Shown: piece by piece, positions 1 to 64,000 of the stretch | Layout of the letters: each line of letters starts with the position of its first letter | How positions within the stretch are numbered: position 1 is the stretch's first letter | The notes under the pieces: model-generated | The model's database searches: none | What the model was told of the DNA's origin: nothing | What the model saw: only the letters and a program-made list of their open reading frames with translations | Source of the DNA: Spirochaetota bacterium | GTDB taxonomy: Bacteria; Spirochaetota; Spirochaetia; Treponematales; UBA12059 | Assembly (NCBI GenBank): GCA_022703505.1 | Contig: JAKLDN010000001.1 | Coordinates: forward strand, 1-64,000 | DNA length: 64,000 bases | Direction: 5' to 3' | Program-made: the position numbers and the translations under genes

Positions 1-742
1 CTCCCCAAGCAAACGTGTTGATTATAGCGGATTGATAACTCGGGGCTAAATGTGCAGGTCCTTTCTTGTCGCGACCTGTGGGCTGTTTCTTACTAACAAC
101 CTTGAACACGCCGATCTCACTCCCGATGATTACAAAATTGACAAGCTCTCTCATCGTACCCTGCCATCGAGGCTTGATATCGTGCTCAAAAGGCAATGTT
201 ACCTCATTCAGCATATCCAAGAAGAGGTCTGCGTCTTCACGAGAGATGAGCCGGGATGCAACAAGCTGCTCGATTAGGAAAGCATGGTCGTATTCTAGTG
301 TTACGAATTTCAGGCAGACATCTGGGTCATACTCAAAATCAATTGTGACTGCGCTAAGCTGCTCTAGGTTCGCCGGAAGGGACTCCCCGCTCGCCGCGCA
401 AGCATTGAGCATCTCATAAACCTGTACCAGTTGCCGACCGATGGGTTCAAGTTCCGCCATATCCCGATCGTTGTTGGAAGCGAGAGTCCAGCGGATATCA
501 TGAAGCCTTCGGAGAGTCTCGCGCCTTAGTTCATCCGCAAGTGCGACGCGCTTGGTAGCATCCGGTTCGGAGAATAGCCTTTCCATGATGTTGGTCGCCA
601 CATTCGCGGAAAGGAGTTCCGCCCGTTTCTGATCCGCAAGACGCCGCATCGAGCTGGCCAAAGCCTCATATTGCCAGAGCTCGCCAGAGGTCGACTCCAA
701 AGCCTTGAGTGCGCCAATAATGCTTTCTAGGGTGTCATCCAT
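1..742 (-). CDS. Hypothetical protein, 3' end beyond the window edge
   Basis: An uninterrupted minus-strand frame starts at ATG 742 and runs off the left edge, giving at least 247 residues. A GGAGG lies 5 bases before this ATG, which favours it over an in-frame ATG at 754. The product starts MDDTLESIIGALKALEST and is acidic and helix-rich in its first 130 residues (QYEALASSMRRLADQKRAEL, then LRRETLRRLHDIRWTLAS). The later part is mixed and includes FEYDPDVCLKFVTLEYDHAF. I see no signal peptide, membrane span or family motif and do not recognise it. It lies 51 bases downstream of the integrase on the same strand, so it is probably cargo of the integrated element. Its base composition is less GC-rich than that of the chromosome to the right, which fits transfer. 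Confidence 0.7.
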   Translation of the reverse strand, partial: MDDTLESIIGALKALESTSGELWQYEALASSMRRLADQKRAELLSANVATNIMERLFSEPDATKRVALADELRRETLRRLHDIRWTLASNNDRDMAELEPIGRQLVQVYEMLNACAASGESLPANLEQLSAVTIDFEYDPDVCLKFVTLEYDHAFLIEQLVASRLISREDADLFLDMLNEVTLPFEHDIKPRWQGTMRELVNFVIIGSEIGVFKVVSKKQPTGRDKKGPAHLAPSYQSAIINTFAWG

Positions 743-793
743 GGCATCCTCCATTTTGAATAGCTTAGTGCTGATTTATGTATGGAGCTGAGC

Positions 794-2071
794 CTACGCA
801 AGCTCACTCTTCGTAGCTCCCTTGGGAGGAGCATACATCTGATCCACCGCCTTGGCCACATCATCCACTCGCAAGAGTGATAGGTGCGTATAGGCCTCCT
901 GTACTCTGGTAAGGATTCGGGCTTCGGTGCTCGACCAACCCAGGAATGACTGTACCAGGAGAGGAGCCACGCCTGCGGCGAGCAGGTTGGTGTTCAAGGT
1001 GTGGCGAGCCGCATGACACGATATCCAGCGTTCATCTTCCGGTAGTACATCCTCCTCCCGGGCTTCTTCAATGATCGCTTCGAGCACGTTATGAAGGCCT
1101 TCATAACCTATCCTCTCGCCGTCGGGAGTGCCGAATATGAAATGGTCACCAGGTACCGGCCCCGCGAGGCTGTCCTTCCATGTCTGGATTCGATCCAAGG
1201 CGAGGCGGGCGATGAAGATATCGCGGGTCTTGTCCCATTTGGGCTTCCCGAGTCCATCAAGCCCTTTATCTGCCTCGATGATCCTGCAGCGCCCCGTCTT
1301 GAGGTCCACGGACGACCAGCGAAGTGCGCGTAGCTCGCCTGCCCGCACACCGGTGCAGAAGAGGAAAGCGATCATGGCTTCGTCCCTGAGGGCCAAGGTC
1401 GCATTCATTGCCTTCCGGGAAATCTTGGCGCCAGGCTTAATCGGTTCAGCTCCAACAGCCAGCCGCTGTAGTCGCTCAGTACGGACGGAGAGGAAAGCCA
1501 GGAGCTTGCCGACTTCCTCGGGCGCAAGGACTCCCCGTTCCTTCTTCTCATACTTAATGTTGCCCACTTGGGCACCTGGATTTGAATCGATGTCGTCCCG
1601 GAAACAGGCTTCGGACAAGATAGTCTTGATGGCCGAAACGCATTTGTTGACGGTATTGGTTCCCATGCCGGACTTGAGCATCCTGCTACGGAAGTCCAGG
1701 AGATCGCCACGCCTTAGCTCCGCAACCGACGTATTAGAGAAAGCGGCATCGGTAAGTATATGCTTCTCCAGCAATGAGCGACAGGTGCGCAGATGGTTAA
1801 GGCCAATGCTCTTGCCCTCCTGCCGGTACCGGATGAAATGCGGGCAGGTCTCAGGTAGATAGTAGGAAGCGGCGTATTCAGCGAAGGTTAACTGGGACGA
1901 CTTGGCGTCCTGTTTATCCATAAAACTACGGATGAACTCGCGGGCTTTCTCTTTGCCCGTTTCTCCGGTGGACTGCTTATGGCGCTTGCCATCTTTACCG
2001 GTATAGACGAAGTAGTAGACCTTGCTGTCTTCCCTGCGATACGGCTCAGGGTACTTCTTCTTAGCTCCCAT
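794..2071 (-). CDS. Tyrosine recombinase / phage-type integrase
   Basis: A site-specific recombinase of 425 residues that would catalyse integration and excision of the element at the left of the window. The C-terminal catalytic domain shows the family signatures: the first Arg in GVRAGELRALRW, the HxxR box in SCHAARHTLN, and the nucleophilic Tyr in EAYTHLS. The N-terminal part (MGAKKKYPEPYRRED, then a Lys/Arg-rich segment) fits an arm-binding domain, and a core-binding SAM-like region follows (about 75-190). The start at 2071 is chosen because AAGGGGG precedes it by 7 bases. The frame stays open a further 47 codons upstream, but that stretch crosses the decamer repeats and looks non-coding. 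The gene lies next to the 3' end of a tRNA-Asn, the classic position for an island or prophage integrase. Confidence 0.93.
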   Translation of the reverse strand: MGAKKKYPEPYRREDSKVYYFVYTGKDGKRHKQSTGETGKEKAREFIRSFMDKQDAKSSQLTFAEYAASYYLPETCPHFIRYRQEGKSIGLNHLRTCRSLLEKHILTDAAFSNTSVAELRRGDLLDFRSRMLKSGMGTNTVNKCVSAIKTILSEACFRDDIDSNPGAQVGNIKYEKKERGVLAPEEVGKLLAFLSVRTERLQRLAVGAEPIKPGAKISRKAMNATLALRDEAMIAFLFCTGVRAGELRALRWSSVDLKTGRCRIIEADKGLDGLGKPKWDKTRDIFIARLALDRIQTWKDSLAGPVPGDHFIFGTPDGERIGYEGLHNVLEAIIEEAREEDVLPEDERWISCHAARHTLNTNLLAAGVAPLLVQSFLGWSSTEARILTRVQEAYTHLSLLRVDDVAKAVDQMYAPPKGATKSELA

Positions 2072-2161
2072 ACGGCATCCCCCTTCAGGTAGTATACGCC
2101 ATCTGGGTCGGGAGGTAGCGAAGCGCACGCGGGAGAAGGAAACCAGGCAGATTGAAGGCTT

Positions 2162-2201
2162 TGTGCCCAGTCCCAAGATGTGCGCCCAGTTTGCGCCCAG
2201 T
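2162..2201. repeat. Three direct decamers TGYGCCCAGT, candidate integrase arm sites
   Basis: TGTGCCCAGT (2162-2171), TGCGCCCAGT (2181-2190) and TGCGCCCAGT (2192-2201) lie in the space between the integrase start and the tRNA 3' end. Repeated short sites in this position are typical of arm-type binding sites of tyrosine recombinases; that role is inferred from position only. Confidence 0.5.
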
Positions 2202-2204
2202 TGG

Positions 2205-2242
2205 GCCAACAAACAACAAGCCCCTAGCTGTTGCTAGGGGCT
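2205..2242 (-). terminator. Intrinsic terminator of the tRNA-Asn transcript
   Basis: A perfect 9-bp stem (2219-2227 with 2234-2242, 6-base loop) is followed on the minus strand by a T-rich run (TTGTTGTTTGTTGG). It lies 30 bases after the tRNA 3' end and would stop tRNA transcription before the integrase. Confidence 0.65.
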
Positions 2243-2272
2243 CATTTCCTTGTAAAACAAGGACTTAACTTG

Positions 2273-2345
2273 CTCCCCCGCGCGGATTTGAACCACGGAC
2301 CCAGTGGTTAACAGCCACTTGCTCTGCCAACTGAGCTACAGGGGA
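2273..2345 (-). tRNA. tRNA-Asn(GTT)
   Basis: Read on the minus strand, 73 bases fold as a complete cloverleaf. The acceptor arm is TCCCCTG with CGGGGGA (one T-G pair). The D arm is GCTC...GAGC. The anticodon loop is CTGTTAA with anticodon GTT, and the T arm is CGTGG-TTCAAAT-CCGCG. The discriminator is G, as expected for tRNA-Asn. CCA is not encoded. Its 3' end faces the integrase, so the 3' half is the probable attB core of the element to the left. No second copy of that core is visible in this window, so the other end of the element is beyond the left edge. Confidence 0.95.
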
Positions 2346-2357
2346 CCGAACGGTGAG

Positions 2358-2387
2358 AAAATATCCTGCACCGGGGGGGCATGTCAA
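2358..2387 (-). promoter_or_regulatory. Promoter of tRNA-Asn
   Basis: On the minus strand a consensus TTGACA (-35, 2382-2387) is followed after 18 bases by TATTTT (-10, 2358-2363). It ends about 12 bases before the mature tRNA 5' end. The TTGACA box is unlike the TTGC boxes of most protein-gene promoters in this window. Confidence 0.6.
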
Positions 2388-2400
2388 GGCCGGGCCGTTT

Positions 2401-2434
2401 CCGTCCGTCCGCGGGGTCCGCCTCGGACGGACGG
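2401..2434 (-). terminator. Strong stem-loop after parC, probable terminator
   Basis: An 11-bp perfect stem (2401-2411 with 2424-2434, 12-base loop) begins 10 bases beyond the parC stop. There is no T-run, so it may be a Rho-type or RNA-stabilising stem rather than a classical intrinsic terminator. Confidence 0.45.
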
Positions 2435-2443
2435 GGCCGGGCT

Positions 2444-4813
2444 CTAGCGTTTCTTCTTCCCCGTATCCGCGGAATCCTTGTGCAGGCTTTCCAGGCGCTT
2501 CAGAAGGCCGCCGCCCGTGGGCTTGGGAGCGGGTTTCCCGTTTTTCGTGCTCTTGACCGACTCCTTGGACGCCGAAGGCTTCGGCGCTGCGGGTTTCCGA
2601 GGCGCCGCCGGCTTGGGGGCGGCTTTCGAGACGGCCGACGCCGTACCGGCGGTCCCCGCCTTGGCCGGGGCCTTTTTTGCCGCCGGTTTCGGCATCGAGG
2701 ACTTCTTCGGGGCCGGTTTCGCGGCGGTCCCCTTTTTCGGCGCGGGTTTCTTTGCCGCGGACTTGGCGGCCGTCGGCTTGGCGGCGGTTTTCCGGGCCGG
2801 CTCGGGCGTGGCCCGGGATGACCTCGGAGCGGGGGCCTGCGGCGACGGAGTCGAGGGGCCGTCCCCGGGCTCCAGGGGCTCCTCCCAGAGCTCTCGGGGC
2901 TTGCCGGAGCCCGGGCACTCCGCGGCCAGGGCTTCCCGATGGGCCAGACGGACTCCCCGGGCCTTGAGGCCCTTTACGCCGAAGTCCTCGATCTTGAACT
3001 TTTCCTGGAGGACCCGGGTCTTGGGCTTGGGGGCGTATTTCACCGTGAGCGTGCCTTGGGGCAGGGTGGTGAAGCAGAGGATCTGGTCCCCCTCCGGGAC
3101 CAGCTGGTAGTCCTTGTTCAGGATCCAGGCGTCGATTTGGCAGCGCTTGATGTGGGGGTGGCCGGTCCCGGCGTCCCGGTACACCAGGGTGAACACGACG
3201 TCCGCGAGGAGCTCCTTTTCCGCCAGGCCGCAGTAGAGCAGGCCCTGGTCCACGAAAGCCCGCTCCGGAACCGGAAAGACCGTGTAGATCCCGTTCCGTC
3301 GGACCGCCAGGACCTTGTCGTAGGGGGAGACGTCGAACAGGGAGTCCCCCGTGGACACGGAGGTCCCGAGGTAGCCGGTCTGCCCGTCGTAGCGCAGGGC
3401 CACGTCCCGGCGCGCCGCCTCCTTAACGTCCACCTTGCGGAACCCCGCCACCTCGGTCTTGCGTTTCCATTCGGGCTCGAGCCTCTTCATCACCCCCGTG
3501 AGGAAGCCCACCGCGTAGTCCGTGAGGTGGGCCAGGTGGTACTTCACCTCCTTGAGGCGCTCCAGCAGGCGGGCCATCTCCGCCTTGGCCCGCTCGATGT
3601 CGTAGAGGGAGATGCGCCGGATCGGGATCTTGAGCAGGCGCTCCACGTCCTCCTCCGTGACCTCCCGGCGGATCTCCTTGGCGAAGGGCGCGAGGCCGTC
3701 GATCACGGCCTTCCGGACCGCCTCCTGGGTCCGCATCCTCTCGATGGCCTTGTAGACCCTCTCCTCGATGAAGATCCGCTCCAGGGTGCGGGCGTGGATC
3801 TCGTCGGCCAGTTCCCGGGCCTCCAGCTCGAGCTCGGCCTTGAGGATCCCGACCAGGCGCCGGGCGTGGTGGCGGATGACCTCCGTCACGGTCATGAGGG
3901 TGGGGTGGCCGTCCTTGATCAGAAGGAGGTTGCAGGAGACGGCCTGCTCGCACTCCGTGAAGGCGTACAGGGCGTCCACGGTCTCTTGGGAGTAGACCCC
4001 CCGGGCCAGCTTGATCTCGATCTCCACGGTCTCCGTGGTGAAGTCGCTGATGGAGGCGATCTTGAGCCGGCCGCTCTTGGCCGCCGCCTCCACGCTGGCG
4101 ATCAGGCTCTCCGTGGTCGAGCCGAAGGGGAGCTCCCGGATGACGATGCGCTTGGGGTCCGAGGTGTCCAGCCGGGCCCGGACCCGGACGCGGCCGGCCC
4201 CGTCCTCGTACTCGCTCACGTCCGCGAGGCCCCCGGTGGGGAAGTCCGGGTACAGCCGGAAGGGCCGGCCCCGGAGGCAGTCGATCTCCGCCTGGAGGAC
4301 CTCCACGGGGTTGTGGGGCAGGATCTTCGTGCTCATGCCCACGGCGATCCCGTCCGCCCCCAGGACCAGGGCCACGGGGATCTTGGCCGGGAAGACCACG
4401 GGCTCCCGGTTGCGGCCGTCGTAGGAATCCACGTACTCCGTGATCTTGGGGTTGTGGAAGATCTCCTTGGCCAGGGGGGTGGCCCGGCATTCGATGTACC
4501 GGGCCGCGGAGGCCTCGTCGCCGGTGTAGAGGTTCCCGAAGTTCCCCTGCCGGTCGATGAAGAGCTCCTTGTTGGCCAGGACCACCAGGGCGGAGTAGAT
4601 GGAGGCATCGCCGTGGGGATGGTACTTCATGCAGGAGCCCACGATGTTGGCCACTTTGTGGAACTTCCCGTCGTCCGCCTCGAAGAGGGTGTGGAGGATC
4701 CGCCTCTGCACGGGCTTCAGGCCGTCGTCCAGGTCCGGGATGGCCCGGTCCTTGATGACGTAGGAGGCGTAGAAGAGGAAGTTGTCGTCGAAGAGCTTCT
4801 TTACGTAGGCCAT
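2444..4813 (-). CDS. parC: DNA topoisomerase IV subunit A with H1-like basic tail
   Basis: The DNA-cleaving subunit of a type IIA topoisomerase, 789 residues. The N-terminal breakage-reunion domain is clear: IPDLDDGLKPVQRRILHT near residue 30, a KYHPHGDAS motif near 64, and the catalytic Tyr in SAARYIECRATPLAK near 107. A coiled-coil tower and a degenerate beta-pinwheel (about 470-630) follow. The last roughly 150 residues are a low-complexity Ala/Lys/Pro tail (KKPAPKKGTAAKPAPKK and similar repeats, ending TGKKKR) that resembles a histone-H1 or AlgP-type DNA-binding tail and is not part of the usual family. It starts 13 bases after the parE stop with AAGGA upstream, so the two form an operon. 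ParC rather than GyrA is inferred from the pairing with a short ParE-type ATPase and the weak C-terminal blades. Confidence 0.9.
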   Translation of the reverse strand: MAYVKKLFDDNFLFYASYVIKDRAIPDLDDGLKPVQRRILHTLFEADDGKFHKVANIVGSCMKYHPHGDASIYSALVVLANKELFIDRQGNFGNLYTGDEASAARYIECRATPLAKEIFHNPKITEYVDSYDGRNREPVVFPAKIPVALVLGADGIAVGMSTKILPHNPVEVLQAEIDCLRGRPFRLYPDFPTGGLADVSEYEDGAGRVRVRARLDTSDPKRIVIRELPFGSTTESLIASVEAAAKSGRLKIASISDFTTETVEIEIKLARGVYSQETVDALYAFTECEQAVSCNLLLIKDGHPTLMTVTEVIRHHARRLVGILKAELELEARELADEIHARTLERIFIEERVYKAIERMRTQEAVRKAVIDGLAPFAKEIRREVTEEDVERLLKIPIRRISLYDIERAKAEMARLLERLKEVKYHLAHLTDYAVGFLTGVMKRLEPEWKRKTEVAGFRKVDVKEAARRDVALRYDGQTGYLGTSVSTGDSLFDVSPYDKVLAVRRNGIYTVFPVPERAFVDQGLLYCGLAEKELLADVVFTLVYRDAGTGHPHIKRCQIDAWILNKDYQLVPEGDQILCFTTLPQGTLTVKYAPKPKTRVLQEKFKIEDFGVKGLKARGVRLAHREALAAECPGSGKPRELWEEPLEPGDGPSTPSPQAPAPRSSRATPEPARKTAAKPTAAKSAAKKPAPKKGTAAKPAPKKSSMPKPAAKKAPAKAGTAGTASAVSKAAPKPAAPRKPAAPKPSASKESVKSTKNGKPAPKPTGGGLLKRLESLHKDSADTGKKKR

Positions 4814-4826
4814 CGGATTTCCTTGC

Positions 4827-6629
4827 TTACAGGTCGTTCACCAGGTTCTTCATGATGTAGTCCCGGCGTTCCGGGGTGTTCTTGCCCATGTAGAAGCCCA
4901 GGACCCCGGGCACCGCCTTCAGGGTCTGTACGTCCACGGGCACCAGGCGGATGTCCGGGCCGATGAACTGGCCGAACTCCTTGGGACTGATCTCCCCGAG
5001 GCCCTTGAAGCGGGTGACCTCCGCGGTGGCGCCCAGGACTTTCACGGCCTCGTCCCGCTCCTTGGGGCTGTAGCAGTACCGGGTCTCCTTCTTGTTCCGC
5101 ACCCGAAAGAGGGGGGTCTCGAAGATGTGGACCCGACCCTGGACGACCAGCTCCTCGAAGTAGGTCAGGAAAAAGGTCAGGAGGAGGTTCCGGATGTGGT
5201 ATCCGTCGTAGTCCGCGTCGGTGGCGATGATGATCCGGGCGTAGCGCAGGCCCTCGATGTCGTTCTCGATGCCCAGGGCCATCATCATGTTGTAAAGTTC
5301 CTCGTTCTTGTAAATGGCCGTGCGCTTCTTGGCGTACATGTTCTCGGGCTTGCCCCGCATGGAGAAGACCGCCTGGGTGTAGACGTCCCGGGCGCTCACC
5401 AGGGACCCCGCGGCGCTCTGTCCCTCGGTCAGGAAGATCATGCTGACCTCGCCCCTGTCCCCGTCCCCGAGGTGGCACTTGCAGTCCTTGAGGTTGGGGA
5501 TCTTGAGCTCGATCTTCTTGGCCGCCTCCTTGGCCTCCTTCTTGACGATGTTCAATTCCGTGCGGAGCTTCTCGTTGGAGACGATCTTGTCCTGGATGCG
5601 TTTGGCGGCTTGGGGGTTCCGGCGAAGGAACTCGTCCACCCCCCGCTTGACCTCGTGGAGGATCCAGGGGCGGATCTCCGCGTTCCCCAGCTTGTTCTTG
5701 GTCTGGCTCTCGAACAGGGGATTCTGGAGCTTCACGGCGATGGCCGCCGCGATCCCCTCCCGGACGTCCTCCCCCCGGTAGGAGGCCTGGAAGTACTCGT
5801 TCACCGCCTTGAGGAACCCTTCCCGGAAGTACGAGAGGTGGGTGCCCCCGTCGGAGGTGTACTGGCCGTTCACGAAGGAGAAGTTCTCCTCCCCGTAGTT
5901 GCCCGTGTGGGTGAAGGCGAACTCGATCTTGTCCCCCCGCCACCAGCCGACCTCGTAGAGGGTGTCCTCCCCCACCTCGTCCTTCAGGAGGTCCAGGAGG
6001 CCGTTCTCGGAGGAGAAATCGTTGCCGTTCAGGGAGAGGGTCAGGCCCGTGTTAAGGTAGGCGTAGTTCTTGAAGCGCTTCTCCACGAACTCCATGTTGA
6101 AGGCGAAATCCCCGAAGATCTCCGGGTCCGGCTCGAACTCCACCAGGGTACCGTCGGGTTCCCGGGTGGAGGATTCCGCCTGGGATACCAGGCGCCCCCG
6201 CTTGAACACCGCCTCCAGGCACTTCCGGGACCGGTGGGACACGACCCGGAACCGGGAGGACAGGGCGTTGACCGCCTTGGTGCCCACCCCGTTCAAGCCC
6301 ACGGAAAACTGGAAGACCTCGTCGTTGTACTTGGCTCCGGTGTTGATGACCGAGACGCATTCCACCACCTTGCCCAGGGGGATGCCCCGGCCGAAGTCCC
6401 GCACCGCGACCCGGCCGCCCTCGATCCGGACCTCGATCCGACGGCCCGCCCCCATGATGAACTCGTCCACGGCGTTGTCCACCACCTCCTTGAGGAGGAT
6501 GTAGATGCCGTCGTCGGGGTTCGTGCCGGTGCCCAGCCTTCCTATGTACATCCCCGTCCGCAGGCGGATATGCTCCAGGGAGGACAGGGTCTTGATCTTG
6601 GATTCGTCGTAATCGTTCCGGGCTGCCAT
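4827..6629 (-). CDS. parE: DNA topoisomerase IV subunit B (GHKL ATPase)
   Basis: ATPase subunit partnering ParC, 600 residues. The GHKL fold shows EVVDNAVDEFIMG, DFGRGIPLGK and the ATP lid GLNGVGTKAVNALSSRF. The TOPRIM domain has TEGQSAAG and the metal-binding IIATDADYDGYH. Its length lacks the large insert of some GyrB proteins, which supports ParE. The frame could open 39 codons earlier, but that stretch would cross the promoter. The chosen ATG 6629 begins MAARNDYDESK and lies 7 bases after a TACACT -10 box, with no Shine-Dalgarno, so the mRNA is probably leaderless. First gene of the parE-parC operon and divergent from the EamA transporter. Confidence 0.93.
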   Translation of the reverse strand: MAARNDYDESKIKTLSSLEHIRLRTGMYIGRLGTGTNPDDGIYILLKEVVDNAVDEFIMGAGRRIEVRIEGGRVAVRDFGRGIPLGKVVECVSVINTGAKYNDEVFQFSVGLNGVGTKAVNALSSRFRVVSHRSRKCLEAVFKRGRLVSQAESSTREPDGTLVEFEPDPEIFGDFAFNMEFVEKRFKNYAYLNTGLTLSLNGNDFSSENGLLDLLKDEVGEDTLYEVGWWRGDKIEFAFTHTGNYGEENFSFVNGQYTSDGGTHLSYFREGFLKAVNEYFQASYRGEDVREGIAAAIAVKLQNPLFESQTKNKLGNAEIRPWILHEVKRGVDEFLRRNPQAAKRIQDKIVSNEKLRTELNIVKKEAKEAAKKIELKIPNLKDCKCHLGDGDRGEVSMIFLTEGQSAAGSLVSARDVYTQAVFSMRGKPENMYAKKRTAIYKNEELYNMMMALGIENDIEGLRYARIIIATDADYDGYHIRNLLLTFFLTYFEELVVQGRVHIFETPLFRVRNKKETRYCYSPKERDEAVKVLGATAEVTRFKGLGEISPKEFGQFIGPDIRLVPVDVQTLKAVPGVLGFYMGKNTPERRDYIMKNLVNDL

Positions 6630-6636
6630 GGCAGGG

Positions 6637-6665
6637 AGTGTACCAAGATGCGGGACTTCCGGCAA
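6637..6665 (-). promoter_or_regulatory. parE promoter, probably leaderless
   Basis: On the minus strand TTGCCG (6660-6665), a 17-base spacer and TACACT (6637-6642) are followed by only 7 bases before the parE ATG. Transcription would start at or next to the start codon. Confidence 0.65.
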
Positions 6666-6690
6666 CAACGGGGACGCTTCAGGAGGCGCT

Positions 6691-7659
6691 ATGGGACTGC
6701 GGGGACGGCGATGGGGTACGGCGGCCACGGTGCTGGCCGCGGGCATGCTCTACGGGACCACCGGGACGGCCCAGGCCCTGGCTCCCGGGGGGGCAGACCC
6801 CTCGTCCGTCGGCCTCCTGCGCCTAGCCCTGGGGGGCCTGGCCCTCCTGCCCTTCGCGGCGGCCCGTTCCGGCGGCTTCCGGGTACTGCTTCGGGGAGCC
6901 TCTCCCTGGGTGCTCCTGGCCGGGGCGGGGCTGGCGGGGTTCCAGGTCCTCTTCTTCCGGGGGGTGATCGCCGCGGGGGTAGCCCTGGGAACCGTGGTGG
7001 CCATTGCCTCGGGCCCGGTCTTCGCGGGAGCCCTAGGCGCGGCGGTATTCCGTGAGCGGCTATCCCCCGCGTGGTGGGTCTCCACGGCCCTGGCCGCCGC
7101 GGGCTGCGCCCTGGTCTCCCTCGGAAAATCGGCCGCCCCCGCCCCAGCCGCCGGGATCGCCCTGGCCCTGGGGGCGGGGGCTTCCTACGCCCTCCTGGGC
7201 TTGGGCATCAGGAAGTCCTCGGCCGCCCTGCCCTCCCTCGGGGCCGTGACCCTGGGGCTCCTGGCCGGGAGCCTCCTGCTCGTGCCCGTGTACCTTGCCT
7301 CCGGTTCCGGCCTGGGCTGGGTCCTCTCCCCCCGGGGCGCCCTGACGGCGGCCCACCTGGGCTTGCTGACCACGGCCCTGCCCTACTTCCTCTTCGGCAG
7401 GGCCCTGGGTATCCTTCCCATGGGCTGGGTCTACACCCTGGGGCTCTCGGAACCCCTGGTGGCGGCCCTCCTGGGCATCCTCTACCTCCGGGAAACCCCG
7501 AGCCCCGCGGCCCTTGCGGGGATCGCCCTCCTGACTGCGGGGCTTGCCGTGTCGGGGGCCGCGGCGTCGGGGAAACCGTCGGTCGCCCGGGAAGAGGGAT
7601 CTCCTGGAATCACCACGGAGAGCACGGAGCGCACGGAGGCTTATGATGCTGGGCTTTAA
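6691..7659 (+). CDS. EamA-family (drug/metabolite transporter superfamily) permease
   Basis: An inner-membrane transporter of 322 residues made of two EamA repeats of about five helices each. The first begins LAAGMLYGTTGTAQALAP, and the second ends with the characteristic GWVYTLGLSEPLVAALLGILYLRE. Substrate unknown; relatives export or import amino acids, nucleosides or sugars. ATG 6691 is chosen because AGGAGG lies 5 bases upstream; an earlier in-frame ATG at 6628 would overlap parE and lacks a binding site. The last 17 residues or so (GITTESTERTEAYDAGL) are encoded by the outer arm of the repeat cassette at 7611-7830, so the natural C-terminus seems to have been replaced or extended by the repeat. 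Confidence 0.85.
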   Translation: MGLRGRRWGTAATVLAAGMLYGTTGTAQALAPGGADPSSVGLLRLALGGLALLPFAAARSGGFRVLLRGASPWVLLAGAGLAGFQVLFFRGVIAAGVALGTVVAIASGPVFAGALGAAVFRERLSPAWWVSTALAAAGCALVSLGKSAAPAPAAGIALALGAGASYALLGLGIRKSSAALPSLGAVTLGLLAGSLLLVPVYLASGSGLGWVLSPRGALTAAHLGLLTTALPYFLFGRALGILPMGWVYTLGLSEPLVAALLGILYLRETPSPAALAGIALLTAGLAVSGAAASGKPSVAREEGSPGITTESTERTEAYDAGL

Positions 7660-7830
7660 ACCATAGGTCCAACAAGATCTACAAGATGGATCAAGATTGA
7701 CAAGATGGGAGGAAAGGGATTGCATTGTCCCTCATTATCCATCTTGTTCATCTTATCTTTATCTTGTTCATCATGTTGGAATTATGGTTCTATGACCCCT
7801 CTTCTCTGTGCCCTCTGTGCCTCTGTGGTG
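7611..7830. repeat. Nested inverted repeat cassette 1 (two repeat words)
   Basis: The outer arms are a CACGGAG-type array (7611-7639) and its complement, a CTCTGTGCC-type array (7804-7830). The inner arms are a CAAGAT-type array (7669-7708) and its complement, CATCTTGTTCATC-type (7738-7778). AACCATA and TATGGTT also mirror each other between them. The whole is a roughly 220-bp imperfect palindrome of degenerate 8-12-base units. It fills the space between the EamA gene and the J-domain gene and overlaps the end of the former. Confidence 0.8.
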
Positions 7831-7865
7831 AACTCCTTATATATACCCTCTTTTCTCTCCCTCCA

Positions 7866-7894
7866 TTGCCTCAATCCTCTCCCTGGAGTACAGT
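7866..7894 (+). promoter_or_regulatory. Promoter of the J-domain gene
   Basis: TTGCCT (7866-7871), 17 bases, TACAGT (7889-7894). Predicted start near 7901, 12 bases before the GTG start. It fits the TTGCnn-N17-TAnnnT pattern seen repeatedly in this window. Confidence 0.6.
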
Positions 7895-7912
7895 ATTCCT
7901 ACGAGGACGACC

Positions 7913-8419
7913 GTGGATCCGATATTCGACCGCTTGGAAACCCTGCTCAAATCCCTCTGGAACCAGGACCGGGACCCCTTCGCGGGGGATCGTCCCGCCG
8001 AAGGCCGGGTGCGCCCCTCCTCGGGGGACTCGGACTACTCCGACGCCCTGGACGAACTGGACGCCTACCTGAAGGACGACCGCCAGGCCCAGGAACGCCT
8101 GGAGGCGGAGCGGCGGCGACGGGCCGAGGAGGAGGAGCGCAGGGCCCGGAACCGGTACTCCTCCGGGGCCGCCGGACGATCTCCGGGTGCCGATCCCTCC
8201 GCCCGCCTTTCCGGGGACTACAAGATCCTGGGCCTCGCCTTCGGCGCCCCTATGGCGGAGGTCAAGGCGGCCTATAAACGCCTCTTGAAGCAGCACCACC
8301 CGGACCGTCACGGAGCTTCCCCGGAGGCCCAGAAGAAGGCCACCGAGTTCTCCGCCCGCCTGAACGCGGCCTACGCCCGGATCGAAACCTGGACCTCCAC
8401 GGGGAAAATTCCCGAATGA
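7913..8419 (+). CDS. J-domain (DnaJ-like) co-chaperone with C-terminal J domain
   Basis: A 168-residue protein starting with GTG, with GAGG about 6 bases upstream. The N-terminal half is charged and includes a predicted coiled coil (RQAQERLEAERRRRAEEEER, about 62-81). The last 65 residues are a J domain: GDYKILGLAFGAPMAEVKAAY, then the diagnostic HPD in KQHHPDRH. J domains stimulate Hsp70 (DnaK) ATPase. There is no Gly/Phe region or zinc finger, so this is a specialised class C co-chaperone. It lies directly before fliS, which hints at a link to flagellar assembly, but fliS has its own promoter. Confidence 0.85.
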   Translation: MDPIFDRLETLLKSLWNQDRDPFAGDRPAEGRVRPSSGDSDYSDALDELDAYLKDDRQAQERLEAERRRRAEEEERRARNRYSSGAAGRSPGADPSARLSGDYKILGLAFGAPMAEVKAAYKRLLKQHHPDRHGASPEAQKKATEFSARLNAAYARIETWTSTGKIPE

Positions 8420-8441
8420 CCGGATCCCCCGCACTATGCAG

Positions 8442-8468
8442 TCAAGAACCCCCGAGATCCGCCGAGAA
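8442..8468 (+). promoter_or_regulatory. Sigma-28 (FliA) type flagellar promoter of fliS
   Basis: TCAAGAAC (8442-8449), exactly 11 bases, then GCCGAGAA (8461-8468). This matches 7 of 8 in the -10 element (GCCGATAA) and has the spacing of the FliA consensus; the -35 element is weaker. It lies 33 bases before the fliS ATG. Confidence 0.6.
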
Positions 8469-8501
8469 TCGTAGAGAGACCGTATGGGAGGGAGAGACCA
8501 G

Positions 8502-8936
8502 ATGACCCAGAATCCGTTGACGGCGTATCGGGAGACCCGCGTGAAGACCGCCAGCCCCGGCCAGCTCATCGTCATGCTCTACGACGAGGCGGTCAAGCAA
8601 TGCGACATAGCCCTCGAGATCTTCGCCAAGGACGTCAAGAAACACCCCCAGTACATCGAAGGAGCCCACAAGGCTCTTTCCAAGGTCCAGGACATCATAA
8701 CCGAGCTCACCGCCGCCCTGGACTTCGAGTCCGGGGGGGAGATCGCCCAGAACCTCTTCGCCCTCTACCTCTACTTCAACCGGGAACTCCTGGCCGCCAA
8801 CATCGACAAGGACGGCTCCAAGCTCCGCGCCATCCGCGGCATGTTGGACGAGCTCAGGACCGCCTGGGCGACCGCGGCGGCCCAGACCGCGGGCAGCGGC
8901 AGCGAGGCCCGGGCGGGCGTAAATATCGCCGGTTAA
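8502..8936 (+). CDS. fliS: Flagellin export chaperone FliS
   Basis: Cytoplasmic chaperone of 144 residues that binds flagellin C-termini and prevents early polymerisation. It starts MTQNPLTAYRETRVKTASPG, followed by QLIVMLYDEAVKQCDIAL, the classic FliS opening. It is all helical, with the conserved LYLYFNRELLAANIDKD segment near residue 90. ATG 8502 is taken over an upstream ATG (8484) because GGGAGGGAGAG fits as its binding site and the family begins this way. The C-terminal 25 residues are Ala-rich. It is followed 12 bases later by a FlgN-like gene, and together they form a small flagellar chaperone operon behind a sigma-28-like promoter. Confidence 0.93.
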   Translation: MTQNPLTAYRETRVKTASPGQLIVMLYDEAVKQCDIALEIFAKDVKKHPQYIEGAHKALSKVQDIITELTAALDFESGGEIAQNLFALYLYFNRELLAANIDKDGSKLRAIRGMLDELRTAWATAAAQTAGSGSEARAGVNIAG

Positions 8937-8948
8937 GGGACGGAAGGC

Positions 8949-9413
8949 GTGGCCCTGACGGAAGCCGCCCTGGAGGAGCGCAAGAGCCTGCTCCGCCGGT
9001 TCCGGGAACTCCTCCAGAAGCAACGGGACAAGTTCCATCATTACCTCGAGGTCCTGGATCACCAGAAGGCCGACATCGAGTCCGGGGACGTGGACTCCCT
9101 GGTGGCCCACGTCGAGATGGAACAGGGGATCGTCGGGGAGATCTTCGCCTTCCAGAAGGTGATCGACCCCCTGGAGGATCTCTACCGGGCGGCCTACCCC
9201 TCCGCGGCGGAGGACGACATTCCGGCCTTGAAGGCCACCCTGGAGGACCTGAAGACCGAGGTGGTGGAACGGAATACGGAGAACCGGAAGCTCCTGAAGC
9301 AGCGGATGGAAATGCTGCGGCACGAGATCATGAGCGTCAACAACCCCTACGCTAAGAAGCGGAGCGTCTACGCCGACGCCGGAGAGGCGGGTTTGGTCGA
9401 TTTGAAGGGCTAG
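8949..9413 (+). CDS. FlgN-like flagellar chaperone
   Basis: A 154-residue, almost fully helical protein with GTG start; an upstream GGAAGG sits close to the start. Long amphipathic helices (LRRFRELLQKQRDKFHHYLE, then KATLEDLKTEVVERNTENRK) and the C-terminal VNNPYAKKRSVYAD stretch are typical of FlgN-type chaperones for hook-associated proteins FlgK and FlgL. Position right after fliS supports the role. FliT or a generic coiled-coil protein are alternatives. Confidence 0.7.
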   Translation: MALTEAALEERKSLLRRFRELLQKQRDKFHHYLEVLDHQKADIESGDVDSLVAHVEMEQGIVGEIFAFQKVIDPLEDLYRAAYPSAAEDDIPALKATLEDLKTEVVERNTENRKLLKQRMEMLRHEIMSVNNPYAKKRSVYADAGEAGLVDLKG

Positions 9414-9437
9414 GTGATAACGGTTTCCGGCGATTTT

Positions 9438-9557
9438 AGACAGGATGAACAGGCTGGAAACGGATAGACAGGATAATCCGTTATTATAGAAAAAGATAAA
9501 ATTAATCTTTTTCAAGTATCCTGTTCATCCTTTCTTCATCTTGTTCATCCTGTCAAT
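9438..9557. repeat. Inverted repeat cassette 2 (ACAGGATGAACAGG word) with central hairpin
   Basis: The left arm (9438-9474) carries degenerate GACAGGATGAACAGGCTGGA-type units. The right arm (9518-9557) carries the complementary CCTGTTCATCC units. In the centre GAAAAAGAT (9489-9497) pairs perfectly with ATCTTTTTC (9505-9513). The whole gap between the FlgN-like and thioesterase genes is made of this cassette. Confidence 0.8.
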
Positions 9558-9577
9558 ATCATGAGAAAATCGTTCCT

Positions 9578-10093
9578 ATGCTGCACCCCGTCACCAAGAA
9601 ACAGAACAATTCCCGCATGTGTTTCGTCTGCGGGCTTGCCAACGAACACAGCCTGAAGGCCTCCTTCTACGAGACCGAGTCCGGGGAGCTGGTCGCGAAG
9701 ATCAAGCCGACGGAACTCCACCAGAGCTATCCCGGCCGGATGCACGGCGGGATCGCCGCGGCCATCCTGGACGAGACCATCGGCCGGGCCATCGCCATCG
9801 GCAAGGACGGCCAGGTCTGGGGGGTCACCGTGGAACTGAACACCAAGTACCGCAAGCCCATCCCCCTGGACCAGGATCTTTGGATCGTCGGCCGGGTCAC
9901 CAAGGACGGTTCCCGCTTCTTCGAGGGTTCCGGGGAGATCGTCCTGGAAAACGGGGACGTGGCGGTGTCGGCTGTCGGCCGCTACCTGAAGGTGCCCATC
10001 GACAAGATCACGGACTCCGCCATGGACGAGCGGGACTGGTTCCTGCACCGCCACGCCGAAGACCCCGAGACTATCGAGGTGCCGGGACGGTAG
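9578..10093 (+). CDS. PaaI-type hotdog thioesterase
   Basis: A 171-residue cytoplasmic protein of the hotdog fold, probably an acyl-CoA thioesterase. It has the family core GRMHGGIAAAILDETIGRA (about 61-79), where the HGG and the following acidic residue form the active site, then WGVTVELNTKYRKPIP and a final GRYLKVP strand. The N-terminal KQNNSRMCFVCGLAN with a CxxC pair is common in this group. Substrate not predictable. The start directly follows repeat cassette 2, and there is no clear ribosome binding site. Confidence 0.8.
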   Translation: MLHPVTKKQNNSRMCFVCGLANEHSLKASFYETESGELVAKIKPTELHQSYPGRMHGGIAAAILDETIGRAIAIGKDGQVWGVTVELNTKYRKPIPLDQDLWIVGRVTKDGSRFFEGSGEIVLENGDVAVSAVGRYLKVPIDKITDSAMDERDWFLHRHAEDPETIEVPGR

Positions 10094-10135
10094 TCCCGGG
10101 ACGTTAGCCCGGGCCGACAAGCCCAGGACGCGGCC

Positions 10136-10164
10136 TTGCGGCCGGAACGGATCCCGCCTATAGT
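10136..10164 (+). promoter_or_regulatory. Promoter of the sensor kinase gene
   Basis: TTGCGG (10136-10141), 17 bases, TATAGT (10159-10164), about 25 bases before the ATG. It lies just after a short region of repeated CGGGAC/GCCCGG words (10083-10130). Confidence 0.65.
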
Positions 10165-10188
10165 TGGAGCGTCGACGGGGAGTACCGG

Positions 10189-12078
10189 ATGAAACCTGCT
10201 CCGCTCAGGGTGCTCTGTATCTCAGCGCTTCTCACCTCCTTCGCCCCGTCTACCCTGCCTGCCCAAAAGGGACCCGTGATCTGGGGACTCGTACCCAACG
10301 CCCCTCCGACCACGTACGTCGACGCGGCCGGCAAGCCCACCGGCTTCTTCATAGAACTCTACTCCCGGATCATGGACGAGCTGGGAATAGACTATGAGTT
10401 TCGGGTCGCCTCGTTCTCCGAGCTCTACCCCCGACTGGTCTCCGGGGAAATCGATTTCTTCACGACCCTCCTCAAGAACCCCGAACGGGAGGCTCTTTTC
10501 GTCTTCCCGGACCAGGGCGTATCGGCCGGGTGGAGCCAGCTCTTCGTGGCCCACGGGACGGTCCTCCAGTCCGTCCTGGACCTCCAGCACAAGAGGATCG
10601 GGGTCGTCACGGACGACCGGAACGGCGCCGCCTTCCGGACGTACGTGGATTCCCTGGCCATCCCCTGCGAGATCACGGAATACCCGGACTTCGACCAGCT
10701 CGTCCGGGCCGTGTCGGGGGGGGAGGCCTTCGCGGGGGTGCAGAGCAACTGGTTCGTATCCGCCGAACGCCGGGTCCAGCCCACCACCGTGGTGTTCTCC
10801 CCCTTCAAGGCGTACCCGGTGCTGTCCCGGAACAGCGGCCGAAGGGCCGAGTTCGACGCCGTCGTGGACCGATACGCCGAGATCGTCGCGGATCCGGACT
10901 CGTACTACTACGAGCTCCAACGGAAATGGCTGGGCCACGAGCGGACCGAGACCGCGGTGATCCCGGCCTGGGTCCCGGCCGTCGTAGCCACCCTGCTGGC
11001 CGCCTCCCTGGTGGCGGCCTTCGTCATCCGCGCCCTGACCTCGCGCCTGCGCCGGGTCAACGCGGACCTGGAGCGGAAGGTGGAGGAGCGCACGGCCCAG
11101 GTCGCACGGAGCGAGAAGCTGGCCGCCCTGGGCGGCCTGGCGGCCGGCTTGGCCCACGAGCTCAATTCCCCCCTCCAAGCCCTGCGGCTCGCGGCGGAGG
11201 GCCTGGCGGAGGAGCCGGTCCTCCCGGTTCTTTCCGGGCCGGAGTCCTCGCAGGTGAACCATATCCTTGAGGCGGCCCGGGGCGTCCGGGCCGCCGTCCG
11301 GGCGGACAGCGGCTCCCTCCGGGATATCCTGGCTGCCCGGTTGGAAACCGCGGGGCTGGACGCGGACGGCCGCCTGGCGGCACGCCTGTCCGACCTGGGC
11401 ATCCCCGATCCCGACGAGGGGACCCTCGCCCTGGTCCGGGACGCCCCGGAGACCGTCATCCGGGCCGCCCGGGAAGCCCGTGCGCGGGACGCCTACCGGG
11501 TCGCCCTGGCGGATTCCCTGGACCGGATCACCACGGTCGTCCAGGCCCTGCGCGTCTACACCCACCGGGATCATCGGGGAGTCCCGACCGTGGCGGACCT
11601 GACGAGGCAGATCGACGCCGTCCTGGAACTGTCCAAGAACCGCCTGGGCACCGGAATCCGCGTCCTACGGGACTACTCCGGCCTTCCGCCCTACCGCTGC
11701 TACGCGGACAAGCTCCAGCAGGTCTGGATGGCCCTGATCGACAACGCCCTGGACGCCCTGGGCGAGACCGGGACCCTGGCCGTCCGCGGCGAGGCGATCC
11801 CCGAGGGGATCCGGGTCTCCGTGGAGGATTCCGGTCCGGGCATTCCGGAGGAACTGGCGGGCCGGATCTTCGAGCCCTTCTTCACCACCAAGCCCGCGGG
11901 GGAGGGCTTCGGCCTCGGCCTGGCGACGGCTTCCGAGATCATCCAGACCCACCGGGGCCGCCTGGCCTTCGACTCCCGTCCGGGCCGGACGGTCTTCACC
12001 GTGAGCCTGCCCTCCGCCGGCATCGTCTCCGCCGGGGGATCCGAGGAGAGATCCTACGGGACGGACACCGATGCCTGA
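10189..12078 (+). CDS. Sensor histidine kinase with periplasmic solute-binding domain
   Basis: A membrane sensor of 629 residues. An N-terminal signal peptide is followed by a type 3 solute-binding domain (about 28-250: VIWGLVPNAPPTTYVDAAGK, GFFIELYSRIMDELGIDYEF), as in amino-acid-binding proteins. One transmembrane helix follows (about 262-284), then a short coiled coil. The H-box is GLAAGLAHELNSPLQAL with phosphoacceptor His323. The second dimerisation helix (SLDRITTVVQALRVYTH) comes only about 115 residues later, an unusually long insert. The ATPase domain has N-box DNALDALGE, G1 EDSGPGIPEEL, F-box EPFFTTK and G2 GFGLGLA. GGGGAG precedes the ATG by 7 bases. It overlaps the response regulator gene by 8 bases, so they are a cognate pair. 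The ligand is unknown. Confidence 0.9.
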   Translation: MKPAPLRVLCISALLTSFAPSTLPAQKGPVIWGLVPNAPPTTYVDAAGKPTGFFIELYSRIMDELGIDYEFRVASFSELYPRLVSGEIDFFTTLLKNPEREALFVFPDQGVSAGWSQLFVAHGTVLQSVLDLQHKRIGVVTDDRNGAAFRTYVDSLAIPCEITEYPDFDQLVRAVSGGEAFAGVQSNWFVSAERRVQPTTVVFSPFKAYPVLSRNSGRRAEFDAVVDRYAEIVADPDSYYYELQRKWLGHERTETAVIPAWVPAVVATLLAASLVAAFVIRALTSRLRRVNADLERKVEERTAQVARSEKLAALGGLAAGLAHELNSPLQALRLAAEGLAEEPVLPVLSGPESSQVNHILEAARGVRAAVRADSGSLRDILAARLETAGLDADGRLAARLSDLGIPDPDEGTLALVRDAPETVIRAAREARARDAYRVALADSLDRITTVVQALRVYTHRDHRGVPTVADLTRQIDAVLELSKNRLGTGIRVLRDYSGLPPYRCYADKLQQVWMALIDNALDALGETGTLAVRGEAIPEGIRVSVEDSGPGIPEELAGRIFEPFFTTKPAGEGFGLGLATASEIIQTHRGRLAFDSRPGRTVFTVSLPSAGIVSAGGSEERSYGTDTDA

Positions 12079-12454
12079 TCGGCTGGTGCTCTGCGTGGAC
12101 GACGAGGCCGTCCTCCTCCTGGCCCTCCGTCACCGCCTGGAGTCGGTCCTGGGAGCCGGATACCGGATCGAGACCGCCCTCTCCGGGGAGTCTGCCCTGG
12201 CGGCCCTGGAGACAATCCGGGCGGGCGGCGGCGAGCCGGCCGCCGTGGTGAGCGACTGGCGCATGCCCGGGATGAAGGGGGACGAGGTCCTTCGGGCGGC
12301 TCGGGCCCGCTTCCCCCGGACCCGGCTGGTGCTCCTGACGGGTTACGCGGACCGGGAGGAGCTCCTGGCCCTGGACTCGGAACTGGGGCTGGCCGGAATC
12401 CTCCAGAAGCCCTGCGACGTGCGGGAGCTGGCGAAGTTGATCCGTGGACAGTGA
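12071..12454 (+). CDS. Stand-alone CheY-like response regulator
   Basis: A 127-residue receiver domain with no output domain. The acidic pocket is Asp10/Asp11, the phosphoacceptor is Asp62 (SDWRMPG), with Thr90 (LLTGY) and Lys113 (LQKP). It probably passes the kinase signal to another protein or to a downstream relay. The start overlaps the kinase gene by 8 bases. The last codons and the stop are part of the left arm of repeat cassette 3. Confidence 0.88.
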   Translation: MPDRLVLCVDDEAVLLLALRHRLESVLGAGYRIETALSGESALAALETIRAGGGEPAAVVSDWRMPGMKGDEVLRAARARFPRTRLVLLTGYADREELLALDSELGLAGILQKPCDVRELAKLIRGQ

Positions 12455-12537
12455 ACAGTGGTCGGCGGTCGGATAACGGATTCTGAAGAGCGGCCTTGGT
12501 CATAGATACCGTCCACTGACCACCGTCCACCGTCATT
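12442..12537. repeat. Inverted repeat cassette 3 (GTGGACAGTGGTC word)
   Basis: The left arm (12442-12472) has degenerate CCGTGGACAGTGAACAGTGG-type units. The right arm (12508-12537) has ACCGTCCACTGACCACCGTC-type units. Same architecture as the other cassettes but a different word. The TGA of the response regulator is inside the left arm, and the right arm abuts the polA -35 box. Confidence 0.75.
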
Positions 12538-12564
12538 GCCACCCGGACGCCTCCCGGCTACACT
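12536..12564 (+). promoter_or_regulatory. polA promoter, probably leaderless
   Basis: TTGCCA (12536-12541), 17 bases, TACACT (12559-12564), then only 6 bases (ctgacc) before the polA ATG. No Shine-Dalgarno exists. The same -10 hexamer and nearly the same spacing are found before parE. Confidence 0.65.
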
Positions 12565-12570
12565 CTGACC

Positions 12571-15390
12571 ATGGAAAGCCGAAAACCCGCCCTCTACCTC
12601 CTGGACAGCTACGGGATCATCTACCGCTCCTACTACGCCTTCATCAACCGGCCCCTGAAGAACCCCAAGGGGGCCAACGTCTCCGCCGTCTACGGATTCT
12701 TCCGCTTCCTCTTCGCCCTCTTCGAGGAGCGCAACCCCGGGGCCTTCGCGGCGGTCTTCGACAGCGCCGTGCCCACCTTCCGCCACGAGATGTACACGGC
12801 CTACAAGGCGACCCGTCAGAAGACCCCCGAGGACCTGCACGCCCAAGTACCCCTGGTCGAGGAGATCCTCCGGGCCCTGGGGATTCCCGTGCTCAAGGCC
12901 GACCGCTACGAGGCGGACGACCTGATCGCCGCCCTGGCGGAGCGCTGCCGCGCGGAGGGACGGGAATGCTGGATCGTGTCCGGGGACAAGGACCTCCTCC
13001 AGCTGGTCGGGGGCTCCGTGCGGGCCCTGCGGCCCGAGAAGGACACGGCCTGCCGAAGCTTGGGGCCCGAGGAGGTCGAGGCCGAGTGGGGCGTCCCTCC
13101 CGCGCGCATCCTGGACTACCTGTCCCTGACCGGGGACTCCTCGGACAACGTGCCCGGGGTCCCCGGGATCGGCGACAAGACGGCCCGGAAGCTCCTGACC
13201 GAGTACGGCACCCTGGACGGGCTCTACGAACGCCTGGCCTCCGTGAAGCCCGACGGGATTCGGGCCAAGCTGGAGGCGGGCCGGGAAAGCGCCTACCTGT
13301 CCCGGACCCTCATCACCCTGGCCTCGGACGCCCCCTTGCCCGTGGCGGGCCCCTCCGAACTCGAGGTGGGGACCCTCAACCGGGCCGCGGCCGGCCCCAT
13401 CTTCCTGCGGGAGGGCATGCGCTCCCTGGCGGGTAAGGCGGGCGTCGCCGGGGGCGTGACCGCCGCCACGGACCTGTTCGAGGCCGCCGCTCCGGGGGTA
13501 CCGGTCGCGGCCCCGGGCGTCCACGGACCGGAGGCCCCGGAGGCCGCGGCCGCGGCCTCCCCCTTCCCGCCCGCCGTGGACCCCGCCGTCCCCGCGGGGC
13601 TTTCCGGCCCCGGAGAGTATGAGGCCGTGACGGACGAGGCTTCCCTGGACCGGTGGCTGGACGCGGCGGCCCGGGCGGGGACCTTCGCCTTCGACTGCGA
13701 GACCGACGCCCTGGACGACCTGTCCGCCCTTCCGGTGGGTTTCTCCCTGGCCGTGGAGCCCCGGAAGGCCTGTTACGTCCCCATCCGCTGTCCCGAGGGA
13801 ACCAAGATCCCGGAGGCCGTCCTGAAGGCCAAGCTGGGAGCCCTCCTGGCCCGGGAGGACCTGGTCATGGCGGGACAGAACCTCAAGTTCGACCGTCATG
13901 TCCTGGAAAACTGGGGCGTGGCGGCGCGCTGCCGCCCCTGGGACACCATGGTGGCCGCCTGGCTCCTGGACGCGGAGCGGTCGGCCTTCAACCTGGAGGC
14001 CCTGGCGGAGTCCTACCTGGGCTATCGGGGCATCGAGTACGACGACGTGGTGCCCAAGGGTTCCACCTTCGACAAGGTGCCCCTGGCCCAGGCCTCCGGA
14101 TACGCCGCCGAGGACGCGGACCTGACCCTTCGCCTGAAGCTCCGCTTCGAACCCGAGCTGGTCCGGGCGGGGCTTGCGGACCTCTTCCGGGACGTGGAGA
14201 TGCCTCTTTTGCCCGTCCTGGGGGACATGGAGCGGGCGGGCATCCGGGTGGATCCCGAGGAGCTGAGGCGCTACGGCCGGGAGCTGGACGTGGCCCTCCG
14301 GGACATCGAGGCGGAGATCTACCGCCTGGTGGGCCACGAGTTCAACATCGCCAGCACCAAGCAGCTCCAGGAGGTCCTCTTCACGGAGCGCAAGCTCCGG
14401 ACGGGCAAGAAGACCAAGACCGGATACTCCACGGACATATCGGTCCTGGAGGAGCTGGCCCGGGAGGACCCGGTGCCGGAGCGGATCCTCCGCCACCGGA
14501 CCCTGTCCAAACTCAAGAGCACCTACGTCGATTCCCTGGCGGAGCTGGCGGGGCCCGACGGCCGCATCCACACCCACTTCGTCCAGACCGGGGCCGCCAC
14601 GGGCCGCCTGTCCAGCCGGGACCCCAATCTCCAGAACATCCCCATCCGGGAGGAGGAGGGCCGCAGGATCCGCCACGCCTTCTCCGCGGAGAGCGGGAGG
14701 GTCCTGGTCTCCGCGGACTACTCCCAGATCGAGCTGGTGGTCTTCGCCCACCTCTCGGGGGATCCCGAGCTCCGCGGGGCCTTCGCGGAGGGGGCGGACA
14801 TCCACCGCCGGACCGCCAGCCTCATCTTCGGGATTCCGGAAGCCCAGGTCGGCCCGGACCAGCGGCGCATCGCCAAGACCATCAACTTCGGGGTGGTCTA
14901 CGGAATGAGCGCCTTCCGGCTTTCCAACGAGCTGGGGATCGGCCGCGGGGACGCACAGAAGTTCATTGACGCCTACTTCGAGCGCTACGCCGGGGTCCGC
15001 CGCTTCATGGAGACCACGATCGCCGCGGCGGAGAAGGACGGCTACGTCCGCACCCTCCTGGGAAGACGGCGGCCCGTCCCGGCGGTCGTGTCCCGGAACA
15101 AAACCGAGAAGCAGGCCGCCGAGCGGGTGGCCGTGAACACCCCCATCCAGGGAAGCGCGGCGGACATCGTGAAGCTCGCCATGCTCCGGGTCCGCCGGGC
15201 CCTGGACCGGAGCGTGCCCGAGGCCCGGCTCCTTTTACAGGTGCACGACGAGCTCATCGCGGAAGTTCCGGAAGCCCGGGCGGCGGAGACGGCGGAGGTC
15301 ATGAAGCGGGAGATGGAAGGCGCGGTCCGCCTGTCCGTGCCTCTGCGGGTGGACGTGGAGACCGCGGTCCGCTGGGGGGAGATGCATTGA
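12571..15390 (+). CDS. polA: DNA polymerase I
   Basis: Repair and Okazaki-fragment polymerase, 939 residues. The N-terminal 5'-3' exonuclease (about 1-285: LLDSYGIIYRSYYAFI, DRYEADDLIAALAERC, SLTGDSSDNVPGVPGIGDKT) is followed by an Ala/Pro-rich linker (about 300-345). A 3'-5' exonuclease domain then keeps the DxE motif (AFDCETDALD, Asp375), so proofreading may be active. The polymerase domain has VSADYSQIELVVFAHLSGD, KTINFGVVYGMS and the catalytic LLQVHDELIAEVPE. No ribosome binding site precedes the ATG (see promoter). Overlaps the coaE start by one base. Confidence 0.96.
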   Translation: MESRKPALYLLDSYGIIYRSYYAFINRPLKNPKGANVSAVYGFFRFLFALFEERNPGAFAAVFDSAVPTFRHEMYTAYKATRQKTPEDLHAQVPLVEEILRALGIPVLKADRYEADDLIAALAERCRAEGRECWIVSGDKDLLQLVGGSVRALRPEKDTACRSLGPEEVEAEWGVPPARILDYLSLTGDSSDNVPGVPGIGDKTARKLLTEYGTLDGLYERLASVKPDGIRAKLEAGRESAYLSRTLITLASDAPLPVAGPSELEVGTLNRAAAGPIFLREGMRSLAGKAGVAGGVTAATDLFEAAAPGVPVAAPGVHGPEAPEAAAAASPFPPAVDPAVPAGLSGPGEYEAVTDEASLDRWLDAAARAGTFAFDCETDALDDLSALPVGFSLAVEPRKACYVPIRCPEGTKIPEAVLKAKLGALLAREDLVMAGQNLKFDRHVLENWGVAARCRPWDTMVAAWLLDAERSAFNLEALAESYLGYRGIEYDDVVPKGSTFDKVPLAQASGYAAEDADLTLRLKLRFEPELVRAGLADLFRDVEMPLLPVLGDMERAGIRVDPEELRRYGRELDVALRDIEAEIYRLVGHEFNIASTKQLQEVLFTERKLRTGKKTKTGYSTDISVLEELAREDPVPERILRHRTLSKLKSTYVDSLAELAGPDGRIHTHFVQTGAATGRLSSRDPNLQNIPIREEEGRRIRHAFSAESGRVLVSADYSQIELVVFAHLSGDPELRGAFAEGADIHRRTASLIFGIPEAQVGPDQRRIAKTINFGVVYGMSAFRLSNELGIGRGDAQKFIDAYFERYAGVRRFMETTIAAAEKDGYVRTLLGRRRPVPAVVSRNKTEKQAAERVAVNTPIQGSAADIVKLAMLRVRRALDRSVPEARLLLQVHDELIAEVPEARAAETAEVMKREMEGAVRLSVPLRVDVETAVRWGEMH

Positions 15391-15986
15391 TGATCCTGGG
15401 CCTCACCGGGGGCTACTGCGCGGGCAAGAACCTGGTCGCCCGACTCCTGGCCGAACGGGGCTGGGCCGCCTGCGACGTGGACGTCCTGGGCCACGCGGCC
15501 CTGGAGAGCCGCCTGGCGGAGACGGCGGAGCTTCTCGGCCCCGGGATCCTCCGGCCCGACGGCAGCCCCGACCGCAGGGAGATCGGCCGCAGGGTCTTCG
15601 CCGATCCGGCCCTCCTGGCCCGCTACGAGGCCGTGGTCCACCCGGCCCTCTTCGCCCTGTTGGACGAGATCCTGCGGGATGCCGGGGACCGGGACCTCTG
15701 CCTGAACGCCGCCATCCTCTACAAACTGCCCCAGGTCGCACGCTGCACGGCGGTCCTGGAGGTCCGCTCCCCCCTGCTCGCTAGAATCCGCCGGGGCCGA
15801 GCCCGGGACGGGCTTCCGCCGGGAGCCATCCTGGACCGGATCCGCCGCCAGAGGCCCCTCTGGGGGCGGAGGAGGGAGTATCCCGGCCCGGTCCTGGTCC
15901 TGCGGAACTCCGGGTCGGAGGCCCTCCTGGCCCGCCGGCTGGACGCGGCCCTGGAGCGCCTCGGGCGGGGCCGGCCGACCTCCTAA
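15390..15986 (+). CDS. coaE: Dephospho-CoA kinase
   Basis: Last step of coenzyme A synthesis, ATP-dependent phosphorylation of dephospho-CoA; 198 residues. It opens MILGLTGGYCAGKN, the P-loop, but with Asn where Ser/Thr normally follows GK. The acidic CDVDVLGHAAL matches the family's DxD motif, and REIGRRVFADPALLARYEAVVHP matches the CoA-binding region. ATG 15390 is chosen (TGATG junction with polA; GGGGGAG upstream). The downstream RGRARDGLPPGAILDRIRRQ fits the lid helix. Confidence 0.88.
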   Translation: MILGLTGGYCAGKNLVARLLAERGWAACDVDVLGHAALESRLAETAELLGPGILRPDGSPDRREIGRRVFADPALLARYEAVVHPALFALLDEILRDAGDRDLCLNAAILYKLPQVARCTAVLEVRSPLLARIRRGRARDGLPPGAILDRIRRQRPLWGRRREYPGPVLVLRNSGSEALLARRLDAALERLGRGRPTS

Positions 15987-16051
15987 CAGGCTTCGTGACA
16001 CCCGGGCGGTTGCGCTAAGCCGGACCGGCCTTCCCGCCGATAAAGGAGAAA

Positions 16052-16093
16052 GGAACCGGCGTCCGCGAGCCTCCACGAGGGCGGACCGGTTCC
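16052..16093 (+). other. Stem-loop in the 5' leader of the SPOR gene
   Basis: GGAACCG (16052-16058) pairs with CGGTTCC (16087-16093), and GTCCGC (16061-16066) pairs with GCGGAC (16081-16086), separated by a two-base bulge. It lies 23 bases before the ATG, just upstream of the binding site, and could control translation or mRNA life. Confidence 0.5.
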
Positions 16094-16116
16094 CCAACGT
16101 TCGGGAGGGGCTTGCG

Positions 16117-16815
16117 ATGCCGGTTGAGACAAAGAAGGTCCTGTGGACCGTGATATCCGTCGGGTTGTTCCTGGTCGTGTTCTTCGGGACGGCGCTCCTG
16201 CTCTTCGCCCCTCGCAAGGGGGCCCCCCAGGCGCCCGCGGCGATCGGGAACGAGGCGCCTCCCCGGGCGGTCGAGCCCGACGAGTACCTGCGCAATCCTG
16301 CCCCGGCGCCCGATCCCGCCGCTCCCCTTCCGGCCGCCCCCGGGGAGGTCGTGATCGTGTACGGCGAGAATCCTCCCGCGGCGGCCCTGCCCGGCGCGGC
16401 CGCCCCGGGATCTCCCACGGGCGCAGCGCAGACGGCACCGGCCGGGACCGCCCTGCCCGCGCCGGCCAAGAGCGGCTCCTATACTCCCGCGGCCGCCCCG
16501 GCCGCCAAGGCCCCCGCGGCCAAGCCCTCCGCCCCCGCCCCCAAGCCCAAGACCGTGACCGTCACGGAGTGGTGGATCCAGGCTTCCAGCCCCACCAGCC
16601 GCTCCCGGGCGGAAAGCCTCCAGGCGGAATTGGCCCGGCAGGGACTGTCCTCGGTGATCACCCTGAAGGACGTGGACGGGACGACCCACTACCGGGTGCG
16701 GATCGGGCCGTACACCTCGGAGAAGGAAGCGATCGGCTGGAGGGACCGCGTCCGGGCCCTGCCGGACTGCGCGGAGGCCTACGTCTCCAAGACCACCGTC
16801 CAGCGGACGTTATGA
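16117..16815 (+). CDS. SPOR-domain envelope protein
   Basis: A 232-residue bitopic inner-membrane protein. A short cytoplasmic start is followed by one transmembrane helix (about 9-31). A Pro/Ala-rich periplasmic linker (about 35-145) leads to a C-terminal SPOR domain (WWIQASSPTSRSRAESLQAE, THYRVRIGPYTSEKEAIGW). SPOR domains bind peptidoglycan stripped of stem peptides at division sites, so a role in septation or wall remodelling is likely. GGGAGGGG precedes the ATG. Ends before a clear terminator. Confidence 0.85.
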   Translation: MPVETKKVLWTVISVGLFLVVFFGTALLLFAPRKGAPQAPAAIGNEAPPRAVEPDEYLRNPAPAPDPAAPLPAAPGEVVIVYGENPPAAALPGAAAPGSPTGAAQTAPAGTALPAPAKSGSYTPAAAPAAKAPAAKPSAPAPKPKTVTVTEWWIQASSPTSRSRAESLQAELARQGLSSVITLKDVDGTTHYRVRIGPYTSEKEAIGWRDRVRALPDCAEAYVSKTTVQRTL

Positions 16816-16834
16816 CACCGGCCGCGACCCTGTT

Positions 16835-16864
16835 AACGCCGCCTTTCCCGGGCGGCGTTTTTTT
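16835..16864 (+). terminator. Intrinsic terminator after the SPOR gene
   Basis: AACGCCGCC (16835-16843) pairs with GGCGGCGTT (16851-16859) and runs into a 7-base T tract ending at 16864. Confidence 0.9.
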
Positions 16865-16868
16865 GAGG

Positions 16869-17050
16869 AACCTGGACAGGATGGACGAGATGAAAAAGGA
16901 TGTACAGGATGAGAGGAAAGGGACGTTAGAATTTGATTATCGCCCTCTACTCTAGTTCTTAATCCTGTTCATCCGTATCGAATCCTGCAAATCCTGTCGA
17001 ATCCGTTGTGTGATTCTCTCATCCTCCGTGATCTCCGTGTACTCCGTGGT
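16869..17050. repeat. Inverted repeat cassette 4 (GGATGAACAGGAT and CTCCGTG words)
   Basis: The left arm (16869-16917) has degenerate units such as ACCTGGACAGGATGGACGAG. The right arm (16961-17004) has TCCTGTTCATCC-type units. A further array of CATCCTCCGTGATCTCCGTG units follows (17020-17050), whose partner on the left is missing. It separates the SPOR gene from the convergent SUMF1-fold gene. Confidence 0.75.
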
Positions 17051-17076
17051 TGGGTCCTGTGGATGTCGTCCTGTCG

Positions 17077-17919
17077 TCAGCGGCGCGGCAGGGACCTCGC
17101 CAGGCGGAAGCCCAGGTAGTCGAACTTGTGGGCGGGATCCACGAACCAGCGCTTGGCCGGGCGGAGGTTGGAGGCCACGTTGAAGTAGCCGCCCCCGCGG
17201 ACGACCTTCAGGGCGGCCCCCTCCGGCCCCCGGGGTTCGGAGGCCTTGCCGGCCGGATACCCCGCGTACCAGTCCCAGCACCACTCCCAGACGTTTCCGG
17301 CCATGTCAAAGAGGCCGAGTTCGTTGGCGGCCTTCCCGCCCGCGGGATGGGTCCGGTTCCCGGCGTTGAGGGAGAACCAGGCCAGGGCTTCCGGGTCGCT
17401 TCCGCCGGGATACGGAAACCCCCGGGTCCTCTTTCCGCCCCGGGCCGCGTACTCCCATTCAGCCTCCGTGGGAAGGCGGTATCCCTCGGCGGTCCAGTCG
17501 CAGGTGACGGTGTCGCCGTTCAGGGCATAGGCGGGCGCGAGGCCGTCCTTCCGGGATCTCCAGTTGCAGTATTCCACCGCGTCCCGCCAGGTGACGTTGA
17601 TCACAGGCCGGGACCATCGGCCCCAACCCTTGTCGTCCGGCCGGGATTTCCCGGAGGCGGCGCAGTACTCGTCGTACTCGTCGAAGGTGACTTCCCTCTT
17701 GGCCAGCAGGAAGGCGGACAGGTTGACTTCCCGCCGCGGGCCCTCGTCGAAGGAGCGCCCGGCTTCGGCATCCGGGGAACCCTGGAGGTAGGTTCCTCCC
17801 TCCACGTAGGCCATCCAGTCGGGGACCCTCACGTCGGACTGAGCCCCCGCGGGCGCGGCGGCCGACAGGACCGCCAGGGCGGCGAGAAAAGCGGGCGCGA
17901 AGGGAAGCCGTAGTCGCAT
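17077..17919 (-). CDS. Secreted SUMF1/FGE-fold protein without the catalytic cysteines
   Basis: A 280-residue exported protein with an N-terminal signal peptide ending near AAAPAGAQS. It carries a full SUMF1 domain: YVEGGTYLQGSPDAEAG, KREVTFDEYDEYC, VTWRDAVEYCNWRS, YRLPTEAEWEYAARGG, GLFDMAGNVWEWCWDW and VVRGGGYFNVASNLRP. True formylglycine-generating enzymes have a redox cysteine pair in the last motif; here that segment has none, so sulfatase activation is unlikely and a binding or structural role is more probable. It starts 71 bases after the purine permease stop on the same strand and may be co-transcribed with it. Confidence 0.85.
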   Translation of the reverse strand: MRLRLPFAPAFLAALAVLSAAAPAGAQSDVRVPDWMAYVEGGTYLQGSPDAEAGRSFDEGPRREVNLSAFLLAKREVTFDEYDEYCAASGKSRPDDKGWGRWSRPVINVTWRDAVEYCNWRSRKDGLAPAYALNGDTVTCDWTAEGYRLPTEAEWEYAARGGKRTRGFPYPGGSDPEALAWFSLNAGNRTHPAGGKAANELGLFDMAGNVWEWCWDWYAGYPAGKASEPRGPEGAALKVVRGGGYFNVASNLRPAKRWFVDPAHKFDYLGFRLARSLPRR

Positions 17920-17990
17920 CGCTGCCTCCGTGGACGCGGTCCGGAACGCGCGGCGCGCCGGGACTGATTCCCGGGCGCCGCAAATGCGGA

Positions 17991-19277
17991 TCAGAGCACG
18001 TGCTTCAGTACGAAGAAGAACCCGACGATCCAGGTGACCACGGGGATCTCCTTGGCCTTGCCGGTGCAGAGCTTCAGGAGGATGTAGGCCAGGATGCCGA
18101 ACACGAGGCCCTCGGCGATGCTGTAGGTCAGGGGCATGAAGAGCATCGTGATGAAGGCGGGAATGGCCTCGGAGAAGTCCTTGAGGTCCAGGTCCTTCAC
18201 GGGGGAGAGCATGAACAGGCCGACGAGGATCAGGGCCGGGGCCGTGGCCGCGCCGGGTACCAGGAGGAAGAGGGGGGACAGGAAGAGGGCCACTCCGAAG
18301 AGGACGGCGGTGGTCAGGGAGGTGAGGCCCGTCCGGCCGCCCTCCGCCACGCCCGCGGCGCTCTCGATATAGGAGGTGACCGTGGAGGTGCCCAGGCAGG
18401 CGCCGGCCACGGTTCCGATGGCGTCGGACAGGAGGGCTTCCTTGACCCGGGGGATCTCACCCTTCTTGCTGATCAGACCGGCCTGGGTGGTCACGCCCAC
18501 CAGGGTGCCGATAGTGTCGAAGATGTCCACGAACAGGAAGGTGAACAGGACGATCCAGAAGTCCAGGGTGAAGAACTTGTCGAACTGGAACTGGAACAAG
18601 AGGGGCGCAGCCGGGGCGGAGACGGGGTTCCAGCCCTTGGGGATCACGGTCACGCCGAAGGGGATGCCGATGATCGTCGTGGCCAGGATGCCGATGAGCA
18701 GTGCGCCTTTGACCTTGAAGATCAGGAGCACGCCCATGATCACAAGGCCGATGAGGGCCAGGAGGGGGGCTCCCTTGGTGATGTTGCCCAGGCCCACCAG
18801 GGTGGCGTCGTTGTTCACCACGAGCCCGGCGTTCTGCAGACCGATGAAGGCGATGAACAGGCCGATGCCCACGGAGACGGCGCTCTTGATGTTCGCCGGG
18901 ATCGAGCGGACGATGGCCTCCCGGATGTTGAACAGGGACATCAGGATGAAGATCACGCCCTCCACGAACACGGCGGTCAGGGCCAGCTGCCAGGAATAGC
19001 CCATCCCCAGGACCACCGCGAAGGCGAAGAAGGCGTTCAGGCCCATGCCCGGGGCGAGGGCGATGGGCAGGTTCGAGAGCAGGGCCATGCAGAGGGTGGC
19101 GATCAGGGACGCCAGGGCCGTGGCGGTGAAGACCCCGCCCGCGGGCATGCCCGCCGCGGAAAGGATGCCGGGGTTCACGGCCAGGATGTACGCCATGGTC
19201 ATGAAGGTCGTGATGCCCGCCATCACTTCCGTGCGCACGGTGGTGCCGTGCTCCTTGAGCTTGAAGAATTTCTCCAC
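17991..19277 (-). CDS. NCS2-family purine permease (AzgA-like)
   Basis: An inner-membrane nucleobase:cation symporter of 428 residues with about 12-14 hydrophobic segments. It matches the AzgA/PbuG branch: TVRTEVMAGITTFMTMAYIL at the start, then PGMGLNAFFAFAVV, GTSTVTSYIESAAGVAEGGR and FVDIFDTIGTLVGV. This branch imports adenine, guanine or hypoxanthine. GTG 19277 is the start, with AGGAGG 5 bases upstream; a much longer open frame upstream is not coding. It diverges from adenine deaminase, so import of adenine and its deamination are linked. Confidence 0.9.
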   Translation of the reverse strand: MEKFFKLKEHGTTVRTEVMAGITTFMTMAYILAVNPGILSAAGMPAGGVFTATALASLIATLCMALLSNLPIALAPGMGLNAFFAFAVVLGMGYSWQLALTAVFVEGVIFILMSLFNIREAIVRSIPANIKSAVSVGIGLFIAFIGLQNAGLVVNNDATLVGLGNITKGAPLLALIGLVIMGVLLIFKVKGALLIGILATTIIGIPFGVTVIPKGWNPVSAPAAPLLFQFQFDKFFTLDFWIVLFTFLFVDIFDTIGTLVGVTTQAGLISKKGEIPRVKEALLSDAIGTVAGACLGTSTVTSYIESAAGVAEGGRTGLTSLTTAVLFGVALFLSPLFLLVPGAATAPALILVGLFMLSPVKDLDLKDFSEAIPAFITMLFMPLTYSIAEGLVFGILAYILLKLCTGKAKEIPVVTWIVGFFFVLKHVL

Positions 19278-19328
19278 TTCTTCCTCCTGTTTTTGTCGCC
19301 GGGCGAAGCCCGGCGTTCTCGACGGGAC

Positions 19329-19357
19329 AGTGTACGACGGAGTCGGCGGGCGCGCAA
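19329..19357 (-). promoter_or_regulatory. Purine permease promoter
   Basis: On the minus strand TTGCGC (19352-19357), 17 bases, TACACT (19329-19334). A GC stem-loop (19297-19304 with 19308-19315) sits in the leader a few bases before the AGGAGG. I see no purine riboswitch core. Confidence 0.6.
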
Positions 19358-19407
19358 CACTTTTTCCGAACCCGGGCAGTCCGAGATCCCCGGCGCCGCG
19401 GCCCGAT

Positions 19408-19449
19408 TTGCGCCGGGCGGGCCGGCGGTATAGAATGATCGGTACATTC
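19408..19449 (+). promoter_or_regulatory. Adenine deaminase promoter with an inverted repeat at the start point
   Basis: TTGCGC (19408-19413), 17 bases, TAGAAT (19431-19436). An inverted repeat GAATG-N7-CATTC (19433-19449) overlaps the -10 box and predicted start site and could be an operator. The -35 hexamer is identical to that of the divergent permease promoter. Confidence 0.55.
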
Positions 19450-19469
19450 TTCGAACACGGAGGTACCGC

Positions 19470-21188
19470 ATGGTGTCCAAGGAGCAGATCGACGCGGCCC
19501 GCGGCCTTGTTCCCTGCGACGTCAACTTCGTCAATTGCTCGGTGGCGGACCTCTTTCGCGGGGAGGTGCGCCCGGGTCTCACGGTCTCGGTGCACAAGGG
19601 CTACGTCGTGGGGGTCGGGGACGGCCTCGCCGCCCGCACCGAGGTGGACCTGGACGGCCGCGTCCTGGTCCCCGGACTCGTGGACGCCCACGTCCACATA
19701 GAATCCTCCCTGCTGTCGCCCTCGGAGTACGCCCGCCTCGTGGTCCCCCGGGGCACCACCGCGGTGGTCGCGGACCCCCACGAGATCGCCAACGTCCTCG
19801 GGTACGACGGGATGACCTACATGCTCCGGGCCAGCGAGGGACTGCCCCTGGACGTCTACCTCATGGCCCCCTCCTGCGTGCCCGCCACGGACTTCGACTC
19901 CTCCGGGGCGGCCCTCTTCGCCTCGGACATGTACCCCTTCCTGCGGGAACCCCGGGTCCTGGGCCTGGGGGAGGTGATGAACTTCCCGGGCGTCCTGGCC
20001 AAGGATCCCCAGCTGCTCGACAAGATCGCCCTCTTCTGGGACTCCGGTAAGGCCGTGGACGGGCACGCCCCGGAACTCCGGGGCCGGGACCTCTCGGCCT
20101 ACGCGGCCGCGGGCATCCGGTCCGACCACGAGTGCGTCACCGCCGAGGAGGCCCTGGAGAAGATCTCCAAGGGCATGTACGTGATGATCCGGGAGGGCTC
20201 CGCCACCCGGGACCTGGCCCGCCTGGTCCCGGCCGTCACCCCCCGCACGGCCCCCCGGTTCCTGCTCTGCTCCGACGACCGCCACCCCACGGACCTCGCG
20301 GAGGAGGGGCACATCGACCGGTCCATCCGGCTCCTCGTGGACGCCGGGGTGGACCCCCTGGACGCGATCGCCATGTCCTCCCTGAACGCGGCCCGCTACT
20401 TCGGACTGCGGAACTCCGGGGCCATCGCCCCGGGCTACAAGGCCGACTTCGTGGCCGCCTCGGACCTCCGGGCCTTCGAGGCGGAGGTGGTGATCAAGTC
20501 CGGGCAGATCGTGGCCGAGGGGGGACGCCTGGTCCGGGCCGTGGAGAACCGGCCCGCGGTGCTCCGGGACTCGGTGAACATCAAGTGGCTGACCGAGGAG
20601 GACTTCCGCATCCCCGCGGAGGGCCGGAGGATCCGCGTCATCGAGGCCCGGCCCCGGACCCTGATCACCGGGGAGATCCAGACCGAGCCCCCGGTCCGGG
20701 AGGGGCTCTGCGTGTCCGACGTGTCCCGGGACCTCCTCAAGATCTTCGTGATCGAGCGTCACAAGGGCTCCGGGAACATCGGAAAGGGCTTCATCACGGG
20801 GCTCGGGCTCAAGCGGGGGGCCATCGGTTCCACCATCAGCCACGACTCCCACAACATGATCCTGGTGGGGGCGGACGACGCCTCCATCTTCAAGGCCGCC
20901 CGCCACCTCAACAAGATCGGCGGAGGCATGGTCGTGACCGACGGGGACCGGATCGTCCTGGACCTGCCCCTGCCCATCGCGGGGCTCATGAGCGACCGGG
21001 ACGCGATGTGGGTGGTGGAGCGCCTGCGGGCCTTCGACGAGCTCTTCCGCGCCGAGGGGCTCACGAACGAGTCCCCCCTCATGGCCATCTCCTTCATGGC
21101 CCTCCCGGTGATCCCGAAGCTCAAGATCACGGACCGGGGGCTCGTGGACGTGGAGCGCTTCGCCCCGGTGCCCCTCTTCGTGGACTAG
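19470..21188 (+). CDS. ade: Adenine deaminase
   Basis: Converts adenine to hypoxanthine and ammonia; 572 residues, the normal length for this amidohydrolase family. The metal site shows [17 protein letters not shown] and [20 protein letters not shown], then [19 protein letters not shown] and [11 protein letters not shown]. The C-terminal domain includes [25 protein letters not shown] lies 6 bases before the ATG. It feeds hypoxanthine to the xanthine dehydrogenase genes downstream. Its TAG overlaps the stop of the convergent chemoreceptor gene in a shared CTAG. Confidence 0.95.
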
Positions 21189-23416
21189 CCGGAGGCGGGT
21201 CCCTCCCGCGCGTCCAGGAGCCGCCGCAGACCCGTCACGGCTTCCTTTCCGTCCCGGGAGACCTCGGCCAGGCGCTTGATGGTGTCCGCGATTTCGGCGT
21301 TCTCCCGGGCTATGCCCCCGATGGACTGGCCCAGCTCGTCGGAGATCGACACCAGCTCGGACATGCGCTCCCGGATGCGCCCGCCCTCCTCGTCCTGACG
21401 CTCCGCCTCCGCGCGGATGGAGGCCGCCGAGTCGGCCAGGTCCCGGAGGCTCGTGCGCAGGCGGTCCGTGGCCCCGCGCTGGGCCTCCAGGGAGCCCGAG
21501 ACCGAGAGGATCCCCTCCAGGGCCGTCCGGGCCCCCTCGGCCACGGAATCCAGGGATTCCGCCAGGCCCGCGTTGGCCTCCACCCCGTTCTCGATCCGCC
21601 GGACGATGTCGGCGATGGAGTCCCGGATCCGGGCGGCCCGCTCCGCGGAGGCCCCGGCCAGGCTCTTGATCTCCCCCGCGATCACCGCGAAGCCCCGGCC
21701 GGCCGCGCCGGCATGGGCAGCCTCGATGGCGGCGTTCATGGACAGGAGGTTCGTGCGCTCCGCGAACTCCTCCACCGCTCCTACGATGTCGACCACCCGG
21801 CCCGCGGCTTCCTTGATCCGGTCGATCGCCTCCCCCAGGGTGCGCGAGGAGTCCCGCCCCCTCTCCACGGTCAGGCCCAGGCCCCGGGCGAAGTCCGCGG
21901 TGGACGATACGCTCCCCGCGACGGAGGCGGCGGCGTCCGCCACGACCGCCACGGCCTCCGCGGAGCCCTCGATCCCCGCCGCCTGGGAGTCCACCCCCGT
22001 GCGCACGAGCCCCAGGGACCGCCCGAGGCGCTCCACGGCCTGGCCGGATTCCCGGGCGGCCCGGGCCTGGCGCTCCGCGTTCGCCCCGATCCTCCCCGCC
22101 TCGGCGGCCAGCTTGTCCGCGGACTCCGAGGCCTTGGCGGCGTCGGAATCGATCTCCGCGGTGATGGCCGAGACCGAGTCCGCGGTCTCTTCGATCCGGC
22201 CGATGTAGTCCGCCAGCTGGCCCGTCTTCCGCTCGATGTCCGCGGAATACCGCCGGAGCTCCGCGTGGAGCCGGGAGGAGCGGAGGGTCAGGGTCACGAA
22301 GAGGGAGAGGTTCAGGGCAAAGAACCCGATTCCCTGGAGCCAGGCGACGGGCTTGCGCCCCAGGGCCGAGTAGACCACGTCGTGGGTGCCGAAGCCCACC
22401 CCCAGGACCACCCCGACCAGGATGGGCACCGCCTCCCGGTTCCCCCGGATCACCTCCCGGACGGTCACAAAGACGATGAAGACGATGGCCGCCTGCACGA
22501 AGATCAGGTTCCGGTTGAACATCGCGTCCACCCGGACGTAGTCGCCCCGGACGACCAGGTAGGATACGACCGAGGCGGCGGGCACCAGGGCCAGGAGGGC
22601 GACCAGGATCCGGGGTAGGCGGAGCCGGAAGAAGCTCAGGAAGAAGGCGACCAGGGCGGCCATCGAAACGGTAAGGCAGGCCTTGGCCAGGGCCCGGTTC
22701 AGGGTGTACTCCAGGATCGGGTAGGTCGCCCCGATCTCGGCGAAGTAGAAGGCGATGGCGAAGGAGGAGACCGCGTACCAGAGGTTGGGGGTGTCCGCTG
22801 GACGTCCCGCCCAGAGGGCCAGGAAATAGAGGCCGATGAAGGCGCAGAGGGCCCCGAGCACGGTGTACAGCTCGAAGTTGAAGAATCCGATGACCCGGCG
22901 CTCGTAGTCCGCGGCCGAGCCGTCCCCGATCTGGAACCCCGACGCGTCCAGGGCGGAGGCCGGGGCGGCCAGGCGCAGGGCCAGGAGGTTTCCGCCCCGG
23001 GGGTTCCAGAGCCGGGAAGGCAGGAGGAAGACCCCCGGCTGGTTGCCCGGGACCGTGAACTCGGGGACCAGGGTCCCGCGCCGGCCGATCAAGCTGCCGT
23101 TCAGGTAGACCTCCGCGGCCGCGTCCACCCGGCCCAGCAGGAGGTACACCTCGCCGTCCGGCATCCCGCTTCCGTCGAACTCCCCGCGGAGCCAGCCCCG
23201 GCCCGCGTCCAGGTCTAGGCGGGCGGGCAGGCGGACGGATGCCCAGCCCGAGTCGTCGTACCCCGGATCCGCGTACTCCGGTCGATCCCCGGGGACGTAG
23301 CGCCATTCCCGGAGCTCGGCGCGGGTTCCGGTCGAGGCCGCGGCGGGGACCCCCTGGGCGGCCGCGGCCGCCCCCATCCAGACCAGGCCGAGCAGGAGGA
23401 AGGGACTTCTGAGCAT
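21185..23416 (-). CDS. Methyl-accepting chemotaxis protein with 7TM-DISM sensor
   Basis: A 743-residue chemoreceptor. A signal peptide is followed by an extracytoplasmic DISM/galactose-binding-like domain (about 35-185: [27 protein letters not shown]). Seven transmembrane helices follow (about 190-405). The cytoplasmic part is a coiled-coil signalling domain with the hairpin tip [25 protein letters not shown] 23416 is chosen, with AGGAGAT upstream. Position among purine genes suggests it may sense a purine or a related nutrient, but carbohydrate sensing by DISM domains is also possible. Confidence 0.88.
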
Positions 23417-23486
23417 GGCGGATCTCCTGGATGCGGACGCGGGCGTCCGGGGTGGGGCTCCGGACGGGATGCCGGAACCCGTACCC

Positions 23487-23515
23487 AGTGTTGCCGATCC
23501 GTTCCGGAGAATCAA
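23487..23515 (-). promoter_or_regulatory. Possible chemoreceptor promoter
   Basis: On the minus strand TTGATT (23510-23515), 17 bases, AACACT (23487-23492). Weak -10; listed because nothing better lies in the 5' region. Confidence 0.3.
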
Positions 23516-23554
23516 GCCGACGTTCTCCTTCGAGTTGCCGGTCCCCGAATCCTG

Positions 23555-23657
23555 GTGTACACTGATCCGGGTCATGTCCCACGTACAGGAGCGTTCCGCC
23601 CCCGGGGTGGTTTCCCCGGCAGGTTTCGGTGTACAAATCCTATATTACCATTATAAT
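23555..23657 (+). promoter_or_regulatory. xdhA promoter with repeated GTGTACA sites
   Basis: A perfect TATAAT (23652-23657) lies 21 bases before the xdhA ATG in an AT-rich patch. The only -35 candidate, TGTACA (23630-23635, 16-base spacer), is poor. The palindrome GTGTACAC (23555-23562) and a second GTGTACA (23629-23635) share the word GGTGTACA, spaced about 75 bases, which would suit an activator or repressor of the purine genes. Confidence 0.45.
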
Positions 23658-23678
23658 AAGCTATAAGAGGAAGGCCGG

Positions 23679-25091
23679 ATGAAACGACGATTGGTCTTCC
23701 GCGTGAACGAACGCCTCGTGGACGCGGAAGCTTGGGAGGAGACCCTGGCGCTGGACTATCTGCGCCGGGATTTGGGACTCACGGGTACGAAGGAAGGGTG
23801 CCGGGAGGGCGACTGCGGGGCCTGCCTGGTCCTCCTGGGGGAACGGGGCGGGGACGGACCGTCCTGGAAGGCCGTGCCCTCCTGCCTCCTGGCCCTGGGG
23901 GAGCTGGACGGGCGCCACGTGGTCACCATCGAAGGCATCGCCGCGGGGGGCCTCACCCCCGTGATGGAGGCCTTCCTGGACGAGGGGGCCAGCCAGTGCG
24001 GGTTCTGCTCCCCGGGCTTCATCGTGGCCCTGACCGCCTTCCTGGTGGAAGGACACATCGACCCGGTGCGGGCCCTGGTTTCCATAGAAGGGAACCTCTG
24101 CCGCTGCACGGGCTACGGGTCCATCCGGCGGGCCGCGGAGCGCCTGACCCGGGACTTCGCGGACCTGCCCGCGGACCTCGGGGCACGGCTGGCGGTCCTG
24201 GGGGACCGGAAGGTTCTGCCCGGGTCCCTGGCCGCCCTCATGACGAGCCTTCCCGAGCCGGGCAGCCGGCCCGCCGCCGCCCCGAAGGGACTCAACCTGG
24301 GCGGGGGCACGGACTGGTTCGTCCGCAATCCCGACCCCGAACCCGGGACCGGAGTCGCCTTCACCGATCGCCAGGCGGGCCTGGATCGGATCGAGCGGAC
24401 CGGGGACTTCCTCTCCGTCGGGGCCGCCGTCACGGTGCGCTCCTTCTTCGAGGACCCCCGGATCCGGGCCCACGCCCCGGGGATCGAGGCCTTCGAGGCC
24501 CAGATGGCCAGCCTCCCCATCCGGAACCGCGCCACCCTGGCGGGGAACGTGGTGAACGCCTCCCCCATCGCGGACATGACCGCCCTCCTTTTGGCCCTGG
24601 ACGCCCGGGTCCGCCTCCGCTCCGCCTCGGGGGCCCGGGAACTGTCCCTGGCGGACTTCTTCCTGGGCTACAAGAAGACCGCCCTGAGGGACGGGGAATT
24701 CCTGGAGACCCTCCTTCTGCCCGCGGCGGCGGGACCGGTCCGGCTGAACTTCGAGAAGGTCTCCAAGCGGGAAAGCCTGGACATCGCCACGGCCAACACG
24801 GCCCTGGCCCTGCGGATGGAGGGGGACCGGATCGCCTGGGCCCGCCTCTCGGTGGGCGGGATGGCCGCGGTGCCCCTCCTGGCCCGGAAGGCCTCCGCCT
24901 TCCTGGTCGGGAAGTCGCCGGACGCCGCGGCCGCCCGGGAAACCGCACGGCTGGCCTTGGAGGACTGCTCGCCCCTCTCGGACGTGCGGGGTTCCGCGGG
25001 CTACCGGACGCGCCTCCTGGAGCGCCTGGTCCTGGCCCATTTCGTCCGGCTCTTCCCGGACAAGGGTCTTCTGGAGGAGTTCTGGCCATGA
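23679..25091 (+). CDS. xdhA: Xanthine dehydrogenase small subunit (2Fe-2S plus FAD)
   Basis: Electron-transfer subunit of 470 residues. The N-terminal ferredoxin domain has the first cluster ligands in EGCREGDCGACLVLL and the second cluster in ASQCGFCSPGF and NLCRCTGYGSIRRA. The FAD domain (about 205-380) has LNLGGGTDWFVRN and SLPIRNRATLAGNVVNASPI. This fused layout is that of the bacterial XdhA type, which works with a separate molybdenum subunit. The start follows AAGAGGAAGG. Its stop overlaps the xdhB start (ATGA), so translation is coupled. Confidence 0.92.
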   Translation: MKRRLVFRVNERLVDAEAWEETLALDYLRRDLGLTGTKEGCREGDCGACLVLLGERGGDGPSWKAVPSCLLALGELDGRHVVTIEGIAAGGLTPVMEAFLDEGASQCGFCSPGFIVALTAFLVEGHIDPVRALVSIEGNLCRCTGYGSIRRAAERLTRDFADLPADLGARLAVLGDRKVLPGSLAALMTSLPEPGSRPAAAPKGLNLGGGTDWFVRNPDPEPGTGVAFTDRQAGLDRIERTGDFLSVGAAVTVRSFFEDPRIRAHAPGIEAFEAQMASLPIRNRATLAGNVVNASPIADMTALLLALDARVRLRSASGARELSLADFFLGYKKTALRDGEFLETLLLPAAAGPVRLNFEKVSKRESLDIATANTALALRMEGDRIAWARLSVGGMAAVPLLARKASAFLVGKSPDAAAARETARLALEDCSPLSDVRGSAGYRTRLLERLVLAHFVRLFPDKGLLEEFWP

Positions 25092-27304
25092 AATCCTGGA
25101 ATCCCGAGTCGGTCCAGAACGTCCTGGGCCGCACGAAGTACATCGACGATCTGCCCGAGCCCGCGGGCCTCCTCCACGGCCAGCCCGTGGTGTCGAAGTC
25201 CGCCCACGGGCGGCTCCGTTCCCTGGACCCCTCGGCGGCCCTCGCCCTCCACCCCAGCGTCCGGGTCCTGAGCGCCCGGGACATCCCCGGGGAGAACGAA
25301 CTGGGCACCGCGGTGTCCGACGAGCCCCTCCTGGTCGCGGACGAGTGGACCTACCGGGGCCAGTCCCTGGCCCTGGTCCTGGCGGATACCCGGTCCCTGG
25401 CGCGCCGTGCGGCGGCCCTGGTCAAAATCGAAGGCGAGGAGCTCCCGGCGGTCACGGATCCCCGGGAGGCCCACGCCCGGGGGATGATCATCCTGGCCCC
25501 CCGGACCATGCGCACGGGGGACCCCGAGGCGGCCTTCAGGAGCTGCGCCGTGGTCGTCTCGGGCCGGGTGGAATCCGGGGGCCAGGAGCACGTCTACCTG
25601 GAGACCCAGGGGGCGGTGGCCCAGGTCCGGGACGGGGGCGGGATCTTCGTCCTCTCCGGAACCCAGTCCCCCACGGGGGTCCAGGAGGCGGTGGCCCGCA
25701 ACCTTCATCTCCCCATGAACGCCGTGGAGGTGGACGCCCCCCGCCTGGGCGGGGCCTTCGGGGGCAAGGAGGACCAGGCCGCCTCCTGGTCCGCCCTGGC
25801 CGCCCTGGGGGCCTACGTCACGGGCCGGCCGGTCAAGGTCTACCTGAACCGGAAGGACGACCTGACCTTCACCGGGAAGCGGCATCCCTACAGCTCGGAC
25901 TACAGGCTGGGATTGGATTCGGAGGGCCGGATCCTGGCCTTCGAGGTGGACTACTACCAGAACTCCGGGGCCTGCACGGACCTCTCCCCGGCCATCCTTT
26001 CCCGGACCCTCTTCCACGCCGCGAGCGCCTACCGCATCCCCAACCTCCGGGCCACGGGCTGGATGTGCCGGACCAATCTGCCCCCCTTCACGGCCTTCCG
26101 GGGCTTCGGCGCCCCCCAGGGGATCTTCGTGATGGAGGCGGCGCTCCACCGGGCGGCGGAGACGATGGGCGTGGACCCGATCGAACTGCAGAGAAAGAAC
26201 CTCCTCCGCACCGGGGACACCTTCCACTACGGCATGCCCGTGGCGGAGGCCCGGACGGAGCGGAGCGTGGACCGGGCCCTCCAGCGGTCCGGCTGGGACC
26301 GCAGGCGCGCGGACATCGACGAGTTCAACCGCGCCCATCGGGACCGGAAGAGGGGCATGGCCGCCCTCCCCCTCTGCTTCGGGGTGTCCTTCACCAAGCT
26401 CATGATGAACCAGGGCGGCGCCCTGGTCCACGTCTACCGGGACGGGTCCGTGGGGGTCCACACCGGGGCCGTGGAGATGGGCCAGGGGGTCAACCGGAAG
26501 ATCCAGAAGGTCGTGGCCCTGACCCTGGGTATCCCCGAAGGCCGGGTCCGGATCGAGCGCACCCGGACCGCCGCGGTGGCCAACACGAGCCCCACCGCGG
26601 CCAGCACGGGCACGGACCTGAACGGCATGGCGGCCCTGGTCGCCTGCGAGGAGATCGGGAAGCGCCTTTCCGCCTTCCGCTCCGGGTCGGGCCTGGCGGA
26701 CGCCCCCTGGGAGACCCTCGTGGCCAAGGCCCACGAGGCCCGGATAGACCTCTCGGCCCACGGCTTCTACGCGACCCCCGGGCTCTTCTACGACGGCAAG
26801 GCGGAGCGGGGCAGCCCCTTCGCCTACCACGTCTACGGCTGCGCGGTCCTCATCGCGGAGGTGGACACGGTCCGGGGCACCTACCGGATCGCATCCGCCA
26901 CCCTGGTCCACGACGCGGGGAACGTGATCGACGAGGTCGTGGACCGGGGCCAGACCGAGGGAGCCCTGGCCCAGGGCCTGGGGTGGGCCCTCCTGGAGGA
27001 CCTGCGCTACGACGAGACCGGGAGGCTCCTCTCGGACACCCTGTCCACGTACAAGCTCCCGGACGCCCACTTCCTGGACTTTCCCGTGGACCTGGAGTTC
27101 CTGGGGGACGCCCCGAACCCCAGGGCGGTGCTGAAAAGCAAGGCCATCGGGGAGCCTCCCTTCATGTACGGCATCGCCGGGTACTTCGCGGTCCTGGACG
27201 CCCTCAAGGCCGCCCGGGGGGACCGCCTCCGGGCCCCGGGCATCCACGACCTGCCCCTCACGCCGGAAAAGGCCCTGGACTACCTTACGGGGGTGATCCC
27301 ATGA
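25088..27304 (+). CDS. xdhB: Xanthine dehydrogenase molybdenum-binding large subunit
   Basis: Catalytic subunit of 738 residues oxidising hypoxanthine to xanthine and xanthine to urate. Key elements are present: GGQEHVYLETQGA, the molybdopterin motif LGGAFGGKEDQA, the substrate-orienting Arg in FTAFRGFGAPQG (about 337), VEMGQGVNRKIQ, and the base Glu in KAIGEPPFMYGIA near the C-terminus. All known XDH active-site positions I can check are retained, so this is the genuine xanthine enzyme of the window. Coupled to xdhA upstream and to the amidohydrolase downstream by ATGA overlaps. Confidence 0.93.
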   Translation: MKSWNPESVQNVLGRTKYIDDLPEPAGLLHGQPVVSKSAHGRLRSLDPSAALALHPSVRVLSARDIPGENELGTAVSDEPLLVADEWTYRGQSLALVLADTRSLARRAAALVKIEGEELPAVTDPREAHARGMIILAPRTMRTGDPEAAFRSCAVVVSGRVESGGQEHVYLETQGAVAQVRDGGGIFVLSGTQSPTGVQEAVARNLHLPMNAVEVDAPRLGGAFGGKEDQAASWSALAALGAYVTGRPVKVYLNRKDDLTFTGKRHPYSSDYRLGLDSEGRILAFEVDYYQNSGACTDLSPAILSRTLFHAASAYRIPNLRATGWMCRTNLPPFTAFRGFGAPQGIFVMEAALHRAAETMGVDPIELQRKNLLRTGDTFHYGMPVAEARTERSVDRALQRSGWDRRRADIDEFNRAHRDRKRGMAALPLCFGVSFTKLMMNQGGALVHVYRDGSVGVHTGAVEMGQGVNRKIQKVVALTLGIPEGRVRIERTRTAAVANTSPTAASTGTDLNGMAALVACEEIGKRLSAFRSGSGLADAPWETLVAKAHEARIDLSAHGFYATPGLFYDGKAERGSPFAYHVYGCAVLIAEVDTVRGTYRIASATLVHDAGNVIDEVVDRGQTEGALAQGLGWALLEDLRYDETGRLLSDTLSTYKLPDAHFLDFPVDLEFLGDAPNPRAVLKSKAIGEPPFMYGIAGYFAVLDALKAARGDRLRAPGIHDLPLTPEKALDYLTGVIP

Positions 27305-28683
27305 TCGTGAAGAACGGACTCCTGGCCCTGCGCTACGAGCGGGACTTCCTGCGCCGGGACTTCCGGGTAGGCCCGGACGGGCGCGTGACGGAAATCGCCG
27401 AGACCCTGACCCCCCAGCCCGGGGAGGAGGTCCTGGACGCCCGGGGCCTTCAGGTCCTGCCCGGGGCCATCGATCCCCACGTCCACTTCGACGAGCCGGG
27501 CTTCACCCACCGGGAGGACTTCCTCCACGGCACCTCCGAGGCGGCCAAGGGAGGGGTGACCACGGTGGTGGACATGCCCTGCACCTCCCTGCCCCCGGTC
27601 ACCACCCGGGCGGCCCTGGAGAACAAACTCTCCTTCGTGTCCAAGGCCGCGGTGGTGGACTACGCCTTCTTCGGGGGGGTCTCCGGCCATACCGTGGAGG
27701 AAAGCCTATCGGAGCACATGGAGGCCCTGGCCCCGGAGGTGGTGGGCTTCAAGACCTACTTCATCTCCGGGATGAAGACCTTCACTCGGGTGACCCACGA
27801 CGACTTCGGGCGGATCGTCCGCCGCGGGGCGGCCCTGGGACGACCGATCCTCCTGCACGCCGAGGACCTGGATTGCGTTACCGCCGCGGAGGCCCGCCTG
27901 AGGAAGGCCCGGGGCGCGGAGGCCCCCCGGTGGAGCGACTACGTGGGCGCCCGGTCCGAGGATGCGGAGACCGTGGCCGCCGCCTCCGCCGCGACCCTGG
28001 CCCGGGGGAACGAGGCCTGGCTCCACGTGGTCCACGTGGGCACCGCCGAGGCCGCGGAGCTCCTGGCCGCGTCCGGGGCCACCTGCGAGACCTGCGCCCA
28101 CTACCTGGCCTTCTCCGCCGAGGACTTCGAGAGCCTAGGCTCCTCCCTCAAGACCGCCCCGCCCGTCAAGGCCCCGGGCCAGGCCGAGCGGCTCTGGGCC
28201 CTCCTTTCGGGCGGGGCCATCTCCTTCGTGACCAGCGACCACGCCCCGGCCCCGGAGGAGGAGAAGAACACCGGAGACCTCTGGACCGACTACGGGGGGA
28301 TCCCCGGGACCGGGACCTGGGCCCCCTTCCTCTACTCCGAGGGGCTCCTGGGCGGGCGCCTCTCCTTGAGCCGCTACCTGGACGTGACCGCCCGGGCCGC
28401 CGCGGAGCGGTACGGCCTTTCCGGCCGCAAGGGTTCCCTGGAGGCCGGGAAGGACGCGGACTTCATCCTGGCGGATCCCCGGGGGACCACGGTCGTCGAG
28501 GGCCGGACCCTCCTGTCCAAGGGGAAGATTACGGCCTTCGAGGGGATGCGCCTCTCCGGCCGCTTCCTCGCGACCTACGTCCGGGGACGCCTCGTGTACG
28601 ACGCGGCCCGGGCGGACCGAAACGAGCATCCGATTTGCGCCGCTCCGGGGAGCGGCAGATTCCTGCGTTGGGGGTACCGGTGA
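27301..28683 (+). CDS. Allantoinase/dihydropyrimidinase-type cyclic amidohydrolase
   Basis: A 460-residue binuclear-metal hydrolase opening cyclic ureides. The metal ligands are visible: DPHVHFDEPG, the carboxylated Lys in GFKTYF, LHAEDL, LHVVHVGTA and SDHAPAPEEEK. The DxHVHxxEPG form resembles allantoinase and dihydroorotase more than D-hydantoinase. In urate clusters this slot is filled by the hydantoinase-like HyuA, so the likely substrate is a cyclic ureide produced by the YgfK/SsnA step. Overlaps xdhB by 4 bases and ygfK by 4 bases (GTGA). Confidence 0.8.
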   Translation: MIVKNGLLALRYERDFLRRDFRVGPDGRVTEIAETLTPQPGEEVLDARGLQVLPGAIDPHVHFDEPGFTHREDFLHGTSEAAKGGVTTVVDMPCTSLPPVTTRAALENKLSFVSKAAVVDYAFFGGVSGHTVEESLSEHMEALAPEVVGFKTYFISGMKTFTRVTHDDFGRIVRRGAALGRPILLHAEDLDCVTAAEARLRKARGAEAPRWSDYVGARSEDAETVAAASAATLARGNEAWLHVVHVGTAEAAELLAASGATCETCAHYLAFSAEDFESLGSSLKTAPPVKAPGQAERLWALLSGGAISFVTSDHAPAPEEEKNTGDLWTDYGGIPGTGTWAPFLYSEGLLGGRLSLSRYLDVTARAAAERYGLSGRKGSLEAGKDADFILADPRGTTVVEGRTLLSKGKITAFEGMRLSGRFLATYVRGRLVYDAARADRNEHPICAAPGSGRFLRWGYR

Positions 28684-31600
28684 GCACGAGCAAGGTTATG
28701 GAAACCACGCCCATGGGGGCGCTGATCGGACGGATGGCCGGGGAGTACAAGGCCAAAAAGAGCGTCTACGACCTCCCGGAAGCCCTCTTCCGCAAGGTCT
28801 TCGAGGACGAGCCGGCCTCCCCGGGCTTCGAGGTCCTGGGAAGCCGCATCCTCTACCCGATCGGCCCCGCGGCGGGGCCCCACACCCAGATCGCCCCGAA
28901 CCTGGTCGCCTCCTACCTGGGAGGCTCCCGGATCTTCGAGCTCAAGACCGTCCAGGTGAACGACGCCCTCGAGATCGCCAAGCCCTGTATCGACGCCCTG
29001 GACGAGGGGCACAACGTGGAGTGGTCCACGGAGCTCTCGCTGGTCCAGGCCCGGGATGAGTACCTGCGGGGATTTATGGCCCTCCACGTGCTCAAGGCCC
29101 TCTTCGCGGAGAGGGGGGCCGGGGATTTCCTCTTCAACATGTCCGTGGGCTACACCCTGGAGGGTATAAAGAGCCCCACCATGGACGCCTTCATCGAGGG
29201 GATGCGGGCCCCCGCCTCCACCCCCTTCTGGGGCGCCGCCCTGGCGGAGCTCCGGGCCGCGGTGACCTCCCCCGCCTTTAGGGAGGCCTTCGGGGCCGAG
29301 GGGGCCGCCCGGGCTGCCGCGGCGGTCGATTCCATGCCGGCCGCGCCGGTCCACTCGGTGACCCTGTCCACCATGCACGGCTGTCCCCCCGCGGAGATCG
29401 AGCGGATCGGCCGCTACCTCATCGAGGAGAAGGGCTTCTCCACCTACATCAAGCTGAACCCCACCCTCCTGGGCTACGACCGGGTCCGGGAGATCCTGGA
29501 CCGGACCGGGTGGACGGACGTAGAAATACAGCGCCCGGGCTTCGAGCACGACCTGCAGTGGCCGGACGCCCTGGCCCTGATCACCTCCCTGGCCGCCGCG
29601 GCCAAACGGAAGGGGGTGCGCTTCGGCCTCAAGCTCTCGAACACCCTGGCCAACGTGAACGTGGGCGACCGCCTCCCCGGCCAGGAGCGCTACATGTCCG
29701 GCCGGGCCCTCTTCCCGATCACGGTCCGCCTGGCCGCCGACCTGGCCGCCGCGGTCCCCGGGCCCCTGCCCTTCTCCTTCTGCGGGGGCGTGTCCGCCCT
29801 GAACGCCGCGGACTGCGTCCGGGCGGGCCTGGGACCCCTGACCGTGGCCACGGACATCCTCAAGCCCGGCGGCTACCTCCGCCTGGCGGATATGGCCCGT
29901 TCGGCCGTCTCGGCCCTGCCCGCCGCCCCGAAGGGTCCGGACGCCCGGTCCCTGGCGGCCCTGGCGGAGGCGGCCCTGGGGCGCCCGGAGTTCCGGGGGG
30001 ACTGGAAGGAGGGCGAGGCGGCCATCGACGCGCCCCTGCCGGAGTTCGACTGCTTCGACGCCCCCTGCGTCCGGGCCTGTCCGGTGAACCAGAAGGTCCC
30101 CGAGTACATCCGCCTCTCGGCTCGAGGAAAGGACGAGGAGGCCCTGGCCCTGATCCTGGCGGACAACCCCCTTCCGTACATCACCGGCACCCTCTGCGAC
30201 CACGTCTGCCAGGAGGCCTGCTGCCGGAACGACTACGAAGGCCCCGTGGAGATCCGGGGGGTCAAGCTGGCCTGCGCCCGGGCCGCGGAGATTCCGCCCA
30301 AACCCCGGGCCCGGCGGAAAGATTTCCCGGGGAAAGCCGCGGTGATCGGCGCCGGACCCGCGGGACTGGCCTGCGCGTACTGGCTGGCCCGGGAAGGGGT
30401 TCCGGTCACGGTCTTCGAGAAGGCCGCCTCCCCCGGGGGCGTCCCCGCCAACGTGATCCCCCCCTTCCGGATCCCCCGGAAGGATATCGAGCGGGACATC
30501 GAGCGCATCCGGTCCATGGGCGTGGAGTTCCGCTTCGGCGCCGAGGTCCGGGATCTCGGGTCCCTGCGGGCGGACGGCTATTCGGCCGTCTTCGTGGGCG
30601 CGGGCTCCCCGGCCCCCCGGGATCTCCCCCTTACCGGCTCCGGAGTTCGCGTCGTGGACGCCCTGGAGTTCCTGGCCGAGACCGCCGAGGGCCCGGGTCC
30701 CTTCGCGGCCGTCCGGCACGTCGTGGTGGCCGGGGGCGGTAACACCGCCATGGACGCGGTCCGCGCGGCCTCCCGCATCCCCGGGATCCGGGAAGTCCGG
30801 CTTTCCTACCGCCGCACCGTCCGGGAGATGCCCGCGGACCGGGAGGAGCTCCACAACGCCCTGTCCGAGGCCTCCGCGGTTAACTCCGCGTCGGGCGCCG
30901 CGTCGCCCCCGACGGCCCTGATGGAACTGACCCTGCCGGAGTCCGCCGCTCCCGGCACGCTCACCCTGCGGCGTATGACCCTGGGAGAGCGGGACGCTTC
31001 CGGCCGCCGCTCCCCGGTTCCCTCCGGCGAGACCGTGGACGTGCCCTGCGACCTGGTGGTGGCCGCGGTCGGGGAGACCCCGGACCGCGCCTTCCTGGAG
31101 GCCCTGGGCGTACCGGTCGGTAAGGACGGCCGCCCGAAGGCAAACCTCGAGACCGGTTCCGTCGGCGTCCCGGGCCTCTACGTCGGCGGGGACGCCCTCC
31201 GGGGCCCGGCCTCCATCATCTCCGCCGTGGCGGACGGCCGGCGCAGCGCCGCGGCCATCCTCCGGGCCGCGGGGATCGAGCCCGAGGGCGCCTGGGGATC
31301 CTACGCCCCCCCCGCCCCGGATCGGGACAAGCTGGCCCGCCGGGGCTCCCAGGATCCGGCCGCCGCGGCACGGGAGGAGCTCCGGGTGCCCGAGGGTGCC
31401 GGTGCCAGAGCCTTCACGGCCGCCCAGGCGGAACGCTGCCTGGAGTGCGACGCGGCCTGCCTGCGCTGCGTGGAGGTCTGCCCCAACCGGGCCAACACCT
31501 TCGTGGCCGTGCCGACCGGCACCGGTTTCACACAAAGCCTACAGATCCTCCACGTGGACGCCCTGTGCAACGAGTGCGGCAACTGCGGATTCTTCTGCCC

Positions 31601-31895
31601 CTGGCGGGGGGAGCCCTACCGCGGCAAGCCCACGGTCTTCGCGTCCGCCGGGGCCCTGGAAGCCTCCCGGAACGCGGGCTTCGCCTTCACCGGGAAGGCC
31701 GGGGCCCCGGACCTGGTCCTCCGGGCGGAGTACGAGGGTGAGGTCCGGACCCTGCCCCACGCCGAGTGGGCCGTAGCATCGGCGGCTTCGGCGCCCGGCG
31801 CGGCAGGGCCCGCAGGAGCGGCGGCCCGGATGGCCGCCCTGGCCCGGATCGTGGGCCGGGAACATCCCTACCTCGCGGGAGGCGACGCATGCTGA
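28680..31895 (+). CDS. ygfK: YgfK-type flavin/iron-sulfur oxidoreductase
   Basis: A 1071-residue protein matching E. coli YgfK in order and motifs. The N-terminal dihydroorotate-dehydrogenase-like barrel includes YPIGPAAGPHTQIAPNL, IFELKTVQV and HNVEWSTELSL. A middle GltD-like domain has a Cys cluster (CFDAPCVRACPVNQKVPEY) and two dinucleotide sites (VIGAGPAGLACAY, VVAGGGNTAMDA). The C-terminus has ferredoxin cysteines (CLECDAACLRCVEVCP, CNECGNCGFFC). It is a putative reductase; in anaerobic urate clusters it is the expected ring-reducing enzyme, and the older label is selenate reductase. Start GTG 28680 (GGGGG upstream); ATG 28698 is an alternative. Confidence 0.92.
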   Translation: MSTSKVMETTPMGALIGRMAGEYKAKKSVYDLPEALFRKVFEDEPASPGFEVLGSRILYPIGPAAGPHTQIAPNLVASYLGGSRIFELKTVQVNDALEIAKPCIDALDEGHNVEWSTELSLVQARDEYLRGFMALHVLKALFAERGAGDFLFNMSVGYTLEGIKSPTMDAFIEGMRAPASTPFWGAALAELRAAVTSPAFREAFGAEGAARAAAAVDSMPAAPVHSVTLSTMHGCPPAEIERIGRYLIEEKGFSTYIKLNPTLLGYDRVREILDRTGWTDVEIQRPGFEHDLQWPDALALITSLAAAAKRKGVRFGLKLSNTLANVNVGDRLPGQERYMSGRALFPITVRLAADLAAAVPGPLPFSFCGGVSALNAADCVRAGLGPLTVATDILKPGGYLRLADMARSAVSALPAAPKGPDARSLAALAEAALGRPEFRGDWKEGEAAIDAPLPEFDCFDAPCVRACPVNQKVPEYIRLSARGKDEEALALILADNPLPYITGTLCDHVCQEACCRNDYEGPVEIRGVKLACARAAEIPPKPRARRKDFPGKAAVIGAGPAGLACAYWLAREGVPVTVFEKAASPGGVPANVIPPFRIPRKDIERDIERIRSMGVEFRFGAEVRDLGSLRADGYSAVFVGAGSPAPRDLPLTGSGVRVVDALEFLAETAEGPGPFAAVRHVVVAGGGNTAMDAVRAASRIPGIREVRLSYRRTVREMPADREELHNALSEASAVNSASGAASPPTALMELTLPESAAPGTLTLRRMTLGERDASGRRSPVPSGETVDVPCDLVVAAVGETPDRAFLEALGVPVGKDGRPKANLETGSVGVPGLYVGGDALRGPASIISAVADGRRSAAAILRAAGIEPEGAWGSYAPPAPDRDKLARRGSQDPAAAAREELRVPEGAGARAFTAAQAERCLECDAACLRCVEVCPNRANTFVAVPTGTGFTQSLQILHVDALCNECGNCGFFCPWRGEPYRGKPTVFASAGALEASRNAGFAFTGKAGAPDLVLRAEYEGEVRTLPHAEWAVASAASAPGAAGPAGAAARMAALARIVGREHPYLAGGDAC

Positions 31896-33220
31896 TCTTC
31901 GAGAACGTCCGAGTCATCACCTGGAACCCCGCCGCGGTCTCGGAACCTCGGGACGTGGTCCTCCGGGAGGCCGCCGAGGGCGGGACGGTGGCGGAGGCCG
32001 GGGCGAACCTGAAGGCCAAGTACCCCGCCGCGCGGGCCGCGGGCTCCGGGGGCTACCTTTCCCCGGGCCTCGTCTGCTCCCATACCCACCTCTACTCCGC
32101 CCTGGCCCGGGGCATCCTGGCCAACATCCGGCCCTCCAAGGACTTCGGGCAGATCCTGGCCCACCTCTGGTGGCGCCTGGACCGGGCCATCGACGAGCCG
32201 ATCCTCCGGGCCAGCGCCCGGGCGGGGCTGGCGGACGCGGCGGCCTGCGGGGTCACCTCCGTGGTGGACCACCACGCCTCCCCGGGCTTCATCGACGGGA
32301 GCCTGGACGTGATCCGGGCCGCCTACGACGAGATCGGACTTCGGGGCCTGGTGTGCTACGAGACCACGGACCGGAACGGGCTGGAGGGGGCCCGGGTGGG
32401 AGTCCGGGAGAACGAGCGCTTCGCCCGCGTCCTGGACGCCGAGCGGAAGGCCGGGAAGGCGCCCCGGGTGGAGGCCGCCATAGGAGGCCACGCCCTCTTC
32501 ACCATGGGGGACGAGACCCTGGAGCTCTCCGCCCAGGCGGTCCGGTCCACGGGCCGGGGCTTCCACGTCCACGCCGCGGAGGACAGGTACGACGCCTCGG
32601 ACTCCCGGCACCGCTACGGGGCGGACCTGGTCGAACGGATGGAGAAGTTCGGGCTCCTGGGGCCGAAGACCATCGTGGGCCACGGCCTGTGGCTCTCCCC
32701 CTCGGAGGTGGAGCTCCTGAACGAGCGGGACTGCTTCCTGGCCCACAACGCCCGGAGCAACATGAACAACGCCGTGGGCTACGCGTCCCTCCTGCCCGGC
32801 CTGAAAAATCCCGTCCTGGGGACCGACGGTATGGGGGCGGACATGGCGGAGGAGTTCAAGTTCGCCTACTTCCGCCACCGGGAGGCCGGGGGGCCCTGGT
32901 GGCCCGGGGACTTCCTGGGGGTCCTTGACCGGGGCAACCGTCTCATGGAACGATACATGGCTGGAACGCGCTTCGGCCGGGTGGAGCCCGGGTATCCCGC
33001 GGACCTGGTCCACTGGGACTACGATCCGCCCACGCCCCTGTCCGCGGAGAACCTGGCGGGCCACCTGGCCTTCGGGCTCTCCAGCCGGAGCGTGCGAACC
33101 GTCCTTTCCGACGGGGCCTTCGTCGTCCGGGACCGGGCGCCCGCCTTCGACGCGGCGGGGATCGCCGCGGACGGCCGCGTCCAGGCCGCCCGGCTCTGGA
33201 AGCGGATGGATACCTTGTAG
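31889..33220 (+). CDS. ssnA: SsnA-type aminohydrolase
   Basis: A 443-residue member of the amidohydrolase superfamily (cytosine-deaminase/atrazine-hydrolase branch). Motifs: GLVCSHTHLYSALARG, VVDHHASPGF, FHVHAAED, IVGHGLWLSPSEVE and LGTDGMGADM. The pair ygfK-ssnA is conserved in urate-degrading clusters and the product probably acts on the reduced purine ring. GGGAGG precedes the ATG, and it overlaps ygfK by 7 bases. A terminator-like stem follows, so this may end one transcriptional segment. Confidence 0.92.
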   Translation: MLIFENVRVITWNPAAVSEPRDVVLREAAEGGTVAEAGANLKAKYPAARAAGSGGYLSPGLVCSHTHLYSALARGILANIRPSKDFGQILAHLWWRLDRAIDEPILRASARAGLADAAACGVTSVVDHHASPGFIDGSLDVIRAAYDEIGLRGLVCYETTDRNGLEGARVGVRENERFARVLDAERKAGKAPRVEAAIGGHALFTMGDETLELSAQAVRSTGRGFHVHAAEDRYDASDSRHRYGADLVERMEKFGLLGPKTIVGHGLWLSPSEVELLNERDCFLAHNARSNMNNAVGYASLLPGLKNPVLGTDGMGADMAEEFKFAYFRHREAGGPWWPGDFLGVLDRGNRLMERYMAGTRFGRVEPGYPADLVHWDYDPPTPLSAENLAGHLAFGLSSRSVRTVLSDGAFVVRDRAPAFDAAGIAADGRVQAARLWKRMDTL

Positions 33221-33276
33221 AATTTCGTTCCGCGTACGGAGGGACGGCCGTGGGCCCTCTCCCGCCGACGCGGATT

Positions 33277-33319
33277 GTCCGTCCCCGCGATTCGGGCGGG
33301 AACGGACTTTAGTTTTCTT
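33277..33319 (+). terminator. Terminator or attenuator between ssnA and ygeY
   Basis: GTCCG (33277-33281) pairs with CGGAC (33303-33307), extended by CCCG/CGGG pairs inside. A T-rich tract (tttagttttctt) follows. It sits in the only 147-base gap of this part of the purine run. Confidence 0.55.
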
Positions 33320-33367
33320 CCCCCCGCGCGGCGACTCGGGCCGTACGGGGCAGGACATGGGGGTTGT

Positions 33368-34582
33368 ATGGACTCGAACGCCCAAAAGGTCCGCGCGAAG
33401 GCCTCGTCCTACCGGGACGAGACCGCGGACATCCTGTCCCGGATCATCCAGGTTCCGGCCCTGAGCGCCAAGGAGAAGGAGCGCATCGCCCTGCTCAAGT
33501 CGATGTGCGAGAAGGCCGGCTTCGACGAGGTCAAGGTGGACGGCCTGGGGAACCTCCTGGCCCGGGTGGGCTCGGGAAAGAAGATCCTGGCCGTCGACGC
33601 CCACATCGACACCGTGGACACCGGCGACCCGGCCCAGTGGAAGAACCCGCCCTTCTCGGGCCTCGTGGCCGACGGCCTCGTGCACGGCCGGGGCGCCTCG
33701 GACCAGCTGGGCGGGGCGGCTTCCATGATCACCGCGGGGCGCATCCTCAAGGAACTCGGCTACGCCGGGGACTATACGGTCTGGTTCGCCTTCACCATCA
33801 TGGAGGAGGACTGCGACGGCCTGTGCTGGAAGTACCTGATCGAGGAGGAAAAGCTCGTACCGGACCTCTTCGTGTCCACCGAGCCCACCTCCCTCCGCCT
33901 GTACCGCGGCCACCGGGGCCGCATGGAGATCGAGTGCCGCTTCCAGGGCGTGTCCTGCCACGGCTCCGCCCCGGAGCGCGGCAAGAGCGCGGCCTACATG
34001 GCCTCCCGGGCGGCCCTGGCGATCGAGAAGCTCAACGAGAACCTGAAGCCCGACACGGACAATTTCCTGGGCAAGGGCACCGTCACGGTCAGCCGCATGG
34101 ACGTGAAGGGTCCCTCCCTCTGCGCCGTCCCGGACCAGGGGATGATCTACCTGGACCGCCGCCTCACCTGGGGGGAGACCAAGGAGCTGGCGGTGGAGCA
34201 GGTCAAGAAGGCCCTCTCCGAGGCCGGACTGTCCAACTTCGAGGTCAAGGTCCCCTACTACGAGATCCCCTCCTGGAAGGGTACCAAGTACGGCCAGGAC
34301 CTCTACTTCCCGACCTGGAAGATCGACGCGGACCACGCCCTGGTCCGGGCCGGGGTGGCCGCCCACAAAGCCCTCTGGGGTTCCGAGCCCGTGGTCGACA
34401 AGTGGACCTTCTCCACGAACGGGGTGGCCGTGTGCGGGCGCCACAAGATCCCGACCATCGGCTTCGGACCCGGGGACGAGAACCAGGCCCACGCCCCCAA
34501 CGAGATCACCCGGGTGGACGACCTGGAGAAGGCAGCGGCCTTCTACGCTACCCTGCCCTACGCTCTGGAAGGGAAGCTCTAA
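33368..34582 (+). CDS. ygeY: YgeY-type M20 metallohydrolase
   Basis: A 404-residue zinc amidohydrolase of the M20 (ArgE/DapE) family. Metal ligands are seen in VDAHIDTVDTGD, GRGASDQLGGAAS, FTIMEEDCDGLC (the EE pair), VSTEPTSLRLY and the final GPGDENQAHAPNE. In urate clusters YgeY hydrolyses ureido compounds. ATG 33368 is chosen, with GGGGG 5 bases upstream; the frame is open 31 codons earlier across the terminator. Followed after 14 bases by the first PLP enzyme. Confidence 0.92.
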   Translation: MDSNAQKVRAKASSYRDETADILSRIIQVPALSAKEKERIALLKSMCEKAGFDEVKVDGLGNLLARVGSGKKILAVDAHIDTVDTGDPAQWKNPPFSGLVADGLVHGRGASDQLGGAASMITAGRILKELGYAGDYTVWFAFTIMEEDCDGLCWKYLIEEEKLVPDLFVSTEPTSLRLYRGHRGRMEIECRFQGVSCHGSAPERGKSAAYMASRAALAIEKLNENLKPDTDNFLGKGTVTVSRMDVKGPSLCAVPDQGMIYLDRRLTWGETKELAVEQVKKALSEAGLSNFEVKVPYYEIPSWKGTKYGQDLYFPTWKIDADHALVRAGVAAHKALWGSEPVVDKWTFSTNGVAVCGRHKIPTIGFGPGDENQAHAPNEITRVDDLEKAAAFYATLPYALEGKL

Positions 34583-34596
34583 TAAGGAGGAGCGGC

Positions 34597-35751
34597 ATGC
34601 GATGGTTCTACCGGTGCCCTACCTGCGGCGCCGAGTACGAGATGGAACCGGACCGCTACCTCTGCTCCTCCTGCGCCCCCAAGACGCTCCCGGACCGACC
34701 CCTGGAGGGGGTGCTGGAGTGCGCCTGGGCCGGCGTGTGGGAGGGGGATTCCCGCTCGGTGCCGCTCCCCGTGGAGCCCGAGTGGTTCCCCCCGGTGCCC
34801 GTGGGGGACACCCCCCTGTGGGCGCCGGAGCGGCTGCGCGCGGACACCGGTTTCAAAGGTCTCTGGATCAAGGACGACACCTGCCAGCCCACGGGCTCCT
34901 TCAAGGACCGGGCCAGCTTCCTGGTGGCCGCCTACGCCCGCAAGAAGGGCATCCGGGAGATAGCCCTGGCATCCACGGGCAACGCGGCCTCCTCCATGGC
35001 GGGCATCGGGGCGGCGGCGGGCTTGAAGATCACGGTCTTCCTGCCCAAGGCGGCTCCCGTCGCCAAGCGGATCCAGGTCCTACAGTACGGGGCGGAACTC
35101 AAGACGGTGGACGGCACCTACGACAAGGCCTTCGACGAGTCCCTGGCCTACACCAAGGCCACGGGGACCCTGTCCCGGAACACCGCCTACAATCCCCTGA
35201 CCATCGAGGGCAAGAAGACGGTCTCCTTCGAGATCCTCTCGGACCTCGCGGCCCGGGGAGCCCCGGCGCCGGACCACGTCTTCGTGCCCGTCGGGGACGG
35301 GGTGATCCTGGCGGGGGTCTACAAGGGCTTCGAGGACTTAGTCCGCCTGGGCCGCCTTTCCAAGGTGCCCGTGGTCTGGGCCTGCCAGGCCAAGGGGTCC
35401 AGCGCGATAGCCCGGGCCCTGTCTGCGGGAGGTTTCGGGGACCCCGAGCCCTCGGCCACGATCGCGGACTCCATCTCGGTGGACGTGCCTCGGAACGGGA
35501 CCCTGGCCCTGGCCAAGCTAACGAAGTATGGCGGCCGGGCGGTGGTGGTCACGGACGAGGAGATCCTGTCCGCCCAGCGGACCCTGGCCAGCGGGACCGG
35601 CCTCTTCGCCGAGCCCTCCTCCAGCGCCGCGGCGGCGGGATTCTTGAAGGTAAAGGGCGAGCTGGACCCGTCGTCGACGGTGGTCCTCCTCGTCACGGGC
35701 AGCGGACTCAAGGACGTGAAGAGCGCGGCCCACGGATTAGGGATAAGTTAA
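34597..35751 (+). CDS. Threonine-synthase-like PLP enzyme (fold type II)
   Basis: A 384-residue enzyme with an N-terminal zinc ribbon (CPTCGAEYEMEPDRYLCSSC) and the fold-type II PLP core. The Schiff-base Lys is in QPTGSFKDRAS, with ASTGNAASSMAGIGAAAGL, PVGDGVILAGVYKGF and TGSGLKDV. It is built like threonine synthase but lies in a purine cluster where YgeX (diaminopropionate ammonia-lyase, another fold-type II enzyme) is normally found. It may eliminate ammonia from 2,3-diaminopropionate or a ureido derivative; true threonine synthase is the alternative. AAGGAGG precedes the ATG by 6 bases. Confidence 0.82.
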   Translation: MRWFYRCPTCGAEYEMEPDRYLCSSCAPKTLPDRPLEGVLECAWAGVWEGDSRSVPLPVEPEWFPPVPVGDTPLWAPERLRADTGFKGLWIKDDTCQPTGSFKDRASFLVAAYARKKGIREIALASTGNAASSMAGIGAAAGLKITVFLPKAAPVAKRIQVLQYGAELKTVDGTYDKAFDESLAYTKATGTLSRNTAYNPLTIEGKKTVSFEILSDLAARGAPAPDHVFVPVGDGVILAGVYKGFEDLVRLGRLSKVPVVWACQAKGSSAIARALSAGGFGDPEPSATIADSISVDVPRNGTLALAKLTKYGGRAVVVTDEEILSAQRTLASGTGLFAEPSSSAAAAGFLKVKGELDPSSTVVLLVTGSGLKDVKSAAHGLGIS

Positions 35752-35871
35752 TTAGTGAATAGGTGAATGGGTAAATAGGGAGGATTGCGGAAACAGCGGG
35801 TATGCGTGCCGAACGCGCTCGTAAACCTGCCATCCGGTCCTATTCACTCATTCACGATTCACCAATTCACC
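35750..35871. repeat. Inverted repeat cassette 5 (TGAATAGGTGAATGG word)
   Basis: The left arm (35750-35779) has TTAGTGAATAGGTGAATGGG-type units starting at the stop codon of the previous gene. The right arm (35838-35871) has CCTATTCACTCATTCACGAT-type units. It lies between the two PLP-enzyme genes and ends directly before the binding site of the second. Confidence 0.78.
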
Positions 35872-35887
35872 TAAAAAGGAGCTACCC

Positions 35888-37351
35888 ATGAAGATCGATC
35901 TTTCCATCAACGAAGCCCAGCGGAAGAAGAACATACAGCGGTGCAAGGAAAAGGGCATCCTCCTGCCGACCTACGCCCAGATGCGGGATCCCAAGAAGAT
36001 CCCGGATTCCATCAAGGCCGACCTCAAGGGTATCGGCCTCTGGGATGTCCACTCCCGCAACCTCTTCCGGGTCAACTGGCACAACGAGCCCAAGGAGAAG
36101 GGCGGAGTCTTCGGGGACGTGAACTACTTCGAGCTCCCCCGGGAGCTCACGGGCACCAAAGCCCGGATCGGAGCGGTCCTCGGGAAGTGGTTCCCCACGG
36201 GTGCCCACAAGGTCGGCGCGGCCTACTCCTGCCTGGTCCCCGGGCTCGTGACCGGGCAATTCGACCCCACCACCAAGAAGGCCGTGTGGCCCTCCACGGG
36301 CAACTACTGCCGGGGCGGGGCCTACATCTCCCGCCTCCTGTCCTGCCCCTCCGTGGCCATCCTACCGGCCGAGATGTCCCGGGAGCGCTTCGAGTGGCTG
36401 GCGACCATGGCCGAGGAAGTCATCGCCACCCCGGGCTGCGAGAGCAACGTGAAGGAGATCTTCGACAAGTGCGTCGAGATCGAGAAGACCCGGCCGGACG
36501 CGGTGATCTTCAACCAGTTCGACCAGCTGCCCAACCACCTCTGGCACTACACCGTGACGGGTCCCGCCCTGGAGGAGGTCTACGGAAAGATGAACGCCGA
36601 CGGAAAGTCCCGCCTGGCCCTCTCCCTGTACAGCTCCGGCTCCGCGGGCACCCTGGGCGCGGGCTCCTACCTGAAGGAGAAGCACAACGGTGCCCGGGTG
36701 GGCGTGGGCGAGGCCCTGCAGTGCCCCACCATCCTGGAGAACGGCTTCGGGGGCCACCGGATCGAGGGGATCGGGGACAAGCACATCCCCTGGATCCACA
36801 ACCTCCGGGACACCGACGTGGCGGTGGGGGTGGACGACGAGATCACCGTCCGACTTCTGCGCCTGTTCAACGAGCCTGCGGGCCGCAGGGCCCTCGTGGA
36901 GGCCGGTGTGCCCCAGGCCGCCGTGGATCGGCTCGACCTTCTGGGGATCTCCGGGATCGGAAACCTCGTGGCCACCATCAAGGCCGCCAAGTACTACGAG
37001 CTGGGCGCGGACGAGATCGCCCTCACGGTCTTCACGGACTCCCTCCAGCTCTACGGCTCCCGGCTCAAGGAGCTCGCCGCGGAGCGGGGCCCCTACGACC
37101 AGCGCCAGGCGGACCGGGACCTCGAGATGCTTAAGAGCCTCTCGGTGGACTACGTCCTGGACATGACCCACACGGACCGCCGCCGGGTCCACCAGCTCAA
37201 GTACTACACCTGGATCGAGCAGCTCGGGAAGGACCTGGCCGAACTGAACGCCCAGTGGGACGACTGGCGCGGCTACTGGGGCGAGCTCCACGGCGAGGTC
37301 GGCGCCCTGGACGCCCTGATCGAGGACTTCAACAAGGAGGTCCTTCGGTGA
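35888..37351 (+). CDS. PLP-dependent fold-type II lyase, TrpB/cysteine-synthase-like
   Basis: A 487-residue protein, longer than cysteine synthase. The likely PLP Lys is in GAHKVGAAYSC (about 102), as in TrpB, followed by STGNYCRGGAYIS and SSGSAGTLGAGSYLK. EALQCPTILENGFGGHRIEG precedes a helical C-terminus. I do not know a characterised member; related genes are annotated only as PLP-dependent beta subunits. AAGGAG lies 6 bases before the ATG. It overlaps the next gene by 4 bases. Its place between YgeY and the 8-oxoguanine-deaminase-like gene makes it a candidate for the missing ammonia-lyase step. Confidence 0.8.
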   Translation: MKIDLSINEAQRKKNIQRCKEKGILLPTYAQMRDPKKIPDSIKADLKGIGLWDVHSRNLFRVNWHNEPKEKGGVFGDVNYFELPRELTGTKARIGAVLGKWFPTGAHKVGAAYSCLVPGLVTGQFDPTTKKAVWPSTGNYCRGGAYISRLLSCPSVAILPAEMSRERFEWLATMAEEVIATPGCESNVKEIFDKCVEIEKTRPDAVIFNQFDQLPNHLWHYTVTGPALEEVYGKMNADGKSRLALSLYSSGSAGTLGAGSYLKEKHNGARVGVGEALQCPTILENGFGGHRIEGIGDKHIPWIHNLRDTDVAVGVDDEITVRLLRLFNEPAGRRALVEAGVPQAAVDRLDLLGISGIGNLVATIKAAKYYELGADEIALTVFTDSLQLYGSRLKELAAERGPYDQRQADRDLEMLKSLSVDYVLDMTHTDRRRVHQLKYYTWIEQLGKDLAELNAQWDDWRGYWGELHGEVGALDALIEDFNKEVLR

Positions 37352-38727
37352 TCGTCCTCAAGGACTGTCTTTGCATCGTTCGCCCGCCGGGAAGCCCCGG
37401 CGGCAACCTGGCGGGGGCGGACGTCCACATCGACGGCAACCGGATCGTCCGGGTGGGGAAGAACCTGCCCGTGCCCGAGGGAACCCGGGTGATCGACGCC
37501 TCCCGCCACGTGGTGACCCCGGGCTTCGTGAACACCCACCACCACTTCTACCAGACCCTGACCCGGAACCTCCCGGCGGTGCAGAACGCCAAGCTCTTCG
37601 AGTGGCTCGTGTACCTCTACGAGGTCTGGAAGGGGATCGACGAGGAGGCGGTGTACTGGTCCAGCCGCCTGGCCCTGGCGGAGCTCGTGAAGACGGGCTG
37701 CACCTGCACCACGGACCACCACTACCTCTACCCCAGGGACTTTTCCCAGGACCTGCCGGGCATCCAGTTCCAAGCCGCCAGCGACATCGGGGTGCGATTC
37801 GCACCCACCCGGGGCTCCATGAGCCGGTCCAAGAAGGACGGGGGCCTGCCCCCGGACTCGGTGGTCCAGGACGAGGACACGATCCTGGCCCAGTGCGAGG
37901 AGACGATCCGGAAGTACCACGACCCCGCCCCGGACTCCATGCGCCGGGTGGCCCTGGCCCCCTGCAGCCCCTTCTCGGTGTCGGAGCAGCTCATGAAGGA
38001 CTCCGCGGTCCTGGCCCGGAAGTACGGCGCCCGGTTGCACACCCACCTGGCGGAGACCGGGGACGAGGACGACTACTGCGTGAAGATCTACAAGCGCCGT
38101 CCCCTCAAGGTCATGGAGGACTGCGGCTTCCTGGGCCCCGACGTCTGGTACGCCCACGGGATCCATTTCAACGACCAGGAACTCGACGTGCTGGCGCGGA
38201 CCGGGACCGGGGTAGCCCACTGCCCCTCCTCGAACATGCGTCTGGCCAGCGGGATCTGCCGGGTCCGGGAGATGCTGGACCGCGGCGTGAACGTGGGCCT
38301 GGCCGTGGACGGCTCGGCGTCCAACGACGCCTCGGACATGCTGGGTGAAATGCGGCAGGCCCTCCTGCTCCAGCGGGTGCGCTACGGCTCCGCGGGCATC
38401 ACCGCGCCGGAGGTCTACGGCATCGCCACCGAGGGCGGGGCCCGGATCCTGGGCTGGGACAGGCTGGGCCGGATCGAGGAAGGCTGGCTGGCGGACATCG
38501 CCCTCTTCGACGTGCAAAAGATGGAATACGCCGGGGCCCTCTCGGACCCGGCGGCGGCCCTCCTCTTCTCGGGCTACGACCACGGGGCGGACTACGTCTT
38601 CGTGAACGGCAAGGCCGCGGTGGTCCAGGGCCGGCTGGTCGGGGAGGACGAGGAGGAGATACGGGACAACGCCAACCGTATCGCAGCCAGGCTCTACGCG
38701 AAAGCGGGGGTGGCCGGATGGTCGTGA
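37348..38727 (+). CDS. 8-oxoguanine-deaminase-like amidohydrolase
   Basis: A 459-residue metal-dependent deaminase of the atrazine-hydrolase/8-oxoguanine deaminase group. Motifs are TPGFVNTHHHFYQTLTRNLP, TDHHYLYP, RLHTHLAET, YAHGIHFND, VAHCPSSNMRLASG and VDGSASNDASDMLGE. These closely match 8-oxoguanine deaminase, which yields urate. GTG start 37348 with AAGGAGG 7 bases upstream, overlapping the previous stop. It would feed urate into the pathway. Guanine deaminase or other aminohydrolase activity is possible. Confidence 0.85.
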   Translation: MIVLKDCLCIVRPPGSPGGNLAGADVHIDGNRIVRVGKNLPVPEGTRVIDASRHVVTPGFVNTHHHFYQTLTRNLPAVQNAKLFEWLVYLYEVWKGIDEEAVYWSSRLALAELVKTGCTCTTDHHYLYPRDFSQDLPGIQFQAASDIGVRFAPTRGSMSRSKKDGGLPPDSVVQDEDTILAQCEETIRKYHDPAPDSMRRVALAPCSPFSVSEQLMKDSAVLARKYGARLHTHLAETGDEDDYCVKIYKRRPLKVMEDCGFLGPDVWYAHGIHFNDQELDVLARTGTGVAHCPSSNMRLASGICRVREMLDRGVNVGLAVDGSASNDASDMLGEMRQALLLQRVRYGSAGITAPEVYGIATEGGARILGWDRLGRIEEGWLADIALFDVQKMEYAGALSDPAAALLFSGYDHGADYVFVNGKAAVVQGRLVGEDEEEIRDNANRIAARLYAKAGVAGWS

Positions 38728-39518
38728 AATACATACGTGCGGCCTCGCTGGACGAGGCCGACCGGGTCCTCGCGTCGGACAAGCGGGCGCGGATCCTGGC
38801 GGGGGGCACCCAGCTCCTGACCAGCGAGTTCCGGGACCGGGAGTTCGTGGCCGTCGACGCCGGGTCCCTCCTGCCCCGGGGCCTCGAGCGGACGGCCGAG
38901 GGCCTAACGCGCATCGGCGCCGGGGCGGTCTTCCAGGACCTGGCGGACAGCCCCGTCCCGTCCCGCATCCTCTCGGAGGCGGCCCTGGGCATGGCCAACC
39001 GGAACGTCCGGAACGCCGCCACCGTCGGGGGCAACCTGGGGGCCGCCCGCTCCTGTTCCTCCCTGGTTCCGGCCCTCCTCGTGCTGGACGCCCGGGTGCG
39101 GATCCACGGCGCGGCGGAAACCCGGCCCCTGGCGGACTGGCTGGCCGCGCCCTCGGGCATCGTGACCTGGATCGAGATCCCCGCCTCGCCGGGGCTCCGG
39201 GCGGCCTACGCCCGCTGGTCCCGGACGGCCTGCGACCTCTCGGTCCTGACCTGCGCAGCAAGCTACCGTCTGCAGGACGGTAGCTTGCGAGACGTACGTA
39301 TCGCCTGCGGGGGCCTGGACGCCCGGAGCCGCCGCTTTCCCGAGCTGGAACGCCTCTTCGAGGGGCGGCCCCTGCCCGGGCGGGACGAGGCGGCTGCGGC
39401 CGTCGCGCCCGCGCTCAAGCCGATCGACGACCTCCGGGGGAGCGCGGCCTTCAAGCGCCTGCGCGCCTCGGAACTCGTAGCCGAGGCCCTGCTCACGGCC
39501 CGGGAGGTAAGCCGATGA
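38718..39518 (+). CDS. ygfM: FAD-binding subunit of molybdenum hydroxylase (YgfM-like)
   Basis: A 266-residue flavoprotein of the CoxM/XdhC-FAD family. FAD contacts are seen in ILAGGTQLLTSEF and the MANRNVRNAATVGGNLGAA stretch (about 92-110), and the C-terminal CO-dehydrogenase flavoprotein domain ends in IDDLRGSAAFKRLRASEL. It lies directly before xdhD, as ygfM does in E. coli, and would pass electrons from XdhD to NAD or a carrier. Overlaps the upstream gene by 10 bases and xdhD by 4. The gene contains a perfect 13-bp hairpin. Confidence 0.87.
   Translation: MVVKYIRAASLDEADRVLASDKRARILAGGTQLLTSEFRDREFVAVDAGSLLPRGLERTAEGLTRIGAGAVFQDLADSPVPSRILSEAALGMANRNVRNAATVGGNLGAARSCSSLVPALLVLDARVRIHGAAETRPLADWLAAPSGIVTWIEIPASPGLRAAYARWSRTACDLSVLTCAASYRLQDGSLRDVRIACGGLDARSRRFPELERLFEGRPLPGRDEAAAAVAPALKPIDDLRGSAAFKRLRASELVAEALLTAREVSR
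39258..39288. repeat. Perfect 13-bp hairpin inside ygfM
   Basis: GCAAGCTACCGTC (39258-39270) and its exact complement (39276-39288) flank a 5-base loop. The reading frame passes through (AASYRLQDGSLRD). It resembles small palindromic repeats that insert in frame; one arm contains GGACGGTAG, a word also seen at 10086-10094. Confidence 0.75.
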
Positions 39519-42382
39519 CCGTCACCTTCAAGCTCAACGGCCGCCCCGTCTCCTGGGACTGCCCCGAGGGGGAGAGCCTCAAGGCCGCCCTGCGCCGCAA
39601 GGGGATCGTCTCCGTGCGGGACGGCTGCGACGGGGAAGGCTCCTGCGGCCTGTGCGCCGTCCTCCTGGACGGCCGCACCGTGAACTCCTGCACCCTCCTG
39701 GCCGCCCAGGCGGAGGGCCGGGAGATCTACACGGTCGAACACTTCTCCAAAGATCGGAAGCTTTCGGTGGTGCAGAGGGCCCTGATCGACGCGGCCTGCG
39801 TCCAGTGCGGCTACTGCACCCCCGCGGTGGTCCTGGCGGTGCACTCCCTCCTGGAGCGCTCCCCGGAGCCCACCAAGCAGGAGGTCAAGGACGCCCTCTC
39901 GGGCACCCTCTGCCGCTGCACCGGGTACGAGCAGTTCCACAACGCCGTGCGGATCGCCGCGAAACGCCTCAAGGACCCGGGCTACGCGGAGGCCGCGGCC
40001 CCGGAGTTCCGGCCGGACCTGCGCCACGTGGGCAAGGACCGGGAGAAGGTGGACGCCGCCGCCCTGGCCCGGGGGGAGAAGGCCTTCGTGGAGGACCGGG
40101 TCGACTCGGACGCCTGCCACCTGGCCCTGCTCACCAGTCCCCACGCCCACGCCTGGATCAAGAGCATCGACGCGTCCGCGGCCCTGGAGTTGCCCGGGGT
40201 CGTGGCGGTCCTCACCCACGAGAACTGCCCGGACCGGGTCTACACCACCGCGGGCCAGGGCTTCCCGGAACCCTCCCCCCACGACCAGAGGATGTTCTCC
40301 CGGAAGGTCCGCCACGTGGGGGACCGCGTCGCGGCCGTCCTGGCGGAGACCCCCGACCAGGCCCGGACCGCCCTCAAGGCTTTGAAGGTGGAGTACGAGG
40401 TCTTGAAGCCCGTGTTCTCCATCGCCGAGGCCCGGACCCCGGGCGCCCCGGTGGTCCACTCCGGGGAGGTCCGGTACGTTTCCGGGGAAGCCCCCGCGGG
40501 TACCTCCACCGCCGGGGACGGCCGGGACGACCCCGTCGTCTACCAGTTTCCCCTGCACGCGGACCCGCACCGCAACCTGGCGGCCAGCGTGGCCGACGGG
40601 ATCGGGGACGTCGAGAAGGGCTTCGCCGAGGCGGACGTGGTCGTCGAGCGGACCTACAAGGGCAACCGGGTGCAGTGCACCCCGATGGAGCCCCACGTGG
40701 TCTACGCCAAGGTCGACGGGGGCCGCCTGGTCCTCCACGCCTCCACCCAGGTGCCCTGGCACGTGCGCCGCATCGTCTCCCGCGCCGTCGGGATCCCCGA
40801 GAACAAGGTCCGGGTGATCAAGGAGCGGGTGGGCGGGGGCTTCGGGGCTAAGCAGGACATCGTCCTGGAGGACGTGGCCGGCTACCTGGCCTGGACCACG
40901 GGACGGCCCGTCTTCTTCCGCTACGACCGCGAGCAGGAGTTCATCTCCAGCCGGACCCGCCACCTGATGGAGATCACCGTCAAGCTGGGCGCCAAGAAGG
41001 ACGGCCGGCTCACCGCGGTGCTCATGAAGGTGGACGCGGACACGGGACCCTACGGCCAGCACTGCCTCACGGTGCCCATGAACGCCGTGTCCAAGAGCCT
41101 GCCCCTGGTGCTCTGCGACAACGCCCGCTTCGAGGTGAAGAGCTACTACACCAACCTCACCCCCGCGGGGGCCTACCAGGGCTACGGGGCCCCCAAGGGC
41201 TCCTTCGCCCTCCAGACCGCCCTGGCGGAGCTGGCCGCCGAACTCGGCATGGACCAGCTGGACCTGATCGAGCGCAACCGCGTCCGCTCCGGGAGCCGCA
41301 TCGAGATCCTGCGGAGCCTGGGGGAGGGCCGGCCCGGCGCCGCGGTCACCCTGGGGGAATGCGGCCTGGGGGAGATGATCGGACGCGGGCGGAAGGCCTT
41401 CGGCTGGGGCGGCGCCAAGCCCGCCACGGAGGACCCGGACTGGAAGGTCGGCCGCGGAGCGGTGATCGTCCAGCAGGGCTCGGGGCTGCCGGGCCTGGAC
41501 GCCGCCAACGCGGAGGTCCGCCTCCTGGCGGACGGCACGGTACTTCTGCTCTCGGGCGGTGCCGACCTGGGCACGGGCCTGGACACGGTGACAGCCAAGG
41601 CCGCCGCGGAGATCCTGGGCCTGGACATGGAGGACGTGGCGGTCATCTCCGGGGACACCGACGTGACCCCCTTCGACAAGGGCGCCTACGCCTCCAGCGG
41701 GACCTACTTCTCCGGGAACGCCGCGGTCAAGGCCGCGGAGGACCTGCGGGCCAAGGTCCTGGCCGCCGCCTCGGCGGTGCTCGGGGAACCCGTCTCGGAC
41801 CTCGCGATCGTCCACCGCGGCATCGTGCGCGGGAGGAAGGGCGAGGTGACCCTGGCCAAGCTGGCCCACATGAGCACCCAGGGGGAGCACCACGGGGACC
41901 TGGTCGGCATCGGGGGCTTCAAGACCGAGCACGCCGCCTTCCCCTACGGGGCCCACTTCGCGGAGGTGGCGGTCAACGTCCGCACCGGGGACGTGAAGCT
42001 TAGGCGCTTCCACGCCTACCAGGACTGCGGCACCCCGATCAACCCCGCCCTGGCGCTGGGACAGATCTACGGGGGCATCCTCAAGGCCGTGGGACACTCC
42101 CTCTACGAGGAGCTGCTCTACGACAAGGACGGGCGCTGCGTGAACCCGCGGTTCCTGGATTACAAGATCCCCACGATCTGGGAGGTTCCCGAGGACTTCC
42201 ACGTGGAGCTAGTTCCCGTGGCGGACGAGGTGGGACCCTTCGGGGGGAAGAGCGTTTCCGAGATCTCCCTGAACGGGGCGGCCCCCGCCATCTCCATCGC
42301 CATCCACGACGCCGTCGGCGTATGGATGCGCGAGTGGCCCTTCACCCCCGAGCGTATACTGAAGGCTCTCGGGAAAATCTAG
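39515..42382 (+). CDS. xdhD: XdhD-type molybdenum/iron-sulfur hydroxylase
   Basis: A 955-residue fusion of a 2Fe-2S domain (DGCDGEGSCGLCAVLL, CVQCGYCTPAVV, GTLCRCTGYEQF) with the molybdenum domain (GGGFGAKQDIVLE, GAYQGYGAPKG, GGADLGTGLDT, final SEISLNGAAPA). The layout and length match E. coli XdhD. Compared with XdhB in this window, the substrate-binding FRGFG Arg is replaced by Gln (YQGYG, about 555) and GQG by GTG, so it probably hydroxylates something other than xanthine or uses a different cofactor form. Selenium-dependent purine hydroxylase is a possibility raised for this family. Confidence 0.88.
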   Translation: MTVTFKLNGRPVSWDCPEGESLKAALRRKGIVSVRDGCDGEGSCGLCAVLLDGRTVNSCTLLAAQAEGREIYTVEHFSKDRKLSVVQRALIDAACVQCGYCTPAVVLAVHSLLERSPEPTKQEVKDALSGTLCRCTGYEQFHNAVRIAAKRLKDPGYAEAAAPEFRPDLRHVGKDREKVDAAALARGEKAFVEDRVDSDACHLALLTSPHAHAWIKSIDASAALELPGVVAVLTHENCPDRVYTTAGQGFPEPSPHDQRMFSRKVRHVGDRVAAVLAETPDQARTALKALKVEYEVLKPVFSIAEARTPGAPVVHSGEVRYVSGEAPAGTSTAGDGRDDPVVYQFPLHADPHRNLAASVADGIGDVEKGFAEADVVVERTYKGNRVQCTPMEPHVVYAKVDGGRLVLHASTQVPWHVRRIVSRAVGIPENKVRVIKERVGGGFGAKQDIVLEDVAGYLAWTTGRPVFFRYDREQEFISSRTRHLMEITVKLGAKKDGRLTAVLMKVDADTGPYGQHCLTVPMNAVSKSLPLVLCDNARFEVKSYYTNLTPAGAYQGYGAPKGSFALQTALAELAAELGMDQLDLIERNRVRSGSRIEILRSLGEGRPGAAVTLGECGLGEMIGRGRKAFGWGGAKPATEDPDWKVGRGAVIVQQGSGLPGLDAANAEVRLLADGTVLLLSGGADLGTGLDTVTAKAAAEILGLDMEDVAVISGDTDVTPFDKGAYASSGTYFSGNAAVKAAEDLRAKVLAAASAVLGEPVSDLAIVHRGIVRGRKGEVTLAKLAHMSTQGEHHGDLVGIGGFKTEHAAFPYGAHFAEVAVNVRTGDVKLRRFHAYQDCGTPINPALALGQIYGGILKAVGHSLYEELLYDKDGRCVNPRFLDYKIPTIWEVPEDFHVELVPVADEVGPFGGKSVSEISLNGAAPAISIAIHDAVGVWMREWPFTPERILKALGKI

Positions 42383-42386
42383 GTTT

Positions 42387-42523
42387 CAGGATAAGAGAGA
42401 CAGGATGAACAGGATTAGGAGAGGATGAACAGGATGAAAGTGAGAGAGAAAGAAGAGGGGATATAATTCATCCCTTTGAGCAATCCTGTGCATCCTTCTT
42501 CCATCCTGTCCATCCTGTCCAGA
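42387..42523. repeat. Inverted repeat cassette 6 (ACAGGATGAACAGGAT word)
   Basis: The left arm (42387-42437) has repeated GACAGGATGAACAGGATTAG-type units. The right arm (42481-42523) has ATCCTGTCCATCCTGTCC-type units. Same word as cassettes 2 and 4. It fills the space between xdhD and ygeW and ends before the ygeW binding site. Confidence 0.8.
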
Positions 42524-42539
42524 ATTTAGGGAGGAACCC

Positions 42540-43733
42540 ATGAACCTGAACGAAATTCGCGCGCGCATCGAGACCCTGAAGAACCGCAAGATCGGCATGT
42601 ACCGCAAGGACTTCCTCCTGACCTGGGAGAAGACCCGGGACGAGATCGACGCCACCTTCGACGTGGCGGACATCCTCCGGGGCCTGCGGGACGCCGGGAT
42701 CAGCCCCCGGGTCTGGGACTCCGGCATCGCGGTGTCCAATTTCCGGGACAACTCCACCCGCACACGCTTCTCCTACTCCTCCGCCTGCGACCTGCTGGGC
42801 CTCTACGTCCAGGACCTGGACGAGGGCAAGAGCCAGATCGCCCACGGGGAGACCGTGCGGGAGACCGCCAACATGATCTCCTTCCTGACCGAGGCCATCG
42901 GCATCCGGGACGACATGTACCTGGGCGAGGGCGACAAGTACCAGCGGGAGGTCGGCAAGGCCCTGGACGACGGAGTGGCCGCGGGAGTCCTGCCGGACCG
43001 GCCCACGGTGGTGAACCTCCAGAGCGACATCGACCACCCCACCCAGTCCATGGCGGACTTCCTCCACCTGGCCCACCACTTCGGGGGCCTTTCCAAGCTC
43101 AAGGGCAAGAAGATCGCCATGACCTGGGCCTACTCCCCCTCCTACGGCAAGCCCCTCTCGGTGCCCCAGGGGATCATCGGCCTGGCCAGCCGCTTCGGCA
43201 TGGACATCACCCTGGCCCACCCCGAGGGCTACGACCTCATCCCCGAGGTGGTGGAGCTGTCCAAGAAGCAGGCCAAGGAATCCGGCGGCTCCTTCAAGCA
43301 CGTCAACTCCATGGACGAGGCCTTCCAGGGGGCGGACATCGTGTACCCCAAGAGCTGGGCCCCCTACGACGTCATGCTGAAGCGCGTCCCCCTCCTGCAC
43401 GCCGGGGACCAGGCGGGCCTCAAGGACCTGGAGAAGGCCTGCCTCGCGAACAACGCGAAGTTCCGGGACTGGGAGTGCACGGAACAGAAGATGAAGCTGA
43501 CCGCCGGGGGCAAGGCCCTGTACATGCACTGCCTGCCCGCGGACATCACGGACGTCTCCTGCAAGGCCGGCGAGGTGGCCGCCACCGTCTTCGACCGGTA
43601 TCGGGACGACACCTACCGGGAGGCCTCCTGGAAGCCCTACATCATCGCCGCCATGATCCTGCTCGGGAAGTTCCAGGACCCCGCCAAGGTCCTGGCGGGC
43701 CTGGTGGAGAGGAACCGGAAAAGAGTCGGTTAA
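42540..43733 (+). CDS. ygeW: YgeW-type knotted carbamoyltransferase
   Basis: A 397-residue transcarbamylase. The carbamoyl-phosphate site is FRDNSTRTRFSY, and HPTQSMADFLHLAHHF and MHCLPADITDVSC are the other two family motifs. The length and the opening NLNEIRARIETLKNRKIGMY match YgeW, the transferase of urate clusters thought to work backwards, phosphorolysing a diureido compound to carbamoyl phosphate. GGGAGG precedes the ATG. It is the last gene of the purine run, before a strong terminator. No carbamate kinase follows. Confidence 0.93.
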   Translation: MNLNEIRARIETLKNRKIGMYRKDFLLTWEKTRDEIDATFDVADILRGLRDAGISPRVWDSGIAVSNFRDNSTRTRFSYSSACDLLGLYVQDLDEGKSQIAHGETVRETANMISFLTEAIGIRDDMYLGEGDKYQREVGKALDDGVAAGVLPDRPTVVNLQSDIDHPTQSMADFLHLAHHFGGLSKLKGKKIAMTWAYSPSYGKPLSVPQGIIGLASRFGMDITLAHPEGYDLIPEVVELSKKQAKESGGSFKHVNSMDEAFQGADIVYPKSWAPYDVMLKRVPLLHAGDQAGLKDLEKACLANNAKFRDWECTEQKMKLTAGGKALYMHCLPADITDVSCKAGEVAATVFDRYRDDTYREASWKPYIIAAMILLGKFQDPAKVLAGLVERNRKRVG

Positions 43734-43750
43734 CGTCAAGCTATACCGGA

Positions 43751-43782
43751 GCGGCGGCCGCGGATTGCGGCCGCCGCTTTTT
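43751..43782 (+). terminator. Intrinsic terminator after ygeW
   Basis: GCGGCGGCCGC (43751-43761) pairs with GCGGCCGCCGC (43767-43777), followed by TTTTT. It closes the purine cluster. Confidence 0.92.
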
Positions 43783-43793
43783 AATTTTCCAGC

Positions 43794-43822
43794 TTGCGCG
43801 CTCCGGCTGCCGGGAGTATGAT
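43794..43822 (+). promoter_or_regulatory. Promoter of the lipoprotein hydrolase gene
   Basis: TTGCGC (43794-43799), 17 bases, TATGAT (43817-43822), 37 bases before the ATG. Confidence 0.65.
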
Positions 43823-43859
43823 TCGAGTATACAAGTATCCATGAAAAAGGTGTGCGGCC

Positions 43860-44765
43860 ATGGCAAAGTGTGCGAATCTCGCATGCGCCGGGCTGCTTGT
43901 CGCCGTTTGCGCACTCGGCTGTGTCTCCGACGAGCGCGAACCACCGACCCCCTGGTCCCGATGGACCGAGATCGACGGTACCCCCGTCCATTACATCGAC
44001 ACCGCGCCCGGTTCTGATCTGCCCGCCCTCCTGATCGTTCCCGGATATCTCGGTTCCGGCGCGACCTTCCGGAATTTTATTTCCCTATTGCAGCCCGGTT
44101 TCCGGATCGTCCTGCCCGAAATGCCCGGCTTCGGCTATTCGCCGCCCCCTCCCGGACCTTGCTCCCTCGATCGCATGACGAAGATCGTCGAAGGCGTCGT
44201 CCTGGAAGCCGGGCTGGAAAACATCTCCCTGATCGGAAGCTCCATGGGATCCCTCATCGCCGTCCGCCTGGCGGTCGACCGCCCCGACCGGATCGACCGG
44301 ATCGTGCTGCTGAGTCCCTTCGGGGCGGGCGGCCAGGCGGATGTGGCCGCGAGGCTCGACAGGCTGAATTTCCTGCTTCCGGCGGCCTCCGTCCTGGCCC
44401 GTAAGCAGATCGTGGCCCGGCAGATCCGGAAGCAAGTCCGGGACCCCGCCGAACTCACCCCCGAGATGATCGACTGCTACGCCAGGCCGTTCCGTACCCG
44501 TGAGGGACGGCGGCTGGTCGTCGAAATAACCCGGGACGTCATCGGCGAGTGCACCTTCGATGATCGCCTGCCTCTTGTCCGTCAACCCGTCCTGGTCATC
44601 GCGGGCACGGAGGATCGCCTCATGGACTCCGCCACGCTAACCATGCTGCAAACGCGCGTACCCCGCTGCTCGATCCTGCGCCTGGAAGGATGCAGGCACC
44701 TCGTGTATCTCGACGCGCCCGCTCAGGTGGCGGAATTGGTTGTCGCGTTTTGCGAAAGGGAATGA
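43860..44765 (+). CDS. Alpha/beta-hydrolase lipoprotein
   Basis: A 301-residue secreted hydrolase with a lipoprotein signal (VCALGC, Cys21). The fold elements are PALLIVPGYLGSGATF (oxyanion region), nucleophile Ser in SLIGSSMGSLIAVRLA, acid in IAGTEDRLMD and His in EGCRHLVYLD, so the triad is complete. Substrate unknown. Codon use is less extreme in GC than in the purine genes. The next gene starts 13 bases later on the same strand, so they probably share a transcript. Confidence 0.82.
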   Translation: MAKCANLACAGLLVAVCALGCVSDEREPPTPWSRWTEIDGTPVHYIDTAPGSDLPALLIVPGYLGSGATFRNFISLLQPGFRIVLPEMPGFGYSPPPPGPCSLDRMTKIVEGVVLEAGLENISLIGSSMGSLIAVRLAVDRPDRIDRIVLLSPFGAGGQADVAARLDRLNFLLPAASVLARKQIVARQIRKQVRDPAELTPEMIDCYARPFRTREGRRLVVEITRDVIGECTFDDRLPLVRQPVLVIAGTEDRLMDSATLTMLQTRVPRCSILRLEGCRHLVYLDAPAQVAELVVAFCERE

Positions 44766-44778
44766 AAAGGAGGATACG

Positions 44779-47700
44779 ATGGAGCGCTATTCCCTGGGAC
44801 TGGACATCGGATCCATCTCCGTCAACACCGTGCTCATCGATGAGGACCGGCGGATCGTCGAGAACCACTACACTCTATGTCAGGGAAGCCCATTCTCCGC
44901 CCTGCTGGGCGTTCTGGAAGGCTTGCTCGAGCGGTTCCCTCCCGGCGCCCTGGTCCGGGTGGCGACGACGGGTACCGGCGGCAAACTGGCGGCGAGGCTG
45001 GTGGGCGGGGCGTTCTTCAACGAGATCGTGGCGCAGTCCTGTTCGGTCGGCGCGCTCCACCCGGAAGCCAGGACCGTGATCGAGATCGGAGGCGAAGATT
45101 CCAAGCTCATCATGATGCGGGAAGGTCGAGCGGAAGACTCTTCCCGGCTTTCGGATTTCGCCATGAACACGGTCTGCGCGGCCGGTACCGGAAGCTTCCT
45201 GGACCAGCAGGCCCGGCGGATCGGGGTATCCATCGAGGAGTTCGGGAACCTCGCCCTGGCCTGCGAGCGCCCCCCGCACATCGCTGGACGCTGCAGCGTG
45301 TTCGCAAAGAGCGACATGATCCACCTGCAGCAGATCGCGACGCCGTTGGAGGACATTGTGGCGGGCCTATGCTTCGCCGTGGCCCGGAACCTCCGGAGCA
45401 ACCTGGCACGGGGCCGGAAACTTCGATCCCCCGTCGTGTTCCAGGGAGGCGTGGCGGCGAACGCCGGGGTGGTCCGCGCCGTCCGGGAGGTCTTCGGGCT
45501 CCGGGACGGCCAATTGGTCATACCCGAGTACCACGCGTCCATGGGAGCGATCGGCGCGGTATTCCGGCTCCTCGACGCGGCGCCGAAGGAGGACGCGCGG
45601 TTCCACGGTCTCGAGGCCTTGAAAGCCCACCTCGATGACGGGAAGACCGAACTTCCGCACTGGCCCCAGCTGGTCCGGTCCCGGGCTTTCGGGACCAAGG
45701 CGACGCATCCGCTGCCGGATACCCGGGAGCCGGTCGAGGTGTTCCTCGGGATCGACGTGGGTTCCCTGAGCACCAACGTGGTCCTCATCGACGGGGATAC
45801 CAACGTAGTCGCCCGGCGCTATCTAGCCACCGCGGGGAAGCCCATCGAGGCCATCCGCACAGGTCTCTCGGAGATCCACGGAGAAGTCGGAGACCGGGTG
45901 GTAGTACGAGGAGTCGGCACGACCGGATCCGGCCGATACCTGACCGGCCACTTCACGGGTGCGGACACCATCAAGAACGAGATAACGGCCCAGGCGACGG
46001 CCGCCATCCACTTCCATCCCGAGGTGGACACGGTCTTCGAGATCGGAGGGCAGGATTCCAAGTTCATCAGCATCGACCACGGCGTCGTCGTGGATTTCGA
46101 GATGAACAAGGTATGCGCCGCCGGTACCGGCAGCTTCCTGGAGGAGCAGGCTGAGAAGCTTGGGGTGAACATCGTGGACGAGTTCGGCGAGAGGGCCCTC
46201 TCCGCGGATCGCCCCTGCCGCCTGGGGGACCGTTGCACCGTCTTCATGGAGAGCGACCTCAACTCCCGACAGCAGAAGGGGGCCGGAAAGGACGACCTGA
46301 TCGGGGGGTTGGCCTTCTCCATCGTCCAGAACTACCTGCAGAAAGTGGTGGGCTCCAAGCGGATCGGCGACCATATCCTCTTCCAGGGGGGCGTCACCAA
46401 TAATCCCGCGGTCGTAGCCGCCTTCGAGGCGGTTACGGGAAAACCGATCACGGTACCTCCACACTTCGACGTCACCGGAGCCATCGGCGCCGCCATGTTG
46501 GCCCGGGACGAGGTCCGTATGACCGGGAGGCCGACGAGGTTCAAGGGCTTCGGGGTCAGCCGCGTCCCGTACGCGATGAGCCGCTTCGCCTGCGCCGGCT
46601 GCGAGAACCGCTGCGACGTGCACAAGGTCGTCATCGAGGGGGAATCGCGGGCCCTGTACTACGGCGACCGGTGCGACAAATACCAGCCTCCGGACCAGCG
46701 CAGGGAGAAGGAACTGCGCCGGGAGGGCATACCCGACCTGTTCAAGCGGAGGGAAGACATACTGCTCGGGAGTTTCCGGGATGAGCCCCGCGATCCTGCA
46801 CGGACCTCGATAGGCATTCCCAGGGCGCTGATGGTGTACTACCAGCAATTTCCATACTGGCGGACCTTCTTCGAGAGCCTGGGATTCCAGGTCGTGCTCT
46901 CCCGTCCCTCGGACCGGCCGCTCGTGACCAAGTCCCTGGGCCTGCTCGCCGCGGAAACATGCTTCCCCGTCGAGGTGATGCACGGGCACGTCCACGACCT
47001 GCTCGAACGCGGCATCGACTACGTTTTCGCTCCCTTCGTGGTGGACAACGAGGCGGCGGCCGGCAGCCAGAGCGTCAACTACAACTGCCCATGGATCCAG
47101 TGCTACCCCTACATGATCCGAAGCTCCTTCGGGGACAGGGAGACCCGCGGAAAATTCCTGGTGCCCACCGTCCACTTCCGGTATTCCCGTAGGAAGCTCG
47201 CGGCGGACCTCTCCCGGTTCATGGAGGAGACCTTCGGCACGCCTCCCCGCGACACGGTCCGGGCGATCGGCGCCGCGGAGGCTGCCCAGCGTTCGTTCCT
47301 GCGCGCGGTCTCGGAGGAAGGCCGCCGGACGCTCGCGGATCTCCCTCCGGACCGGAACGCCTTCGTCGTCCTGGGCCGCCCCTACAACGCGGGGGATCCC
47401 GAGCTCAATCTCGGGCTCGTAAAGAAGCTAATCGACCTGGACGTGATGCCGATACCGCTCGATTTCCTTCCCCTGGAGCAGGAGCTGGGAGGGGTCCACA
47501 GGGACTACGACATGGTCTGCTGGCCGAACGCCCAGAGGATCCTGGCAGGAGCCCGGATCGTCGCCCGGAGCGACCGCCTTCAAGCGGTCTTCATCACGAA
47601 CTTCCGCTGCGGTCCCGACTCCTTCCTCTCCCACTACCTCCGGGAAGAACTGCGCGGCAGGCCCCACCTCCAACTGGAGGTGGACGAGCACAGCGCGGAC

Positions 47701-49023
47701 GCCGGGATGATCACCCGCTGCGAGGCTTTCCTGGACAGCCTGAAGGCGCATCGGTCCGGAGTACCCTCCTCCCTTCGCTCCGGCGCGATCTGGCGCTTCA
47801 CCACTACGCCTTCCGCCGGCCGGACCCTGTATTTCCCCTACATGTGCGACGCGGCTCACCTGCTCGCGGCGGCCGCGCGTTCCTGCGGGATCGACGCGGA
47901 GGTCCTGCCGATGCAGGATGAGACGGCCCTGGACTGGGGACGGCGGTATACCTCCAGCCGCGAATGCTTCCCCATGATCTGCACCACGGGGAGCTTCCTC
48001 AAGAAGCTCGCGGAACCAGGGACGGACCCGCGGCGGACGAGCTTCTTCATGCCCTTCCACGGCGGACCGTGCCGATTCGGCCAGTACCAGAAACTCCAGC
48101 GCATCATCGCCTCCAACCTGGGGTACGGAGACGTGGAGATCGTATCCCCTTCCAACAAGAAATCCTACGCGGACTTCACCTCCGGCCGGGGCGTGAAGTT
48201 CCGCCTGGTAGTGTGGAAGGGCCTGGTGGCGTGCGAGATTCTGGCCCGGCTGCGCCAGGAACGAAAACCCTACGAGGCACGGCCGGGTCAGACCGAGGAG
48301 ACTTACCGACGGGAACTGGACCGCTTGGCCCGGTGCCTGGAGGGAGGGGCGAGGGACATCGTGCGACAGCTGCGCGGGTCCGTCGAGGCGTTCGACGCCA
48401 TTCCCCTGCTGGACATGCCCCGGAAGCCCGTGGTTGCGGTCCTGGGGGAAATCTTCATGCGCGACAATCCCTTCTGCAGCGGCTTCCTGCGGGACCGTTT
48501 GGAGGAACTGGGAGCCGAGACGGTCATGGCGCCGGTGCGCGAATGGCTGGAACTGTCCTCGGTGAATTACCGGAAGGTCAGCCTCTGGGAGGGGCGGTAC
48601 CTCGACGCCGCGAAGGCCCGGGTCCAGCTTTTCTTCCAGGAACGGATCGCCCATGGCATCGAGCGCGCCCTCTCGGACACCTTCGACGCGAACCGGATCG
48701 TACCCATCGAGGACATCCTGGATCTCTGCGGTACGTACATCCACCGCGACTATTCCGGGGAGCCCCCCCTGGCCTTGGGCGCCGCCGCCAGCCTGGCCAG
48801 GACCGGCGTCTCGGGCTTCGCCTCCGTGATCCCCTTCACCTGCCTACCCGGGACCGTCGTGGCCTCCCTCTCGGATTCCTTCCGGACCGATCACGGGGAT
48901 ATCCCCTGGGTGAACATCGCCTTCGACGGGCAGGAAGACATCGGAGCCGAAACCCGGCTGGAGGCCTTCGTGTACCAGGCCCGGGAGTACGCCCGGGCCC
49001 ACGGGTACGACGGGGTCCGATAG
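44779..49023 (+). CDS. Giant BcrAD-type activase fused to DUF2229/HgdB-like domains
   Basis: A 1414-residue cytoplasmic protein with two ASKHA ATPase repeats: LGLDIGSISVNTVLIDE with TVCAAGTGSFLDQQ, and LGIDVGSLSTNVVLIDG with KVCAAGTGSFLEEQ. The second Cys of each is in GRCSVF and DRCTVF. These are the nucleotide and [4Fe-4S] sites of 2-hydroxyacyl-CoA dehydratase activators and benzoyl-CoA reductase ATPases. A Cys-rich linker (CAGCENRCDVHK) leads to a DUF2229 region (ALMVYYQQFPYWRTFFESLG) and HgdB-like iron-sulfur segments (SSRECFPMIC, HGGPCRFGQY). It would be an ATP-driven low-potential electron donor. AAAAGGAGG precedes the ATG. The target is unknown. Confidence 0.85.
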   Translation: MERYSLGLDIGSISVNTVLIDEDRRIVENHYTLCQGSPFSALLGVLEGLLERFPPGALVRVATTGTGGKLAARLVGGAFFNEIVAQSCSVGALHPEARTVIEIGGEDSKLIMMREGRAEDSSRLSDFAMNTVCAAGTGSFLDQQARRIGVSIEEFGNLALACERPPHIAGRCSVFAKSDMIHLQQIATPLEDIVAGLCFAVARNLRSNLARGRKLRSPVVFQGGVAANAGVVRAVREVFGLRDGQLVIPEYHASMGAIGAVFRLLDAAPKEDARFHGLEALKAHLDDGKTELPHWPQLVRSRAFGTKATHPLPDTREPVEVFLGIDVGSLSTNVVLIDGDTNVVARRYLATAGKPIEAIRTGLSEIHGEVGDRVVVRGVGTTGSGRYLTGHFTGADTIKNEITAQATAAIHFHPEVDTVFEIGGQDSKFISIDHGVVVDFEMNKVCAAGTGSFLEEQAEKLGVNIVDEFGERALSADRPCRLGDRCTVFMESDLNSRQQKGAGKDDLIGGLAFSIVQNYLQKVVGSKRIGDHILFQGGVTNNPAVVAAFEAVTGKPITVPPHFDVTGAIGAAMLARDEVRMTGRPTRFKGFGVSRVPYAMSRFACAGCENRCDVHKVVIEGESRALYYGDRCDKYQPPDQRREKELRREGIPDLFKRREDILLGSFRDEPRDPARTSIGIPRALMVYYQQFPYWRTFFESLGFQVVLSRPSDRPLVTKSLGLLAAETCFPVEVMHGHVHDLLERGIDYVFAPFVVDNEAAAGSQSVNYNCPWIQCYPYMIRSSFGDRETRGKFLVPTVHFRYSRRKLAADLSRFMEETFGTPPRDTVRAIGAAEAAQRSFLRAVSEEGRRTLADLPPDRNAFVVLGRPYNAGDPELNLGLVKKLIDLDVMPIPLDFLPLEQELGGVHRDYDMVCWPNAQRILAGARIVARSDRLQAVFITNFRCGPDSFLSHYLREELRGRPHLQLEVDEHSADAGMITRCEAFLDSLKAHRSGVPSSLRSGAIWRFTTTPSAGRTLYFPYMCDAAHLLAAAARSCGIDAEVLPMQDETALDWGRRYTSSRECFPMICTTGSFLKKLAEPGTDPRRTSFFMPFHGGPCRFGQYQKLQRIIASNLGYGDVEIVSPSNKKSYADFTSGRGVKFRLVVWKGLVACEILARLRQERKPYEARPGQTEETYRRELDRLARCLEGGARDIVRQLRGSVEAFDAIPLLDMPRKPVVAVLGEIFMRDNPFCSGFLRDRLEELGAETVMAPVREWLELSSVNYRKVSLWEGRYLDAAKARVQLFFQERIAHGIERALSDTFDANRIVPIEDILDLCGTYIHRDYSGEPPLALGAAASLARTGVSGFASVIPFTCLPGTVVASLSDSFRTDHGDIPWVNIAFDGQEDIGAETRLEAFVYQAREYARAHGYDGVR

Positions 49024-49041
49024 ACGGCCCGCCGCTTTTTC

Positions 49042-49071
49042 TTTCGCCCTGCCCGGGAGCCGTGCTACAAT
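49042..49071 (+). promoter_or_regulatory. Promoter of the AraC-type gene, probably leaderless
   Basis: TTTCGC (49042-49047), 18 bases, TACAAT (49066-49071), 6 bases before the ATG at 49078. No ribosome binding site. Confidence 0.55.
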
Positions 49072-49077
49072 CCGCCG

Positions 49078-51318
49078 ATGGGAAGCGTCCGTCGCCGGTT
49101 TCTGAAGCGCTACTTCGTGGAGATCTGGCTGCTCCTCATCGCCTCGATCGCGGTGACCATCCTCGCCCTCTCCGCGTTCCTCTACAAGAGCTTCGAGTCC
49201 GCTACCGTCGCCACCGTATACCGGTATAACCGCGAATCCCTCCTGGAGACCGGACGGATCAACGAGTACGTCCGGAAGATGATCCGCACCTCCGGGATGG
49301 AACTCTTCTCGGAGCCCTCCATCCGTCGCCTGCTCTACGGCCGGGACCTGACGAATTTCGAGACTCTCAGCGGGGTCCGACGTCTGGACTCCGCGGCGTC
49401 CACGGGACGCTACATCCATTCCATCTACGTCTACAACGCCCCCGCGGGCTACGTATACAGCAGCTCCGATACGGTATCCGACGGCCTCGACCGGTTCGAG
49501 GACGGGAGGCTGGTGGAAATTCTGGAAGCGTCGGGGGATCGCCCGGGGCTGGTCCCCGTGGCCCGGTACATCGAAGGTTCCTCCCGTACCGTGCCGGTCC
49601 ACAGCTTCATCTTCCACTCCACCAGCGCCTTCGCCCCGGACGCCCGGAGCGCCCTGATCATCAACGTGACCCTGGACTGGCTCCGGGAGATCGTCCGCTG
49701 GGGCTCCTCCCGGCTGTACATGCTGGATGCCTCGGGCAAGGTCCTGTACCACGACGAGGCGGACTTGTTCCTGAGCGACCTCTCGGGCGAATCCTTCGTT
49801 CGCCGCGTCCTGGAATCCGGCCAAGAGAGCGGCGCCTTCGTGGACATGGTCTCCGGCGTCCGGAGCCTCGTGCTCCATGCCGCCAGCGGAGACCTCTTCC
49901 TCGTGCGTACCTTCCCCTACGCCGAGGTGATGAGGGACCTGGGCAGCCTTCGAACCACCACGGCCTTTTCCGCCTTCGGCGTCCTGGCCTTCGGTATGCT
50001 GGTGGCCTTCGCCGTTTCTCGGAGACTCTATCGGCCCATCGGAAAGTTGTCCCTCGCAATAGGTTCCGCGCTGACGCCCGGATCGGCTTCGCCCGAACAG
50101 GACGAGGTCGGACGGATCTCCAGCGCCATCGAATCCATGGTGGCCCGGACCCGGACGATCGAGGAATCCTCCCGGGCTCGATCCGAGGCGCTGGCCCAGG
50201 AGGTCCTCAAGGAATTCGTCCAAGGGGAAACCCTTGGATTCCCGGGCGCCGGGGAGTTGTTCCGGGAGTACGGAGTGCCCTTCGATCCGGACGGGGCGTT
50301 TCGGCTGGTCGCCGTGCGCCCGGACCGGACGGATCCCTCCCACGGCTCGACCGTCCCGCGGGGCCTTCCTTCCCGCTCAGGGAACCACGGATCGGCCTGT
50401 GTGCTCTCCGTGGACGGGGTCGAGCTGGCGGTGCTGCAGGGAGAAACGGCTTCCCGCGAAGCCGCCCTGGTCCAGTCCTGGAAGGCGCGGACCTCCGGCG
50501 TGGTCGCAGTCTCGGGCCGCCTGCCTCGGGCAGACGCGATTCCGGCTGCCTTTTCCAGGCTCCGGGACCGGATCCGCATGGGATTCCTGTCCTCCCCGGG
50601 AGAGGTCGTGCGCCTTTCCGATGAAGAGGAACCGGAAACCGGCCTCGAGTATCCCTCCGAGGCGGAACGGCGCATCCTCCAGAGCCTCCGGGCTGGGGAC
50701 AGTTCGGCGGCGGAGGACGCCCTGGAATCCTTCCTGGACGCCCTGTCCGGCAAACGGTTCGATCCCTTCCGCTTCGCCCTGCGCAGGCTGTACGCATCGG
50801 TCCGGGAATTGGAGCGGGAACTCCGATCGGATCCCGGCCCCGCCGGATCGGACCTGGACGGCCTGCCTTCGGAGCCGACATCCCTGGAGGAGATCCTGGA
50901 TCCCTTCCGGAACCTCTTCAACTCCGTCCGGGAAGCCCTCGAGGAACACCGGGCCGCCCGATGCCGGGAGCTGGCCGAGGCCGTCCGTTCGATCCTGCGT
51001 GTGCGCTATACGGATCCCAACCTGACCCTGCGGAGCATCGCGGACGAACTCGGATACTCCTCCTCCCACGTCGCACGAGCCTTCAAGGAGGGGACGGGAT
51101 CCTCGGTGGCGGACGCGATCCTCGAATACAGGCTTGAGGCGGCCAAGCGGCTGCTCCTGGAGGACGGCTGCCCCGCGAAGGACATCGCCGCCCGGGTGGG
51201 CCTGGTGAACGAAAATTACTTCTACACCCTCTTCCGCAAGAAGGTGGGTCTCACCCCGGCCGCGTACCGGCGCGGGGGACTCCAAAATCCGGCTGAAACC
51301 GGGAATGCCGGAATTTAA
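49078..51318 (+). CDS. Membrane-anchored AraC-family regulator
   Basis: A 746-residue transcription factor with an extracytoplasmic sensor. TM1 (about 15-38) and TM2 (about 300-322) enclose a Cache-like domain. A HAMP-like linker and a central domain follow. The last 100 residues form an AraC double helix-turn-helix (LTLRSIADELGYSSSHVARA, DIAARVGLVNENYFYTLFRK). Such regulators, common in Firmicutes and spirochaetes, usually control a neighbouring transporter; here the ABC importer starts 71 bases downstream in the same direction. Confidence 0.88.
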   Translation: MGSVRRRFLKRYFVEIWLLLIASIAVTILALSAFLYKSFESATVATVYRYNRESLLETGRINEYVRKMIRTSGMELFSEPSIRRLLYGRDLTNFETLSGVRRLDSAASTGRYIHSIYVYNAPAGYVYSSSDTVSDGLDRFEDGRLVEILEASGDRPGLVPVARYIEGSSRTVPVHSFIFHSTSAFAPDARSALIINVTLDWLREIVRWGSSRLYMLDASGKVLYHDEADLFLSDLSGESFVRRVLESGQESGAFVDMVSGVRSLVLHAASGDLFLVRTFPYAEVMRDLGSLRTTTAFSAFGVLAFGMLVAFAVSRRLYRPIGKLSLAIGSALTPGSASPEQDEVGRISSAIESMVARTRTIEESSRARSEALAQEVLKEFVQGETLGFPGAGELFREYGVPFDPDGAFRLVAVRPDRTDPSHGSTVPRGLPSRSGNHGSACVLSVDGVELAVLQGETASREAALVQSWKARTSGVVAVSGRLPRADAIPAAFSRLRDRIRMGFLSSPGEVVRLSDEEEPETGLEYPSEAERRILQSLRAGDSSAAEDALESFLDALSGKRFDPFRFALRRLYASVRELERELRSDPGPAGSDLDGLPSEPTSLEEILDPFRNLFNSVREALEEHRAARCRELAEAVRSILRVRYTDPNLTLRSIADELGYSSSHVARAFKEGTGSSVADAILEYRLEAAKRLLLEDGCPAKDIAARVGLVNENYFYTLFRKKVGLTPAAYRRGGLQNPAETGNAGI

Positions 51319-51389
51319 ACTTTCCGGGCGCCCGATTGCGGTCTAGCCTGAACCGGTCGGGTTCCACGGGACCCGGGAAGGAGCACCCC

Positions 51390-52418
51390 ATGCGGAACAT
51401 GAAACGGAAGGCGCTGTTTGCGGCGGCCGCGGTCCTGGCCTTGGCCGGCTGCGGTTCCCGGAGCGCGAAGTCTGAAGGCACCGCCGCGGGCGGAGGGCGG
51501 CAGTCGGTCATGATCTACTCCTCCCTCAAGGAGTCCCAGCTCGCGGCGCTGAAGGAAGGCTTCATGAAGAGGCATCCGAACATCGCCATGGACTTCTACA
51601 CGGCGAGCACCGGCAATGTGATGACGAAGCTCGCGACGGAACAGCAGGCGGGGGGTATCGCGGCGGACTTGATCTGGGTCGGGGACCCGACCAACTACAT
51701 CGACTTCAAGAAACAGGGACTGTTGTACGCCTACGACTCCCCAGCGGCCGCGGACATTCCGGCCAAGTTCAAGGATCCGGATCGCATGTTCATGTCCGCC
51801 CGGCTGATCATGCTGGGCTTCGTGTACAACACCCGGCGGCTCACCTACGAGCAGGCCCCCAAGACCTGGGAGGACCTGCTCAATCCCCGGTTCCGGAACA
51901 ACATCGCTATGACCGATCCGACCTCCTCGGGTACGACCCTCTTCACCGTGGCGGGCCTGGTGCAGAATCCCCGCTACGGCTGGGACTTCCTCCGGAAGCT
52001 CAAGGCCCACGGCATGCTCCTGGAAAGCGGGTCCAGCGCGGTGGTGAACAAGGTCGGGTCCGACGAGTACCTCGTATCCGTGGGGGTGGACTACATCGCC
52101 CGCTCCGCCATGGCGCAGGGAGCCACCCTGGGATTCGTCTACCCGGAGCGCGACATCCCCATCATCGAGAGCCCCATCGCCATCATCCGGAACAGCAAGA
52201 ACCTGGACGCCGCGAAGGCCCTGTACGACTACATCATCTCCGAGGAGGGCCAGCAGGTCCTGCTGGAGGAGTACACCCTGCCCATCAACCCGAAGATGCG
52301 GCTTGACAACGCGATCGAGGTGGCCGAGGCGGAGAAGCGCATGCTTCCGGTGGATCACGTCGCCCTGGTCACGGACAAGAACTCCCTGCTGGAGAAGTTC
52401 GACAGCATCTTCAAGTAA
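51390..52418 (+). CDS. ABC importer substrate-binding lipoprotein (ferric iron/polyamine type)
   Basis: A 342-residue lipoprotein (signal ends LALAGC). Family 1/FutA-like features are VMIYSSLKESQLAALKEGF, IAADLIWVGDPTNYIDFKK, MTDPTSSGTTLF and the PIAIIRNSKNLDAAKALYDY tail. This group binds ferric iron, 2-aminoethylphosphonate or similar anions. I do not see a tyrosine cluster that would settle iron. ATG 51390, with GGGAAGGAG upstream. First gene of the SBP-ATPase-permease-ATPase operon. Confidence 0.85.
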   Translation: MRNMKRKALFAAAAVLALAGCGSRSAKSEGTAAGGGRQSVMIYSSLKESQLAALKEGFMKRHPNIAMDFYTASTGNVMTKLATEQQAGGIAADLIWVGDPTNYIDFKKQGLLYAYDSPAAADIPAKFKDPDRMFMSARLIMLGFVYNTRRLTYEQAPKTWEDLLNPRFRNNIAMTDPTSSGTTLFTVAGLVQNPRYGWDFLRKLKAHGMLLESGSSAVVNKVGSDEYLVSVGVDYIARSAMAQGATLGFVYPERDIPIIESPIAIIRNSKNLDAAKALYDYIISEEGQQVLLEEYTLPINPKMRLDNAIEVAEAEKRMLPVDHVALVTDKNSLLEKFDSIFK

Positions 52419-52431
52419 GCGACCCTTCCGG

Positions 52432-52498
52432 CCCGGCCGCGTCCCGCCCTGCCAAGGACGCGGCCGGGGATCCGAATCCTTTGCGGCCGTGAGGCCGC
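52432..52498 (+). other. Two tandem hairpins between binding protein and ABC ATPase genes
   Basis: CCCGGCCGCGTCC (52432-52444) pairs perfectly with 52456-52468, and GCGGCC (52483-52488) with GGCCGC (52493-52498) around a GTGA loop. They begin 14 bases after the binding-protein stop and have no T-run. They probably stabilise the upstream mRNA so that the binding protein is made in excess. Confidence 0.6.
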
Positions 52499-52515
52499 GT
52501 TCCAAGGAGCGTCCC

Positions 52516-53673
52516 ATGTCCTCAGTTCAAATCGACGCGATCAGCGTGGACTACGGAAAGCACCGCGTCCTGGACAAGCTGTCCCTCGAAGTCCGGGACG
52601 GGGAGAGCCTGGCCGTCGTGGGCCCCTCCGGCTGCGGGAAGACCACCCTGATGCGGGCCCTGTGCGGATTCATCCGGACCGCCGAGGGGCAGATCTCCAT
52701 CGACGGCCGGGCGGTGTCCGACTCCGCATCGCGCCAGTTCACGGCCCCGGAAAAGCGGAACATCGGAGTCGTCTTCCAGGACTACGCGGTGTGGCCCCAC
52801 CTTACGGTGATCGAGAACATCTCCTATCCCCTTAAAAAACGGCGGCTTCCCAAGTCCGAGATCCGGGAGCGAGCCTTGAAGGCCCTGGGCCAGGTCAAGA
52901 TGGCCGGCTACGAGAACCGGCTGCCCGCCCAGCTTTCCGGGGGCCAGCAGCAGCGGGTGGCCCTGGCCCGGGCCCTGGTCACCTCGGACCGGCTCATCGT
53001 CCTGGACGAGCCCATCACCAACCTCGACGCCAAGCTGAGGGAGGAGATGGCTTACGAGATCCGGAGCCTCCAGTCCTCCGCGGGGGTGACGATCCTGTAC
53101 ATCACCCACGACCAGGAGACCGCCATGACCATCGGAGACCGCATGGTGATCATGGATCGCCAAGGCGCCCTCCGTCAGGTGGGAAGCCCGGAGGAGATCT
53201 GGACCTCCCCGGCGGACAAGTACGTCTTTGAATTCCTGGGGGTCTCCAACTTCCTTCCCGTCACCGTCCGGAAGGACCGTCTGATCGTGCGGGACGGAGA
53301 CGGATTCCAGGAGGCCGCGTTGGCGGGGGGGCGGATCGCGGGGCAGGCCCTGGAAGGGCTCGACGACGTACTCCTGGCGGTGCGTCCTATGGACGTCGTC
53401 CTGCACCCCCGCCCCAAATCCGGCCTCTTCTCGGGCCGGGTGGAGCGGGTGACCTACCTGGGCAACCAGTTCGACTACATCGTCGCCCTGGGGGAGCATC
53501 GCCTCCGGGTCCAGCAGGACTCCTTCGACGCCTTTGCCCGGGGCGTCCCCGGGGAGGGGAGCACCTGCGGCCTGGATCTGGGGAATTCGGTATTCTACCG
53601 GGCCGGCGGCTCGGAACGCGTCGACCTGGCCGGCACCCGCGCGGGCGGAACCCGGCAAAGGACGGAAGCATGA
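52516..53673 (+). CDS. ABC transporter ATPase (FbpC/PotA type), first copy
   Basis: A 385-residue import ATPase. Walker A is [15 protein letters not shown], the Q-loop is [12 protein letters not shown], the signature is [16 protein letters not shown], Walker B is [12 protein letters not shown] and the switch His is in ITHDQETAM. The last 120 residues are a TOBE-type regulatory domain. AAGGAG precedes the ATG by 6 bases. Its stop overlaps the permease start. Confidence 0.92.
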
Positions 53674-55394
53674 ACGCATTCGGAACGAAACCCGGAGCCC
53701 TCCCCGGCACGGCCGGACGGCGGGGGCTCGGCCTGGACTTCGGGCTGTACATCCTTTCCACGGCCATCCTCGTGATCACGGTGCTCCTGCCCGTTCTGAT
53801 GATCGCCTACAACACCTTCATCGACGGCGGGCGCCTGGATTGGCGGATGTTCGTCCGGGTCGTCGGGGATCCGGGGAACCTCAAGTCCGTATGGAACACC
53901 GTGGTGATCGCCCTGTGGGTCACCGTACTCGGGACCGTCCTGGGCATCTTCTACGCCTGGCTGATCGGACGGAGCGACATCCCCCTCAAGGGGCTGATGA
54001 AATCCCTCTTCACCATCCCCTACATGTTCCCGCCCTTCTTCGGCGCCATGGCCTGGAGCCTGTTGCTGGCCCCCCGGTCCGGATACATCAACCGGCTCTT
54101 CATGGACCTCACCGGGGGGACGACACCCCTGTTCAACATGCACAGCATAGCCGGGATCGTCTTCGTGGAGACCTGCTATTACTTCCCCTTCGTCTTCCTG
54201 CAAGTGGTCAGCGCCCTGGAGCGCATGGACCCCACCCTGGAGGAATCGGCGCGGATCGCGGGAGCGGGACAGTGGTACGTGATCCGCAGGATCACCCTGC
54301 CCCTGGTCCTTCCGGCCATAGCGGCGGGGGCCATGCTGATCCTCATCTCCTCCCTGTCCCACTTCGGCGTCCCCGCCATCCTGGGTTTCTCCCAGAACAT
54401 CTTCACCCTGCCGACCAAGATCTATCAATTGATCCGCCGCTCCGCAGGGAGCTTCCAGGGGATCCGGGAGGCCGCGGCCCTCTCCATCCTGCTCATCGTC
54501 GTGGTGGTGGCGGCCCTCTACGTCCAGAAAAGGGTCCTGAAGACCGGGCGCTACGACATCATCAAGGGCAAGAGCATGCGGCCCATGCTGATCAAGCTGC
54601 GGGGCGCGCGGCTGCCCATCCTGGCCGTCTGTCTGGCGTCGCTGGGCGTGATCGTGGTCCTGCCCCTGGCGGTGGTGATCCTGGTGGGATTCCTCAAGGC
54701 CTACGGCCTTCCCTTCCGCTTCGAGAACTTCACCATCCGGAATTACCAGTACGTCCTCTTCCGGTCCCGGATGGTGATCGACTCCATCCGCAACAGCCTG
54801 TTCCTCTCGGTCGCCTCCGGGGTCATCACCATGTTCCTGGGGGTGATGGTCGCCTACGTGGTGGTCAAGGTGAAACCCCGGGGCAAGGGACTCCTGGAGA
54901 TCCTGTCCCTCCTGCCTTATTCGATGCCCGGCATCGTGCTGGCCATCGGAGTCATCCTGGTCTGGTCGGGGGCCTTCTACCTCAACCTCTACAACACCAT
55001 CTGGATCATCCTGATCGCCTACATCGCGCGGTACGTTTCCTTCGCCATGAAATCCGCTTCCGCGTCCCTGGAGCAGGTCCACTACTCCCTGGAGGAGGCG
55101 GCCCGGTCCTGCGGGGCAACGCACCTGGAGTCCCTGCGGGACGTGACCCTGCCCCTGATCCGGCCGGGGATGGTGGCCGGTTTCTTCCTGATCTTCCTGC
55201 CGGGGATGCGGGAGCTGACCACCTCGGTCCTCCTGTACGGCCCCTTCACCCGGACCCTGGGGGTGGCCATCTATTCCATGAACGCCGAGGGCAACACAGT
55301 ACAGTCCTCCGCCCTGGCCACCATCGCCATCGGCATCATCCTGGCCGGCAACCTGGCCCTGCGCTGGGTCACCAAAGATCGGAAGGGGGCCTGA
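53670..55394 (+). CDS. ABC permease with two fused membrane domains
   Basis: A 574-residue membrane protein with about 12 helices and two BPD_transp_1 modules, as in FbpB/AfuB. Each carries an EAA loop: ESARIAGAGQWYVIRRITLP (about 192) and EAARSCGATHLESLRDVTLP (about 477). It can form the whole pore as a monomer. Flanked by two different ATPase genes; it overlaps the first by 4 bases and is 1 base from the second. Confidence 0.92.
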   Translation: MNAFGTKPGALPGTAGRRGLGLDFGLYILSTAILVITVLLPVLMIAYNTFIDGGRLDWRMFVRVVGDPGNLKSVWNTVVIALWVTVLGTVLGIFYAWLIGRSDIPLKGLMKSLFTIPYMFPPFFGAMAWSLLLAPRSGYINRLFMDLTGGTTPLFNMHSIAGIVFVETCYYFPFVFLQVVSALERMDPTLEESARIAGAGQWYVIRRITLPLVLPAIAAGAMLILISSLSHFGVPAILGFSQNIFTLPTKIYQLIRRSAGSFQGIREAAALSILLIVVVVAALYVQKRVLKTGRYDIIKGKSMRPMLIKLRGARLPILAVCLASLGVIVVLPLAVVILVGFLKAYGLPFRFENFTIRNYQYVLFRSRMVIDSIRNSLFLSVASGVITMFLGVMVAYVVVKVKPRGKGLLEILSLLPYSMPGIVLAIGVILVWSGAFYLNLYNTIWIILIAYIARYVSFAMKSASASLEQVHYSLEEAARSCGATHLESLRDVTLPLIRPGMVAGFFLIFLPGMRELTTSVLLYGPFTRTLGVAIYSMNAEGNTVQSSALATIAIGIILAGNLALRWVTKDRKGA

Positions 55395-55395
55395 C

Positions 55396-56502
55396 ATGAG
55401 CCGGATTCAGTTGAAGGGGGTCTCCAAGGTCTTCCCGACCCGGAGCGGCGCCTCCGTGGCCGCGGTCAAGGATCTCGACCTCGTCATCGAGGAGGGGGAA
55501 TGCTTCTCCTTTCTGGGCCCCTCGGGCTGCGGGAAGACCACGACCCTCCGGATGATCGCCGGCTTCGAGGACCTCAGCGCCGGGGAGATCTGGCTGGGGG
55601 ACCGCGCCGTCTCCATCAAGGAGCGGAACCTCTACATACCCCCGGAACAGCGGGGTCTGGGCATGGTCTTCCAATCCTTCGCCGTGTGGCCCCACCTGAA
55701 CGTCTTCGAGAACGTGGCCTTCCCCCTCCGGGTCCGGGACCTTCCCCGGACGGACATCGCCGAGGCCGTGGCCCAGGCCCTGCGCCACACGGACCTGGCG
55801 GGGCTGGAGGGGACCTTCCCCGCGGACCTGAGCGGGGGCCAGCAGCAGCGCATCGCCTTGGCCCGGGCCATCGTGACCAAGCCCCGGGTCATGCTCCTGG
55901 ACGAGCCCTTGTCCAACCTGGATCCCAAGCTCCGGGAGTCCATGCGATTCGAGATCAAGGAGCTCCAGCGGAAGCTCAACTTCACCATCGTCTTCGTGAC
56001 CCACGACCAGGCCGAGGCCATGGCCCTTTCGGACCGCATGCTGGTAATGGACCTCGGGAAAGTCCAGCAGGCGGACACGCCGGAGGCCCTGTACAACCGG
56101 CCCGCCAGCCGCTTCGTCTACGGCTTCCTGGGGCTGTCGAACTTCACGGACGTGGAACTGCGGGGCGGGGACCTGTACGTGCCGGGGTCGAAATACCCGC
56201 TCCCGATGGAACTTCCCGCCGGGGCCGCCCGGGAAGGCGTGATGGCCACCCGGCCCAACGAGATCACCCTGAGCCCGAAGGACGAAGGAGGCTGCCCGGC
56301 CGTCGTTGTGAAGCGCCTGTACCTGACCTACTGTATCGAGTACCAGGCGCGGGTCGGCGATCAGACCCTCCGGGTGCATTGCCCCCACTCCATCGTGTTG
56401 GAGGAGGGACGGCCATGCTTCCTGAGGTTTAAGAACCCCCGATGGTATCCCCGGGAATCCGGCCGGGCGGAGATCGAGCGGAACGAGAGACAGGTGATTT
56501 GA
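55396..56502 (+). CDS. ABC transporter ATPase (FbpC/PotA type), second copy
   Basis: A 368-residue ATPase with intact Walker A ([16 protein letters not shown]), signature ([16 protein letters not shown]), Walker B (VMLLDEPLSNLD) and His switch (VTHDQAEAMAL), plus a C-terminal TOBE-like domain. It is clearly a paralogue of, and not identical to, the ATPase 3' of the binding protein. With a two-domain permease, the two ATPases probably form a heterodimer. Confidence 0.92.
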   Translation: MSRIQLKGVSKVFPTRSGASVAAVKDLDLVIEEGECFSFLGPSGCGKTTTLRMIAGFEDLSAGEIWLGDRAVSIKERNLYIPPEQRGLGMVFQSFAVWPHLNVFENVAFPLRVRDLPRTDIAEAVAQALRHTDLAGLEGTFPADLSGGQQQRIALARAIVTKPRVMLLDEPLSNLDPKLRESMRFEIKELQRKLNFTIVFVTHDQAEAMALSDRMLVMDLGKVQQADTPEALYNRPASRFVYGFLGLSNFTDVELRGGDLYVPGSKYPLPMELPAGAAREGVMATRPNEITLSPKDEGGCPAVVVKRLYLTYCIEYQARVGDQTLRVHCPHSIVLEEGRPCFLRFKNPRWYPRESGRAEIERNERQVI

Positions 56503-56516
56503 GTACTTGGGGACGA

Positions 56517-56549
56517 TCCGGGAGAGGAACCAACGGTTCCCCTCCCGGA
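56517..56549. terminator. Stem-loop between convergent ABC and TRAP operons
   Basis: TCCGGGAG (56517-56524) pairs with CTCCCGGA (56542-56549), and GGAACC with GGTTCC inside. It is a probable bidirectional terminator; the T-run is poor on both strands. Confidence 0.6.
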
Positions 56550-56560
56550 CCCTTCCTTCC

Positions 56561-57829
56561 CTACATCAGCCCCGGGATGAAGAGGGCCAGGGGCGGATAC
56601 AGGATGATCGCCAGCAGGACCAGAAGGATCCCGAGCAGATACGGGATCGCGCTGCGGGCGGTCTTGAGGATCGAGATCCCGCCGATCTCGCTGGCTATGA
56701 ACAGGCAGGCGCCCACGGGAGGCGTCACCAAGCCGATCGCCAGGGCGATGACGGTGACGATTCCGAACAGGATCGGATCGATGCCCATCATGCGGGTCAC
56801 GGGATATAGAACGGGCACGAGCAGGATCATCGCGGCCCCCAGGTCGATGAACATCCCCGCCACCAGGTACACGACCACGAAGAGGAGAAGCACCACGTTC
56901 TTGTCCTGGGTCAGCATCCCGATCAGGGCGGCCAGCTTCTGTGGAATCTGGTCGTTGGTGATGATCCAGCTGTAGAGGAAGGCCCCGGCGATCATGAACA
57001 TGACGATGGCCGTGGTGATCCCGGACTCGTAGATCAGCTTGGGCAGGTCCCGAGGCTTGAGCTCCCGGTAGACGACCATGCTGACGAACAGGGCGTACAC
57101 GATGGCCAGCACGGCGGCCTCCGTGGGAGTCACGATCCCGAAGATGATTCCCCCCAGGATGATGACCGGCATGAAAAGGGCCAGGATTCCCCGGCGCAGG
57201 CTCCCGAGGAAATCCCGTATGGAGAAACGTTTGGGGCTGCCCATCCCGCGCTTGGCGCAGATGAAGTAGGAGATGACCATCTGCACCAGGCCGATCAGGA
57301 TGCCGGGGACGATGCCTCCCAGGAACAACCTGCCGATGGAGGTCCCGGTGATCACGCCGTAGATGACGAAGGGGATGCTCGGGGGGATGATGACCCCGAT
57401 GACCGAGGATGAGGCCGTGACGGCGGCGGAGAAATCGGCGTCGTAGCCCTCGTCCTTCATGGCGGGGATCAGGACCGACCCGACCGCCGAGGTGTCCGCC
57501 ACCGCCGCGCCGGTGATGCCCGCGAAGAGCATGCTGGTCGCGATGTTGACGTGGGCCAGGCCGCCTCGGATGAAACCCACGGAGGAGTTCGCGAACTTGA
57601 TGATCCGGTTGGAGATGCCGCCCCCGGACATCAGGTTTCCGGCGAGCATGAAGAAGGGGATGGCCAGGAGGATGAAGGAATCCACCGCTGTGACGCCCCG
57701 CTGGATGACGGCCATCAGGGTGATGCCGTTCAGGGCCAGGGCCAGGCTGGCGGATATGAAGAGGCTGAAGGCGATGGGCACGTTCAGCAGGATCAGGACC
57801 GCGAAGGAGAGGAAGAGCGTCGTGGTCAC
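56561..57829 (-). CDS. dctM: TRAP transporter large permease
   Basis: A 422-residue membrane protein of about 12 helices, the ion-coupled transport subunit. Typical DctM text: LLAIPFFMLAGNLMSGGGIS, GSVLIPAMKDEGYD, VIGVIIPPSIPFVIYG, GIVTPTEAAVLAIVYAL and AIGLVTPPVGACLFIASEI. GTG start at 57829 overlaps the dctQ stop by 4 bases. Confidence 0.95.
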   Translation of the reverse strand: MTTTLFLSFAVLILLNVPIAFSLFISASLALALNGITLMAVIQRGVTAVDSFILLAIPFFMLAGNLMSGGGISNRIIKFANSSVGFIRGGLAHVNIATSMLFAGITGAAVADTSAVGSVLIPAMKDEGYDADFSAAVTASSSVIGVIIPPSIPFVIYGVITGTSIGRLFLGGIVPGILIGLVQMVISYFICAKRGMGSPKRFSIRDFLGSLRRGILALFMPVIILGGIIFGIVTPTEAAVLAIVYALFVSMVVYRELKPRDLPKLIYESGITTAIVMFMIAGAFLYSWIITNDQIPQKLAALIGMLTQDKNVVLLLFVVVYLVAGMFIDLGAAMILLVPVLYPVTRMMGIDPILFGIVTVIALAIGLVTPPVGACLFIASEIGGISILKTARSAIPYLLGILLVLLAIILYPPLALFIPGLM

Positions 57830-58308
57830 CGTCGGCCTCCGGTCAAACGGCTGTACAGCCGGAATAGGAGCTCCAGGGCCATGAGCCCCGCGGAAACTGG
57901 AAACGCCAGGTACACGAGCCCCATGGGTATGCCCAAGGCCGCGGAGGTCTGGGGCAGGGTGATGCCGACCAGTTCCGTTCCGAACCGCAGGACAAGGATC
58001 AGGAATCCGAAGATCAGGACGTCCCCGGCGCCCTGGACAATCCCTCTAAACCTATCCGAAAGCAGGAGGACGAAGAAGTCTATCCCCATGTGCCGGGAGA
58101 GCCGGAAGGCGATGACGGCGAAGAGGTAGACGATCCAGACCAGCATGTACCGGGCCAGTTCCTCCGACCAGGTGAAGGGCCGTCCGACCACGTAGCGGCT
58201 GATGACCTGGGCGGCCACCACGAGCACCAGGACGGACAGGGCACTGACCGCCACGGCGTCCACGATCCGGTCTATCGCCTTCTTCAAGCCCAGGATGAAC
58301 GCATCCAT
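57826..58308 (-). CDS. dctQ: TRAP transporter small permease
   Basis: A 160-residue four-helix membrane protein. The DctQ signature is VISRYVVGRPFTWSEELARY, with RLSRHMGIDFFV following. Start at ATG 58308 (MDAFILGLKKAID); the ribosome binding site is weak and distant. It bridges the binding protein and DctM in tripartite importers. Confidence 0.9.
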   Translation of the reverse strand: MDAFILGLKKAIDRIVDAVAVSALSVLVLVVAAQVISRYVVGRPFTWSEELARYMLVWIVYLFAVIAFRLSRHMGIDFFVLLLSDRFRGIVQGAGDVLIFGFLILVLRFGTELVGITLPQTSAALGIPMGLVYLAFPVSAGLMALELLFRLYSRLTGGRR

Positions 58309-58330
58309 GGTATGACTCGCTCCTTTAGCA

Positions 58331-58357
58331 AGGGCCGCCCCTTCGCGGGGCGGCCCT
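58331..58357 (-). other. Perfect 11-bp hairpin between dctP and dctQ
   Basis: AGGGCCGCCCC (58331-58341) and GGGGCGGCCCT (58347-58357) around a 5-base loop, 34 bases after the dctP stop. No T-run on the coding strand. It probably reduces read-through and protects the dctP message. Confidence 0.65.
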
Positions 58358-58391
58358 GAGTCTCGCGACACCCGAGCCGGACGTTGGCCGG

Positions 58392-59369
58392 TCAGCGGCC
58401 CGCGGCCAGGATCTTGTCGATGAGAGCCTTGCCGAACTGGGACTCGAACTGCTTATACACCGGCTGCATGGCGTCCTGGAAGGCCTTCTTGTTGGGAATC
58501 TCGTAGACATCCATGCCCTTGGCCTTGAGCTGGACGATCAACTCGTCCTCGAGCTTCTTGCTGTAGTCCCGCTGGAAGGCGGAGAGCTCACGTGCCGTGT
58601 CCAGGATTATCTTCTGGACGTCCTTGGGCAGCTTGTCCAGGTTCCGCTTGCTGGCCAGGAAGACGTGGGAGCCGTAGAAATGCCCGGTCAGGGCGTAGTA
58701 CTTCTGGACCTCCCAGAGGGCGTTGGAATGGATGATCACCACGGGATTCTCCTGCCCGTCGATCACACCCTGCTGGAGACTGGTATAGACCTCTCCCCAC
58801 ACCATGGGAACCGGGGACGCCCCGGCCGCGGTGAAGGAGGCCATGTGCACCTTGTTCTCCATGGTCCGGATCTTGAGCCCCTTGAGGTCCTCGGGCTTCA
58901 GGACCTTCCGCTTGGAGGTGGACAGGTTTCGCCAGCCGTTTTCCCAGAAGGCCACCCCGATGATCCCCCGGGACTGGAACTTGTCCAGGATGCCCCGGCC
59001 GATCTCGCCGTCCAGGACCTTGTAGGCGTGGGCAGCGGTCGTGAAGAGGAAGGGCAGGTCGACGACACCCACCTCCGGGACGAAACCGCCCAGAGGTCCG
59101 GTGGAGACGACGGCGAAGTCCACGGTGCCGATCTGCAGACCCTCCACCAGGTCCCGTTCCTCGCCCAGCTGGCGGTTCGGGAATACCTGGACCTCGACCT
59201 GGCCCTTGGTCCGTTCCTTCACCAGCTCCGCGAACCGGAGTCCGGCGATGTGGCTCGCATGGGTCGCCTGGGCCCCGTGTCCGAGTTTCAGGACCACCGG
59301 CGCGGCCCAGAGGATGGAAGCCCCGACCGTCGCCAGAAGAACCGCCAGTAGAATGAACCGCCGCTTCAT
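58392..59369 (-). CDS. dctP: TRAP transporter substrate-binding protein
   Basis: A 325-residue periplasmic protein with a signal peptide (RFILLAVLLATVGASILWAA). DctP-family motifs are GHGAQATHASHIAGLRFAEL, VEVQVFPNRQLGEERDLVEG and KVHMASFTAAGASPVPMVWG (the Pro-containing ligand loop), then LQQGVIDGQENPV. The ligand is an organic acid of unknown type; the acid-binding Arg is likely the one in LKIRTMENK. AGGAGG precedes ATG 59369 by 5 bases. Confidence 0.93.
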   Translation of the reverse strand: MKRRFILLAVLLATVGASILWAAPVVLKLGHGAQATHASHIAGLRFAELVKERTKGQVEVQVFPNRQLGEERDLVEGLQIGTVDFAVVSTGPLGGFVPEVGVVDLPFLFTTAAHAYKVLDGEIGRGILDKFQSRGIIGVAFWENGWRNLSTSKRKVLKPEDLKGLKIRTMENKVHMASFTAAGASPVPMVWGEVYTSLQQGVIDGQENPVVIIHSNALWEVQKYYALTGHFYGSHVFLASKRNLDKLPKDVQKIILDTARELSAFQRDYSKKLEDELIVQLKAKGMDVYEIPNKKAFQDAMQPVYKQFESQFGKALIDKILAAGR

Positions 59370-59390
59370 GAACGCCTCCTGAAAGTATTG

Positions 59391-59453
59391 ACATGTGGAC
59401 ATTAAACGTCCAATGTTTAACATGAGACTAGCATCGGTTTTTCTACCTGTCAA
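59391..59453 (-). promoter_or_regulatory. dctP promoter with overlapping operator palindromes
   Basis: On the minus strand TTGACA (59448-59453), 17 bases, TAGTCT (59425-59430). Directly downstream lie two interlocked inverted repeats: TTAAAC-N7-GTTTAA (59402-59420) and TGGAC-N7-GTCCA (59396-59412), flanked by CATG on both sides. The placement over the start point suggests repression of the TRAP operon by a dimeric regulator such as a GntR-type protein. The remaining 307-base gap to the next gene is AT-richer and otherwise holds only the possible promoter at 59543. Confidence 0.7.
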
Positions 59454-59542
59454 ACTAATATTTACCCGGGGTCGGTGGAATCTTTTGGTATCGACGGTTT
59501 CCCCCGGACCCTTCCTGAAAGATCAACCTCGACTTGGAGATC

Positions 59543-59570
59543 TTCCAATATCGGGAAATAGTGTTAGAAT
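59543..59570 (+). promoter_or_regulatory. Possible promoter of the transglutaminase/TPR gene
   Basis: TTCCAA (59543-59548), 16 bases, TAGAAT (59565-59570). A TTCC-N7-GGAA repeat overlaps the -35 side. The leader to the ATG would be about 100 bases. Confidence 0.3.
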
Positions 59571-59676
59571 AGGGGTAGTTCCCCCTCGCTGACGCAGCCG
59601 TGAACCTTGAACTCCGCCGGTCGCCGCTCAGCTTCCATGGTCCCGCATCCACCGGTTTTTTACACCGGAGGTGCCC

Positions 59677-61788
59677 ATGCGCCGATTCCGCCTTTTGCGC
59701 CCCCTTCCGAGGTGGCTCCTGCTGTTCATCCTGATCGTCTCCGCCGTATCCGCCGACGAGACCCGCCCCTGGTCCCTGAGCGCCGGACCCGGTGTAGAAG
59801 CGCCGCTGGGAAACGGAGCCTCGGTCTTCGGGCTCGGGGTGGGTGTCCGTGCGGGGCTGGTTCGGAACCGGGGCCCCTTCGGGACGGCTCCCGGTCTCTG
59901 GCTGGATTACACTCTCCAGCCCGTCGGGGAGTATTCCATCTCCAACCTGAGCGCCGCCCTGGATCTGGCCCTGCCCTTCCGCCTTTCCGACGCGATACGG
60001 CTTTCCCCCTACCTGGCCGGCGGTGTATTCTTCTCCTTCTTCAACCAGCGATCCGAGCTGGAGGCGGCGTTCCCGGACGATACATTTGCGGGGATCGGCC
60101 CCTGGGCCGCCGGAGGCCTTAGGCTGGGCTGGACCTTCCCCAAGGGGTATACGGCGGTTCTGGATCTCGGGTACCGGGGCCGCTTCGGCCTGTCCCACGG
60201 CCTGGGCCTGGGCGTCGGGGTCTCCTACGGACTTCGGGACCGCCGGGGTTCCGCGCTTCCCCAGGGCATGCGGCTCCAGCCTCTTTCAACGGTAAGCTTC
60301 CGGGACATCCGGCTGGATCCCGTGTTCCCGGTGTTCTACAAGCACTACGACCAGAATCCCGTCGGGACCGCGACCCTGGTCAACTCCGGGAAGCAGGAGA
60401 TTACGGATATCAAGGTCAGCCTCTTTTCCCGGCAGTTCATGGATGACCCCAAGACATGTTCTGGCCCGCGGACCCTAGCGCCGGCAGCCTCCGCGGAGTA
60501 TTCCCTGCTGGCCTTGTTCAATCCCCTAGTACTGGAACTATCCGAGCGTACCAAGGCTTCCGTAGTCCTTGCCGTGGAATTCAGTTCCGGTGGAATCCGG
60601 TACCGGAACGAATACGTGGAGAGCCTGGGTTTTGAAGACAGGAACGCGACCGTTTGGGACGACGATCGCAAGGCTGCGGCCTTCGTCTCCGTCAAGGACC
60701 CCGACGTACTGACCTGGGCAAGGAGGGCTTCCGAGGCTTCCGAGACGCCGGGCTCTGCCGTGGACAGGAACCTAGCCGCTGCCGTTGCTGCCTTCGAGAT
60801 CCTCCGGCTCGCCTCGTTCCGCTACTCCGTGGACCCGACCACCCCCTACAGGGAGTTCTCCACTAGGTCCGGCGCCGTGGACTACCTGCAGTTCCCCCGC
60901 CAGACCCTCCGGCTTCGGTCCGGGGACTGCGACGACCTCACGGTCCTATACGCAGCCCTCCTGGAATCCGTCGGGGTCGGCACAGCCTTCGTCACCGTGC
61001 CGGGGCACATTTACACGGCCGTGGCCCTGGACACCACCCCCGCGGGGATGCGAAAGACCTTCCGCTCGACTTCGGACTTCCTCGAAGCCTCAGGCCGAGC
61101 CTGGGTGCCCGTGGAGGTGACCGCCCTGGACCTGGGCTTCGACGAGGCCTGGCACCTGGGAGCCCGGCAGTGGCGGGAACAAGGCGCTGCGGGCAAGGCC
61201 CGGCTCTGGCCCGTGGCCCAGGCCTGGGAACTCTACGAGCCCGTGGGCCTCGCTCGGGGGGAGCCCGTCCCGGAGCCTCCGTCGGCGGACAAGGTCCGGG
61301 CCGCGGCCTCGGAGGTATGGCGCCGGCTCCTGGAACGCGAGTACCGGCCCCAGGTCGCGGGCCTGGAGAAGGCGGCTCTCTCCGGAGGCCCCAAGGGGTA
61401 CAACGCCCTGGGGATCCTGCACGCCCGGTACGGGTTCCTGGAGGAGGCCGAAAAGGCCTTCCAGGCCGCGATTAAAGCGGAGGCTTACCCGCCGGCCCTG
61501 GTGAATCTGGGGAACCTGGCCCTCCTTCGGGGCCGGGTTGAGGAAGCCTACCGGCACTACGACCGGGCCGCCGCTTCGGCACCTAAAAACCCGGCGGCCC
61601 TGCTCGGGCTGGCCCGGGCCAGCCAGCTTCTGGAGAACTACGGGACCGCCCGCAGGGCCTTCGACCAGCTCAAGGCGGTCGATCCCGCCCTGGCGTCCCG
61701 CTACGAGTACCTGGCCCAGGCGGGCCAGGAAAACGCCCGCGCCGCGGAGGCCCAGCGGGCCCGGAGGGTGGACACATGGTCGGAATGA
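59677..61788 (+). CDS. Exported transglutaminase-like protein with beta-barrel-like N-terminus and TPR tail
   Basis: A 703-residue exported protein. The signal peptide ends near VSAVSADE. Residues 25-200 resemble a small outer-membrane barrel: alternating strands such as YLAGGVFFSFFNQRSEL and GLSHGLGLGVGVSYGLRD. Residues about 370-480 hold a transglutaminase-like core with Cys418 (RSGDCDDLTVLYAAL), His in VPGHIYTAVAL and a later Asp. The C-terminal 180 residues have TPR repeats (YNALGILHARYGFLEEAEKA, AEAYPPALVNLGNLALLRGR). It may cleave or cross-link peptides in the periplasm. GGAGG is 5 bases before ATG 59677. Overlaps the next gene by 13 bases. Confidence 0.78.
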   Translation: MRRFRLLRPLPRWLLLFILIVSAVSADETRPWSLSAGPGVEAPLGNGASVFGLGVGVRAGLVRNRGPFGTAPGLWLDYTLQPVGEYSISNLSAALDLALPFRLSDAIRLSPYLAGGVFFSFFNQRSELEAAFPDDTFAGIGPWAAGGLRLGWTFPKGYTAVLDLGYRGRFGLSHGLGLGVGVSYGLRDRRGSALPQGMRLQPLSTVSFRDIRLDPVFPVFYKHYDQNPVGTATLVNSGKQEITDIKVSLFSRQFMDDPKTCSGPRTLAPAASAEYSLLALFNPLVLELSERTKASVVLAVEFSSGGIRYRNEYVESLGFEDRNATVWDDDRKAAAFVSVKDPDVLTWARRASEASETPGSAVDRNLAAAVAAFEILRLASFRYSVDPTTPYREFSTRSGAVDYLQFPRQTLRLRSGDCDDLTVLYAALLESVGVGTAFVTVPGHIYTAVALDTTPAGMRKTFRSTSDFLEASGRAWVPVEVTALDLGFDEAWHLGARQWREQGAAGKARLWPVAQAWELYEPVGLARGEPVPEPPSADKVRAAASEVWRRLLEREYRPQVAGLEKAALSGGPKGYNALGILHARYGFLEEAEKAFQAAIKAEAYPPALVNLGNLALLRGRVEEAYRHYDRAAASAPKNPAALLGLARASQLLENYGTARRAFDQLKAVDPALASRYEYLAQAGQENARAAEAQRARRVDTWSE

Positions 61789-62726
61789 ACAAGGTATTCC
61801 GTGCGGCCCGCGTGGCCGCCGCGGGCCTCGCCCTGTCCCTGGTCCTGACGACCTGCGAGCCCCTGGCCCTCCGGGACCTGGCGGAAAAGCTGGCCCAGGG
61901 CGGGGCGAAGCACCTGTACATCACGGACCGGGATGCAAAGCGCATCTACCGCTGCGAAACCGATGGAAGGAATCTTATAGAGATCCTTCCGCTTTCCAAC
62001 CAGGACGACCTGGCCATGATCGCAGTTGATCCGAACGCGGGCAAACTCTTCTGGACATGCGCCGCGATCAGCAATCTCGGGAAGGTCGTCTCCTCGAACC
62101 TGGACGGAACCGGCCTTTCCGTGCTCTATCAGGAACCTGGTCCGATTGGGGGGGTATTCCCACGGGGATTGAGTCCAAACATCGCCGAGGAAGTTCTATT
62201 CTGGGCCGGAATCTCCAATGACACGATCTATCGACAGCCGTACTCCTCCGCAGAAAGTCCGTTGGCGGGCGCCGGTATCGGAGATCCGCAGGATCTGGCG
62301 TATTATCCGAATCTGGACAAGGTTTTCGTAGCCGATCCGGCTAATAAAAAGATACATCGAATTAATTCCAATGGAAGTTTGGATCTGACACTGGATTTAA
62401 CCCCTGTATCTGCTGGATTTAAAACTCCTGGAAACTTGATCGTGGATAACTTACACGGATATGTGTATTGGAGCGACGACGGTCCCGGGGGAGGCATTTT
62501 CCGCTGTGATGCGAATCTGAGCTCAGCCAGTGTTACGAATATAGTCGTTTGGGCAGGAGCACCGCCCCGACAACTTGCCGTGGATCCTGATGAAGGCTTC
62601 CTTTTCTGGGTAGATCTCGGGACAAAAACGATTCAACGTGCCAAGCTGGACGGCTCGGACGTTCGGACCATCGTGTCCGGACTCCAGGGTCCCCGCGGCG
62701 TGGCTCTGGACCCCGTCCGGCGCTGA
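61776..62726 (+). CDS. YWTD/NHL-type beta-propeller, probable lipoprotein
   Basis: A 316-residue exported protein; the signal ends LVLTTC, a relaxed lipobox. About five or six propeller blades share a pattern ending in YWxD-like strands: GKLFWTCAAISN, EVLFWAGISNDTIY, GYVYWSDDGPGGG and GFLFWVDLGTKTIQ. Such domains bind proteins or polysaccharides. It overlaps the transglutaminase-like gene, so the two should act together at the cell surface. The middle (about 62150-62560) is clearly less GC-rich than both ends. A run of ten G bases directly follows the stop. Confidence 0.75.
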   Translation: MVGMNKVFRAARVAAAGLALSLVLTTCEPLALRDLAEKLAQGGAKHLYITDRDAKRIYRCETDGRNLIEILPLSNQDDLAMIAVDPNAGKLFWTCAAISNLGKVVSSNLDGTGLSVLYQEPGPIGGVFPRGLSPNIAEEVLFWAGISNDTIYRQPYSSAESPLAGAGIGDPQDLAYYPNLDKVFVADPANKKIHRINSNGSLDLTLDLTPVSAGFKTPGNLIVDNLHGYVYWSDDGPGGGIFRCDANLSSASVTNIVVWAGAPPRQLAVDPDEGFLFWVDLGTKTIQRAKLDGSDVRTIVSGLQGPRGVALDPVRR

Positions 62727-62755
62727 GGGGGGGGGGACGATCAAGGCGGCCGTCC

Positions 62756-63715
62756 CTACCGCACCGCCCGTTCGAACTCCGCCAGCCTAGCGGGTAGTCC
62801 TTCCCCGGCCCGGCCTCGTGCGAACTCCAGGGCGACGGTTCCGAACATCCGCTCCCGCAAGGATTCGTCCAGGGGCATCCGGAGGAAGCGGCCCGCCGGG
62901 AGTTCCGCGGCCACGCGGGGGTAGTTGCGGGGGTCGTGGACCTTGTCCCCGGTCCCGTTGAGGACGAAGACCTCCCGTCTCACGGCCCCGAGGCGGCCGA
63001 AGAGTTCGAAGTCCCAGGCCGCCTCGGCGGACTTCTTCCACTTCCACACGTCGGCCCTGTCGATGAACTCGAAGGTCCGCTGTTTCTGAGCCCCTTCCTT
63101 TAGGTCCCCCACCAGGGCCTGCCGCAGGAGGGGCCGGACCGCCCGGATCGCGGCGGCGGGTATCCAGGGGGACACCCGGCGCAGGAAGGTCTTGTTGAAC
63201 CACAGGGTGTGCATAGGGTCGGCCAGGAGGACGGTCGAAGGATCCAGGTATCCCCGGATCATGCCCTCCAGGATCTGGGCGGAGCCCCAGCAGGTCCCGG
63301 CAAGGACGTAGTCCCGGTCCAAGAGTCCCGCCGCCTCCAGGGCCGCCCGGATATCCAAGGCCGCTCGTTCCACGGACAGGTCGGGCTTCCGGCCCTGTAT
63401 CCGGCTCGAATTCTTCTCCCGGGTCTCGATGAAAAGGAACTCCGCCTTCCCGTGCAGGGGGCCGTAGAATTCCCGGAAGCCTTCGGGGGTCGTACCCCAC
63501 CCCGGCACCAGGACCACAGGGCGGCGGGCTGCGGTCCGGTCCGGTCGTACCTGAATGATCCGGATCTCCGCCCCGGGCACGGGAACGTAGTGGATCTCCC
63601 CGATGCCGGGCTTCCAGAAATCCGGAACCTTTTCCGGAGCCGGGCCCAGGAAGGCCTCCACCCGGGACCGAAGCAGGGGGCCGTCCTCGAGAGCCCGCTC
63701 CAGCAGGTCATCCAT
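62756..63715 (-). CDS. Alpha/beta-hydrolase-fold protein with Cys at the nucleophile position
   Basis: A 319-residue cytoplasmic protein with PVVLVPGWGTTPEGFREFYG (strand and oxyanion loop) and the elbow LAGTCWGSAQ, where Cys stands in place of Ser. The acid position is LNGTGDKVHD. I see no convincing catalytic His at the C-terminus. It may be an inactive hydrolase or a dienelactone-hydrolase-like enzyme. Convergent with the propeller gene. Confidence 0.7.
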   Translation of the reverse strand: MDDLLERALEDGPLLRSRVEAFLGPAPEKVPDFWKPGIGEIHYVPVPGAEIRIIQVRPDRTAARRPVVLVPGWGTTPEGFREFYGPLHGKAEFLFIETREKNSSRIQGRKPDLSVERAALDIRAALEAAGLLDRDYVLAGTCWGSAQILEGMIRGYLDPSTVLLADPMHTLWFNKTFLRRVSPWIPAAAIRAVRPLLRQALVGDLKEGAQKQRTFEFIDRADVWKWKKSAEAAWDFELFGRLGAVRREVFVLNGTGDKVHDPRNYPRVAAELPAGRFLRMPLDESLRERMFGTVALEFARGRAGEGLPARLAEFERAVR

Positions 63716-63811
63716 GGCGGGAGGATACGCGGCTCAGGGCCGGCCGGTCAAGGACGGGGGGTCCCGCCACGATTCGACCGGCGGGGACTCGGCGGGCCGC
63801 TCGGTTAGAAT

Positions 63812-63841
63812 TTGACGAAAATACGGTTAAGACGATACTCT
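63812..63841 (+). promoter_or_regulatory. Promoter of the Na/Pi cotransporter gene
   Basis: TTGACG (63812-63817), 18 bases, TACTCT (63836-63841), in an AT-rich patch 52 bases before the ATG. Confidence 0.4.
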
Positions 63842-63893
63842 CCTACAATCCCGGTACCCGCGTGGTCCCGGGAAGGGCTGAGGAGTATCCGGC

Positions 63894-64000
63894 ATGTCCA
63901 TCTACAACATCTTCGACCTGGCCGGCGGCCTGGCGATCTTCCTCTTCGGCATGGTGATGATGAACAACAACCTCACCGCCCTGGCGGGGGCCCGGCTCCG
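63894..64000 (+). CDS. Na+/phosphate cotransporter family protein, 5' end only
   Basis: Only 35 codons are in the window. The start MSIYNIFDLAGGLAIFLFGM followed by VMMNNNLTALAGARL is typical of the first helix and glycine-rich turn of NptA/PhoU-type Na/Pi cotransporters. GAGGAG lies 8 bases before the ATG. The rest lies beyond the right edge. Confidence 0.7.
   Translation, partial: MSIYNIFDLAGGLAIFLFGMVMMNNNLTALAGARL

What the first reader, a model, noticed from the sequence alone, without database searches (positions are those of the whole stretch)
34597..37351. Two unrelated-looking PLP enzymes stand where YgeX is expected in a urate cluster
The cluster has YgfK, SsnA, YgeY, YgfM, XdhD and YgeW but no recognisable diaminopropionate ammonia-lyase. 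Directly after ygeY come a threonine-synthase-like enzyme with a zinc ribbon and a 487-residue TrpB-like PLP protein of unknown function. Both have intact PLP lysines. They may share or split the terminal deamination, or act on ureido intermediates, giving a variant of the anaerobic urate pathway.
Basis: partly seen in the sequence, partly recalled or inferred. Interest (0 to 1): 0.78.

Follow-up and report, generated by a model that had tools for sequence, protein, structure and literature searches.

The report
Two-enzyme YgeX replacement in urate breakdown
This bacterium, and many others from a wide range of phyla, seem to finish oxygen-free uric acid breakdown with two uncharacterised vitamin-B6 enzymes instead of the known enzyme YgeX, and one of the two carries the catalytic residues of an enzyme that makes serine.

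Summary
Two intact fold-type II PLP genes, A (34597-35751) and B (35888-37351), follow ygeY in a reductive urate cluster, and the 98.5% complete genome has no YgeX. Correction: B is CysK/CBS-like, not TrpB-like.

A and B form a widespread pair. In 296 genomes of the phylum (Spirochaetota) each occurs in 28 and they share 26; 26 of 28 B genomes have YgfK. In 50 B-bearing genomes of other phyla, 46 have A, 39 a clear SsnA, 1 YgeX. Whole-genome exclusion with YgeX is only partial: 13 Spirochaetota genomes have both B and YgeX, but where A is also present YgeX lies outside the urate cluster.

B keeps Asp232 and Gln147 of the serine-forming cysteine (hydroxyl) lyase Fn1055 in 107 of 107 sequences. 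In two betaproteobacterial genomes L-serine ammonia-lyase directly follows A-B. A has the threonine-synthase fold but lost its phosphate-site Arg160 and Asn188.

Proposal: A and B replace YgeX, and B hydrolyses 2,3-diaminopropionate to L-serine. The replacement is well supported; B's product is inferred; A's step is open. New variant of a known pathway.

The parts
19470..21188 (+). adenine deaminase (purine entry gene upstream)
   Evidence: TIGR01178 598.2 bits, cut-off 472.5
23679..25091 (+). xanthine dehydrogenase small subunit-like
   Evidence: TIGR02963 326.9 bits, below cut-off 467
25085..27304 (+). xanthine dehydrogenase molybdopterin subunit-like (start approximate)
   Evidence: TIGR02965 701.1 bits, below cut-off 849.5
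27301..28683 (+). HyuA-like cyclic amidohydrolase (hydantoinase/allantoinase family)
   Evidence: TIGR03178 315.2 bits, below cut-off 357.85; ATG at 27301; same place in syntenic relatives
28692..31895 (+). YgfK (yanthine reductase; start approximate)
   Evidence: TIGR03315 1039.6 bits, cut-off 835.3
31889..33220 (+). SsnA
   Evidence: TIGR03314 480.6 bits, cut-off 455.5
33368..34582 (+). YgeY
   Evidence: TIGR03526 483.1 bits, cut-off 321.5
34597..35751 (+). Enzyme A: threonine-synthase-fold PLP enzyme with N-terminal zinc ribbon, in the place of ygeX
35888..37351 (+). Enzyme B: CysK/CBS-fold PLP enzyme with N- and C-terminal extensions; predicted serine-forming hydroxyl lyase
37348..38727 (+). 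8-oxoguanine deaminase-family amidohydrolase, start overlaps B's stop
   Evidence: NF006055 601.4 bits, cut-off 532
38718..39518 (+). YgfM-like FAD subunit
   Evidence: TIGR03312 91.8 bits, below cut-off 241.5
39515..42382 (+). XdhD (urate reductase)
   Evidence: TIGR03313 1224.2 bits, cut-off 1101.9
42540..43733 (+). YgeW carbamoyltransferase
   Evidence: TIGR03316 655.9 bits, cut-off 500

Best explanation
A and B are the terminal enzymes of a YgeX-less variant of the anaerobic reductive urate pathway. Urate goes through XdhD, YgfK, SsnA, HyuA-like, YgeW and YgeY to 2,3-diaminopropionate (DAP), as in E. coli. Instead of one DAP ammonia-lyase (YgeX), A and B handle the product. B is proposed to be a beta-replacing hydroxyl lyase: PLP on Lys108 makes the 2-aminoacrylate by expelling the beta-amino group as ammonia, and invariant Asp297 adds water, giving L-serine, which serine ammonia-lyase can take to pyruvate. 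A, a remodelled threonine-synthase fold whose phosphate-binding Arg and Asn have become Thr/Met/Leu and Asp, is proposed to act on DAP too. Its most likely role is as the YgeX-like deaminating enzyme (or the one handling the D isomer that the pathway is thought to make), with B taking the L isomer; conversion of D- to L-DAP for B is the alternative. Shown here: gene order, co-occurrence, absence of YgeX, folds and residue conservation. Inferred: DAP as substrate of both, serine as B's product. A's exact reaction is left open.
For: No YgeX in the own genome. A follows YgeY, where YgeX stands in the YgfK clusters of one Spirochaetota family. In 296 phylum genomes A and B share 26 of 28 each, and B shares 26 of 28 with YgfK (genus-level Fisher p 3e-21 and 7e-17; relatedness not fully removed). 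In 50 B genomes of other phyla: A at 363 bits or more in 46 with a clear gap below, SsnA over cut-off in 31 and at 328 bits or more in 39, YgeX in 1. When B stands apart, A can still sit beside SsnA (G326, G339, G299, G345). B: Fn1055 catalytic residues Asp232 and Gln147 match D297 and Q210, with T73/S74 as S136/T137, all invariant in 107 of 107 sequences, while CysK has Ala and CBS Tyr at the Asp position. Fn1055 makes L-serine by beta-replacement with water, and Asp232, Ser74, Thr73 and Gln147 are its key residues (PMC9865163; PMC12940168). L112 and L113: two carbamoyl-type hydrolases, A, B, then L-serine ammonia-lyase whose start overlaps B's stop. A: Asp at the threonine-synthase Asn188 position in 68 of 68, position 160 never Arg; ThrS-type paralogues L287 and L294 keep both.
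Against: No activity data exist. The Asp297 loop is the one low-confidence part of the B model (residues 294-298 under pLDDT 50), so its geometry is not verified, and in the tree B is a separate long branch, not a sister of Fn1055. The serine-lyase linkage rests on two related genomes; in the own genome SdaA lies about 38 kb beyond ygeW, and serine dehydratase alpha is found in only 18 of 26 B+YgfK genomes. Two genomes (G008, G021) have B with a urate-cluster YgeX and no A, so B is not simply half of a YgeX substitute. Thirteen genomes have both B and some YgeX-family gene. If A deaminates DAP alone, the need for B is unexplained.
Confidence: 0.58

Rival explanations
1. A and B are both (or B alone is) plain DAP ammonia-lyases giving pyruvate and ammonia. 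The new Asp residues (A D234, B D297) bind the beta-ammonium of DAP rather than adding water.
For: Both enzymes gained an invariant Asp near the beta-substituent pocket. A replaces YgeX by position. No serine enzyme is within the window cluster.
Against: Serine ammonia-lyase directly follows and overlaps B in L112/L113. The B motif HRIEGI-x-D matches Fn1055, where Asp232 is a key residue of the serine-forming reaction.
Confidence: 0.24
2. A and B form a sulfur relay: A makes cysteine from DAP and sulfide, and B (a true cysteine hydroxyl lyase) turns cysteine and water into serine and sulfide.
For: B resembles a cysteine (hydroxyl) lyase. Both CysK-like and threonine-synthase-like folds include sulfur-nucleophile enzymes (CapA1, CapA2).
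Against: Needs catalytic sulfide. B occurs with a cluster YgeX and no A in two genomes. No direct support.
Confidence: 0.07
3. A and B act earlier, on ureido intermediates (albizziin or 3-amino-2-ureidopropionate), or serve another linked need such as sulfur or selenium supply to the molybdenum hydroxylases.
For: Clusters also carry XdhD and maturation-like genes. The order of ureido removal is still debated (PMC12990295).
Against: YgeY and a carbamoyltransferase are usually kept alongside A/B. In L112/L113 two other carbamoyl-type hydrolases stand in for YgeW/YgeY while A and B stay, and no XdhD relative was found within 10 kb there, pointing to the step after ureido removal.
Confidence: 0.09
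4. Ordinary biosynthetic threonine synthase and cysteine synthase that happen to lie in the cluster.
For: Folds match.
Against: Canonical ThrC and CysK are elsewhere in the genome. A is below all threonine-synthase cut-offs and lacks Arg160/Asn188; B is far below CysK cut-offs (67.4 against 350.95). Co-occurrence with the urate pathway across phyla.
Confidence: 0.02

Closest known systems
Reductive urate pathway of E. coli, C. difficile and C. sporogenes (XdhD-YgfM, YgfK/UacX, SsnA, HyuA, YgeW/UacY, YgeY, YgeX)
   Same: Same set of upstream enzymes up to DAP, same clustering
   Different: No YgeX; A and B instead. The published survey scored YgeX as PF00291 near SsnA (PMC12507026), a domain A and B also carry, so it could not separate them
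Diaminopropionate ammonia-lyase YgeX/DpaL (TIGR01747)
   Same: Fold-type II PLP enzyme; A takes its place after ygeY
   Different: A 22.7 bits, B not matched (cut-off 274); the Thr-Asp-Gly-Asn loop of YgeX is Ser-Thr-Gly-Asn in A and B
Threonine synthase (ThrC)
   Same: A has the fold (Z 48.5 and 41.9), PLP lysine, STGN loop
   Different: Arg160 and Asn188 of the Thermus enzyme replaced (Thr/Met/Leu and Asp); a real ThrC is elsewhere in the genome
Cysteine (hydroxyl) lyase Fn1055 of Fusobacterium nucleatum (PDB 5b53, 5z5c)
   Same: B has its Asp232 and Gln147, conservative changes at Thr73/Ser74, same fold (Z 32.9)
   Different: About 22% identical, not a sister branch, extra N- and C-terminal regions in B, presumed substrate DAP rather than cysteine
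Cysteine synthase CysK and cystathionine beta-synthase
   Same: B fold and active-site loops
   Different: Position 297 is Ala or Tyr in them, Asp in B; far below family cut-offs

Membership tests
Reductive (anaerobic) urate cluster | YgfK, SsnA, YgeY, XdhD, YgeW over curated cut-offs in one cluster | tested here: met
Reductive (anaerobic) urate cluster | YgeX (TIGR01747) present | tested here: not met
   best 22.7 bits against 274 in the whole genome
Reductive (anaerobic) urate cluster | HyuA and YgfM subunits | tested here: inconclusive
   homologues in place but below cut-offs
Diaminopropionate ammonia-lyase (YgeX) | A or B reaches TIGR01747 cut-off | tested here: not met
Diaminopropionate ammonia-lyase (YgeX) | Deaminates D- and L-DAP to pyruvate | not testable with these tools
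   needs an assay
Threonine synthase | A reaches a threonine-synthase model cut-off | tested here: not met
   189.6 against 303 (NF006050), 144.6 against 167.1 (TIGR00260)
Threonine synthase | Phosphate-site Arg160 and Asn188 (Thermus numbering; role from my own knowledge) | tested here: not met
   Thr/Met/Leu and Asp in 68 A sequences; kept in paralogues L287 and L294
Threonine synthase | Threonine-synthase fold and PLP lysine | tested here: met
   no TrpB model among B's seven NCBIfam hits, all CysK/CBS-type
Cysteine synthase / CBS | B reaches a curated cut-off | tested here: not met
   67.4 against 350.95
Cysteine synthase / CBS | Fold of the clade | tested here: met
   Z 31 to 35 with CysK/CBS/Fn1055 chains
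Cysteine (hydroxyl) lyase, Fn1055 type | Asp232 and Gln147 equivalents | tested here: met
   D297 and Q210 in 107 of 107
Cysteine (hydroxyl) lyase, Fn1055 type | Shared ancestry with Fn1055 apart from CysK/CBS | tested here: not met
   Fn1055 groups with CysK/CBS, B is a separate long branch (Fn1055 fragment used)
Cysteine (hydroxyl) lyase, Fn1055 type | Forms L-serine | not testable with these tools
   needs an assay

The most novel reading that the evidence does not exclude
A widespread branch of anaerobic urate catabolism, in many phyla, ends in serine rather than direct pyruvate: B is a new kind of PLP hydroxyl lyase (DAP + H2O to L-serine + NH3) working with A, a neofunctionalised threonine synthase acting on DAP.
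Probability: 0.42. Interest if true: 0.85.

Novelty: new variant of a known kind. Interest (0 to 1): 0.72.

Why it matters
The reductive urate pathway was completed only in 2025, and its last step is assigned to YgeX. Identifying it would change which organisms count as urate degraders, since a generic PALP domain was used to score YgeX, and would add two enzyme activities. A serine end product would link purine breakdown to serine and one-carbon metabolism.

Tried and rejected
(1) Strict mutual exclusion of B with YgeX in the phylum: rejected; 13 of 50 YgfK genomes have both. Checking places showed YgeX outside the urate cluster in the 11 of these that also have A, though in G275 it lies about 3 kb from A-B. 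(2) B as TrpB: rejected. (3) A as the only threonine synthase: rejected. (4) Serine ammonia-lyase linked to A/B in general: only L112 and L113 of 107 loci; the own genome's SdaA has no urate neighbours; the genome-level enrichment (18 of 28 against 65 of 268) is modest and serine dehydratase is also found in the YgeX family. (5) Checking Asp297 geometry on the model: not possible, the loop has pLDDT under 50 and coordinates are not exposed. (6) Fn1055 as B's sister group: not supported. (7) Most PALP paralogues fetched as controls for A turned out to be mixed subfamilies or were read on the wrong strand; only L287 and L294 are clear ThrS-type controls. (8) Literature on A/B in urate clusters: no paper found in the held library; Kasahara 2023 and the Fn1055 structure paper are not held.

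Full report
OBSERVATION. The two genes are as described: A at 34597-35751 and B at 35888-37351, inside a run of purine genes: adenine deaminase, xanthine dehydrogenase subunits, HyuA-like, YgfK, SsnA, YgeY, A, B, 8-oxoguanine deaminase, YgfM-like, XdhD, YgeW. Five pathway proteins pass their curated cut-offs; HyuA-like and YgfM-like do not. B's stop overlaps the next start.

The own genome (3.66 Mb, 98.5% complete) has six PALP genes. The four others are CysK, TrpB, ThrC and a BhcB/threonine-ammonia-lyase relative. No gene approaches the YgeX model. So there is no YgeX and A is not the only threonine synthase. B is CysK/CBS-like rather than TrpB-like.

DISTRIBUTION IN THE PHYLUM. Of 296 genomes, B is in 28, A in 28, YgfK over cut-off in 50, YgeX in 38. 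A and B share 26; B and YgfK share 26; at genus level A and B share 19 of the 21 genera that have either, B and YgfK 18 of 24. Among the 50 YgfK genomes 13 have B without YgeX, 13 have both, 21 have YgeX without B and 3 have neither. In the one family that makes up most YgeX-only genomes YgeX sits in the urate cluster beside YgeY (L231), while A takes that place in the window's relatives and in G074 (L236). In genomes with A and YgeX the latter stands elsewhere among unrelated genes, though in G275 it is only about 3 kb from A-B. In G008 and G021, which lack A, a divergent YgeX is in the urate cluster and B is also present. So A and cluster-encoded YgeX replace each other, and B accompanies A nearly always.

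DISTRIBUTION OUTSIDE THE PHYLUM. A is within 10 kb in 47 of 80 and YgeX in 1 of 80. In 50 such genomes of other phyla, A scores 363 bits or more in 46 (the best hit of the other four is 254 or less), SsnA is over cut-off in 31 and at 328 bits or more in 39, and YgeX is in 1. Several genomes where B looked solitary have SsnA, with A beside it, elsewhere (G326, G339, G345, G299). These 50 were chosen by similarity to B and their completeness is not given, so the counts describe B genomes and are not an unbiased survey.

STAND-ALONE MODULES. Some genomes without SsnA carry TRAP transporter, YgeY, YgeW, A, B (L161), or, in L112 and L113, a regulator, TRAP genes, an allantoate-amidohydrolase/carbamoylase-family gene, an N-carbamoylputrescine-amidase-like gene, A, B and L-serine ammonia-lyase. 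In the last two the enzymes that would remove ureido groups are different, yet A and B remain, which places A/B after ureido removal. The serine lyase reading frame starts at B's stop codon in both.

MECHANISM OF B. The closest solved structures are CysK, CBS and Fn1055. Fn1055 turns cysteine and water into serine by beta-replacement (PMC9865163); Asp232, Ser74, Thr73 and Gln147 are its key residues (PMC12940168), and 5b55 is the D232N mutant. B has Asp297 and Gln210 at the Asp232 and Gln147 positions and Ser136/Thr137 at Thr73/Ser74, all invariant in 107 sequences, whereas CysK has Ala and CBS has Tyr at 297. This and the serine lyase in L112/L113 are two independent pointers to serine. The tree places B on its own long branch, so the Asp is either old or convergent. 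The loop holding Asp297 is poorly modelled.

MECHANISM OF A. A has the threonine-synthase fold over its full length. At Thermus positions 160 and 188 (phosphate site; roles from my own knowledge) A has Thr/Met/Leu and invariant Asp, plus invariant Arg194 and Lys206 (positions of Val153 and Gln164 in the Thermus enzyme); ThrS-type paralogues keep Arg and Asn. An acidic residue there suits a cationic beta-amino group. Whether A deaminates DAP, handles the D isomer, or converts D to L is not decided. The pathway is thought to make R intermediates (commentary PMC12990295), which gives a reason for two enzymes of different stereochemistry, but this is speculation.

COMPARISON WITH THE KNOWN. The E. 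coli pathway ends with YgeX (PMC12507026). The same paper scored YgeX near SsnA by PF00291, which A and B also belong to, so the variant would not have been visible there. In the papers that could be read no description of A or B was found.

VERDICT. A YgeX-less ending with a conserved enzyme pair is well supported (about 0.8). B forming serine from DAP is plausible (about 0.5). A's reaction is open. It is a new variant of a known pathway, with directly testable predictions.

Noticed in passing
window 35747-35873: The gap between A and B holds a GTGAAT-rich palindromic element with about 50 partial matches over the genome, like a dispersed REP/MITE-type repeat.
   Followed up: partly
L112 and L113: Betaproteobacterial module: RpiR-type regulator, TRAP transporter genes, carbamoylase-family gene, nitrilase-family gene, A, B, L-serine ammonia-lyase, with no clear SsnA or YgeX in the genome; suggests import and use of a ureido compound.
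   Followed up: partly
L161, L118, L122: TRAP transporter genes next to YgeY, carbamoyltransferase, A and B; G335 (L161) and G301 (L118) lack a clear SsnA; possible scavenging of urate breakdown intermediates.
   Followed up: no
L132, L134, L142, L143, L144, L158, L181: In Chloroflexota a glycosyltransferase-like gene of about 310-330 aa sits between A and B, and a 160-230 aa protein without Pfam match (L138 copy tested) often follows B.
   Followed up: no
L218-L226: Spirochaetota genomes with A-B also carry a second-locus YgeX-family gene near unrelated genes such as a sugar-nucleotide epimerase; its role is unclear.
   Followed up: partly
L048, L053, L056, L059, L060, L062, L063: A 180-230 aa protein with a DUF3320 match (L048 copy tested) lies just upstream of B in one Spirochaetota family.
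   Followed up: no
window 37348-38727: An 8-oxoguanine deaminase-family gene (over cut-off) overlaps B's end and is kept beside B in several relatives, suggesting 8-oxoguanine feeds the urate pathway.
   Followed up: no

Follow-up and report, generated by a model that had tools for sequence, protein, structure and literature searches.

The fusion gene and its transcription unit

The window, the whole stretch of 64,000 nucleotides analysed here from a Spirochaetota bacterium, carries a gene beside its purine (urate) cluster that codes for a 1414-residue fusion of two ASKHA modules with acceptor-like domains. The features of the locus are as follows:

43748..43790 (stem 43748-43780), + strand: intrinsic-terminator-like site, 3' of ygeW and before the hydrolase-fusion unit
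43783..56516, no strand: 12.7-kb segment missing from the same locus in the same-genus genome G001, with the hydrolase, the fusion, an AraC-type regulator and ABC transporter genes
43860..44765, + strand: alpha/beta hydrolase ORF, ending 13 nt upstream of the fusion
44766..44773, + strand: Shine-Dalgarno-like sequence AAAGGAGG, 5 nt ahead of the fusion ATG
44779..49023, + strand: fusion gene, 1414 aa, in the order ASKHA1, ASKHA2, Cys4 linker, DUF2229/HGD-like half, probable second HGD-like half
44788..45588, + strand: ASKHA half 1, residues 4-270, in which Cys133 and Cys172 are the expected ligands of a cluster
45733..46524, + strand: ASKHA half 2, residues 319-582, with Cys446 and Cys486 and a canonical IGGQD
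46591..46674, + strand: Cys4 linker, C605-x2-C608-x3-C612-x19-C632, a probable extra [4Fe-4S] site
46756..47790, + strand: first acceptor half, DUF2229, residues 660-1004, with Cys728/770/944
47812..49020, + strand: second acceptor half, residues 1012-1414, with Cys1063/1098/1355, a probable second HGD-like domain

The 1414-residue ORF is real, and its GC contents at the three codon positions (0.65/0.46/0.85) are coding-like. It starts with ATG; in the ORF listing this frame begins earlier, with a TTG at 44740. The fusion does not stand alone but shares its unit with the alpha/beta hydrolase ORF, homologues of which lie directly upstream of the fusion in the loci L002 and L003. Reading by eye suggests a lipobox-like N-terminus on the hydrolase.

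An earlier note had placed both a separate promoter and a terminator between the purine cluster and the fusion. The terminator has a counterpart in the intrinsic-terminator-like site 3' of ygeW, five such sites being observed in the scanned region against 3.2 expected. The promoter was not confirmed, because the sigma-70 scan of positions 43400-49400 returned no site. By eye, positions 43794-43822 contain a weak pair of TTGCGC (3/6) and TATGAT, 17 nt apart.

Two ASKHA halves in one chain

Pfam detected two BcrAD_BadFG stretches followed by DUF2229, and the NCBIfam model TIGR00241 matched the protein twice, in agreement with the two ASKHA modules described previously. Both halves are homologous to HadI, HgdC and MbdQ in phmmer searches (E down to 4.5e-33), and their structures align with those of MbdQ, HadI, HgdC and DCCP-R with Z scores of 25-27. 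They are also related to each other (hhalign probability 100%). The glycines of the ASKHA motifs are conserved in 28-29 of 29 distant rows, and half 1 carries IGGED where IGGQD is expected. The N-terminal part is thus an ASKHA activator with ATP motifs, of the BCR/HAD/DCCP type. Cys133/172 and Cys446/486 are conserved in both the clade-A and the distant alignments and might hold a bridging [4Fe-4S] cluster. The protein falls short of methanogenesis marker 15: TIGR03286 matches the ASKHA halves with an E-value of 5.6e-58 but at 197 bits against a cut-off of 456.

Linker and acceptor halves

The Cys4 motif of the linker is kept in 75/75 clade-A rows and in 28/29 distant relatives, in a region of low local pLDDT in the predicted structure. 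We know of no Cys4 relay site in HAD, BCR or DCCP systems.

The acceptor part was modelled with a pLDDT of 86.6 and a pTM of 0.86. Four matches to the model were found in the PDB at E<=0.001, all of them BCR or DCCP acceptor chains; a profile search of the acceptor half against solved structures yielded none at E<=1. With VIA-align, residues ~663-990 gave Z scores of 14.4 to 3o3n_B (2-hydroxyisocaproyl-CoA dehydratase), 13.9 to 8s02_B (BzdNO), a chain that is BzdN judging from its 375 residues, and 13.5 to DCCP. Profile comparison of DUF2229 with HGD-D by hhalign (probability 96.5%, E 7e-10) aligned Cys944 to a cysteine near the C-terminus of HGD-D. The first acceptor half has the HGD fold.

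The C-terminal half is probably a second copy of the HGD-like fold, an assignment made weakly. Its hhalign probability is 38% with HGD-D (E 3e-4), with Cys1355 aligned as Cys944 is, and 7.9% with the first acceptor half (E 0.0044); control comparisons gave 1.1% (ASKHA1-HGD), 0.4% (ASKHA2-DUF2229), 0.9% (ASKHA1-C-terminal half) and 0.1% (linker-HGD). In the model, the order of structural elements is parallel between the two acceptor halves, and the three cysteines of each half lie at the N-terminal ends of corresponding helices or just a few residues ahead of them. With VIA-align, the second half matched common alpha/beta folds only in part, a result uninformative on its fold. The description of these parts as 'HgdB-like' in the earlier note therefore stands for DUF2229, from its structure matches and profile, and is only probable for the C-terminus, because Pfam has no match there at E<=1e-3.

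In all, 14 cysteines (2+2 in the ASKHA halves, 4 in the linker and 3 in each acceptor half) recur in 28 of 29 relatives of roughly 30-35% identity; the remaining row is devoid of nearly all of them. This alignment contains 29 of the 31 relatives tried, the other two having no ORF of 1300 aa. The clade-A alignment is based on the best 80 of 554 loci, 74 of which were aligned with the window (75 rows), excluding L055, L058, L066, L069, L077 and L081, whose sequences were incomplete or contained X. In the C-terminal half, Cys1233 is also present in 74/75 and Cys1068 in 65/75 of the clade-A rows.

Comparison with known ATP-driven systems

Like the HadBC + HadI and HgdAB + HgdC systems, the fusion has ASKHA activators whose halves carry two cysteines each, and an acceptor fold (Z 14.4 to 3o3n_B) with three conserved cysteines per acceptor half. 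It differs from them in being a single chain with an extra Cys4 linker. Furthermore, unlike the PF06050 dehydratases, neither its DUF2229 domain nor its C-terminus, nor any other part of it, matches PF06050 (HGD-D) in Pfam at E<=1e-3, and a CoA-ester substrate is hypothetical.

With its two ASKHA halves distinct from each other, and likewise its two acceptor halves, the fusion is reminiscent of the BzdNOPQ/MbdONPQ heterotetramers; the structure with which ASKHA2 aligns best is MbdQ (Z 26.9), and 8s02_B matches the first acceptor half (Z 13.9). In contrast with class I benzoyl-CoA reductases, the fusion is one chain without the six-cysteine double-cubane set of BzdN. Every NCBIfam BCR equivalog cut-off was missed by far (TIGR02259, 167 bits against 578; TIGR02261, 129 against 313; TIGR03192, 123 against 380).

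DCCP:DCCP-R combines ATP-driven transfer from an ASKHA protein with an HGD-fold acceptor (Z 13.5 and 25.0), as the fusion probably does. According to an excerpt of PMC11971306, the double-cubane acceptor subunit uses a six-ligand cysteine set. The fusion conserves no such set per acceptor subunit; three cysteines per half are kept family-wide, and because of this pattern of conservation a double-cubane acceptor of the DCCP/BzdN type was rejected.

A putative electron pump with its own acceptor

The domain order, three of the four large-domain folds and the conserved cysteines were established computationally. In addition, the genome (98.5% complete) yielded no match to PF06050 at E<=0.001 and none to PF01869 above the cut-off other than the fusion itself, and thus no partner protein above the cut-offs. 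We consider it fairly probable that the protein unites an ATP-driven, low-potential electron pump and the acceptor it serves in one self-contained unit ('archerase plus acceptor'), gained with the hydrolase on the 12.7-kb segment. The earlier proposal that pump and acceptor are united in a single chain agrees with this anatomy, i.e. with the domain matches, folds and conserved cysteines.

In such a mechanism, the two ASKHA halves would form an intramolecular pseudo-dimer that binds two ATP and holds one cluster, putatively of the [4Fe-4S] type, between Cys133/172 and Cys446/486. A donor, probably ferredoxin, would load this cluster, and ATP hydrolysis would alter the angle between the halves and push one electron onward. 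The electron might pass via the extra Cys4 cluster before reaching the two HGD-like halves and their presumed [4Fe-4S] clusters (at Cys728/770/944 and at Cys1063/1098/1355), at which some substrate would be reduced or dehydrated.

Relation to the urate cluster

In G001, a genome of the same genus, the urate cluster is retained (89.5 and 92.6% nucleotide identity), with a clean junction at the site of the 12.7-kb segment and no match to the fusion at E<=0.001. A second genome, G011, has the cluster as judged by ygfK and ssnA, also without a fusion match at E<=0.001. Among 22 family relatives, ssnA is matched in 17 (14 over the cut-off), and the clade-A fusion is present in none. Most likely, the fusion was gained with the hydrolase in the 12.7-kb segment, which came to lie next to an existing urate cluster rather than within it; it is parsimony that favours gain over loss.

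A functional link between the two had been proposed in the earlier note, with wide presence of the fusion in genomes lacking purine clusters as the finding that would speak against it. With ygfK as the marker, such wide presence was observed, as 131/246 Spirochaetota genomes without ygfK over the cut-off match the fusion; this count and that of 44/50 were made by hand from the Spirochaetota match lists. In clade A, 31 of 50 genomes are without ygfK over the cut-off and 19 have it, in a count covering 50 of the 80 loci, with the ten Spirochaete loci kept and the rest mostly those with longer flanks. One of these genomes, G344, has ygfK coordinates identical to those of G060 in the Spirochaetota sample, and the two are probably one genome. 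No association was found in Bacteroidales, where ygfK occurs in 3/14 clade-A genomes against 61/233; the 14 include the separately drawn G347, G373, G375 and G380, and without the centre G347 the proportion is 2/13. The proposed link also presupposes that YgfK depends on low-potential reduction, an assumption weakened by the portion of PMC12507026 consulted, which reports that YgfK and SsnA with NAD(P)H convert yanthine in vitro. A component of the reductive urate cluster should be present wherever the closest relatives have that cluster, and the fusion is not. We thus reject the fusion as an essential component of the ygfK cluster, given G001, the other family relatives, the clade-A counts and the Bacteroidales; the main result for this locus is negative, in that the urate cluster does not need the fusion.

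A narrower link might nevertheless exist in one Spirochaete subclade, because the fusions of L002, L003, probably L077, and L079 are near urate or XDH genes. The fusion would there feed low-potential electrons to the adjoining urate/purine pathway, by way of an XDH-type or a YgfK/UacX-type reductase, and its position would have been selected. Among the best 80 of 554 loci, those with the closest orthologues, L002, L003 and probably L077, have UacX-like urate-type genes beside the fusion. In L002 and L003, the hydrolase-fusion pair adjoins ygeY (over the cut-off in L002, found by tblastn in L003), an ssnA-like gene and a PreA/DHOD-type gene whose resemblance to UacX is by family only; in G379, the genome of L077, the same urate-type genes are on another contig. 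L003 also carries a gene for a threonine-synthase-like PLP enzyme, as the window does: the ORF at 34602-35762 is in the wrong frame, and the real gene there is this enzyme in another frame. Kinship of that ORF with a 386-aa ORF of L002 was rejected, as their equal length is due to chance and there is no significant match. In L079, an XDH ORF begins 73 nt past the fusion, and ygeY/ygeW are about 5-7 kb upstream. ygfK is present in 6/6 sampled clade-A Spirochaetota genomes against 44/290 others (p 1.8e-5), five of the six belonging to one family, and PMC12507026, in the part available, suggests reduced ferredoxin for UacX. Nevertheless, the fusion-free cluster of G001, the 17 ssnA-matching family relatives, the Bacteroidales counts and the activity of YgfK with NAD(P)H all argue against this link, as do 18 further clade-A or near-clade regions, some of them short, with no urate gene match in the flank examined. 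On balance, we hold it unlikely. More specifically, a four-cluster, 14-cysteine single-polypeptide reductase might have been recruited to N-heterocycle catabolism in the Spirochaete subclade that includes the window copy, L002, L003 and L077, and perhaps also in Lentimicrobiaceae (L079), to feed an XDH-type or UacX-type reductase, which we regard as a rather remote scenario.

Other possible functions

The gene neighbourhoods in Bacteroidota could point to a role in the reduction of a small nitrogen compound or in protection against nitrosative stress, with an FrdX-like ferredoxin as the donor. Among the best 80 of 554 loci, 18 harbour a ferredoxin gene upstream of the fusion (at 123-350 nt in 14 and about 2 kb in 4), five an Hcp (Prismane) gene, and 14 a Crp/FNR-type regulator gene within 3.3 kb. 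As far as the sections available to us go, PMC1274295 ties hcp and frdX to HcpR, and PMC11971306 reports the reduction of acetylene, hydrazine and azide by DCCP. However, such a role is weakened because all of these loci are within one 26-row Bacteroidota clade and may owe the arrangement to a single ancestor. Neighbours of the AhpC/TSA (8) or LepA-like (6) type occur at other loci, and the six cysteines of the double cubane are not conserved in the fusion. This function also appears improbable to us.

It is more doubtful still that the protein serves as a maturation or reactivation factor, spending ATP on the reduction of another enzyme's metal centre. A table row in PMC4153887 lists a 'CoA-substrate-specific enzyme activase' in an McrC-linked gene set of methanogens, and the ASKHA halves do score on methanogenesis marker 15, although far under its cut-off; moreover, the chain has its own HGD-like acceptor. 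Lastly, the homology of its activator domains to HadI, HgdC and MbdQ might suggest that the protein activates a distinct 2-hydroxyacyl-CoA dehydratase or benzoyl-CoA reductase, a reading nearly refuted by the lack of PF06050 matches at E<=0.001 in the genome.

A widespread, uncharacterized family

The putative pump belongs to a widespread yet uncharacterized family. The window copy is part of a subclade of 52-71% identity, mainly from Spirochaetes and Bacteroidales (best 80 of 554 loci). A fusion match (E<=1e-100) was found in 175 of 296 sampled Spirochaetota genomes, the genome samples being draws from larger groups and of varying completeness. Other BcrAD_BadFG-BcrAD_BadFG-DUF2229 proteins, which presumably correspond to the COG1924/COG3580/COG3581 naming, are likewise long single chains with the same 14 cysteines. 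These proteins are widespread in anaerobes and unstudied: our literature search found no activity or biochemistry for any family member, and 'DUF2229' turned up in a single paper of the literature searched. One chain with a pump, an acceptor and 14 conserved cysteines would be a tractable model for ATP-driven electron transfer, because its stoichiometry is fixed and there is no partner to reconstitute.

Two literature tables mention proteins with related annotations, without stating in the parts available whether they are fusions. One protein is Shel_25420, a 'CoA-substrate-specific enzyme activase' in STRING tables of selenium genes (PMC5322559); the other, the 2-hydroxyglutaryl-CoA dehydratase D-component Ddes_0545, shows a 3.97-fold increase in a transcriptome table for Desulfovibrio (PMC5701242).

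Domain architecture of the fusion protein

The gene that codes for the fusion protein has the following coordinates.

44779-49023, + strand: fusion ORF, 1414 residues

Its GC content by codon position is coding-like, and a Shine-Dalgarno-like sequence (AAAGGAGG) lies 5 nt ahead of the ATG. Pfam detected BcrAD_BadFG in two stretches, scoring 266 bits, as well as DUF2229 at 196 bits, and NCBIfam detected the activase domain TIGR00241 twice. The earlier observation of two ASKHA modules and DUF2229 in one ORF is confirmed. The 3' end of an alpha/beta hydrolase gene is located 13 nt upstream, and hence the two genes are probably carried on one transcript. A promoter scan (window 43400-49400) found no sigma-70 promoter around the fusion gene; a terminator scan placed a terminator-like hairpin 3' of ygeW.

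In phmmer searches, ASKHA half 1 is most closely related to HadI, and half 2 to MbdQ, HgdC and DCCP-R. The predicted model of residues 1-1010 (pLDDT 85.2, pTM 0.79) matches the structures of these four proteins at Z 25-27. For the model of residues 590-1414 (pLDDT 86.6, pTM 0.86), Foldseek returned four matches at E<=0.001, all of them benzoyl-CoA reductase or DCCP acceptor chains. VIA-align superposed residues ~663-990 on 3o3n_B (2-hydroxyisocaproyl-CoA dehydratase, Z 14.4), 8s02_B (BzdNO, Z 13.9) and 7yyl_D (DCCP, Z 13.5). These computations establish the domain order and the folds of three domains. The proposal of the earlier note that pump and acceptor may form a single chain is well supported.

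The C-terminal half is probably a second HGD-like acceptor half, judging from profile comparisons and the model. DUF2229 scored 96.5% against HGD-D, the acceptor family PF06050 (E 7e-10, with Cys944 and a TR-x-x-AF-like tail aligned), and the C-terminal half 38% (E 3e-4, with Cys1355 and a similar tail aligned); the two halves scored just 7.9% against each other, and unrelated controls ~1% or less. In the model, helices start right after Cys728, 770, 944, 1063 and 1355, Cys1098 is five residues ahead of a helix, and the cysteine-helix order is equal in both halves.

Distribution and gene neighbourhoods

A scan of GTDB contigs identified 554 fusion-encoding stretches. The best 80, with 52-71% identity and mostly from Bacteroidales and Spirochaetes, were named clade A. 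Matches at E<=1e-100 were found in 175 of 296 sampled Spirochaetota genomes, and the frames of 29 distant relatives (window's family and order, ~30-35% identity) are all open over at least 1445 codons. The single-chain fusion is therefore the usual state of its family rather than a rarity. In the literature searched, the family is uncharacterized and known by its domains.

Among these best 80 of 554 loci, the genes upstream of the fusion code for a ferredoxin in 18, a Crp/FNR-type regulator in 14, an AhpC/TSA protein in eight, a LepA-like protein in six and Hcp in five, with the LepA-like type assigned by eye and one member of each of the other four checked by Pfam. Ferredoxin, hybrid cluster protein and Crp/FNR-type genes occur near the fusion in L035, L041, L045, L057 and related loci. 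An excerpt of PMC1274295 places hcp and frdX under HcpR. In a quick tree without bootstrap, the ferredoxin, Hcp and Crp/FNR loci all fall inside one 26-row Bacteroidota clade, and their arrangement may thus count as one event. Of the eight AhpC/TSA loci, six are present in the tree, all within a single 9-row clade; those of the LepA-like type are scattered across a larger 21-row clade and form no clade of their own.

Conserved cysteines and proposed mechanism

Fourteen Cys residues of the fusion are invariant in an alignment of 75 clade-A proteins. Of 17 Cys positions examined in the 29 distant relatives, 14 are kept in 28 of them: 133, 172; 446, 486; 605, 608, 612, 632; 728, 770, 944; and 1063, 1098, 1355. 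Positions 198, 1068 and 1233 are not kept in these relatives. Based on this set, we predict one bridging cluster, one Cys4 cluster and two three-cysteine clusters. To our knowledge, the Cys4 site has no counterpart in activator/dehydratase or BzdNO systems. According to excerpts of PMC11574389, activators are dimers whose cluster is held by two Cys per monomer, and dehydratase subunits carry one [Fe4S4] each, with three-cysteine ligation in the beta subunit. BzdNO, in an excerpt of PMC11971306, has a double cubane on six Cys and a [4Fe-4S] on Cys95/128/380, a spacing close to that of Cys1063/1098/1355.

At residues 104-109, ASKHA half 1 has IGGED instead of IGGQD. This Glu is kept in 75/75 clade-A rows and 23/29 distant relatives, and the two ATPase halves, judged by sequence, are thus not equivalent.

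The fusion system is probably self-contained in its own genome, which measures 3.66 Mb and is 98.5% complete. PF06050 had no match there at E<=0.001, and no PF01869 was found over cut-off elsewhere, with one weak stretch at 23 of 31.5 bits. A donor would reduce the bridging cluster of the ASKHA halves; hydrolysis of two ATP would move these halves, and one electron would pass to the acceptor clusters, possibly through the Cys4 site. The substrate would then be reduced or dehydrated at one acceptor cluster. As to the donor, the strongest clue at hand is the ferredoxin gene upstream of the fusion in 18 of the 80 loci.

Relation to the purine cluster

The functional link to the purine cluster raised in the earlier note is not supported as a requirement, since a genome of the same genus (G001, 96% complete) keeps the cluster and gave no match to the fusion at E<=0.001. 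The urate cluster is present there, with SsnA over cut-off, as two blocks (window 19862-43782) whose nucleotide identities are 89.5 and 92.6%. In G001 the next homologous block, which corresponds to window 56517 onwards, follows after 6 bp. The missing 12.7 kb comprises the hydrolase and fusion genes together with those for an AraC-type regulator and an ABC transporter (the latter two in 49078-56502), at 65.4% GC vs 70.2% for the urate cluster. The transporter's binding protein and permease most resemble those of 2-aminoethylphosphonate systems, at scores below cut-off. The adjoining TRAP transporter genes DctM and DctP (56562-59622) have no counterpart at the same place in G001, which is a second insertion or deletion. 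Among 22 family members of mixed completeness, ssnA matched at E<=1e-60 in 17 (over cut-off in 14), and none had a clade-A fusion (best 575 bits vs 3262 for the window). Gain of the 12.7-kb segment in the window lineage is a simpler reading than loss in G001.

Co-occurrence with ygfK gave evidence on both sides. In favour of a link, ygfK is over cut-off in 6/6 clade-A genomes of the Spirochaetota sample, five of them from one family, vs 44/290 others (p 1.8e-5). Any fusion match is likewise commoner with ygfK (44/50 vs 131/246, p 2.6e-6), with strong clade structure. Against a link, 131 of the 246 Spirochaetota genomes without ygfK over cut-off have a fusion match, and six of the 50 with it have none at E<=1e-100. 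Among 50 clade-A genomes, ygfK is over cut-off in 19, and ssnA matches at E<=1e-60 in 23 (over cut-off in six). In Bacteroidales (n=247), ygfK at E<=1e-230 was found in 3/14 clade-A carriers vs 61/233 others (p=1). The purine cluster does not need the fusion, and their link is at most a local recruitment.

A few loci have purine genes close to, or in the same genome as, the fusion.

L002, 13810-20428: urate-type set (ygeY, PreA/DHOD-type, ssnA-like)
L003, 5425-11104: urate-type set (same genes)
L165 (G379 C741): urate-type set (same genes)
L079, 13309-17026, fusion's strand: XDH small and large subunit genes

L002 and L003, which carry the closest orthologues of the fusion, are sister rows of the window in the fusion tree (support 100). 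In both, a homologous hydrolase (37 and 39% identity) directly precedes the fusion and the urate-type set follows it convergently; in L002, the region upstream of the hydrolase also contains XDH genes. The ygeY gene is over cut-off in L002 (404 bits) and was found by tblastn in L003. The ssnA-like genes (292 and 268 bits) and the PreA/DHOD-type gene are below cut-off, the latter resembling the UacX family solely by the description in an excerpt of PMC12507026. Neither genome has ygfK over cut-off. The L077 contig begins inside the fusion, and the urate-type genes of its genome (G379) lie on another contig; a sulfatase and a 386-aa gene common with L002 suggest the same gene order. In L079, a Bacteroidales locus with a clade-A fusion (Lentimicrobiaceae genome), the XDH ORF begins 73 nt past the fusion, and ygeY/ygeW lie ~5-7 kb upstream. 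The region of L069 (68% identity to the window's fusion) had no urate-type, XDH or hydrolase hit; its genome has ygfK. Based on the contexts of L002, L003 and L079, we keep a narrow fusion-purine link as a minority reading, yet none of 18 further clade-A or near-clade regions had urate gene hits in the fetched flanks (3.6 to 20 kb).

A threonine-synthase-like PLP gene lies beside the urate-type set of L003 and also in the window's cluster. The window's copy (~34580-35751) shares the reading frame of 33364 and is flanked by ygeY and a second PLP enzyme gene; here the ORF of greatest length (34602-35762) is in the other frame and misleading.
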